Source: Chrysomallon squamiferum (taxonomy: Eukaryota; Mollusca; Gastropoda; Neomphalida; Peltospiridae). From it: a stretch of DNA of 64,000 nucleotides. Under the pieces are notes generated by a model. It was given only the letters and a program-made list of their open reading frames with translations. It made no database searches and was not told where the DNA came from. Shown here one piece after another: positions 1 through 64,000 of the stretch. Position 1 is the stretch's first letter, and each line of letters starts with the position of its first letter. The stretch lies in contig CM022673.1 in the NCBI GenBank assembly GCA_012295275.1, positions 1,102,105-1,166,104 on the forward strand. Direction: 5' to 3'. The translations under genes and the position numbers were made by a program.

Positions 1-3000
1 AGTTATTTTTAAGAACAATTTCCTTTAACATTCAATCATATATTAACATTCATTCTGTCAGATATATGACAAATCCAAAACACCCTAGTTAACCAAGAAA
101 AATCCATGTATGTATCCATCAAAAAGGGATGTTTGATTGAGGAAGATAGACAGACAGACACACAGACACAAAACACACACACAACTTCCTATTAAAAATG
201 ACTAATTGTTGTTAATATATCTGTCTTATTTCCCCTCACATGTCATCAAAATGTTATGAAAAAGTTATGAAGTGAATTAGATGAAATATTAAATAACGGA
301 CACGAGACTGAAACATGACTCAATGACATATATCATATATGTTTATATATATGAGTACATGACAATAATATAATAAATATAATCTATAAAAAAAAGAAAT
401 TTTTAGCTACTGTTGGTTTATGGTAGAATAGAAGAATAATGTTAAAAAGAAATAAAAAACAGAAAATATAATAAAATAAATTAAATAAAAATAATAATAA
501 AAACAACAATAATAATAGAACATTAAACTGGTGTAAAAAGGAAGAAAGATTAACAAACTGTTCTGCTTTATATTTAACTCTAAATTACTGACAATTTCAT
601 AACACCTCAACAATTCTTTTATATTAATTATTAAACCAGTTAATTTTTAATTTTTTAATTATTTAATTCCTTTAACTAAAAAATACCTCCAGTAAATGGT
701 GTAAGCTAAACTCTCTCATTTGAATTCTCAGATGTACTTACATAAATTATGTGCACAAACTGTATCAGATCTATACCTTATTATTTACACTATTATATTT
801 TTACTATTAATAAATGACAAAATGATAATGATAGATCCATTTTAACAAGAATTTAGCCTAATTATACATATATAAGACTGTGATATTCAGGGCATTTTAG
901 ATTTCATGTGTAACAACTGTATCAGTTAGTATTATACAAACGTTCAGTTTTAATGTTGGCTGCTGTTTTTTATGAGCACAGCATTTATATATTCATTTAG
1001 TATGCACAAAATTAAGTGCTCATATCTAATGCTAAATAATGGAAGATATCCAGCATATCCATCTTGAAAAAAAAAAAAAAAAAATGTGTGTGTGTGTTGT
1101 GCGCGTGCGTGCATGAGAGAGAGAAAAAACTGTGCAACAACATATTTTAAATAGCAGCCATATATGTTAACCTAAAGTATGTCTTCCATTTTTTTTTTTT
1201 TTTTACTTTTTTTTTTTCTTTCAGTTCTAAGGCATCAATTAAACATTTTTAGAGTCATAAAAAAAACATACAAGCACACATTTATGAACACACCCAAATA
1301 TGATATAAACCTACACACATTATTATCATAATCATCATCTGATCTAATGAGATCATCACCGATTACATCATCAAAAACGTCAGCATACCAAATGTTTTCA
1401 GTAACAAATAATATATATTTAAAAAAAAAATTATAATAAAAAAAAAGCTTTTACATATTCAGTCAAATCTGACACAACACAGGATGATTATAAATGAAGG
1501 CAACAATAACATGATTTGAGAGGCTTTTCAAATTGCCCAATTACCGTAATGTCAATAATACGAAGCTCAGTTTGAAAACTCGTGCAGTTGTATTTTGTCT
1601 GCACGTCCTGCTGTCAGCTGATAGCTGGAGTCCTGTTTCAGTAAATGTGCATCAGAATAAACAATGCTAGTGTTATACCTGCACTGTATTTATATACACA
1701 CTCCACAGCAGCTGTTTAACACAGGTAACATGCAAGCTGCATTCTGACTGCTTTACATATTAGAAAAAAAATGATTTAAAAATATATTCTTCTGAAATGA
1801 TTAAATACAGAGTTATTAGACATTTTCATTCTTGTGTACCTTAACTAATTATGAGATAGATTTTTGTTTGTTTAATGCTATGTTTCTTTATTGTACTGTT
1901 TTGTATTCTGTTTGTTCAATTCTCTTCTATTATTTATTTAATTGATTTATTTATTGATTTCTTGATTTCTTCTTCTTCCTCTTCTTCTTCTTCTTATTAT
2001 TATTATTTATAGTAGTAGTAATAGTAGTAGTATTTTAAATGGATATTCTTATATATTTTACTTTTTACATGAAAGTTTAAAAAAATTATATATATATAAA
2101 TCCTCACATTTTAATTAATAACTTGCAAACATTTTTAATTTATTACACATTAGGTATGCAGCTACACAACCTGGTGGAAAATTGCACATGTAATTAAAAA
2201 CATATATACTTTTACATAAAATAAAACTGTTTAATGGAAATCAGTGTGTTTTAAAATGGTGTGTATTACAAAAAGTACTAAATTAGTAAATATATTTATT
2301 TGCTAAGGGCAAAGTATTATACATTGTTTCTGCAGATCTATAAAATAATAAAAGAGATGGCTATATTGTAATGATCTTATTTATTTATTTATTTATTTTT
2401 GTTGCTGTTTTGTTGTTGTTGGGTTATTTTATTTTATTTTTTTTAATATTAAGCTATATAAATGAATTTATCGTAATAATCACATTAATTTTCAGTTATG
2501 TTTTTTTTTTCAGTGATAGAGATTTAAGGATATAATACACATAAAATAATAATATTAACAACAACTATAATAAATTAAAAGTAACAAATTATTATGCTTA
2601 TTGTGAATAAATAAACAATAACTTACTCCCTTACCTATCTCACCCCAGCACTCCCCCTTTGTTCATTTGGATCAGTTGCCCTTAGCAACAATAGGTGTAT
2701 TTTAACTAGAAGCATGAAGAAATAATCAGGAACAGTATAAAATATTCAGCAGTTGGAGCACAAACATAAACAAAATTAACTGCTTTCAGCCTGTACCTTC
2801 AAGTTGAGTAACAACACACAGTCTACAACTGCCTTGCCAATCACTTCTGAATTTTACAACAACAAACCAAAAACTGAATTAAACATAATATTAAGGAAAA
2901 TAATCAGAATTCAAATCTCCACACACACACACACACATTTAAAAAAAAATAAAAATAAAACATTAAAAATATCATTTCAGATATTAACAACAACAATAAT

Positions 3001-3655
3001 AATAAACAAACCACTATAAAAAAAATAAAAAAAATAAAAAATACACAGACATGTAACAGAAACAAGAAAAGGCTAATTTATGTATTACGCCCCAGATGAT
3101 AAAGTTCCTAATTTATTATGCTCAAAGCTCTACAGGTATGTTTACTGTTCTTCTTCTTCTTCTTCTTATTATTATTATTAATATTATTAATCTTTTTACA
3201 AAAAACTGTATGGATATGGGTACTAAAATGCATTAAAGATACTAATATCCCAAAACATCATTTGATTATTTCTGCCATTTATTAATCAAGTAATGTTATG
3301 GACCTCATACCAACAACTAATTACCAAATGGATTTACACCAAATAACCTTTTCTCAAGCATGAAAGCATAAATATCAGATATGCACACATGCATACATGC
3401 ACACAGATAGACTTGCAGTTAATATTACATTATTATTTACTTTATAATTTCAGAAAAAGTAGACATTTCATAAAACTTTAATTATTTTATGGTCAAAAAG
3501 ATGTAGTGGTGAAAATGGAAATATTTTTGGATCATTTATAAATCAATATAGTTATCTGAAATAAATAAATAAATAAATATATCATTACATGGATATTTAA
3601 ACAAAAAGGTATTAACTTAAAAACAAATGGCAATCATTCAGTTTCTATTATAATG

Positions 3656-3658
<3 letters not shown>

Positions 3659-3708
<50 letters not shown>
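3659..3708. repeat. (TA)n microsatellite
   Basis: About 50 bp of perfect TA. Confidence 0.97.
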
Positions 3709-3710
<2 letters not shown>

Positions 3711-4735
3711 AATGAACATTTGTTACATCAAAGTCTGTTAACAAGGACCTCTAGGGTTTTTATATATATATTTTTTTTTTTTGCTAATGTCTGCCAATAA
3801 GTAAATATGGAAATCAAATCAAACAGAATATCATTCAGGTAATAATAAACACTACACTTTACAACTGACAGTTAAGTAAATAAGTATTTTAAAAAGATGC
3901 ATGACAGCATACCTGTGTTCACATGTCCAGCTAGTCATTAAGATCAGCGGTGAGTAAGAAGAACAACAGTGAAACACAGAACGATGATATCCTTCTATTG
4001 TGTTAGCCATTCACATGACCTATTTCAAGAGAGTCATGTCTCCAGCCAGCAATACTGCCTGTAGAGTGCACGAAATATTATTCAGCCTGATATAACCAAG
4101 TCACATGATTTGAGAAAACAGGTAGCAGTGCTTCAACAGCAGACTGTAACTGCTGACCCTCAACACACGCGCGCATGTGTTCACGATGGAACTGGCGAGT
4201 GCTTTCATGTGTTAAAAAAAAAAAAAAAAAAAAAATCCATGAACAATGTTCTGAGATAGATGAGTAATTATCTGTCGTAGAGCTGCAGTCGTGTCTTTCT
4301 CTCAGAACATCCTGACCAGACCTGTGACTTACTTCCTTCTGCAGCAAGGGCCAGATCCACAATGGTGAAAAGAGGAGTGACAGATAAATATATGGGCAAC
4401 TGGTTTTATCTTTATGATGTCAAATGATTCTTTTAAAAAAAAAAATAAAAAAAAAAAAATGTTTCAGGGAAAATGTTCTTAACAGGAAAATGGAGAGAAA
4501 AAAAAAAATCTAAAGTTGTATATTTAGAACACATGCATGTAATATCAAAAACATTTGCCCAGTCTTCAAACGCATAACTGTGTAAAGAACTTGTTTTGAA
4601 TCACAAACAGGAAAACATCCCTGGAATTATCTCCGTTTCATTTACATACAGTCAAACTTGAGTGTAACAACCACTCAAAGGACCAACAGAAAGTGGCTGT
4701 TATGAACAGGTGTACATACAGATGTATATATACTC

Positions 4736-4799
4736 ATACATACATGTACACATACATACATACATATACACACACATACATACAGACATACATACAAGT
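4736..4799. repeat. (ACAT)n interrupted microsatellite
   Basis: Repeats of CATA/CACA over about 60 bp. Confidence 0.9.
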
Positions 4800-7378
4800 A
4801 AGATACATATGAACACATTTGTACATTTATCGTCTTCCTTATTTTTCTTTATCTCACACAATTAGTGTAACTCTAAATATTCTATTTTTTTCATATAAAT
4901 TTAACTTAACAGATATTTCCAGACAGTGCTACTAACATTTAGGGTTTTGTTTTATATATATATATATATATATATATCAATAAATGAAAGTTAATACACA
5001 TATTTACAAGCCATTTATGAACTGTACAATAAAAATAATAAAAAAAAAAAAAAAAAAAAAAACCAGGTCAGTGATTTATAATATTTGATTTATTATCACA
5101 AAAACATAATCCAAGAAGTAGGTTTATGACATACATAAGCTGACACCTATCATTTTCATGAATGAATTATTATTGCTCTAGGCCCAAGATGTTTTTTGTT
5201 GTTGTTATTTAATTTGTTCTACCTTTTTAAACATATTTTTTCATTATGTTAATAAATAATTTACATTTTATTACGTGCATTTTGTTTACATATTAAAGCT
5301 TATTCATACACATAGATACAGATGTATGCTACACATATGCATAAATGTGCACTCTCAAAACATACAATGTACATGGATGCAGGCACGAATGCATATTCAC
5401 ACACACACACACACACATACATACATACATACACAGCACATCCCCCAGACAAAAAACATACATACACACAAATCCCCTCACAGACAGAATGACATTACAT
5501 CTTGCAGACACAAGAACATGAACATCAGTGTTGTAAATGAGGCAGGAAATGCAAACACAAAGTACAGACATGTATTGAATCAGGGAAGTAGCAGTCGCGG
5601 GCAAGAAAACAGTCAGTTGGTTCAGATAGCTGACAGCTTTAATTAAGGAAGAAGAAATTAAAGCATGTATACATACAACCAATACAAGGGAGAATGTAGT
5701 TTAATGGCTGGACGGCAGGCCTGAAGGGTTAACAGTTTCCAGTATTTGTTTGTCCAATTGATTGTTTCCTATTCCAGCCAGTGAGTCAAAACTGTTAAAG
5801 TCACTGGTATGTGCTTCCCTGTCTTAAAGAAGGTGTATATAAAAAGATTTCTAGATGTTAACCTGAAGATAGGAATTGACCATGTTGTGTGTCCAGTGGG
5901 TTTTCTGTTTTGTTACCATCATTACACAATAAGTGTTGTGTTTGTTAATAATACAGAGTGCTGACATCATGTCAAGTAGTGTCACTGATACGTGAGTAAT
6001 GCAGTGAATGTCTGTCTGAGTGTGAACATATTAACTTTTTTTCTTTTTATAAAAAAAAAAATCAAAAAAAACAACAACTAAATAACACCAATATGGTTAA
6101 CAGTGCAAATTATAACCCATTCAATAATTAATTCCAGTATTAAATCAATTATTGGTTATTTGGTGGATTGAACTATTTTCCAATGCTGGTGGCATTGGCT
6201 TAATACAATTATCTCTTTAATTATTAATCTAGCACAGAGAGGTCTGTAATGACTGGTAACTATTGTTGCGCTGTCAGGAAATGTAACATAGTTCAAGTTG
6301 TAAACATGCCGTACCTACAATGATGGTCTGACAATACTTCACTGTTTTCAAACAACACCCAAGAACAATACACACTGAAATCAATTTTTACAATATTAAT
6401 GGCCATAAAACATGCAAACTGCTATTCTTAATTTATTTTATTTTGTTTTTGTTTCATTTTTTTTTTTTAATTTTATATTATTATTATTAATTTTTTTTAA
6501 TCTTTTATTATTTTTTTACTATATTTTAATGCTGATCCTCTATATGCAGCAAGATATCTGTTATATGCACCTTTCTAAAGATAGCAGAGGAACGCAGTAG
6601 TATTTGAAACACTGGTTATTACTGAGAAAGTATCCAGCACTGATTTTGCAACACATCTTTGTCAAATATTCTTCCAGTGAGCTGTAACTTGCTCCTAACA
6701 CACAGCAAAATGCTGCACATGTTGCTGCAGTAAAAGATACACTTAAACATTTTTTTTTTTTTTTACAATCCACTAAATCAATCTTAACGGAAGAGTGCAG
6801 TAAATCAATATCTATTACATGACCAGCTCATTTAATGAACCTTTTCATTTCTTCACAAATCTTCTGGCTGTATTCATCAACGAATATATCTAAGTCTTAA
6901 TAACATATATGTTAGTTTTTCCCTTATTTTTTTGGTTTTCCTCAGGGTGCCATTCAGACAACTTAAGCTTGTAAATTCTTCAGCATAAACAGAGCTGAGA
7001 ATTCCAGTTCTATCTGGACACCAGACAAACACAATGATGATTTCAAGATCAAGAGATTTCTGCGTCTAATCCCTGGGGGAATCTGCGGATACTGAACCTT
7101 TACGTCTTTTAATCTTTTTGATGTCCCCAAGTTAACTTTCAATACAAAACCTTTTAACGAATCAGACTGTCGTCTACACAACTTGCAACGAAAATGATTT
7201 TTTGTTTTTCTTTCTTTTTCTCTCTTCAGTTTTAAGTGATAGGATTTGCTCTTATCCATGGTGGAAAAAACAAACTTTTTAACAAAATCAGACTGTCATC
7301 TGCATCAGAAGTGATGTAAAATTAAAATTTAAGACTTTGTTTTGAAAGTGTTATAGTGTGTATGTATGACTGATTTTG

Positions 7379-7379
7379 A

Positions 7380-7412
<33 letters not shown>

Positions 7413-7446
7413 CATGTGTGAAAGTGGATTTTTTAAAAATCTCTTT

Positions 7447-7481
<35 letters not shown>
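7379..7481. repeat. (GT)n and (CT)n microsatellites
   Basis: GT run at 7379-7405, then a CT run at 7451-7481. A short ORF across it is an artefact. Confidence 0.95.
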
Positions 7482-7485
<4 letters not shown>

Positions 7486-8701
7486 ATGCAGACATTCACT
7501 TATTCCTTTCATCCTTCCTTCCTTCATTTTTTTCTCTCTTTTTCCTCATCCCTCTGACTTTCTTTCTCTGAGAATACACATTTCAGAAACATTTTAAAAA
7601 TATTAGTTTAGGAAAGTTAATTTAAAAAGCTTCAAAATAAGGATTTAAGACTACACAATTTTTGTTACACTAAATACTTGCACAGCTGTCTTCACTTGCG
7701 CATGTAGAATAATTTATGCATATTACGTACTTTAGTCATGCTGTAGTTATCTCTCCACAAGTATGCAGTGAGTAATAATCTCTTTATGCTGATGTTTCAA
7801 CTATGTCATCAGGAACAGAGGCTAACAAAGCAGTGTGAGCAATAAATAATAAATTACACTTTCAATTAATGATTTTATCTACAAGTATTAGAGATCTTGG
7901 TGCACAGATTCAAACTCATCCCTATAAAACATGTCTGTTACCTGGAATTCTTTTGTGCAGCTGACAAAAAGATTTACAGTGTAATACTGTAAAAGATCTA
8001 TTTGAGGACAGTGTATGAATGTGTTATCATCCTTTAGTCAAAAAATTATGCAAACAGGATTATCAGTTTAATCTTGAATAGACAGTTCACACCCAAATTC
8101 ACGTGGATAAAGCAAAGTATATAAATACATTTTATTGTCATGAAAATAAATTTAGCACATGATTACTAATTTAAAATGAAAATAAAGCAAATATTATCAG
8201 GATCACATTTTTTATTTAATACTTCTATGTCAGAGTATTTTTTTTTATTTTTTTTATATTATATATTTATTATTATAATTAATAATTCTTTTCTTTCCTT
8301 GTTTTATTTTTTTATTTAATAACATCAACAGTTATTATATAATTAAAAACAATATTTCTGTGGAAACAAATGAACAGAAATTTATCCTTGTCAATATATT
8401 CTTAATTAATCATATATATATATATATATATATATTCTCTGCAATGACAATTTCACTGAATAAGATACGAACATTTCATATTACATTTCACATTACATAT
8501 TTAGAATGTTTTTCTTATTATATACATATATTTTTAAATTCACCTTAATTACAACTTATACTCAAATTATGACCTTACTGTTTCAACAAATGAACTAATT
8601 TTCAGTTCTCACACAAAATACCAGATTGTTGCCCTGAATTTACAATTCTGAATGACGTCTTCAAAACTATTTTGCACCTCAAGATTTTGTCCTTGCCACA
8701 A

Positions 8702-8782
8702 AAAGATAAACAATTTCAACTGTGGCAGCCATAAACTTTGTGTGCTTTGGTCTTTGGAGTCTTGCCACAGTTGTTTATCTTT
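8702..8782. repeat. Imperfect inverted repeat
   Basis: Left arm AAAGATAAACAA-TTTCAA-CTGTGGCA (8702-8727), right arm TGCCACAGTTGTTTATCTTT (8763-8782). The arms match except for an extra six bases (about 8714-8719) in the left arm; loop about 35 nt. A strong minus-strand splice acceptor (CTTCTCTGTTCAG) abuts the right arm at 8784. Confidence 0.85.
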
Positions 8783-8789
8783 GCTGAAC

Positions 8790-11700
8790 AGAGAAGAAAA
8801 GGTCCCAGTAAAAACTCAAGAGCTATCAACTGAATAGAACCACTTGACTCTTCTTCAAATCTCATGTGACAACAACAAAAGCATGAGAAGGTTTTGTAGT
8901 TAACTGTTTTGTTGAATTAGTATTTAAATCACATACAAGTAAGACGTATATCAAGAAAGGTTCTAATTATTATGAAATAGAATTGCCTTGAAATTAAAAA
9001 ATGTATGAGAATCTGTTATTTTAGAATAATAATAATAATAATAATAATGCCATTTTTAAATTCAAGAAAATATGATTTAAAAAAAAATAATAATAATAAA
9101 CTAAAAAAAACAACTAAAAATAATAAAATTAAATTTAAAAATTAAAAATTAATAAAATCAGAAAAGCAGAGTTAGAAAATGAAATAAATGCTGTAATATT
9201 AGTGGCTAATATAAATGGGTATTTTTTTATGTTTTATTTTTTTTATTTAATCAAATGAAGATTAAACAAAATTTCAGTTAAGAATGACAAAATTTACTGA
9301 AATACTAAAGATGGTTACATGTGTAATAATAAAGTGATAAAAATCTTTAAATGCTAATGTGCATTTGACATTTGTGTGAGTCTACACAAAGTGTAAATGT
9401 CAAATGGTGACATGCACACTTATGTTATGTTGCTTCACAGTCCAAGAAATGACAACATTAATAAAGAGAACAAGTAAAATGGCTTCTCTGAAACAGTTTC
9501 TACAGTAATACCATTTTCTTCTTTAGCAGTATCAGCAACACTACCAGAGATTTAGTTAACATTTATTAAACTGTAAAACATTTATTTTTATTGGTTACCT
9601 ATCATATTTCAAAAAAACATTAATAATTAAAAAACAATTAAAAAATTATATGAAGTTTTTATAATAATATTAAAATTACATGTTTATAATGATTCTTTTT
9701 TTTTTTCGTTTTTCCTAAATAGTTTTATTATTATTGAAAATATTCAAAATAATAATGGTTGTTAATTTCATTTTTCATATAAGTATGCTGTCATATAATT
9801 CTATGCCCACATTCCTTTATAATACATACATAAAATTCAAAAACCTGCCAAAAAAAGAAAAAAAAAACAATTGGTTTTGGTTTTTTCTGAAGTAGACACA
9901 TCATGTTTTTTAACTTCTATTTCTAGAACTTAAACCGTGTAATTATTTTGTAACTGCTGGTAACATGCCTTTTCAAAATATCATCTCTCATATATTTGTA
10001 GAAAAAAAACATAAAAAACCACACAAAAAAAAACACACTAAAAATGTCAACTTAAAACTTGTGTAAACAATAGAACAATTATGTCACAAATGTGTATGTC
10101 TTTATACAGTGATATCAAAACAAAAAAAAGTAAAAAATTCTTAATCTTGATAATGATGCAAATTTAAACTCTTGGCATTTGTTTAAAACATCAGTGATGA
10201 CAGTCTGAAACTGTTTTATTTTTTCTGTGCTGGGCAAATATTTTAACAGAAGTACTAACTGCTTACTCTTCATGACAAACAGACACTGATAATTGAAACA
10301 TATTTATACAATTAACACCATGCTCTTCCAAAAACTAATATTGTCAAAGGGTTTGACAGACCATTTAGATATAAAAAAATAAATAAACTGTCTGTTACAA
10401 ATTATTGCTAATTCTGTTACTTTCAGTCTTCCTAGAATACATTTTTCCTTTATAATTATTAAAAAAATGTTAAATGTTCAATTAAAATGTAAATTTAAAC
10501 ATGTTTGAATTCTTTTCAAACTGATTTTTCAATTAATATTTATTTATTTAATTTTTTTTAAACGATATAAAGAGGACAACATTATAGAAGACAGTGAGAG
10601 ATTCTAATCTTACGATGATAAAAATGATTTTGCACTCAAGTGAACGCAAAGAGTCATTAACAAACATCAATCACACTCTGATATTTGTTGTTATTAAAAT
10701 CCTTCAGAAAACCTTGCAGAAATGAATCTAAATTGATGAAAATAGAATTCTAAAATTAACAGCTAGACAATAACATCATTGTTATTTGAATGTGTGCTGT
10801 CAGTATTTCAGGGTGACTTTATATGCTTTCTTTAAATTTATATTCTTTTTATATTTTCATTTTTGTAAAAAAAAAAAAAAAAATTAACGATCATTGATTT
10901 CTATTTGGGTAAAACTCACTTTTAAATATTTCTCATGATCGTTTCAGAGCTATTTAATATTTTTTATTTGCAGCACTTTTCAGGCTACAGAATTTTGACA
11001 TCATTAACAACAATCAACAATTTTTCCACACGACAAACTGATAAACTCACCACAATATATTCAATCGAACTGAGCAGGAAATGGCAATACGGCAATGTAT
11101 GCGCAATTACAAATTCATTCAAGAAATCCATTAGTCTCGACACATATTTGATGAGGTTCAAATGGAGACAACATCAAGCCTACAGTCTGTGACACGTGGT
11201 GACAATTAACTGATATCCTGCTAACAACCTAGGCTATACATCACCACAGGAGGAAAACAAAAAATCATTAGTCCATTGACAAGGTGACATTTTGTGGCCA
11301 TTCGCAGACAGCTTAGCTGTCATTATAATACTAAGCATGTAATCATCAATCAAAGTCTATTGACCAAAAACAGAATGGACTAATAACACATAAGAGCATG
11401 TACTGTTTATGTCAGGCTGTCATCCTATGTCACGAGGTTAGGACGTAGCTTTGGGCTGTTTGACAAGTCAGTGAACAGCACCAGGTTGTGTTAGTTAAGT
11501 AAAAAATGTCCAGCAGACTAAATCTGCTGTGTATGGGACACAACAGAAGTGAGATAATTGTCTGTAATATGTTCATTAAATACACCACTGATTTATTTAT
11601 TATGCAGGCAAGTGAAATTAATAGCTAAAACTGTGCTTTGACATTCTGTGTATACGGTGTGTGTGTGTGCGTGCGTGCATGTGTGTGAGTGTGAGAAATG

Positions 11701-12490
11701 TAGAAATGAAAGCTCATTAAACATTATTACTAGTTTCATTTCACTACTGTTTGGTTTATTTTCTAAAAGCGGATAACAAATTACAAAGCAGAATTTTGAT
11801 TAAAATAAGAAATGTAAAATAAATAAATGTTTAATTAAGAACACACACACATACACTACATTAGAATTTTAAAAATAAAAACACGCATAATATTGCTATC
11901 TACTATAAACAAAAAAAAAATTCAAAAATTTCAGTAATTTATACCATTACATTTAATAATTATGTATTAAAATATTTTGTTTATTATAATAACTAACACA
12001 AATGTAATATCAGAAAAGAAAATCAATGCAGACACTCTACAGATTAAGTGATTATGTATTACATGGTGGATTTAGAAACTGACTGCGAAAGATTAACACT
12101 TCAGTATTATGTAATTAAAAGCTTCAGGGAAATGGAAAACTTTGAAACCAATACTACACAAACAGTCTTGAATTATATAGTTAGTATGCATATAAATATG
12201 ATTATATTAATATAAAACATATAAAATGTATTGTATCTCTGTACAAAAAAACTGAATTCTATCAACGTTATGCCTATATACTGAATTATATTACACTTAT
12301 GAACTTTACTGTATCAATATATATATTTATATAATAAATTGAATTTTATGCATGTAAGATGAATTATATTGTACATACAAAATGAATTACATCAATACTA
12401 TGCACATAAAGTGAATTTAATTATGTTATAATATATGTATATATTTTACACACATTTACAGACTGAATTATTTGAATATTATACACACAA
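8790..12490. other. Non-coding region with a conserved-element-like block
   Basis: AT-rich until 10.9 kb. 10950-11600 is a more complex block without a convincing frame. 12240-12490 holds a degenerate tandem repeat. (AC)n and (GT)n are present. No gene is supported. Confidence 0.5.
12240..12490. repeat. Degenerate short tandem repeat
   Basis: Units with CTGAATTATATTACA, CTATGCACATAAA and GAATTATATTGTACAT recur at roughly 25-48 bp. Confidence 0.5.
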
Positions 12491-12491
12491 A

Positions 12492-12676
12492 CTAAATTAT
12501 AAAATTTACACATTCAACACACTTTGATATGACAAGGATGGAGAAGAGGAAACCAGTGTGGGTATTTGAAGAAAAGAATTGATTCTTTATGTGCAGCAAG
12601 TGCACTGGGAAGTGTAACCAAGCAGTTTTCTGAAGGAAATGGTCGCCTGGTTTTGTCAACAGAAGGATAAACACAG
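12492..12676 (-). CDS. Candidate terminal exon (exon F)
   Basis: A very good acceptor (TTTGTCTTTTTCTGAG|CT) is followed by two overlapping open frames. The frame in phase with exon E runs 60 codons to TAG at 12492 (VFILLLTKPGDHFLQKTAWL and on). The other (VYPSVDKTRRPFPSENCLV) ends at TGA near 12514. I cannot decide between them, and it may be non-coding. Confidence 0.18.
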
Positions 12677-12903
12677 CTCAGAAAAAGACAAAGATGAATG
12701 AAAAGGAATGCACACAGACAAGTACACATTCATGTAGACAAATATACATTCATATGTACAGACATAATGATACACACAGCAAACAAACACATATACACAG
12801 TCACATATATACAAACACACATGTACCCCCTTCTGTTCACACATCATTGACTTACATGTATATTTTCACAAAGATAAAGTTCATAAATACACATTTTATG
12901 CAA

Positions 12904-12904
<1 letters not shown>

Positions 12905-12952
<48 letters not shown>

Positions 12953-12976
12953 ATATATATATATATATATATATAT
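12905..12976. repeat. (CA)n-(TA)n microsatellite
   Basis: About 46 bp of CA followed by about 26 bp of TA. Confidence 0.97.
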
Positions 12977-13393
12977 AGTCGCATATACATTTGCACATGC
13001 ACACACATTATATACGTTCACAAGAAAAATGATATATTCTAAAAATATTCAATTTTTCATTTCACCTTTCAAAACATGAAGCAAATTTGTTTAAGACATC
13101 TAATTTTGTAAAATATAAATATTCTATTTTAGATGATAAAGCACTTTTGATGTATATTAGCAATAAAACATAAATAAAATTTAAAAAAAGAACTAGACTA
13201 TTAAGCATTATATGTTATCTACATATTTTACTCAAAATAAAATCTTACCTTTGAACAGACACAGAGAAACATCCTTATTAGTTAAAGAAACAGCCATGAA
13301 TGTGAAAAACAAATATCTTACCTTAGGCAATAACGCCATGGTGTTATGTAAATGTCTAATACAATAATAAAATATATACATCATGAATGGAAG

Positions 13394-13428
<35 letters not shown>

Positions 13429-14776
13429 GGGTTAATTTATTCTTTTAAGTATAAACAAATTTTCTCAGACTTGATTATTTTATTTGTCAAGGAATGAAAG
13501 ACTGAACTTTTAATGACAGTGTAGTATAAAGAAATATATGAATAAATAATTTATTTATTTATTTATTTATCATTCTTACAATTCGTATTCATTTGTATAT
13601 AACTTTTACACTAGTATTTTTGTATTACACAAAGTTTTAAAGTTCACCTGGTATGAAATGGCACATAATACTAACATACCAATATTTATTGATAACTGAA
13701 AATGCCACATGAATAATTCATGACAGAGGCCCATGTAAAATAAATGTGTCTGTATTTAATGTGGGAAACACCTTGTATGAATATAAGTATTAAAAAGACC
13801 AGAAGGCCAAAGTAAGTATTATTATTATACACAACAAAAGTTTAAATACCTGTAAATTTCACATGCTACAAAATTAAAAATGTGTCCGTTTTATCCATGC
13901 ACAAATGCTGTTAAGAAGGGATTTGACCGATTTAAAAAAATAATAAAAAGATTAATTTTTAATAGATTTATTTGAATGCTAATAGTATTATATAATTTTA
14001 AAGAACGTTTTTGTTGTCACTTGATTTTGGTTTCACTTTTTCTTTTAATTAATGGACTGTTTTGGGGTTTTTTCCAAAACCTTTTTAGGAAGATGATTCC
14101 AAATATATCAGATTATGATTATTATTATTATTATGATATTTATTATTATTTTTGTTTTTTAAATCGAAAGATAAAAAAAAAGTAAGTTTTTATATTTATC
14201 ATTTCAAAAAACAGAAGCATTTATAATATTATATTATATTAGATTTTTTTGTATCTAGATTTAACTGAGGGTAAAAAGGTAAAGAACTAACTAAATTTAA
14301 TCAGAAGAGAATTTTAAAAATAAATATATAAAATGTACTCGAAATTATCTTAAAAACTATAAAGTAATCAGATATATTTATATTAAACTTACTCAGGAGA
14401 ACCATTTTTAACCGTAAGAATTGTTTCACAAATTGTCTTCACCGTTTGTTAATATAACACGAATATTTGAAAAAATTATTAATTATCATACTTTAAATAG
14501 TAACAAGAAGAAAAAATGAAAATAAAAATGTTATTTAATGAAATACCCACCTCAAAAACCAAGTAATCCTAACAACTGAAGTAATGAACTGAAAAGAAAG
14601 AACATCTACTTATCCCAGTGCTGGATGTAATGAACTGCGACAACAAGTCTTGCACAGACATCCTCAGAATACAAATGTCAGTCAAGTGATCTTTGAAAAA
14701 AGAACCCAGATTAGCTCTTCAAAGACCAACTAAATTGGACTGGGAGAAAAAGAAGAAGGAAAAGAAAAAGACCTAC

Positions 14777-14907
14777 CAAAATAGTGAACAACTTTCTTTG
14801 GTCGTCTATCCAGTGGATGGAAATTTTTATTTACTGATGGTGTACTTCTCACATAGACAATCCGAACATGATTTCCTGTCCACCTTCTTGGTGTTCTGTA
14901 TCTACTT
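14777..14907 (-). CDS. Candidate exon (exon E)
   Basis: Acceptor TTTTGGACAG|A, 43 open codons, donor TTTTG|GTAGGT. Basic peptide starting SRYRTPRRWTGNHVRIVYVR and ending NKNFHPLDRRPKKVVHYF. It does not join exon D in phase; at least one unseen exon would be needed. Unrecognised. Confidence 0.3.
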
Positions 14908-16358
14908 CTGTCCAAAAGCATAATTTCAGATTTTCAGATGTTCTTAATTACTTTGAAATTCTTAACTAAGTTGCATGATAGATGATACTGGCATGCTATA
15001 TTAATTTTCAAGTCCTGTTCTTACAAAACTTTCAACACCAATGCTTGCTGGCTCACATCACTCTTAGCGCTTCCTTGTTTACACGATAGCTCAAATGGAT
15101 GTCCAGATTTTGTTAATCCATGGTAAACTTCACACCAGCTAAACATCCATTAGGGCAAACAAGCCTATCACCAAAGGAGAAACAGATACCACCCAAAAGT
15201 CGATAAAACTCTTAAAATGTTTGTCAACTGTACATGCTGCAGAACCATGATGGAAATTTTATGGTTTTTTTTATATTTAATTTTTTTTTTTAAATAGACA
15301 AAAGTACAAAATATAGTAGTAGAAGTAAAGTTTAATAGAAAAAAAAAAATGTAAACTTTTGCAAAAATGACCTTTTAACAGAAATATTAGGCTAGCAATT
15401 AGAAATTCTGAGAGCCTGTGTGGTATTTACAAAAAAACTAGTCTCTTTATTTGAACTTGGTTTTCTTTGTTGTCCTGTGATGTCTGTGCAAACCAACCAG
15501 TCGGATTATTTATGCACACCATTATCATCACCATCAGCAGCAGCAGCACAACAACCTATCTGACCAGCATCTCTGAGGATCGTTATCAAATAATGCATGC
15601 AGACAGAACAATCAGAGCACCACTAGGTATGCCACGACATCCGCTAGACTACAGTGAAAAAATGTCTGAAGTGACAGACTCTTGTCCACTACTTTATCCC
15701 CGACTTCCGGCTAATAAGAAATGCAAGATATGTGAGCCTTGCTGTTATGTATGAAGACATGAAAATGAAAGCATCATGCCAAGATACTACATCTGACACA
15801 TCTTGTACAAAATAAATTACTTGGAAACAGCAAAGGGAAAATCTGCCAAATGTAATCTGTATTACTTGTCAGGATTAGCAAATCAAACATTAAGAGTTAT
15901 GAAACAGTCTACGTATACATGTTGAAACTAGAACAAACTTCCTTTTAATGCAGACACTGTATAAGTAAGATTAATTTAATCAGTATTTTATTTTTTATTA
16001 TTATTATTTTTTTATTTGGTTTCTGTCTTTAACATTTGAAAGGACAAATATAAAAATATTATAAAAATCATGCCAATACTGATAATGTAGCTTTGAAAAA
16101 AAATTGGGATTTTTAATTTCTTTTTAAACTAATTAATATGAAAACATTAAATATATTTTTCTACATTACATGATTAAATGCATTAAAAAAATAAAAGCAT
16201 GTTTTTTTTTATAAAATTAATGTACTGTTATCTTTTTCATTTATACATAACTACTACTACTACTACTATTATTATTATCTTACTGAATGCAAATGAAAAA
16301 TCATTCTAATTTAAAAAAAAAACAATAATGATAAAACTGAAAAGTAGATATGAATATG

Positions 16359-16360
<2 letters not shown>

Positions 16361-16394
<34 letters not shown>
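16361..16394. repeat. A34 tract
   Basis: Uninterrupted run of 34 A. Confidence 0.97.
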
Positions 16395-16397
<3 letters not shown>

Positions 16398-16755
16398 TTA
16401 CTCAGCCTGTATAAACTTTTTGTAATTTGTAAATGTTTACCTTTTGCTTATGAATACAAACCATTGAAGCCTCCATTCATTTCAAGGATATAAATGATAT
16501 GGATTATATTCAAATAATTTTCTTACAAATTTAATATTACAACATCATACCTATCTAAACATTACTATGTTAATTAAATCTTTTTTTGAAACCATTTAGA
16601 ATTATATACAAGCTTGTGACTAAATTCTAATTCACAATTTTTTTTACTTATTATTTATTTTACTTACTTTTAATATAATTTCGTTATTTTATTTCTATTT
16701 ATTGTTATTTTGTTTTTATTAACATTCTTTTCCTCACTTTTCTGGTGGCTATGGC

Positions 16756-16809
<54 letters not shown>

Positions 16810-16810
16810 T
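16756..16810. repeat. (ATT)n microsatellite
   Basis: About 18 perfect ATT units. Confidence 0.97.
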
Positions 16811-17559
16811 AAATAGCAGCTGATAATTTACTTATTGACTTAGCAAAAGAACTTAATATTTAATTTTCAAAAATATATAAACTACTTACCAAACATCAGT
16901 TTAAAATCTTAATTATATGAGGACACAGTCAATTATAATTCTTCTGTCATCACAAAAATATTTAGTTTCTATTTATTTTGCAAGTCGTCATCAGGATAAA
17001 TGCAAACAATGATTTTCAGGCGAGTGAAATACAAGTGTGTGTGTCACTGTGTTGTAACTTAAATATATCATGCAGTGAAAGGATTAACTACACACTGACC
17101 ACACACAACATGTGGTTCACATTCCTTTACAGATAATAATCTAGTTTCTAAATTTTTACTGTTGTCGCTGTTTTCTTGTCACTTGTTTAGTGGTTTTATT
17201 AATAGGTTTCATGTTTAAAGTAAAATATTAAGACACTTTATTACTGTTATTATCTATTTATTTTGGTAATTTATTAATTGATATAAATTTTATCTATTTA
17301 TCTGTTTATCGTTATTTATTAGTATTGCTATAATGTATTTTTTTATTTATTTATTACTACCATTATAAAATTTATTATTATTACTTATTTACTTACTTAA
17401 AACTTTAAATATCTGGGTGCACGAAGGTGATTTTGTTCATAACATTAATTCAAAATGCTTTAATTATCATATAAATTTGTATCTATTTTCTTAAAAACTT
17501 GCAGTGCCATGATTATTAATACAAAGAGATAAAGGTTTAAACTGTGTAGTACACAGTCT

Positions 17560-17621
17560 CACCCACACACACCCACACACACCCACACACACACCCACAC
17601 CCACCCACACACACACACACA

Positions 17622-17694
<73 letters not shown>

Positions 17695-17710
17695 CCACAC
17701 ACACACACAT
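17560..17710. repeat. CA-rich minisatellite/microsatellite
   Basis: CACACACCCACA units, then a long perfect CA run. The Cys/Val ORF on the other strand is an artefact. Confidence 0.97.
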
Positions 17711-18294
17711 GTAGATGTGTGTGTATATGTGTGTGTGTGTGTTTTGTTAATTTTTAATTTTTATTTATTTTATTTTATTTCATTTTTCTTTTTTCTTTTA
17801 TTATTATTTTTTTCTTCTAAATATTCTTTTTGTAATTATCAGTTTATCAGCTGTACATTATACTGATTTATTATTTTCTTTTTATTTTCTTAATAAAAAC
17901 ACCAGATGTGACATTATGAAGTGGTGCTAACCTAAATATCACAGATATAGCTAAGATTAGAATAACATACTGTAAAATGATGAAACTGATCATTTAAAAA
18001 AAAGAAAAAAAAAGGTAATTTTGTTATTGAATAATATCATTTTATATATTAAAACAAATCTAAGATCTATGTTAATTCTCATTTATCTGTTAATAAAGTT
18101 GAAATATTTAATCATGATATTTTAATATGGTTGCTATCAAGGCTTCAGTTAAAATGTATTTTTAAAAAACAAAATACTCTACTGGAAAAACAAATTCATG
18201 TCTTTTTACATATTGAATGCGATCATTACAAAAATCCACAAAGACTGAGTCAATAATATTTTTTTTTTTTTATAAAGCCAACCCAACCAAAAAC

Positions 18295-18340
<46 letters not shown>

Positions 18341-19539
18341 ATATGCTCTATTGGCCTCTTTTCATATTAATCCTGTGTAACAGAAACCACTGTGAACTGT
18401 GAAAAACCTTTAACATCATTAAGTGTGACCATTTCCTTAATTGTTTAACAAAACAGCTGCCAGTAAAATTAAGTCCTTATAATAATTGCTTCCTGTGCAC
18501 TTATTTCAAAGTAAATAAACACTTAAACTTGTTTATAGACATATATAGGCAACATAATAAAGAGAAGGAGAAAAAAAAATCTATGTTCATGCTGTCAAGA
18601 TTTTTTTTTAATGAAAGAATTTTTCTATTTACTTAACAATTTGTATTTTTTTTTTTTCTTTTCTGTTATCTTATCTTTTTGTGTGTGGAGTATATCTTGC
18701 TAGATTTTACAATTTAATGTTATTTATTTAATGGAAAACTTCAGTTAATAAATAAAAAACGGTTAACTAAAAGAATTGCGATTGCAAAATCAATGTCATC
18801 TGTTTTAATATAATTTTGAAGATGTGATTAAGAAAAAAATATATACAATATTCTTTTTATAGTTTTCATAATAAATTAATATTTAATGATAGTCTAAACT
18901 TTTGTTGCTAATGCCTTCATTGTTTTCTTTCTTTTTACTTTAGGAAATTTTTTTTAAAAAAACATTTTAAAACTTTTGTAATAGTTTACATGACCAAAAA
19001 TAAAAATGAATAATTATTTTTACTGAAAGAAATGTTTAAAAGAATAAACAAAGCTAAATTAAAATTCAAAATCTAAATTTAGAAAAATGTTGATACAAAA
19101 ATGTTTGTATTTACTCTGTAAAAAATCCTGAAAAGAAAAGGTCAGTGTTTGAAACTGTAATGTAAATCCATTGTCAACAGTTGTGATTTTTTTTAGTGTG
19201 TTTTTTTTTTTCTCTTTGCATTTGTTTGTTTTCATGCATGTGGATATTTTGTTTTGATTTTTTTTGTGGGTTTTTTCACAAATTAAAAATATTTAAGTTT
19301 TAATTTTCTAGAATATTCAAATAAAATGGTTAATTATATGTTTAAGATACGTAAAAAATAAATAAAATTAAATAAAATTAAAAATAATAAAAAAATTCTG
19401 CTAATCCTAAATAGTATAGAGTGTATTAACAAAGAATTTTGACAACACAATTTTATATAAAATACTGCAGGAGTATATCAGTATCAGCAATCAAAGATTT
19501 AGAAAATTATCTGAGAAATAATTTTTTTTTTTTTATCCA

Positions 19540-20110
19540 ATCCTTGAAAAGTCAATAAATCATAATAAACATGAAAGATACCAAATTTCATCAATAAATG
19601 TTTATAAATTTATCAATGGTTAAGACAACAGATATCTATAAATCATTTAGTCTTCAAAGTGTTTAAAGTATCTCAGATAATTCAAAATTATAAGATGACG
19701 CTATGTTATTTGAAAATAACACATACATTATCAACAGATGTAAAAACTGTCAAAGGTTAAAGACAACAAAAATCTGTAAAATTTCATTCGAAGTGTCTAA
19801 AAGCACAAGTAAATCAGACAGAAAGATTTCTATAGATAATGCCATAATCTTCGAAGATACCACATTTTATGAATAAATATGTTTAAAAATTGTCAAAGCA
19901 TCAAAATGAGTAGAATGTGTATAAATTAGTTTAAGTTTTCAAACGTGTCTGTAACATATGATAACATTAATTTATGCAGATGATGTCAGATTATTTTTGT
20001 AACTGGGAAGATAACCCAGTGAGTCAATAAATGTATTCATATATTATCCAAAGATTAAATCAAATCTATAAATGTTTTATTCAAATTTATAAACTATTTG
20101 GTCAAATTTA
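19540..20110. repeat. Degenerate repeat field
   Basis: Recurring blocks such as AAGATACCA-ATTT, TCAATAAATG, TTGTCAAAG and TCTATAAAT-ATTT return several times in order, with units of roughly 90-300 bp. An old, decayed tandem array is likely. Confidence 0.55.
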
Positions 20111-20993
20111 TTTAATCTTTTAACAGTTTTAATAAATGAGGTAAAATTCTGTACATGCAGATACTGAAATTTTGCTGAAAATACTGCACTTACTGTATAA
20201 TTTAGTAAATTAGTGAATGACACCTACCCTCAAAATTGTAGCGAAAAGATGTCAAAGCAACCATATGTCTTTGTTCACAGTTAACACAAAAATAAACGTG
20301 TCACATTATTAAGCAGCTTAGACCAAATACTTTTATCTTTAAGGAAATGTTTAAGTTATGTGGCCCGTAAGACTGTTGAACATAAGTTTATTTATCTTTT
20401 TCTTGTCACTTTTTGTATGCTGCAGTTGATGGATGCACATCATAAAATTCAGTGTTAAATGTTTTTAAATTCTTTTGATGTTGTATTATGAGCTTGTTTA
20501 AATGTCTGTTACTTTTTTTTTAATTAAAATTTATAAAAATGTTATTTTTTTTTTTTTTTTTTTTTTTTTAAATCCAAATGGATAGAGTGAATATAGAGGT
20601 ATATTTGGTAGAAAATCTGTGAGAATAGCTTGGTTCAACTGTATTAAGATTTATAGTGATAAAGTCATAAAATGAAAGGAATGTTGTATTTTATTTGTAA
20701 AAGAAGTGATTGTTTTATAGTCCCTGTTCTTGGGTGGGAGCCCATTACTTTCATCAGACTGTCAAAAAGTCAGGTTCATGAAACAATTAGGAACACTGTA
20801 TGTTTGGGGATTTTTTTTTTTTTTGTATTTCAACATTTCTTTTATTTATTTTTTTTCAAAAAGGCATAAAACAACAAGAATATCAGTTCTTTGTTTTCCT
20901 GATACAAACACAAATTATTAAATAGTGTAAGTAATTTATTCACCACAGACCTGATCCACATTTCTATAATAAAGATATTAACAATGTACTTAC

Positions 20994-21056
20994 GTTTGAG
21001 AAGACGTCCATCTTGTGGATGCTTCGTGTACACTGAAACATGTCGGTGAACGGCAC
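20994..21056 (-). CDS. Candidate short exon (exon D)
   Basis: 63 nt between a good acceptor (TTTTTAATTTCAG|GT) and a near-perfect donor (AAAC|GTAAGT). Reads AVHRHVSVYTKHPQDGRLLK. It is phase 1 on both sides and joins exon C (G+GT gives Gly). Its base composition is more balanced than the surroundings. Unrecognised. Confidence 0.38.
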
Positions 21057-21295
21057 CTGAAATTAAAAACTTATTTAGTAAAACAGTTTCTGTGTTCTGA
21101 AACACTGCAACATGCTTACAACATTAGTAAAGTTACAGTCACATTCCAAACATAACATCACACCATTTTATCATCCCAGTCACAATCTCTGCAGTTATAA
21201 AAATCTAAATAGGTATCAGATACCAAAACAACAAATACTGTCAAAAGAATAAAGTGTTTTCAGTTTATACACACACAAACATGAACCCATACCCA

Positions 21296-21363
<68 letters not shown>

Positions 21364-24300
21364 CAGGCCTATATACACATAAAATAAAAATTGAATCTAC
21401 TGATTATAAAATGACATTATCATGGCTTAGGTTGATATTTTGTACATATCATCACAAATTTATTTTTATTATTAGTTGGTTCTTTTCCATTAAACATTAA
21501 AAAAAACTGAATTTAATAGTTATGCAGGCTATACATAAAGAGTTAATTTTTTTTTTCCCCTGACAGACATATGCATATATTTTCTGTATACTGTTATATT
21601 TTCATAAACAACATAATAACTCCATAATAACACATGGTGTCTTTTCATAATCTGTTTGGAACTTGACTATATCGTTTTATACCATTTGTATTATTTTCTT
21701 TATCTTGCATACAGAATAACTTTTTAAATATATTCCGTTGTAAGTTTTCGTATTTCGTTCATGGTTATAATGGAACCAGTATTTAAAAGATAGATCGTTT
21801 TGTTTCTTTTAGTTATAATGAATGTAATGTGGATTTTTTAGTTTTTCTGAGGCTTTTTTTGTCTTTGTTATTGACAATGCTTATGTTATTAATTCTTTTT
21901 TCTTCACCATAAAAAGTAAAATGCCTCGAACACTATCATCAGAAGAAAAAAAAAAGGGGGTACAAATCAATATTAAGCATTCATTATTTTGGCACTAAAA
22001 TCTATAAACCTAATCCATTCGAGAGGTTGGAAGGTTAATGAATGCAGTGTTAATACTGTCACCTCATGTTTCTAATTTGGCAGCAAAGGGGCACTTTTCA
22101 CTGGCAAAGGAATTAACTTAAATCAGAGGCTTTCTCTTACAACCATCTTTAGATGAATCTGCTTTAAATCCTGGTTAATCTCACTCTGTAAAAAGGATAA
22201 GAAGAAAAAAAAAAATGTCTGAGTCTGTAAGTCTCTGAAATCTAACAACAGTGCGCAGTTCAGAGCTTCTACATACAGTCACATGTCCATGTAAAGACCC
22301 AGACCAGACACTGCTGCAGATCTGTGTTTGTGCACATCAGACAGAGATCCTAAAAAGAAATTGTGAATCTCTGCTCATGGATGGGAGAAAAACTGATGCC
22401 GGATCCTCTAGTCAAAGAACAAACCTTCAACAAGGCAGTGCGAAGTTGCGCGTCATGCTGCAATGATTATTAAGGGTGGAAGTATCCAGCATTCCACCTC
22501 GTTCCTTTGACAGAACAAAATGTATTCAAGTTTAAAGAAATGTTTTCGATTTAAGTAAAAATTTGTCAAAAACAATTGATAAAATTGACATTCAAAAAAA
22601 GAAAAGTTAATGTAACATCAGTGATAAATGGACATACAATAAAGAGGCAAAACTGCAAAAGCTAAAGTAAAAACAAAACTTCTTGCTCCCAATAATTGTA
22701 TGGATAAAAATATTATTTTACTAAATATTAAAATAATTATATATATATATATTATATAAAAAATAATAATAATCAAGGATTAAATATTATTTTTTGCCAA
22801 CATTAACACTAATGCAGAATATTTTTTAAGGTGTTGAATAGTTATGATATGGTAATAATGCACTTTTGTTTAAAATATATTTTTTCTAAATACAATGATA
22901 GAAATCCAAATTTAATTTTAAAAATAATAATAAAATAACATAATACATTTAACAACATAAAAAAAAGAAAAAATGCGTAAAATGTGAAAATTGAAAACAA
23001 TCTTTTGAAATCTAACATTTGGATGAAAATCAAAAAAAAAAAAAAAAAAAAAGGCCAAAATATGCTAACCAAAAATTTGTGGTAGATTAAACGAGAGTTT
23101 TAGCAAGTGAAAATATTGACTGAAAAAAGATTACTTCTTAGGTGTCAAGCCACCATTCGTAACCTGTAAATCTTTATAACACTTGACCTTGAAACACAGC
23201 CAACCCAAACCCCACCAAAAACCCAGATTACAAGATTTCAAATAGAAAACATTTGTTTGTTACACCTGCATGCATGATCCTTTTAATCACTGCTATTAAC
23301 AGGCCATAATTATGTCATGTGGCTCCTTGGAAAAGAAAATGTTGAATCTTCAACACATCAATAATAATTCTAAAAGAAATTTCACAGATGGCAACCAACT
23401 GAAACAGCTGCAGGATCAGCTCTTTTCAAAGAGAAATTGGGCTATGTTTCCAGTTCTAGTTACTGCTCCACACCTGACTTGTTCATCGACAGTTGTCCTA
23501 TGAATGCATGTAAAAGTTATGTTCCTGCTAATCAAAACGAAATAACCCATATTGTTACTTTTATCATTATTTGTGTGAGTCTTACATGTGATACCATGTA
23601 ACCATAGATATAATAAAGGGAGTTAATATCATTAAATAAAGTATTTGTTCCTTATTTTGTTTGAAATAATTGTCTTTAGTAACTCTTTTACTGTCAAGTT
23701 ATGTGAAGCATACATTTACTGGCATTCAATACTTGCAATGCTGATAATAAAACTATTTCATTCTGAAATATTTGTCTTTCCTTGAAACTGAAGTATTCTG
23801 TAGAGTATTTTAAACCTAAACAGTAAGGAAAACAATTGTAAAATACACAATTCACAAACAAAAAGCATAACAACAAACAAAAGGATTAATTACAGTACAA
23901 TATAATATACACTGAAGATGTCCAAATACATACATTAAGTGTCTGTAAGTGCAAAGAATAAATGCCTACATACTTTATACATACATACACACATCTATAT
24001 ATATATATATGCATAAACAAAAAATAATATTTCGAACTAAAAAAAAAAAAATAAGCTAAAAGAAAATAAACACAAGATTTTCTAATTTTACATGTCCGTA
24101 CCATTTTAATAATATGGCAATGAGATCATTTAGATATTAGTAAATTAATTTCCAAGTTGTATTACCATATTATTAATTGTATGTACAAAATCGAAATTCA
24201 TAAAGTCACAGTTCAATAAGAATTGTTTAAATATATATATATAATTTTCTATTTTCTCTTCTTCATTTTCTTGTTTTTATCAACAATCAAAAGTAATAGA

Positions 24301-24373
24301 AAAAATAGTCAAACTACTTGAAGTGAAGAATGGATGAATCCATCACCAGAAGTTAGAACATTTCTGTTCTTAC
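21057..24373. other. Non-coding region with complex block at 22.0-22.5 kb
   Basis: (CA)n at 21297-21361; a higher-complexity block at 22010-22500 and another at 23110-23500; AT-rich elsewhere. If the candidate minus-strand gene is real, this is an intron. Confidence 0.45.
21297..21361. repeat. (CA)n microsatellite
   Basis: About 65 bp of perfect CA. Confidence 0.97.
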
Positions 24374-24553
24374 CTTGTTTACCATGACACTTTTTTGCAC
24401 GAACTCCTCGAAGCCAATTCAGAACCAGGTTCCAAGTATTTGTGTCATTTTCTTTGCAGGATTTTTCTTTTTTTTTAGTAACAATTTCTTCAGAAAGGTT
24501 TGCAAGTGTTTTATTGTCTTGTGCTTCCAGCCACTTTTTATCATTTAAGCTGT
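24374..24553 (-). CDS. Candidate exon (exon C), hydrophilic, ends at strong donor
   Basis: 59 open codons with donor CAAG|GTAAGA. Part of the reading is DSLNDKKWLEAQDNKTLANL and WNLVLNWLRGVRAKKCHGKQ. It enters after GGGCAG|AC and fits exon B by phase. Alternatively, an ATG in good context (CACAATGG) at 24566-24564 makes this a first coding exon. It has potential glycosylation sequons (NKT, NLS, NDT). No family is recognised. Confidence 0.33.
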
Positions 24554-25590
24554 CTGCCCAAACCATTGTGAAATACTTGTTTTGATTAGGGTTTGGTTTT
24601 TTGGTATTTTTTTTTTTGTTATTAATGAATTAATTTAAAAAAAAATTCTTACTGACAATTATTTTGTACCTGAAATTCACATGAATTTTTACATCTAATT
24701 TTCAACCTTACAGAAAACAGATGTCAATAAAACGACTTTGAAGTATGCTGAATTACTTGAATGCACAAGAAATATGTAACACTGCAGTATCCACATCCAC
24801 ACAGTTTTAGTGAACTTTCAATGTAATTTAATTAATACAAAATGAGTGAAGATGGTGAAAGTTATCAAAACAAGGTAATACTTTCTGATGAATATTACGA
24901 AGTTCCCACAGAGCTGGTGTCTTGAAAACTGTCCAAATGGTGAAATGCACAGTCCCACTGTGAACACATGTATGAGAAACGTCAAATACTTGTTAAATCA
25001 TCTAAGCTTACCACACTTATTACTCCACAATTAGCAAAACTGCCACTTATGGTGCTCGTATATCAATCAAAAACACTTGCAAGGACAGAGAGTAATAGGT
25101 TTAAATACTGTTAATAGCTTTTGGAAAAGCTGGTTAAACTTCAAGAAGAGAAAATATCTGAATAAATTATGTGATTTTTCATCCACTTGCAGTTATGAAG
25201 TTTTTGGATTTAGTATATACTTTGAATAAAAAACACTTTATACAGAAGTTTTTATAAGAAACAGAAAAATATATTGGTGAAAAAAATAAATGGAAGTAAC
25301 TTTTTTCTTTCTATGAACTTCAGACCGCAAAGACTTCTGAAATATTTCCAAATACTAACAATTTGTTACTGAAGCCAATCAGAAACCAAGTAGCAGCATT
25401 CACAGTAAACGATACTAATGGTTTTCAGAATTACTTTTAGAATAAACTGGTTTCCACAGATGTCTGCAATAATTACAAATATTCTTTATAAAATTTTAAT
25501 CACATTGATTTAGTACTATTAAATCTGTTTTGAAAATCATCCATGTTATCCAAATCATAAATCAAAACTGAAAAATGATGTTCTTCACCG

Positions 25591-25852
25591 TATCAACAAA
25601 ATTTCTCAATCTGTACAAAAATCGTCTCTTCAGGTGTTATTAGATCTCTGCATTTGAAAATTCAGTTCTGACAGTATTTAACACGTCTTTCATCTTAACC
25701 AAAAGATATGTCAAAACTAAAAAAAAAATATTTCTTTCGCCCAGAGCTGAAGTCCAGATATCAACAAACTGTCTCGATCTTTGCAAAAACTGTTCTCTTC
25801 AGGTGTTACAAGATCTCTGCATATGAAAGTTGGATATTGAAAGTATTTAACG
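25591..25852. repeat. Direct duplication, ~93 bp, period 168
   Basis: Copies 25591-25683 and 25759-25852 share TATCAACAAA, CTCTTCAGGTGTTA and AGATCTCTGCAT with about 20 percent change by eye. Confidence 0.85.
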
Positions 25853-28024
25853 TGACTTGTGGCCAGCTGTGTGATTGGCTGTTGCTGTTTACTCACAAGA
25901 AAAGTTTACAAACAAAACAAAACCAAAGAACATCTCAGGTTTTTTGGTTCCCAATGTCTTCGCAATCACGTCTAAGCAAGACAATGGAGACTGGGGACAA
26001 GTACACAGCCCGCTCCCTAGTTAACACTGACTCACAGATCTGTCTAGCAAACCCAGTGTGTTAGACACACAGCCAATCTCGTGGCTGCAGAAACAACACA
26101 TAAACCTGACTTCTGCAACAACATTATCAAGAATAAATATGCACAGTGGACTGGGTAATTCTGAACTGAAACAAAAAGATGTTTTACAATGACTGTCAGG
26201 CAGCCGTAATCAAACAGAAATAAAATGAACCTAAATTTGGAGATCAACAAAATATTCCAATCCATGTGACTTTAAATGCATATTTATTCTAAAATTATAA
26301 TGAGCAGTATAAACAGCTGAAGAAAGAAATAGACATAAAATAAAGATCAAATATTTATCTTCTGGTGAAACTGGAAGAGCAGACAGATAAGAATAAATCA
26401 AGTCATATTTGTAAAATATTTTTTTTTTTAATAGACACATGAAGAAAACTAATCATAATGCCAGTGTAAGCAATATATTAATCATGGTAATTTGTGATAA
26501 ATATGTTTATAAAAATACAGGTAAATAAATCTATATTATACTTGATTAAGCCTAAAATTAAAACAATACTTTACCAAATGATTTAATGCATTAAAAAAAA
26601 GATGGGGTTTTTTTGTTTGTTTTTTTGTGTTTTTGGGGGGGATTTTTTGACTGCATTTCTGTACTACTTACAATCTAGAACTAATCTTTAAATTAAATGA
26701 TATTGTTTATTAATCATTTTTAAAATTTTATGTAACAATGATTTGTTTTACACATATAATTCAAATTTTTATATGAAAGACCAAAATAAGGGTTCCCTAG
26801 CTATATCATTTACAAACTGATCTGATTAAAATAATATGTAAATTTTTTTATAAAAACAAAGTCATGTTAAACAGTCTGATTCCATCATTCTTATTATTAT
26901 GATAAAAAAAGAAGTTACAGATGACTTTCACTGTTTAGTAATAGTAATTTATAAAGTCGTATGATGTTTAAGTGGGTAACCATCCTGCATGTTCAGACAA
27001 CTCAACTGAAAACACTGAATATTGTTTGTATTTTACAATATATCTCAAAACATCAATCTATCAAATTATCACAACTCTACCCATTTACTGTTTGGTAAAC
27101 CACACTTTAATTTTCAAGATATTACAACATTTTTAAATCACTTAAGAATTTGTTAAACCGTACTGAACAACAAACTGTACAGAATTTCATTATAAGCAGA
27201 TAATTGATACTGCTGCACAAAGTGTAAATAATTGATAAGAAGCATTAAAACAAATAATAATGGGAAAAAAATGTTAATTAATTAACTGAATTTAATTAAA
27301 TTAAAATAAATATTAACTGACCTTTAGGATAAAAGGTGCGATGTTTCTTCAAGCACAGACAACCAATAGTCAACAATTTAGGTCTTATCCAATCACGTGG
27401 GAAATTATTTTTCTTCTCTTTCAAATATTTCATTTCAACTTTTTCAAAATTTAAAAATACTTTAAACAGTAGAAGAAAAATACAGCAAAATTTTCAAATT
27501 AAAAAAAACGTGAAAATCGTGACAAAAAAAAGAAGAAAAAAAGTGCTACAATTTAAACATCAACTGTTTTGTACAGTACTTTTTTTTTTTCTTTTTAGTA
27601 TCCCAAAACAAACTCCTTCTACATAACATCACATTTAAATGTCAGTTTGCGTGAAAAGTGTCACAAGTTGTCACAGGAGCCCAGTGAACTGTCAGCAGGA
27701 GACTTAAAAAGATGAACTACACTAAGCACTAACTGTATAGAAAAAAAAAAAAAAAGGCTTACACCTGGTTCACTGTCTAGCTTCACATCTGATTAACTAC
27801 ATCATTCTAGCAATTATCTGCCATCCAAGCTGAACCCTGGATCATTAACAGCTGAACATGACTGCATTTTCTATTACACAATTAATTAGTTACAAGCAAA
27901 CCGTTTGGCCTTTTTTATCTGGAGGTGGATATTTAATACAATTATCTTGCCTCCACATGTTTTTTTATTTGAAGGAAAATTTTGAGATGCAACCTAGATA
28001 GACAGTGTGGGTGTGTCTGTGTCT

Positions 28025-28026
<2 letters not shown>

Positions 28027-28101
<75 letters not shown>

Positions 28102-28112
28102 TGTGTGTGTGT
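28027..28112. repeat. (GT)n microsatellite
   Basis: About 80 bp, with two interruptions. Confidence 0.97.
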
Positions 28113-28274
28113 CTGAATGTGTGCCTCTGCATGTATGTGTGTATGAGAAAGCCATTGGTTTTAAAAAATATTAAGTTTATTTATCATTTACTTCATTTTT
28201 TTTTCTCACTTATTCTTTGAAATCCCTTCACTGGGATATTATTAATCAATCACTGCTTAAATGTTCAAACTCAC

Positions 28275-28401
28275 CAATTCTGTTTCGGTCGTCATATTTT
28301 ATTTGTGTTGGTATCCTTTCCAAATTCCAACTGCGATTTTTAGAAAACCGTTTCATCGTGATACATGCATAAAGAATTTTATTAATCAAATTAAAATATT
28401 G
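28275..28401 (-). CDS. Candidate exon (exon B)
   Basis: 42 open codons plus one base. It starts QYFNLINKILYACITMKRFS, continues KNRSWNLERIPTQIKYDDRN and ends at a near-perfect donor ATTG|GTGAGT. An in-frame stop lies just upstream of the acceptor. Phase 0 in, 1 out. A 102-codon plus-strand ORF overlaps, so open frames alone mean little here. Confidence 0.27.
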
Positions 28402-28809
28402 CTGTCAATCTTCCAGAAAATCTTCTGCGCTATTCCACTGATAAGAAAACATTTTCCTACACTGAATCATCAAAATGGTTTTTGTGAACGCAAACAAAAG
28501 TCATTATCTGTCTATGAAGTCCATGTATATGCATTGTTTATCCGAGGGCCAGTTACTACCTACATGTAGGCTGGGCAAAGTTAATCACCACGCTATCATT
28601 GTTTAAACAAGAACAATCAACCTAGATGGTGGGAAAGATGCCAAACTAATCTGTCATGCTTTTTCACTTTTTTTATTTTTATTTTTTTTTAATTTTTTAG
28701 TTGTTTTTTTGTGACATCAAAAAATGAACTTTGTGTTTCAGTTAATTTAATGTAAATATTCAGTTATTATGTTTTTTGTGGGTTTTACTTTTTTAATTAC
28801 TAGAAGATG

Positions 28810-28942
28810 GCTTTTAATTTTTAGTTTCCATACTTTTTTTATAAAAGGATGATAACGTGGATAATTAAAAAAAAAGCTTTTAATTTTTAGTTTCCATACT
28901 TTTTTTTATAAAAGGATGATAACGTGGATAATTAAAAAAAAA
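28810..28942. repeat. Tandem duplication of 66 bp
   Basis: Copies start at 28810 and 28876 (GCTTTTAATTTTTAGTTTCC). They differ only in homopolymer length, which points to a recent event. Confidence 0.96.
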
Positions 28943-30135
28943 AGTTTTTATTTTTTGTTTGATCTAATTTTTAGTTAGTTAAAATAATAGTATTATTAAA
29001 TAAATAAAAGAAAATAAAGCAATGTTTTAAAAGCTGTTATAACTATTCAGTAATTTGTTTTATTTTAGTTCTTTAATAATAAACAAATTCTATTTTGCCA
29101 GATAATACTTTTCACTCCATCCATCCATTGCTTGATAAATGTAACTCTGCACATCCAAATAATAAATAAATAAATTAATTAATTAACTTACATAAAATAC
29201 ATTTTAAAACTGTTTTCAATCCTGATTTTTACTATAACAACTAACTGAAAACACCATTTTTCTCAAATAATTTGTGAAGGTCATTATTATTATTTTTCTA
29301 AAATCTTATTTAAAAAGTATAGACAAATTGCTTTATTTTCTATTTATTTTATGTACACAAATATTTTTCTTTGTCACATTATTACTGTATATCACACAAA
29401 TGTAGCATGACAAATATCAATAATCATTTCTAAAGAAAATCAAAGCATATTTTTAAAAAACCCATAAAGAAATGACCAAAAAAAAAAAATCTTTACAGAA
29501 CCCTTGAAATGATTGTGCCATTTTTTTTTTTTATCTCAAAGTTATTTAAAAATAACATGTTGTTTGGTGGAGAATTTATATAAAATGACTGTATTTGTAC
29601 TTGTATTTATGATCAAAATAATTTTTTTAACTAATTTTGCCTGATATTTCTGCATTCTTTTTTAAATGTCCACCCGCATCTATATGCATGCCTATACCCA
29701 CCCACCCAAAATGTTATTCATCAATCTGCTCTAAGTATAATTACACTCTATTAAAATACAATTCATCAGTTACATATAATAAATAAATCTATTCATCTGT
29801 TAAGCAGTAGAATATATATCTTATTTTTTTCTCTAATATTTTTTTTAATTTATTCTTTTTTTAAATATTAATTTTTGTTTTGCAAACGAATGAAAATAAA
29901 ATTTTAACATATCACAAATGTTTAACTTTTTATTTCCACAACAACATGATTTTTATGGTTTCTTTTTGTTATCTACACAAACATGTTCTTTGGTAAAACT
30001 AATCATTATAATTTCTAGCTCATTCTTTTCTTCAGCCTAATTCCTTCAATAATGCGAGATTAAAATGTGCAAACAAAAAACAATCATATACAGAAGGCGA
30101 TGACATAAAAAAGTGAAAATCAATGTGTGATTTAC

Positions 30136-30267
30136 AGTGATCTCAACATCTGCAGCAGCTGCAGCTTTCAAAAACAACACAAGAAAAACAGTGAGAACAC
30201 ACACAACACTGGCATAGAGTGTATTTCTCAAATACCAAGCTCTTATTGGATTATATTCGACTGGTTC
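30136..30267 (-). CDS. Candidate transmembrane exon (exon A)
   Basis: Acceptor CCTCTGTGTTAG|GAA, 44 open codons, donor ACT|GTAAAT, phase 0 on both sides. The peptide starts EPVEYNPIRAWYLRNT and has one hydrophobic helix (LYASVVCVLTVFLVLFL) followed by KAAAAADVEIT. Bases inside it could instead code a signal-anchor. It is unrecognised. Support is splice signals, an open frame and phase fit only. Confidence 0.3.
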
Positions 30268-32321
30268 CTAACACAGAGGTATTCATTCACAACAGTGAAA
30301 GAGTCAAGATGACAGTTTTTGTTCTTGGCTATTTAGAAAGTGAAAAGAGTGGACCTCAAGAGATAAAGTTTTTATTACTGAGAAAGAACCAGATAAACAA
30401 ATCTTACTGTCTTGTGCCAGGACAGATAATTATCTGAATCAACAGAAAAAATAACAAATGAAAACTGTAATTCTGAACATTATAAACATTCAAATCCTTC
30501 ACTGTCAGTTATTATATATAATCTTGTCCTCTGATGGGATCAAAATTATTTTTAATCATTACAATTTAGAACATTAGCTTTTTATCCTTAGTACAATTAA
30601 AATAAATAATTCACTAATCTTAATATCTAATTAAAAGATGGCTGGGTTTTTTTTTTGGGGGGGTTCTTTTCCATTTTTTCTGGAAGTTAACTATCTATTT
30701 ACAAACAGGCAGTTAAATTTATAAATGATTATTTCATCTCTTTTTTTTTTCTGCAACCCAAAATAAAACTTAGAATATGATTTAGAATTTTTTTTAAAGT
30801 TATTTAAAAATGGGTGAATAATCAGAACTAAATTGCAGGTTAAAATAACATATTTGTTTTTGCCATTTGTGTATCAGATAGATATTTATTTACATTTTTA
30901 TGAAAAAGTCTGATAAAGATTCTTAAAAATATTTAAATAAACAAAGAATTACAACCTCAAATTCCTCACTTACCTCATTTACAAAAATGTTCCTTTTCAA
31001 ACATCACAATGAATTCTAATAATTGGATTTCACAGAGATCAGTACAGAAGTCTGAAAAGATAAAATCAAATATGTTTGTATTAAAAAATCATTATGTGTT
31101 ATTTAACCCAGAGTTCTAACAGTAACCTTTAATAATGGCATTTGAAAAGGACATCTCTGGTGTTTTTAATGATATTTATATCATAATTAGTACAATACAA
31201 CATTAATAAAAACTGCCACCATTGTGAATCAGTGACATCTCTTCCATCAGCCTTGGAGGTCATTTTAAATTAAAAAAATAATTAACTATAAAAAAAATTC
31301 TGCACTGACTTGAATTATTTTTATCAGTAACCATAAAAAATAAAAATTATTTATTTGTAACAGCATCAATACGTATCAAATAAAAATTATTTACTTAATT
31401 TTTTTTTCTATTTGCAGCTAATACATTTATCAATAATATTAACTAAATGTTATCTACATAAACCTTTCTTTATATAACTGCAACCATATTTATTACTAGC
31501 AGTCTCAAATAAAAATAATTAATTCCTTATATTATATACATAATGCATTTAAATTTGCAACTGTCAATAATGATCCAGATGTAATTATTTTATATCTGTT
31601 TGTTATTATGTGCATGTAACTGTGGAATATCAAACAGATGAAATATGCAGACAATTACATGGGTGATGAAATGCAGTGAACTAATGATGAGGTAAACAAG
31701 TTCACAACATTAACCAACTCGCACAACATTCTAAATATTGTAAAGTGAAAATGTCTCCAGTTAAAACAAAAAATACCAGTACTACAATATTCACACTGAT
31801 AGCAAAACAGCCTTTAAAATGGATGTGAAACAATAATTTGTTGTTACAAAAACCTGATTTATGATGTGTCAATTTAATAGTGAAAAAAAAATTAAAACGT
31901 ATTTTAAAAAATATATATATATATATATATATACATAAAATTACATAATATTCAGTTTAAAAATAAATAGATATATAAAGGAAAATAAATAGATATAAAA
32001 AAGAAAATAAAGTTTGAAAACTGAAATTAATCCCAGTTATAAAACATAAAATAAAATAAGCTAGAAAAGAGATAAAAATGTCCAAAAATCTTTTAATACA
32101 TTTACCAGTGTATGTATATAAACTTTCAAATTACAAATCAATTACTTACATTTTTATTAAAAGTGAGTGGAAATGTTTTTAAATTTGACAAATATAAAAA
32201 TGAGCCTGTGTGAATTCATAACTGGACATCAGTAATGTGGCAGTATTAATCAAAAATGAGAATCAGGTATTAACAGGTCACTCAATCCCATCACTGAATT
32301 GATTCTACATTCCACAAAGGA

Positions 32322-33490
32322 ATTATAAAACTTACCATTTTATTTCACATACAAAGTCAAAGATATCAAAAATGTGTGGAACATGTTTTCACCAAAAAAA
32401 AACCTCTCAATACTCTTTTTGCAAAGCAGTTATATTTTAAATGTTTTTCCAAATCATATTTTAAAACATGAGAAATCTCTAATCTGGAAAAGGTCAATGT
32501 TCAAAGTATCTTAAATGAATAACACTCAACAATTAAGGACTTTGTTATGTACAAAACAACTGAGAGACCAGCTTCTAGTTAGCAAGTTTACATTCAGACT
32601 CTGTTAGATTACGAACAATCTGAAATGATCAGGTTTATTACAGACCAAAACCTGATTCATTAATTAATTAAGTTTACCTTATGGACAAATTAAACTAGTA
32701 ACAATTCAAAATGTGGATGAATTTGCTCTGGACAATACAGCTGGTGAACGAAAATTTAACAGTTACCGAGTTTGGTTACTGGATGTATTAAACAGTGAAC
32801 TGTTAATATCTGAATACATTTTCTGTGGACAAAATAGCTGGTGGACCAGTGAGCAGTTACTGAATCTACGTATGACGTACTAGTTAATCAAACTACCAGT
32901 AATTGTACTGTGGATGGTTTCTATCAGGATGAAAGGACAAAACAACAGTTGGTCTCACAAATGGATAAACATTTCTTACTTTTAAGGTAACGTTAAAAAT
33001 TACTTATTCTTCTTGCAGTATTTTTTCTTCTATTTTCTGTTTATATATATTTAAAACAAAAGAGTGTGATACATAATTGTTATCTATAGTGTAACATTAG
33101 AAATGACGTATTTAGTTATTATATTATAACCTCATCAAGAAAATAATATATGAGCACTTTAAAATATATTCAGAAAATCAATGGTGTGCGTTTGTGTGTG
33201 AAAGTGTGTGTAATAAACTCAAAACAGTTTTGACAAGACTGTAACTCAAAGACTTTTTAAATAAGGTAATATCATAAATACGTAATATTTAATCTTCTAC
33301 ATCAAGTAAAGCTATAATTATAAAACTTAGAAGATTCATCATTTTGTTTCAATTACAAAGTCAAAGATAACAAAAATGTGTGCAAAATTTTATCCAAGAT
33401 AAAAATTCTCAAAACTCTCTTTGTAAAGCACAAACATTATGCAAGCAGTTATATTCTAAATATTTTTCAAATCACATTTCAAAACAGAGA
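32322..33490. repeat. Direct repeat pair about 1 kb apart
   Basis: 32322-32474 and 33317-33490 share TTATAAAACTTA, ACAAAGTCAAAGATA, CAAAAATGTGTG and GCAGTTATATT in the same order. They are diverged. Confidence 0.85.
32711..32860. repeat. Degenerate two-copy repeat
   Basis: TGGACAATACAGCTGGTGAACG at the first position and TGTGGACAAAATAGCTGGTGG about 98 bp later, each followed by GTTAC-TG blocks. Confidence 0.5.
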
Positions 33491-33983
33491 ACAATCAAAG
33501 TTTTATGCTGTTAATAATTTGGCAATCAAGTGTTATCTTTAACAGACAAGCAGAGGGCTTATCTTCAGCTAAAACGCTAAAAAGAAAATCTTCATAAAAA
33601 AAAGTCACATAATAAATTGTCTTAATTTTTGTCAATAACAAAACTGGCAATGAAATTCTGCAGGTTAAGGTCACAATATTGGAATGTTCAACAGAAACAT
33701 GCACAGAAATGCCAGCAACTTTTATTTTAGCTAAAGCATAAAGAAAACTAACTATGTGTAATTTTGGTTGTTTTCAAGACAAAATTCATACAAACTGATA
33801 ATATAAAGGTATAAATACATGAATGTCATATCAATACATTTTAAATTATTTCTGTTATGGCTTTTTAAAATAGATATATTGTGCCATAGTTTTAATTTAA
33901 TTAATCTTTACTTAACATATTTGTTTGGGAATCCAGTATCCATAAATACAAAAAGTACAATTATAATTACAGTTCAATTTAAA

Positions 33984-34014
<31 letters not shown>

Positions 34015-36010
34015 CATTCATCAACCCACTTTTATTACTTGAACTGGAGTACAAATAAAGACTGTTACATATAATAAATTGAAAAGACAAAAAAAAAAAA
34101 AAAAAAAAAGGATGGTTTTACTCCCATGTTTTATTAACCTCACAGCAACAAAGTTGAAGCGAGTCCAAATTAAAAACTGTGTTTTACTTTTCAATCAACA
34201 ACAAACAGAGCTCTCTGGAGCTGACCAGGCCTGCCACCAACTTTGTGACTTCAGCCTCTCCTTTTATTTGTATTCATCCAACGACACAGTGACAGGCTCC
34301 TTGTTTCACTTGTTTGCAGACACCTTGCCATGAAGTTCAAGAAATCAACACTAGTCATCTGAATGTTAAAAATACCAAGTGCAATCACACAGAGACCAAT
34401 TTAGTGTGCTTGACCCTCAATCTTTGTTAAAATGTGGAACCTGAAGAATACGTAGCACCTGCTGTTTCGGCTTTCAGTCTCGTTTTTCTGTTTGTACACA
34501 TTAACTGGATACTGTAACCGTGCTGGGAATTAGTTATTAAACTGTCGTGTGCTACTACTGTGACACAGTAATTGACAGAGAATTTTAAAATTGTCAAAGT
34601 GGACCAGTAACATTTGCATGCAATAAGCTGTTTGAGTTACCTGATACATGTGAAACGTTTTCTGTTTAATTTTTTTTAAACTACTTTTTTTTTTTTCCCA
34701 TTTAATTTTACTATTTTAAATTTTTTCATGAGGTTCTTATTCTTCTGGTATATTTTCCTACTCTTTTTCACTTTAATTATTTAAATTGTTATAAAATTTA
34801 TATTTAAAAAAATACAAAGAAAAAAAAAAAAGAAAAAACACAAGCAATATACTTAGATATATTTCATACTATATTAACATAAATCATAATCATTACTTTT
34901 TTTTTAAAAATACTGCCTTACCAGTATAATATAATTTGTTGAAATGCTTCTGTAAAACATATTTTTTTATCATGGTCTTTCAAATGTATTGAAATATTCT
35001 TCACAGATTTGTGCATGAATGTTTTTTTACTTTTCTGGAAGGCAAATAAATAAAACTTTTAAAAAAAAATTAATTTTTTTTTTAGGAATAAATGAAAAAC
35101 AAATTCAGGATTAATTAATGATTATCCAGAGTAGATTGGATTGGAATTTAATTTAATTTCTAACTGAAAGATACTTGACAGATTATAATTAATTAATTTT
35201 CAATTAATTCTTATATACATGTGTATAAAAATGCAAACAACAAATGCATATCTTATTTGAAATAACAAAAAAAATAATTAAATTTTTTTTTAAATATATT
35301 TACATGGAAAGATAGTAAGCATCCAGCTTTAACATTATAACAAGTACTGAAATAAGGATTTCAGTTTTAATAAGGTAAAGTTAACATTTACATAATAAAT
35401 GAAAAAAACCTTTTATATATATATATATATGTATGTATATATACACACACACTAAATACAATTTATTAAAACATTTTAATTTCTGAATTCCAAATATGTT
35501 TTTAATTATACATTTACTTTACTATTTATATTAGAAAACAGGAGAGGCAGCAGTATCTTGTGAGGATATTCTAAACATGGAAACAAAAATAAAACAAGCT
35601 GGAAAGAGTTCCCTCCCTTCTCTATATCTATTAACAATGGTTACAATGATAGAAATAATAAGGAATAAGTTATTTATTTGTAAATTTATTTAATACTATA
35701 ATATTACTATTATAGTTATGATCAGTAACATTATAAATAAATAAGATTAATCAAATGATCATAAATGATAAATGATGAGTGTTCCAATAAATTTTATAAA
35801 ACAGATTCTTATTCATCTATAAAAGGTAATTTCACTGTAGCAGAATGTGCAAAAAATAATTATTATCATTAAACAGAAAATGTATCTTAATGTTATTTTA
35901 TTCATGAATGCGCATTATCATATATTTTCTGCTTACGTTATTTAGAAATAATGCACTTCATAGTTAATATCTTAGTGACATATTTTCTTAGTTTGCTGAT
36001 GTATGTTCAC

Positions 36011-36043
<33 letters not shown>

Positions 36044-36532
36044 GCACACACATATTATTATTACTTACATAGAAAGACAAATAGATACTTTATATCTAAT
36101 TTTTACTTTTTCGATTTTTGTTTTATTTGTTGTGTGTTTAAATGAACTGCAACACAAATTAATCAATGATTTACACAAAACATTTATAAAAAATCAAAAA
36201 TGCTAATAATGCGAACTTAAATCATTATCTAATTCTATATAACAATATTAATTATCATTTAATTTATTACCTACTGTTAATGTCACATTAAAATAATAAT
36301 AGTATTATAAGTATTAGTAACAACAACACTGAACACAAATTCAAGTGAAATTACATGCTTTAATGTTTCAGTTTAAAATAACTATAAGGCCATACTTTGC
36401 AAATAAACATAAACAAATATCCCACAGATGGATCTTGTGGGAACTTTGTGAGCATGATACCACAGAATGTACAGCAAAGCGGTGTACGTAATATCGATTT
36501 ACTCAATCATAAATGATAAATTCGCCGGTTAC

Positions 36533-36609
36533 CTCGCACCTGTTGGGTGGCACTTTAAAAACATTATTCACAATCAGTACATTTTTAGCAACATTCAGCG
36601 TTCGACATA
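36533..36609 (-). CDS. Candidate exon of an unrecognised minus-strand gene (exon H)
   Basis: A strong acceptor (TTTTTTCTTCTCTGTGCAG) is followed by 25 open codons (CRTLNVAKNVLIVNNVFKVP, then PNRCE) and donor GAG|GTAACC. It leaves in phase 0, which fits the next candidate exon at 30.2 kb. It lies at the left edge of the CpG-rich stretch. No family is recognised. Confidence 0.3.
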
Positions 36610-36794
36610 CTGCACAGAGAAGAAAAAATATTAAACAGAACTGCAAGTAAAATTACCCAAGCATAAAATTTCATTCCATTCTTCTTTCTGCGTATTCTAA
36701 ATATGATATAAATAAATAAAAATGGTAGAATCAAAGCGGAAGTAATAGTGATGCAGTTCATGGAATATCTCGACCGATTCCGGTTCCGGTTCAT
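36585..36794 (-). other. Small ORF with two membrane helices (69 codons)
   Basis: ATG in a CpG-containing setting, then NRNRNRSRY, a helix (SALILPFLFIYIIF), a basic RIRRKKNG loop, a second helix (FYAWVILLAVLFNIF) and stop. It could be a membrane microprotein. It overlaps the acceptor of exon H, so both cannot be used in one transcript. Unrecognised. Confidence 0.22.
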
Positions 36795-36838
36795 TTACAG
36801 CAGACAATAAACAAATTGTCCCATTTGGACCACTGAGC

Positions 36839-36840
<2 letters not shown>

Positions 36841-36877
<37 letters not shown>
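36841..36877. repeat. T37 tract
   Basis: Uninterrupted T run upstream of the small membrane ORF. Confidence 0.97.
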
Positions 36878-36884
<7 letters not shown>

Positions 36885-37200
36885 TTATTAACTTGATTCA
36901 AGGACATGCATTTTGATTGCTAACGTTATTGCTGATATTCGAACAATATGCTTCCGTACTGACAGTTATCTAGAATAGATGAAAATTGAGTGTTCTTATA
37001 CTGATCACAGAAATAATAACTTATGAATATGAAAGAGCTCACAAAATGCTAAAATTAAAATGTATATAAATATCAAAATTAATGCTAACATTGATTTTGT
37101 TACTTTAAAAATATAATATTATTATTTCTTCGGATAGAGAAGAATTCTAAGAAGTGTCTTAATTGGTTTAAAAATTAACTAAGTTAAAATGTATCATAGG

Positions 37201-37283
37201 TTGAATGGTTGTGGAATGTGTGCAATGTAACCATCAATGGGAAGCATTGATGGTTACATTGCACACATTCCACAACCATTCAA
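37201..37283. repeat. Perfect 39-bp inverted repeat, 5-nt loop
   Basis: Left arm 37201-37239 (starts TTGAATGGTTGTGGAATG), loop GGAAG 37240-37244, right arm 37245-37283 (ends CACAACCATTCAA). All 39 positions pair without mismatch. Not AT-simple, so not a chance microsatellite palindrome. Confidence 0.97.
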
Positions 37284-37711
37284 AAAATGAGATCAGGAAC
37301 GTCCAACAATCCTAAAAATATTATATAGGTTAAATATATTAATCATTATTTAGAGAGATAATGGACTTTGTATCGAACAGAATTACAGATCGATCGACAA
37401 AAATTGTTATTACAATGACTATGGTGTATATTGCGTGTATATTGCATATCCAACAATTTGGTTTTTGTTGTTGTTCTGGGGATGGTTTTCAACTAATTTT
37501 AATTAATCGTCAAAATTTAATATTAGTAACAAAGTGGGAAGATTAAACTAGTGACGTAAATGATTATTTCAGATGTTTAGGAGTAAATATATCTCCGAAT
37601 ATAACGATAATTTTACACACGTACGCAAAAACATATATTATTATTATCATCATCATCATTGTTGTTATTATTATTATTGTTGAATTGTTTCTTCGTTTGT
37701 TTTTTTCTTTT

Positions 37712-37713
<2 letters not shown>

Positions 37714-37768
<55 letters not shown>

Positions 37769-37771
37769 AAA
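37714..37771. repeat. T-run directly followed by A-run
   Basis: About 35 T followed without a break by about 23 A, a self-complementary tract. Assembly or slippage error is possible. Confidence 0.9.
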
Positions 37772-38299
37772 TTAATTATTTATTTTATATATTTAAATAG
37801 CCCTAGGTTAGGATTGTACATTTTAATGGTTCTATGTTTATGAAATATTACTGTCAAAGATAAAATTTAAAATGAATCTGTTCCGTCCATCCGTCCATGG
37901 GCATAAGGGAACAATTATGGTTATTCATAAACATAGTTATATTATTTTATTGTTTTAATTATTTATTATTATTATTATTATTATAATTATTATTATTATT
38001 ATTATTATTTTAATGGTGTATTTGATAAATGATACATTTAATAATCCGTCCATCCGTCCATTGGACAATGAAATCCATCAGTAAACACAGAGAATATAAG
38101 ATGTTTCTTGCAATAATAATAATTTACATACGTACATACTATATACATACTTAAATGCAAACAGACAGTTAGATATATAAATACAATTAAATCACAAGCA
38201 AAAGTTAGAACAATTTTCAAATTAGGATGTCCTTTACTTTATACGATATTGAACAATTCAGCAGATTTAAATTCATTTAAGAGAGTATTTATTGATGGT

Positions 38300-38625
38300 G
38301 ATAATGACGACGACGACGACGACAACAATAATAATAACAGTTTTGATTACGATAGAAGCAGTAGCAGCAGCAATAGTAATATTATTAGAATTAGTAGTAG
38401 TAGTAGTATAGTAATAGTAGAAGCAGCAGTAGTAGCAGTACTAATGGCAGTAGTCGTAGCAGCAGTAGTAGCAGTACTAATGGCAGTAGTCGTAGTAACA
38501 AGAAGTAACAGAATAGTAATTATATTACTGTTATAGTAGTAGTAGTAGTCGAAGTAACGACAGAAGTAGTTGTAGTAGTAACAGAAGAAGTAGTAGACGT
38601 AGCAGTAGCAGCATAATAATTATAG
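38300..38625. repeat. (GAC)n/(AAT)n/(AGY)n trinucleotide field with a 36-bp duplication
   Basis: Interrupted AGT/AGC repeats. The unit AGCAGTAGTAGCAGTACTAA plus TGGCAGTAGTCGT occurs twice (about 38423-38492). ORFs across it are poly-Ser or Val/Ala artefacts. Confidence 0.85.
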
Positions 38626-41048
38626 TAGTAGAAACTGAAGTAAAGAGTAATAATAATTTTTATATATTTAAAATGTGTGTGTGTGTGTGTGTGTAATTTT
38701 TAAAAATACCATTTCCTTCGTCGAAAGTCAAAAGTGCACACTAACGCATGGCCATGGCATTTGGGCATATACATGGTTACTCGAGAACACATAATTATGT
38801 GGATACACAAGAAAAACAACAGATGCATAAACACTGCCAGTCGTATTAACTGAACTTGGTTATCATCGAAACTTCAACAAATCAAGTTTAACACACCAAT
38901 AATATATTACTTCTATTTCGAAGAGGAAAAGTGTGTAATTTGAATCTACACATGGAATTTCTGAGCAAATTACGTTGGCGTGAAACTGTCACGAAATATT
39001 TCACAACTAGATGATATTCTCGGGGAAAAAAAAAGAAAGAAAAAAGAAGAAGCATTGGAGAAAATTAACAATAAGAAAAACAAATCTATCTATTTATATA
39101 TTTGTACCGGTTCTGTTATTATTAAGGCGGAAATTAGTCAAAAAAGAAACGGACATACAACTTAATGCTTCAGTTATGCCTTAAAATGTGTAACATTAGA
39201 TACCTGAAATAGAACTTATGAATGTATTTTTGTTTCGAAATTTGATATCAAGGATCTAAATTTGATTCAGTCAGTAAACCGTTTTGAAAGTGAGAAATGT
39301 TTTTTTTAAATTATTTTTGTTTTTATTTTTGTTTTATTTTTATTCTTTTAATGCAAAGGGTTAGTTTTGTTTTTCGTTTTGTTTTTGTTTTGTTTTTATT
39401 TTGTTTCACGTTGTTTTTTCCGAATTTTAATAGTAAATTTTGGTTCATTTGTCATTCTTAGGTTTTACATCAGTTTTTCATAAATAAATAATAACAATGG
39501 CTATCACCATCATCATTATCATCATTATTAGTATCTTCATCATCATCATTGTCATTATTAGTGCCAGTAGTTATAATGGCAGTAGTGGTAGTAGTGGTAG
39601 TAAACCCACAGTGCCCATTTTCGTTTGACAGGTGCAAAATAAAGGTAACAGGTGATGAGAGAAGGAAGATCCGTTATCTTCTGTTTCTTCTAGGGATGGT
39701 TCGAATATATGAAATTCTTTGATGATCACCATTATAAATATCCCACTGAATAATAATGCCAGATTACCTGCTTCAAATATATCATCTTTTAAAAAAAACA
39801 ACAAAAAGGATACACCTACAGTATTTAATAATTCAGATACTTATATTTATTAGTATATATATATATATTTTTTTTTTTTTAAATGATCTAAATTTATTGA
39901 TAAATTAAGATATTACACCGTACAGGTAGCAATAATTTATAACAAGCATTGTATTAGGACAAGCAATAATAATAATAATATTGAAACAACAATAATAATA
40001 ATAATAACAACAACAACGACAACAAAAATAACAACGATAATTATGATTACTATTGTTGTTATTAACACTATTGGCATATTATTTTTTTGCTATTATTATT
40101 ATTATTATTAGTAGTAGTAGTAGTAGTAGTAGCAGTAGTAGTAGTAGTACACAAATGCTACAGTTAATAAATATAATGAAATAAATAAAAAAATTCTGAC
40201 ACTAAAAAGAAATTGTAAAATCGAATCAATGTCTAAAGTAATAATTACATGCACAGAGAGACATACGAAAACACACACGTACATATGTAGAGAAAGACTC
40301 AAACAAACAGACAAACACATACACTAGAGGCAGACACACACTCACTCACGATATACAACTTAAACGCAAGTATAGGAATGCTGAATACAAATTAAATACA
40401 TATACAAACACATACATACATACATACACGATAAATACAATTTAAAAACACACACACACACACACACACACATGCACACACAATTTATGCTTATTTTTAA
40501 GTTATGACCTAAATGTATAATCTGATACAGCTAAAATAAATCGGTTATGAGATTTCTTGATCTATTATCACAAGTGGGGCATTCTCGTCTGCATTTATCT
40601 TAATTATCCACTTTTGATAACTTTTATTTTCCCTTTCATTTTAATCACATGTGTATTTATTAATTTTTGCTTGTCAGTCTCAAAATAATCTTTAACTGTT
40701 TTCTTTTTAGAATAGAGAAGAGAGGATGAATAAACGAGAGTGAAAGAAAAATCATCAGAGGGTGCTACAATGATATCATGCATGTGTTTGCGTGCGCATT
40801 AACGTGCGTGAATGTGAATATGAGAGAGTCGTAGACAAGGAGACAGAGACTGAGGAAATTAAGTATAAGAAAGAAAATTATTCAATGATTAACACGAAAG
40901 CTTCTTAATTTGCTCAAACCAAATGAATTGACATTCCTTTATTAACGAAATTATTCATTCGTCAGCTTAATAATAATAAACAAAATTATCAACCTTGTTC
41001 AAAATCATTTCTTTAGACAATATATAAACACACTTTCTATGTTTTGTC

Positions 41049-41083
<35 letters not shown>

Positions 41084-41719
41084 TTATTATTATTATTATT
41101 TTTATTATGTTCAGTTTTTTTTTTTACCGTAAATGCTTTTTAACAATTATACGATATCATTTTATTTTCAGTAATGAAAACATTGAAAAAAAAAAATAAT
41201 AAAAAAAAAAATAATAATAAAAAATAAAAAATATCCAATAGGCTGTTTAAATATTAAAACTGAGAACGCTCCAGTTGTAAGTCTGATTCTTAGCATGAGA
41301 AGACTTGTCAGTTTTAAGCGTAAAATAACACTGACGGAAGATAAAGAGTTATCTGGTATCCGTTTACGAAAAGGATGTGTTACACCAACAACGATTTGTT
41401 CCTTTTGTTTCTTCTTTACGACGATGTGCATTAGAAAAACCTGATAGTTTAAGCATTCCCTGTATTCTTAATTGTGTATAGGAAACTATTTCCGAACCGG
41501 TTTTCAAAGTCACTGTTTCTAATTCTTCTCTTTTTAGATTTTAAATTATTTTTTTTTTTTTAATTGAGGGTGGATATAAATGTTCACCTATTAGTTTTAA
41601 CTTTAGAAAAAAAAATAAAAATAATAATAATCTTTAAAATATATTATTTAAAAAAAAAATATATATATATATAGAAATAGAAATAAAACACTGAGACTTT
41701 TAAAACATTTATACCGTTA

Positions 41720-41764
41720 ATGTATGTATGTATGTATGTATGTATGTATGTATGTATGTGTGTA
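41720..41764. repeat. (TATG)n microsatellite
   Basis: About ten TATG units. Confidence 0.95.
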
Positions 41765-41829
41765 TTTTTAGAATTTTGAATATTCTCTGTCTTATGTACT
41801 TCTGATTAAACTCTGTGCGTAGTCAGTAG

Positions 41830-41960
41830 GCGGGAACGCATGGACCCAGGAAGACAAAGTCCATTTATGACGACACAAACCCCGTAGACGCCGTTGACGA
41901 GAAGGTGGATGTCATCCACGTTACCATTCCCCTGAAGCACGCAGTTCTTTTGTCATTCGT
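41830..41960 (+). other. Open segment of unusual composition, possible exon
   Basis: Behind a GTCAGTAG acceptor-like site lies a CpG-rich, non-repetitive frame (KTKSIYDDTNPVDAVDEKVD, then VIHVTIPLKHAVLLSFV). It runs into a (GT)n tract. It looks more coding-like than its surroundings. No donor is found before the repeat and no family is recognised. Confidence 0.18.
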
Positions 41961-41961
41961 C

Positions 41962-41964
<3 letters not shown>

Positions 41965-42009
<45 letters not shown>

Positions 42010-42016
42010 GTGCGTG
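41965..42016. repeat. (GT)n microsatellite
   Basis: About 40 bp of perfect GT, then imperfect. Confidence 0.95.
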
Positions 42017-42239
42017 TGAGTGTGTCTGGGTGTGCAAGTATGTATGTATTTGTCTATAAGTATGTGTGTTCTTGCAGTTGTTTCTGTCTCTCACATACAC
42101 ACGTATTCATCTATTTGAAATATTTCAGCGAAGTTTAAACATAATGGCTTTATCAAAATTTTCTGTTACACAAAATAACTAAACGGAGAATACGAATATT
42201 CATATCTTTTTAAAATATAACTAGACACAATATCTTTAA

Positions 42240-42272
<33 letters not shown>

Positions 42273-42278
42273 AATAAA

Positions 42279-42610
42279 GACAATATAACTGTCATAATGT
42301 AGAAAAGGAAAAAAAAAATTAAAAAGAAAAATTATTAAATAATGTATGTCATCTGTAAAATATCAGATCGGCTATAGGAACTCATGCAGGATTATATTAT
42401 TATTATTATTATGTTTTTAATTTATACAAAAACAACAACAATCAAAAAAGAAAACAAACACAAAAAAAGTGTCGTAACTTGGATAATACAGAGTAGACAT
42501 CTGCAACATTTTGTTGTATAGATTTCTTCTTCAACGACACCACATTCATTTCTATGAACATTAAAATATTACTCAAATTCCTGAGTAAAATATTAAAAGA
42601 AATAATAATA
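42279..42610 (+). repeat. Dispersed repeat, copy 1
   Basis: Shares about 300 bp, clearly diverged, with 56878-57180 in the same orientation. Shared blocks include ATATAACTGT, AAAATATCAGAT, AACTCATGCA, CATAACTTGGATAATACA-like and TCTATGAACA. Both copies start after (AAAT)n and end in (AAT)n. This copy has about 23 extra bases near its end (CTCAAATTCCTGAG). Confidence 0.85.
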
Positions 42611-43714
42611 ATAACAATATAAATTCAGATTTGTAGATTGTAAATTTCATGATACAAATATTTTGCTTTTCACCGAGAAGAGGCAAATTAGAAGTGGTAG
42701 CAGTAGTTATAGTAGTCACGGTTTTAACTACACTGAGGCAAATGCCTCATACCGAAATTGGCCATTTTTATCATTTAATTTTATTTATTTATTTATTTAT
42801 TTAGATTTTAATACAAAGATTTTATTTTAAAAATATAAAATATAAATCTCTGTTCCGATTGCAAAAACGACATCCGCTGAATGAATTCGTTTTTATCTGC
42901 GGTTACCGTTTGAAGCTGGAACTTCTGGGGGCCTTTATTACGGCTTTGGTAGTGATAATAAAACTAGTGGCATTTGAAGTACTAACAACGAGGATTGTAA
43001 TTATCGAAAAAAAAAAAAAAAAGGAAAAAAGGAAACATTTTATTTAATGACGAAATGACAAGTTTTTTAACTGATAGTTATGTTATGTCGTGCATAAGAT
43101 TAAGAAATATTAATGGATAATAATCACAAACATAAAAAAAAAAAAAAATAAATAAAAAAATACATTTTTAAAATTTCAGATTACATCAGTATCGCCGAGC
43201 ATCGTAAGTAGCGGAATACGATATCCTCCGATATTTGCGATGGTTATTTATAGATTGTATTTGTTGTGGGCGAAGGTTTATCTCCTGTAACTGCGGGTCG
43301 TAACGTGATAACCGGTATTAAGTATCAAAACGTACATAAAAAAGATACACTAAACCGCGATGAAAACGAAAATGAAAGATACGACTTAATTAGGATTGTC
43401 TGTTGATACTTTTACAACTGTTAACGTCTGTAACAAAAAAGAAAAAAAAAAAGTAAAGAAAAGAAAAAAAAGAAAAAAAAAGAAGGAAACATCCCCAAAA
43501 AGAAAGAAAATTTGATTTTTTTAAAAAGAAAAAAAGGGAAACAAAACCAAACCAAACAACGACAAAATAATCATAATAATAAATAAATAAATAAATAATA
43601 AAAATAATATATAAATAAATAAATCCAAAAACAATTAAAAACAACAAAAAAAAAAAAAAAAACTACTACTAATATGAATACTAATACTAATACTACAACG
43701 AAAACATTGACGAT

Positions 43715-43739
43715 GGTGATGATGATGATGATGATGATC

Positions 43740-43773
<34 letters not shown>

Positions 43774-43795
43774 CAACAACAACAACAACAACATA
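43715..43795. repeat. Compound trinucleotide array (GAT)n(AAT)n(AAC)n
   Basis: Three neighbouring arrays differing by single bases. Strand slippage followed by point mutation is the usual cause. Confidence 0.95.
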
Positions 43796-44060
43796 TTTCA
43801 GTAACAAAGATTCAGTTTATACAAATAATATATATTTTATTTTAAGAAGGCCAAAATTTCACGAATTGAATATGACGAAAATATAGGTAAACACTTTTCT
43901 TGTCAATCTTGATATTTTGCACGTGTTAACTACTCCTTTATTTTATAACGAAACATATTCCTTACAACCAAAGACCCAAACCCAGAGAAGGATCCAACAT
44001 TACAAAAAAGAAGATGTCTTTATGAAGACTGGTTAAAGTTTCAGTATGAAACATATATCT

Positions 44061-44061
44061 G

Positions 44062-44104
<43 letters not shown>
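44061..44104. repeat. (ATCT)n microsatellite
   Basis: About ten ATCT units. Confidence 0.95.
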
Positions 44105-44367
44105 ATCTCTGTCTATATATATATATTATTATTGTTGTTATTCTTCTTATTATTACTATTATTATTATTATAATTATTAGAAGAAGAACAAGAAGAAATT
44201 AAAACCAAATAATAATTTATAAAAAAAGAAAAAAGTGACGGTGTTAATCTCCATCAATGGCGTGGCGCGTGTCATCCCACGCACAAACTACGTGAGAGTA
44301 ATTTGAGAAGATCGATCTTTGACCTGTGATCAGCAACTGTTTCAGCTACCTATACTAACTGGGGAAA

Positions 44368-44525
44368 ATGCAAAACGATGAAACAAGGAAATTCTGCTTC
44401 TCTGTCTTGATAATCACCTTTTTTTACCTGTCGTGGGCTTCCTTTGGCAGTTTCGTATTCAGGACATCTGTATATAAAGACGATGGAACTGAAATGAAAT
44501 TAGATTTGAAAAATAAGTTAAACAG
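44368..44525 (+). other. Orphan ORF with signal-anchor-like helix ending at a splice donor
   Basis: ATG with favourable context (AAAATGC), then MQNDETRKFCFSVLIITFFY, LSWASFG and a hydrophilic tail, open to AACAG|GTAACG. It looks like a first exon coding a signal peptide or type II anchor. It leaves two bases over, which does not fit exon 2 of the cytokine-like gene at 45479. I found no linking exon between them. It may be an alternative first exon, a 5' UTR exon or chance. Confidence 0.25.
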
Positions 44526-45012
44526 GTAACGAGTTGTCTTTGTCAGCGTAAGCTTTATCTCATAATGAACTCGTTTCAGTGTAAGTAGTTTAATTATTGC
44601 TAATATCAAGTTAGTTTATGTTGAATTTGTTATTTATTATTTCACACACACATATCATCGTAATTAATAAAATTATTGTTAAATATTTTCTCCAAAACGT
44701 ATTCCAAATTATTTATTTGTTTACTTAAATATTTGTACAGTCTATTAAAGTTATAACTTTATATTTTTTAAATTATCCAGATATTCATAGAGTAAATAAT
44801 ACTTATATTTATAATAAATAATTTGAAAAGCTCATTTAACAATAATTTAAGTAATTAACGGGATAACATTTTTACAAAATAAATAAATAAATTATCATAT
44901 TTACTGCACTGTTATTATATACATATAAGTACAAATTTAAATCATTACAAAGCTAATTTATTTGATAATAAATATATCAGATACATCACTGATTAGAAAA
45001 ACACGATAAAAG

Positions 45013-45043
45013 ATGTTTTCGTTGATCAATGTCAAAAAGAAAT
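45013..45043 (+). CDS. Cytokine-like gene, inferred first coding exon
   Basis: ATG with A at -3, ten codons (MFSLINVKKK) and one base, then AAAT|GTATTT, a mediocre donor. Chosen because exon 2 needs one base from upstream and because T+AC gives Tyr, completing a convincing signal peptide. This is an inference; a distant first exon is possible. Confidence 0.35.
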
Positions 45044-46842
45044 GTATTTTACTTTACTTTATTTTATTTATTTATTTATTTTTATACTTACTTGCTTACT
45101 TATTTTTACGCTTTTTGTTGTTGTTGTTTTGGGTTTTTTGTTTGATCTTTATGGGTTTTTTTTTAATGATTCTTATTTCGATTCTATTAGTAATAAATAA
45201 AAAGGATAAAAAAAAAAATATTAATGACATTTGTATGAATGACAAGGTAACAACTACTGTTATTTAAATAAAATGACTATGTTAATGATAATGATGATAA
45301 TTATAATGACGGTGATGATGAAAATATCATTAATAATAACTAATTTTACCACATTTTTAAGTGTAGACTTGAATTTATAAAAAAAAAAAAAAAAAATCAT
45401 TATTAAATTAAATAATAAGTTATTTTTTGAAATAATAAATAAATTTACATCTATTTTATTTATATTATTTGTCTTCAGACATCTGCATTTTGGTCGTCTG
45501 CGCCACAACGAAGATGTCGTTTTCCAACGTCATTCCGTCAACTGTATCCAACGAGCCGGTGACAGCCCCCACAACGTTGTCCAGTCAGGAAGTTGCGTCT
45601 CTGAAACTGATCTTTGGAAACTGTACAACTCTGCTTCATATTGCTGAAAGTAACATGAACAACACTTTTAACTATGTGGTAAGCTTCTTCTTCTTCTACC
45701 TAATTATTATGAGTGTTGTTATTGTTGTTGTTGTTATTATTATTATTATTATTTTCTTTTCCTTTTTTTTTCTTCTTTTTTTTTTCGGTTATTCGGTTAA
45801 ATATATAGAAAGAAAAAAGTTTTGTTCACAACACACAAACACGTAATAAAACTTATAATAACAATTATGTGCTAAGACATTTTGAATAATTATTTTCCAT
45901 TTTAAGGTTTATATTTTAATGGCAATGATTCAGTTAAATTACTTTTAAAAACACGAGAAATTTTTTTTTTTAATTTTTAATTTTTTTTTTAATTTAATAT
46001 TAACTGCATTTGACATTGATTAATTTTATTTTTTACCACAACGCTTCTAGTTATTATTACTGTCGTTGCTGTTGTTATTCTTCTTATTCATATAATTATT
46101 ATTATACTGACATTTTACTATTTTAAAACATTTATTCGTATATTTGAGGGTGGTGATTCTTATCTGCCTTTCTGCAGAGGTCCATGGATATTCAGAAACA
46201 TTTTTATCCTCTGTACGTCCTTATTTTATTATTTCATGTTTTGGTTTGTGAAACTTATTTCTCATCCTTTATCATATCTCTTGTTTTAGTGCAAACGTTG
46301 GTGTGAATCATATAATCAACCGGCGGTCACGTGCTGCAGTACTATTCACTCATTGGCTGCTACCGGTGATAATCAAAATAGTGAGGACGAAAAAACGTCT
46401 TCGTCAGAGGTATTTAAGATTTATAAACTAAATTATTTTTAGTATTAATTATTTCAGTTAGTACAGTAACATTATTAAATATAATTTAACATTTCTTTTA
46501 TATAATTTAACTTTTCATCTTAGATTACTTACGATTTTTTTCTTCTTCTTCTTCTTACTATTATTATTTTTAAATTGTTCAAATAGGATAAACTGGAACA
46601 GATTTACACTACGGTCAACAAATACCGAGAAATCGTACAAATTCTAGCCCAACACGCGGAGAAGAACCTCTGCCAAATCCACTGGTCACGGGGTATTCCC
46701 TGTGTGTACCCGACAAACTGTGTGACGACAAAGGACGATAAAGAGAAAACATTCTGTTACTATCGAAATGTAAAAATTAACATGGATAGTGTGTGGTTAC
46801 TTCTGAAAGACGCTGTAAGTAATTAAAATAAATAATTAAGTA

Positions 46843-46888
<46 letters not shown>

Positions 46889-47280
46889 TAAATAACATAT
46901 TTTTTTTTTTTTTTTATATATATTTTTTAGGGGTGTTGGGGGTTTTCTTTTCTTAATAAACAACAAACAAACCAACAACAAAAAAACAAAACAAAAAACC
47001 CCTACGAAATAGCAAAATTATTATTATTGTTATATTGCTCTTGTTGTTCTTGTTGTTTATTTTTCTTTCATTCTTTTTCTAATTAATTAAAAATGTATTT
47101 TATTTTCTGTTATAGCTGAACTTAATAAATCGTGAGTCACAAACGGTAACGTCATCCACATCAGAAGATCCCAGTGGCGAAATGATGGAAGGACTGGCTG
47201 ACTTAATGAATCTATCACGTGCCCTGATTACCATACAGGAAGTTACCACATCTTTGAAGACTCTCCAGAATTGGGACTAG
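45013..47280 (+). CDS. Candidate secreted four-helix cytokine-like protein, 5 exons
   Basis: Unrecognised by sequence. The joined frame gives about 247 residues. Residues 1-21 look like a signal peptide: a KKK n-region, then hydrophobic YICILVVCA. Four amphipathic helices are predicted by eye: about 45-77, 118-145, 181-200 and 214-245. A cysteine-rich linker lies between helices A and B (C78, C82, C92, C93), and four more cysteines (C146, C156, C162, C174) frame the B-C linker. Sequons occur at N58, N71 and N225. After the first intron (phase 1) all introns are phase 0; the 1-0-0-0 series in five exons is the known layout of long-chain class-I cytokine genes. The protein would act extracellularly on a receptor. 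Exons 2-5 are well supported. The first exon is uncertain: an alternative signal-anchor ORF at 44368 does not fit the phase. No homologue is named. Confidence 0.7.
45479..45678 (+). CDS. Cytokine-like gene exon 2 (signal peptide h-region, helix A)
   Basis: Acceptor GTCTTCAG|AC, donor GTG|GTAAGC. Codes ICILVVCATTKM, a Ser/Thr/Pro-rich stretch, then SSQEVASLKLIFGNCTTLLH and IAESNMNNTFNYV, a likely helix A. It enters needing one upstream base and leaves in phase 0. Confidence 0.75.
46290..46409 (+). CDS. Cytokine-like gene exon 3 (Cys-rich A-B linker)
   Basis: 40 codons, phase 0 on both sides. Acceptor CTTGTTTTAG|TGC, donor GAG|GTATTT. It starts CKRWCESYNQPAVTCCSTIH and ends in an acidic, Ser-rich segment. 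It holds four of the nine mature cysteines. Confidence 0.75.
46587..46814 (+). CDS. Cytokine-like gene exon 4 (helices B and C)
   Basis: 76 codons, phase 0 on both sides. Acceptor CAAATAG|GAT, donor GCT|GTAAGT. Helix B is DKLEQIYTTVNKYREIVQIL and continues AQHAEKN. A cysteine-containing loop (NLCQIHW, PCVYPTNC, TFCYY) follows. Helix C starts at NMDSVWLLLKDA and continues into exon 5. Confidence 0.8.
47116..47280 (+). CDS. Cytokine-like gene exon 5 (end of helix C, helix D, stop)
   Basis: 54 codons and TAG. Acceptor CTGTTATAG|CTG. Codes LNLINRESQTV, a Ser/Thr-rich loop, then helix D from EMMEGLADLMNLSRALITIQ to KTLQNWD. This fits the final helix of a four-helix bundle. Confidence 0.78.
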   Translation: MNLINRESQTVTSSTSEDPSGEMMEGLADLMNLSRALITIQEVTTSLKTLQNWD

Positions 47281-48770
47281 GCCCTCTAATATGAGTGTAT
47301 CAGAGATGCATTGAAAATTGAATGGAAGATAACGATCGTGAAAAAGATGTGTTACTAAAAATAATTATTTGATTTTTCTATACTATACATAAATTATTTT
47401 CTTATTTATTTTTGACTTTATCATATGCTCCACAAAAAAAAAAAAAAAAAAAAGAAAAAAAAAAGAAAGAAAGAAAGAAAGGAAACAAAAGATAGCTTCA
47501 CATAGATCCATCACGAATCGGAAAACCTGTAAGCATTTAAATATGTTAGAAAAACTTGTATTTAAATGTTTAAAATTAATTGGAATATTCGTATTACATA
47601 AGTCCCAATAGCTTATATTTTTGAACTATACTCTGTGTATTGATGCTTCAGAATTAAATAATTCAAAAAGATGGGTGGGTCCGTACTTTATAGAGTAAAA
47701 CAAAGTTTAAGATGTACGGTATTTTATATATTATGTATTGTTGTTGTTGTTGTCATTATTATTATTATTATTATTACTGATCAAGTTTAGCTATAGCAGA
47801 AAACATAATACGTCATTATTTAAAAAATACCATACAGTTTCGTAAAATTAGTTATATATTCAGTTTCGTTTCGCCTGCAGTTTGAATACAAGTTGTAGGC
47901 ATTTTCTTTTTCTTCTTTTCTTTCTTTTTTTATTATTACGTTTTTGTTTACTAACAGTTGTGTGTCTTTGTGTATAACATTTTGTGTACAATAATAGCTG
48001 TTTTGTGGTATTATTTTTTATTTTTTACTATTACTACTACTGCCGCTACTACTAATACTACTGCTACTAATATTACTACAACATTTTGTATTTTTTGTAT
48101 CAATTTCAGAAAGGTTTTTTAAGCGATAGTTACAACAGTGTTTTAGTAAGATGTTAAATTGTGTGTTGTATGCTGTATTTAATGTACAGAGACTCTTCAA
48201 ACGTATTTTGCATTGATTAATAATTGGAAAACAATGTAAATGTCAATGTATGCAATATTTTGTGAATTAGATTTACTTTTTTTTTCATCTCATACATCTA
48301 CCTTTAATATGCTGATGTAATTATAATATTTTATAAATTAGACTTATTATTGTTATTTTTTTTTAAAATTCTCATTTTTATCTATAAAAATTGCATGTTA
48401 TTAATAATTTCATCAACAATAATTTTAAAAAAGCATTTATTTATTTATCTATTTTTCATTTATTTTATTCTTAACAATAAACCAGTTATAATAAATTCGT
48501 AACTTAATAAACTGAACTAATTATTAATTAAATGAAGTTTGTGAGTTTATATAGTAAGACATACTGTCTAACATATACCGTTGTGTAATTAGTTAAATTA
48601 ATGTAATCTGTTTCTTCTTCTTCTTATTATTATTATTTACTAATATTTGTATGTCTTTTTGATGGAGCATTTCCATTTTTGTTATTTTTAAAAACTTTTT
48701 GTATCACATTTACTTTTAAAATGTACACATCTTTTTATCTCAATAAAGCATTTATATTTTTATTTGGCTT
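47281..48770 (+). other. Probable 3' UTR of the cytokine-like gene
   Basis: AT-rich stretch after the stop codon with many ATTTA-like motifs, which in vertebrate cytokine mRNAs mark rapid decay. It also has an A-rich low-complexity run at 47431-47480 and (ATT)n at 47752-47777. It ends near a strong poly(A) signal. The link is an inference from position and strand. Confidence 0.45.
48742..48747 (+). terminator. Poly(A) signal AATAAA
   Basis: Canonical AATAAA followed about 30 nt later by a GT-rich segment (GAGTTTGTTCTG). It is the best cleavage signal downstream of the cytokine-like gene. An alternative AATAAA lies near 48475. Confidence 0.5.
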
Positions 48771-48810
48771 TCTGACTTGAGTTTGTTCTGAACAAAAGAT
48801 GAAATAATAA

Positions 48811-48852
<42 letters not shown>

Positions 48853-51165
48853 CCCTCCAAAAAAACAATACAAACTTGACAACCTAGTTATATGTATTAT
48901 AAAACACTATGTATATTTGCATGTACTTACGTATTATTAGTACTTACTTTTATTAATAGTTCAAGTACTATTATTAATATTTTATTACTGTTATTATTTT
49001 TTTTAAATATTCATGTCCTGTTCCTCAAATATTTATTGATATATTTTTAATTTTTAGATCAAAGCTGCAGCAGAAAAAACAAATTGTTTTTTTTTTTTTT
49101 TTTTTTTTTTAAGTACTTGGAGTATTGTAATAACAAATTTGTTTCATCAGAAAATATTTATGATTTCTTCATTAATCTGAAAGGAATAGTAACAAAATAA
49201 ATAAATATCTAGATGGCCTATACTTTCAACACTGCCATTTCATGGAACTGTATTCTGGATTTTGGAAAGTTCCAAACAAATCCTGAAAACACACAAAATT
49301 TGAAATTACAGCCATTTCCCACTTGAAACTGTTGGTACTGTTGAGTTATTCCAAGTCCCACTGTGTGATCACAGCAGTGCTCTCAACCCAAGTTCCATCC
49401 AGGAAACAGTAAATTTTAAAATGATATCTGTAACCATCTTAACCTAACACACTTCACCCAACCTAGCCTACGTTTTTCTACTGTACATTTTCTTTACAGT
49501 AACAGCATGACATTTGTTTACGTTGTTTTTAGGTCTGTATATTGTTCTTACATTATTTTATTACTTCATAACATAGCTGCTGTGTTCTAAAGTTTAATTT
49601 TTTTGTAAATTTTAGGGTTAATATTTACATTTCTGATTTTCCAAACCGGTGCTCCTCTGTTAGTCTGAAGTTGAGAATCAACAGTTTATTTAAATAAAAC
49701 CAGTTATAGTAAATTCTAGTTTTCTGAAATCTGGGTAATCCTTGTCAAAGACACACACACACACAACAGACTGAGATATTTTATCTCAGATATGTGGTAC
49801 ATACAACAATTAAGCCAATTATTGTAAGAACAACAAACACAAAATAAAAAGAGGCAGTAATTTATAATCATATAAAATAACAGTTATATGTACAAAGCAC
49901 ATTATGAATAATGAATTCTATTGCTGGTTTTGTTTTTGTTTTTTTTACTTAAATATGTGCAAAAATAAGTTTAATAATATATATATATATATATATTTAT
50001 ATATGTATTTATTTATTAACAGTGATGTACATAGGTCTTCCCATGCCATTATTGCCAGATAAGTTTTAAAAAATAATAATTACAGACATGAAATTTCGAA
50101 AAGTTTAATTTTTAATTATATACAGATGAAAAATGACTGCACAAGATAGGTAAACTTAATTATTTATCAACTTGTAGTAGAAACATCCAGAAAATGATTC
50201 CAAATGCCTGCCCTTGATTATCACAGCCACAAGAAAGTCTAATCCCTTATGATGATGAAGTATTAAACCTCACTTTGTTTAAATAGAATTCTACAATCAC
50301 ACACTGTTCTTAAGTATTAACCAATTAAAAAAATATATATATATAATAATAATAATAAAATATAAAAAAAAATTAAAAAAATAAAAACAGTTAATAATAA
50401 ATGAATTAATAAATATTTTGTGATTCAGATAAATTAAGACCCAGACCTGTTTCAATGGATAGTAAAACTGAACTCGCTGGAGTAATTTGTTGTCACCTGT
50501 GTCCATTGGCAGATTTGTGTTTGGTGTGTATTGCCCTATCTTTTTGGGAATGTGTTACACAAACAGCAGACTGCTAATTACAACAGGTTTTCAAGTAAGA
50601 TCAACAGTTTTCAGCATTGTTTATTTCATTTAACAACAGGCATGAATAAGTTTGGCCAACAGGTATAACTATACAATATGTCTGTGTTTGTGTATATACA
50701 TGTATGCATGCATGTATGTATGTATGTATCAAAATCAGTGTGACAAAAATCTGAAGATGGCCATCTTATATATCTTGGGGACAAACAGAGGTGGTCATGA
50801 AAGCATTTTACTGCATAATTATTTGACTGAATTTACTGTTGAACAAAAGTCACAAAAAATGTATGTGTTGGTTAAGATCAGAGGACAGTGTAGATTTATG
50901 CAATGTGAGTAGGGAGAAGAATACAGCATGGGACATAATAATTTCAAGTTATCTCTATTAACAAATTCACATCTGAATACAAACATCTACCTCTTCAATA
51001 TAACTTTCGGTTTACCAATTCCTTAAGGAAGGAAATGGAAAACAAGGATTTATGGATATACATATCTTTCAATTTAAAATAAATGACTGAGTGGTATAAA
51101 AATTTCAGATTTTCATAATTTTTTTTATTATAATTTAAGAATTGTAAAATGCCATTCACAATATA

Positions 51166-51249
<84 letters not shown>

Positions 51250-52619
51250 AATTATTAAAATCAAAAATAATCAACAGATAAAACATCACTGACCAAATGG
51301 AAACCTGCAGGTATGCTTTTTAACTGAAAAGTAAAACAATAATATAAATAATAAAACCTGAAAACAACACAAAAAAATATGAGGTTGAATGGTTGCAAGC
51401 ATGTACATGTTGGACTGGCTCTTTGTTTTATAAATCACTAGACTACAATCTATAAGATGTGTTAAAAAATCTGTTTCACATCTGCCCAGTTCTGTTCATC
51501 AGTTTGTAACAACAGAAATGAAACAATTTAAAAACCAATTAATTTAATAACGAAGGCAGAATGCCTTTGTGACTGAAGATGACAACTGCACACAGCTCAG
51601 TGCATTTCAGGTTTTACATTACTGACAGGAATTAAAGGATGGTAGATGTTAATTTTGTAATCATGACAATGCCTGTGCAGCTATTCAATAATGCTATCAT
51701 GTACACTTGCATAACACAGAACCAAGTGCATACAAAATAATAAATCATAATCAAAATTAAAATGTGCTAATGATGATGCTGTCTTAAGAGGAACTGAGAA
51801 ATGAAGGTTTTGAAAATGGTGGAAATAAAAGAGAATTATTGGAGCATATATTATAAAAATATTATTAATTAATGTTTTTTTTTCTTTTCTTGGGACAATT
51901 TTGGCATATGCAGAACACGTATTCTGACTATTTGTTTGGGGACCAGTCTTTATCACATCCCTGAGAACAAAAGTTAAAAAAAAATTAATTTGTTAGATTG
52001 TAAGTGCTTACAATTTGTGTGTATCTCAGTTTGTCCATTATTAGAGAAACTGAAATAACTACTGACTTTTATGTTAAAAAAAGAAAGAAAAGAAATTTAA
52101 TAAATTGAGGAATTTTTTTTTTTTTTCAAAGTTTTAAAATTTTTGACTGTATCCTCGTTTCAAATCTTATATATAAGCTTATATACACACTGGAATCAGA
52201 TAGTCATCATTATTAATTGCATCAAATTTTTTTGTATAAAATCTGAATTTTAAAGTTAATGAGTAGAGGTATATGTGAAAATTAACCGATATTGCCGTTA
52301 CACACTGAACATTTGTTTTGATAGTCCCATTTTGTTGAAAATGATTTTGACTTGGGCTGTTTTACAGGACAAGTACGACACACTGCATGAATGGAGCTCA
52401 GATTAACAACATTATGTTCTAGATGCCATAAACCACTAAGTCAAGATGTCAAGTCTTGAATTTTTTCTTTTCTTCTTTCTTGATTGTTTTAATAAAAAAA
52501 TTAAAAAAATTATAGTAAAAAAATGAAAAGAAGCTGACAGTGTAACACGAAGGCACAAGAGAGTCCAGCACTTCTTGCACTGACTTGTAAAACTTTCCTC
52601 AACTAACCAGCGATAAAAA

Positions 52620-52654
<35 letters not shown>

Positions 52655-52876
52655 AAAAGCACTTATTATTTTTTTTTTTCTTTCTTTCTTTCCCCTTCAG
52701 TTTTTGGTTTCTTGGATAAATGGATTTTGTAACTTCACAGTTCTCATTTTTCGGCTGCAGAAATTATCACATCACAACAGCAATTAAAAATGTTTGCCAA
52801 TTATCACAAGATATTAGAAATGTTTGATGTGGAGTCTGGGCTGGCTGTTGTGTTATGTCTGAAAGCTTCGTCCACT
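48771..52876. other. Region between two convergent genes
   Basis: Lies between the 3' ends of the cytokine-like gene (plus) and RBPJ (minus). It should contain the RBPJ 3' UTR at its right end. Contains (AAT)n, T25, (TA)n and a 72-bp (GA)n tract. No coding region seen. Confidence 0.55.
51172..51246. repeat. (GA)n microsatellite
   Basis: About 74 bp of perfect GA, the only long GA tract in the window. Confidence 0.97.
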
Positions 52877-62902
<10,026 letters not shown>

Positions 62903-64000
62903 CTGCAAACACAGAATAAATATATTTAACACAAATGTATCATTTTGTGTCTCTATTCTGAATGTTTTCCATAGTATCTTCTATGTATGCAGGAGTGGAT
63001 CTGTTATGAAACTGATGAAGCTTAAGGTGTGCCTGAAGCAACTAAGTCCACATGGCTTCAAACTTTCTATTCAAAATCTGAAATGGGGAAATGGGTCTGA
63101 ATTTTTAAAAGCTCTCCTGGAACACTGCCATTGAAGTTAACAGTAATTAATCAGAACCCCCAAAATATAGGTCCAGCACTGCATGTATGTATGTATGTGT
63201 ATACATTACATGTATTTCATGCATAAATGCTGTAACAGAATAGTATTTCTGATTTAAGACAAAACAACACATTAAGTTTTTACATTTATAGAAAATAAAA
63301 TGCTTATGGCCACAAATATATAAGTTTTAATAACAATAACAATAATAATAGTAATATAAAATATCTGCATAAATGACATGAGAATACCTCCATTGCATTT
63401 TACCATGCTTTAATGTGTTTTCAACAAATACAGAAAAACAGCTAAAACAAAAATAAACAATAATATCTTAATTTAAAAAATAAAAAATAAATTCATTAAA
63501 AATAATAATAAATAATTCAATTAAAAAAATTCATTAAATTAAATTTAACAAACAGATCAATAAAATAAAGAAAATAATAATAATAAAAAAGTAAACTATC
63601 AAAGAAAAATATACATATATAAAAAATAAATAAATAATATTATACACTAAAAATAGCAAATAAATAACCAAAATAATAATAAAAACAAACACACACACAC
63701 TAAAAATAACAAATAAATAACTAAAATAATAATAAAAACAAACACACACACACAAAAAATAACAAATAAATAAATTAAGAAAAAAAAAAAGAGAAAAATC
63801 CATGAATTATAAAAATCTTCATGGCACTGCCAATTACTATGGACACAGACTACATTTTTTACTATCAATAAAATGTAATTCAGCAGAAAATATTTTCAGT
63901 GGATCATCAACAGTACTGACAGTCTCATTTGTCCTATAAATAAAAATGTCATATATTTTTTTTAATTAAAAGTGACTGGATTTCATTTAGGTTTCAATAA
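62903..64000 (-). other. 5' part of RBPJ intron, continues beyond window
   Basis: No exon found. Contains a 53-bp tandem duplication at 63648-63753 and (CA)n. The upstream RBPJ exons and promoter are not in the window. Confidence 0.6.
63648..63775. repeat. 53-bp tandem duplication with partial third copy
   Basis: Copies 63648-63700 and 63701-63753 (TAAAAATARCAAATAAATAA and on to a CA run), then a partial third copy. Confidence 0.9.

Follow-up and report, generated by a model that had tools for sequence, protein, structure and literature searches.

Whether this locus encodes an unrecognised secreted protein of the four-helix cytokine kind was analysed within the window, that is, the whole stretch of 64,000 nucleotides of DNA. 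The preliminary description, made from the sequence, had placed a gene at 45013-47280 and likened its product to long-chain class-I cytokines. The gene looks real. The 254-residue gene model described below (model A) was searched against its own molluscan genome of 404.6 Mb (22 contigs), and the five matches found at E <= 10 were its own five exons, which indicated a single-copy gene. As 5/5 of these matches lie at this locus, a transposon or a repeat was ruled out as the source of the gene. The RBPJ gene adjoins it in the window. The features of the locus are as follows.

44368..44525, plus strand: candidate coding part of exon 1, with a Met, the signal-peptide-like hydrophobic run FCFSVLIITFFYLSWASFG and the donor AACAG/GTAACG, phase 2
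45479..45584, plus strand: first part of exon 2 in the form of the preliminary description, or an alternative exon piece; exonic by composition
45585..45678, plus strand: core of exon 2 with helix A, between the acceptor GTCCAG (45585) and the donor GTAAGC
46290..46409, plus strand: exon 3, presumed A-B loop; 120 bases, phase 0 at both ends, CKRWC...CC
46587..46814, plus strand: exon 4; 228 bases, phase 0 at both ends; helix B, four-cysteine segment and start of helix C
47116..47280, plus strand: exon 5, closing with QNWD and the stop TAG; presumed to hold the end of helix C and, after a short Ser-rich segment, helix D
48742..48747, plus strand: candidate polyadenylation signal AATAAA, one of six AATAAA/ATTAAA motifs
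53351..62902, minus strand: RBPJ/Su(H) gene, context only; TIG_SUH (3.9e-19) and BTD (6.5e-14) in two pieces

Exon chain and splice sites

The exons 2 to 5 form a single frame, as had been claimed; it is open with no internal stop, and the joins 2-3, 3-4 and 4-5 are all in phase 0. The exon 2 ends at 45678 on its 3' side and the reading frame closes with QNWD-TAG at 47280. The splice sites were scored on generic matrices, which gave 5.9, 0.6 and 2.5 for the donors of exons 2, 3 and 4, and 2.6, -8.1 and 1.2 for the acceptors of exons 3, 4 and 5. The splice sites had been called good; this holds for some of them and fails for the acceptor of exon 4 (-8.1) and the donor of exon 3 (0.6). The AATAAA at 48742-48747 is a weak candidate because it is one of six such motifs in AT-rich sequence. 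The 3' end gave no signal of the AU-rich cytokine type, the ATTTA motif occurring 13 times compared with 13.5 in shuffles.

Exon chaining was carried out using a coding model trained on 371 RBPJ codons. The top plus-strand chain of the window reached 106.6 bits and contains 45479-45678, 46290-46409, 46587-46814 and 47116-47280 with exact ends; it also adds three pieces upstream (39562-43314), which were not accepted as parts of the gene. The best chains in 30 block-shuffled windows reached up to 94.7, so the margin for the whole window is modest. Local chaining over 44300-47400 gave a best chain of 58.6; the maximum over 300 shuffles was 34.1, and the opposite strand reached 20.5. This local chain retains the exons 4 and 5 and has shorter forms of exon 2 (45479-45583) and exon 3 (46290-46365); for exon 3 it uses an earlier donor, whereas the whole-window chain uses the donor of the preliminary description. 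The RBPJ-trained coding score favours the frame of the gene in the exon 2 core (45585-45678; 1.9 vs -5.8 and -6.7) and in exons 4 and 5, whereas in exon 3 another frame scores 13.6 and the frame of the gene 9.1. The minus-strand RBPJ chain extends across the gene locus via small antisense pieces, which is a weakness of such chaining.

The second-ranked plus-strand chain of the window, at 14619-28606, has 14 exon-like pieces. It is probably due to chance, since its score of 83.2 is no better than that of the shuffled windows (maximum 94.7).

The 5' end of the gene carries a conflict of reading frames. The start claimed at 45013 was rejected, as the 234 bases of 45013-45246 have a GC content of 20%, similar to the surroundings and intron-like, and are in the wrong phase: the donor at 45246 leaves phase 0 and the acceptor at 45479 requires phase 1. 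The candidate exon 1 at 44368-44525 has a GC content of 35% compared with 19% in the stretch downstream, the chance of an open frame at its composition is 0.015, and its donor at 44525 (score 5.4) is the best among those listed in 44380-45480. In the genome search at E <= 10 it is single copy. Its coding score is negative (-10.0 in its own frame; -8.2 and -13.6 in the others), and its putative signal peptide was assessed by eye. Model A joins this piece (phase 2) to 45585, the sole in-frame acceptor, which lies inside exon 2 and has a score of 4.1, equal best in 44540-45600.

The piece 45479-45584 looks exonic. Its 106 bases have a GC content of 53% compared with 19% upstream, and two of its frames have a high coding score, 23.9 in one and 19.0 in that of the preliminary description. 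It is open in two plus-strand frames and also lies inside a minus-strand open stretch; the acceptor at 45479, TTGTCTTCAG, scored 1.5. When read on from 44368-44525 it falls into a different frame, with a stop within exon 2. Two 5' models compete, and 45479-45584 is out of frame with 44368-44525. In model B, which was retained as an alternative to model A, a first exon of 16 bases (44565-44580) joins to 45479 in phase 1 and in frame, giving 242 amino acids; its splice scores of 1.9 and 1.5 are weaker than those of model A, and it has a short hydrophobic run. The frame conflict could be due to alternative splicing, to an exon that escaped detection, to an error in the assembly or to a true frameshift. 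The first intron is in phase 2 in model A and in phase 1 in model B, and the introns 2-4 are in phase 0; in the class-I cytokine genes of vertebrates the first intron is in phase 1 and the internal introns are in phase 0.

Predicted protein and searches for relatives

The core of the predicted protein comprises 202 amino acids from residue 53 of model A. It has nine cysteines (66, 85, 89, 99, 100, 153, 163, 169 and 181) and three sequons (65, 78 and 232; model A numbering throughout), in accordance with the earlier account of a cysteine-rich protein with sequons. Four segments with helix propensity, in agreement with the number proposed earlier, were located at about 53-84 (A), 126-152 (B), 185-208 (C) and 219-251 (D). 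The amphipathic helix-prone 18-mers of the core, counted at thresholds chosen by the analyst, numbered 6, whereas 2000 shuffles had 2.1 on average (P = 0.0015). The hydrophobic moment of helix A is weak, being 0.20-0.30 along most of its length, and this helix was assigned wholly by propensity.

The exons 4 and 5 were modelled separately using AlphaFold2 in single-sequence mode without an alignment. The exon 5 alone gave one helix of 33 residues (19-51) with high confidence, the pLDDT blocks over 21-50 being 92, 98 and 95. The exon 4 alone gave a helix at 2-28, a hairpin at 45-59 and a helix at 66-74, and this model carries little weight as its mean pLDDT is 51. In the exon 4 model the helix C is 9 residues long, and the exon 5 model lacks it, its residues 1-18 being non-helical; the helix C is therefore assigned mainly from propensity.

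Helices of about 27-33 residues suit long-chain cytokines. The segments between the helices are of about 40 (A-B), about 33 (B-C) and 10-14 (C-D) residues, and the usual order in class-I cytokines is long A-B and C-D crossovers with a short B-C. The up-up-down-down topology fits poorly because the B-C segment is long and the C-D segment short, and this order of loop lengths is the main structural point against a class-I cytokine. Secretion is plausible and depends on the candidate first exon with its negative coding score. The protein is probably a secreted, helical orphan.

The search for relatives covered 5.8 billion proteins and required shared five-residue words. No homologue was found at E <= 10 among these proteins for the two 5' readings, which gave 86 and 314 candidates. 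The same search with RBPJ as a control returned 1172 relatives at E <= 0.001 out of 2135 candidates; among the matches listed (best 120) were Littorina, Patella, Mytilus and Octopus, with the snail Littorina saxatilis scoring highest and the annelid Owenia and the limpet Patella close behind, so that a snail is no more than a fair guess for the source of the DNA. This control indicated that molluscan proteins are present in the database. Owing to the five-residue-word requirement the search would miss a fast-evolving ligand; cytokines diverge fast, and the same behaviour here would account for the absence of relatives.

The PDB gave no match by sequence (one query form) and NCBIfam gave none. 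In Pfam, queried with exons 2-5 from the inner Met and with model A, the matches were sub-threshold noise. Two of these were rejected: DUF4363, with an E value of 0.045 for exons 2-5 from the inner Met, is far below the cut-off and not listed for model A, and 7TM_GPCR_Str, with 0.091 for model A, has no stretch passing alone and is not listed for the other query. A match to a known cytokine was thus not seen by sequence or profile in the protein databases, PDB, Pfam and NCBIfam, and the statement that the protein belongs to no recognised family was confirmed in these four. Rfam had 0 matches in the window.

Signalling pathway and competing readings

The components of a receptor-JAK-STAT pathway were searched for in the genome. 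The STAT_bind domain was above the cut-off in 2/2 exon matches at C2:16.65 Mb, which indicated that a STAT is present. The receptor domain IL6Ra-bind (PF09240) gave two matches at E <= 10 in the genome (0.63 and 5.8), both below the cut-off and with stops inside. The one with two stops was rejected, as by look it sits among exon-like pieces of another, nuclear-type gene; the other has one internal stop. The JAK domain FERM_F2 gave one match in the genome, with an E value of 0.48, below the cut-off; it was rejected as a JAK for its two internal stops and its neighbourhood of low-complexity frames. The surroundings of the IL6Ra-bind match with two stops and of the FERM_F2 match do not look like those of a receptor or a JAK. 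The lack of above-cut-off receptor and JAK matches is not evidence of absence, since an exon-by-exon search for divergent domains is insensitive.

A helical-cytokine-like extracellular ligand was taken, tentatively, as the leading reading of the gene. The single-copy gene would give a secreted, disulphide-rich and N-glycosylated protein of about 200 residues, with the helices A-D probably packed as a four-helix bundle. Such a protein may be released into the haemolymph or tissue, where its binding would bring single-pass receptors together; these would signal through a putative JAK and the STAT found in the genome. The phase-0 open exon chain, the single copy, the helix-prone segments, the cysteines, the sequons and the STAT favour this ligand, and so does the signal-peptide-like frame 44368-44525, which joins in frame. 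The odd count of nine cysteines, the non-coding score of the candidate exon 1, the weak moment of helix A and the helix C being short or absent in the exon models speak against it, as do the lack of a relative in the databases covered, the loop lengths and the sub-threshold IL6Ra-bind and FERM_F2 matches. A true class-I cytokine is a less likely form of the ligand and on the whole rather unlikely: the helix pattern and the size agree with the class-I assignment proposed earlier, and the lack of a sequence relative and the reversed loop order disagree with it. None of the outcomes that the preliminary description had named as refuting its proposal was observed. It is likewise unlikely that the gene is a genuine molluscan four-helix cytokine that supplies the missing ligand for the molluscan receptor-JAK-STAT module or for CRLF3.

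Almost the same likelihood as to the cytokine-like ligand was given to a different kind of secreted molluscan effector. The gene would then encode a lineage-restricted, fast-evolving, helical and disulphide-stabilised protein that does not bring receptors together, such as a reproductive-tract or pheromone protein, a haemolymph or defence factor or a gland secretion. The protein is an orphan at this search sensitivity though molluscan proteins are in the database, and its four-cysteine segment with a possible hairpin (low confidence) and its CxxxC...CC pattern are untypical of class-I cytokines; these observations fit such an effector. Fast-evolving molluscan secreted proteins often occur in multi-copy clusters, however, while one copy of this gene was found at E <= 10, and no match to any such family was found in Pfam. 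It is quite improbable that the protein, secreted and helical, has another known fold and is too diverged for detection by sequence; examples are a four-helix ligand of receptor tyrosine kinases (of the CSF1/SCF/IL-34 kind) and a helical disulphide protein without bundle packing. The helices and cysteines do not fix the topology, and the short C-D link may permit up-down-up-down packing, but no profile match was above the cut-off. The least probable account is that of a decaying or mis-assembled gene, in which the clash between 44368-44525 and 45479-45584 would stem from an error of assembly or from a frameshift that disables the gene. The exon-like 45479-45584 is indeed out of frame with the best candidate for exon 1; against decay, no stop interrupts the shared frame of the exons 2-5, and in-frame joins are available from 44525 to 45585 and from 44580 to 45479.

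Comparison with known systems and neighbouring sequence

The cytokine-like ligand was compared with known systems. The vertebrate class-I cytokines (IL-6/GH/EPO) resemble the orphan in size and phase-0 internal introns, and also in the start and the four long helices if its candidate signal peptide and its predicted helical segments are real, whereas no sequence similarity to them was found and the orphan has a long, cysteine-rich B-C segment and a short C-D segment. A growth-hormone-like protein reported from amphioxus is a helical cytokine of class-I type outside vertebrates with low identity to vertebrate GH (PMC9010856). It is a chordate protein, and ligands of class-I type outside vertebrates thus have a chordate precedent in it. 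The Unpaired (Upd) ligands of Domeless are known from insects according to the excerpted text of a 2026 survey (PMC13203501); the orphan would likewise be an invertebrate JAK/STAT ligand, with no sequence similarity to Upd found. The same survey reports that molluscs have IL6R, JAK and STAT, whereas IL6 itself is restricted to vertebrates (PMC13203501); this molluscan module is from the same phylum as the orphan, although here only STAT was found.

The endogenous ligand of CRLF3 is described, in the passages cited, as unidentified in any species (PMC8063046), and an invertebrate helical cytokine is expected there as the ligand, its identity being left open (PMC8063046, PMC6797617). The orphan is alike as a putative invertebrate helical cytokine. 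In the literature searched, by titles and the beginnings of abstracts, no four-helix cytokine was named in a mollusc. This single-copy gene for a right-sized, helical and probably secreted protein is a concrete candidate for such a ligand. If it does encode a genuine four-helix cytokine, lophotrochozoans have ligands of class-I type that sequence searches have missed. Should the protein prove to be something else, it would add to the fast-evolving orphan secreted proteins of molluscs.

The window is very AT-rich, with a GC content of 23-34% in 2 kb steps, which is low for a mollusc, and it has many simple repeats. Upstream of the gene, a GC-rich open stretch at 41830-42037 (52% GC) was observed; its first 49 residues gave no Pfam match at E <= 0.1, and it may belong to another gene as a stray exon. 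Elsewhere in the genome, the haemocyanin family PF14830, whose beta-sandwich domain is characteristic of molluscan haemocyanin, gave 27 matches. The genome, described earlier as of invertebrate type, is thus molluscan. All 27 matches lie on one strand within about 70 kb (C6:24882028-24951449), an arrangement consistent with several tandem molluscan haemocyanin genes, and one of them lies inside an open frame of 1903 residues.
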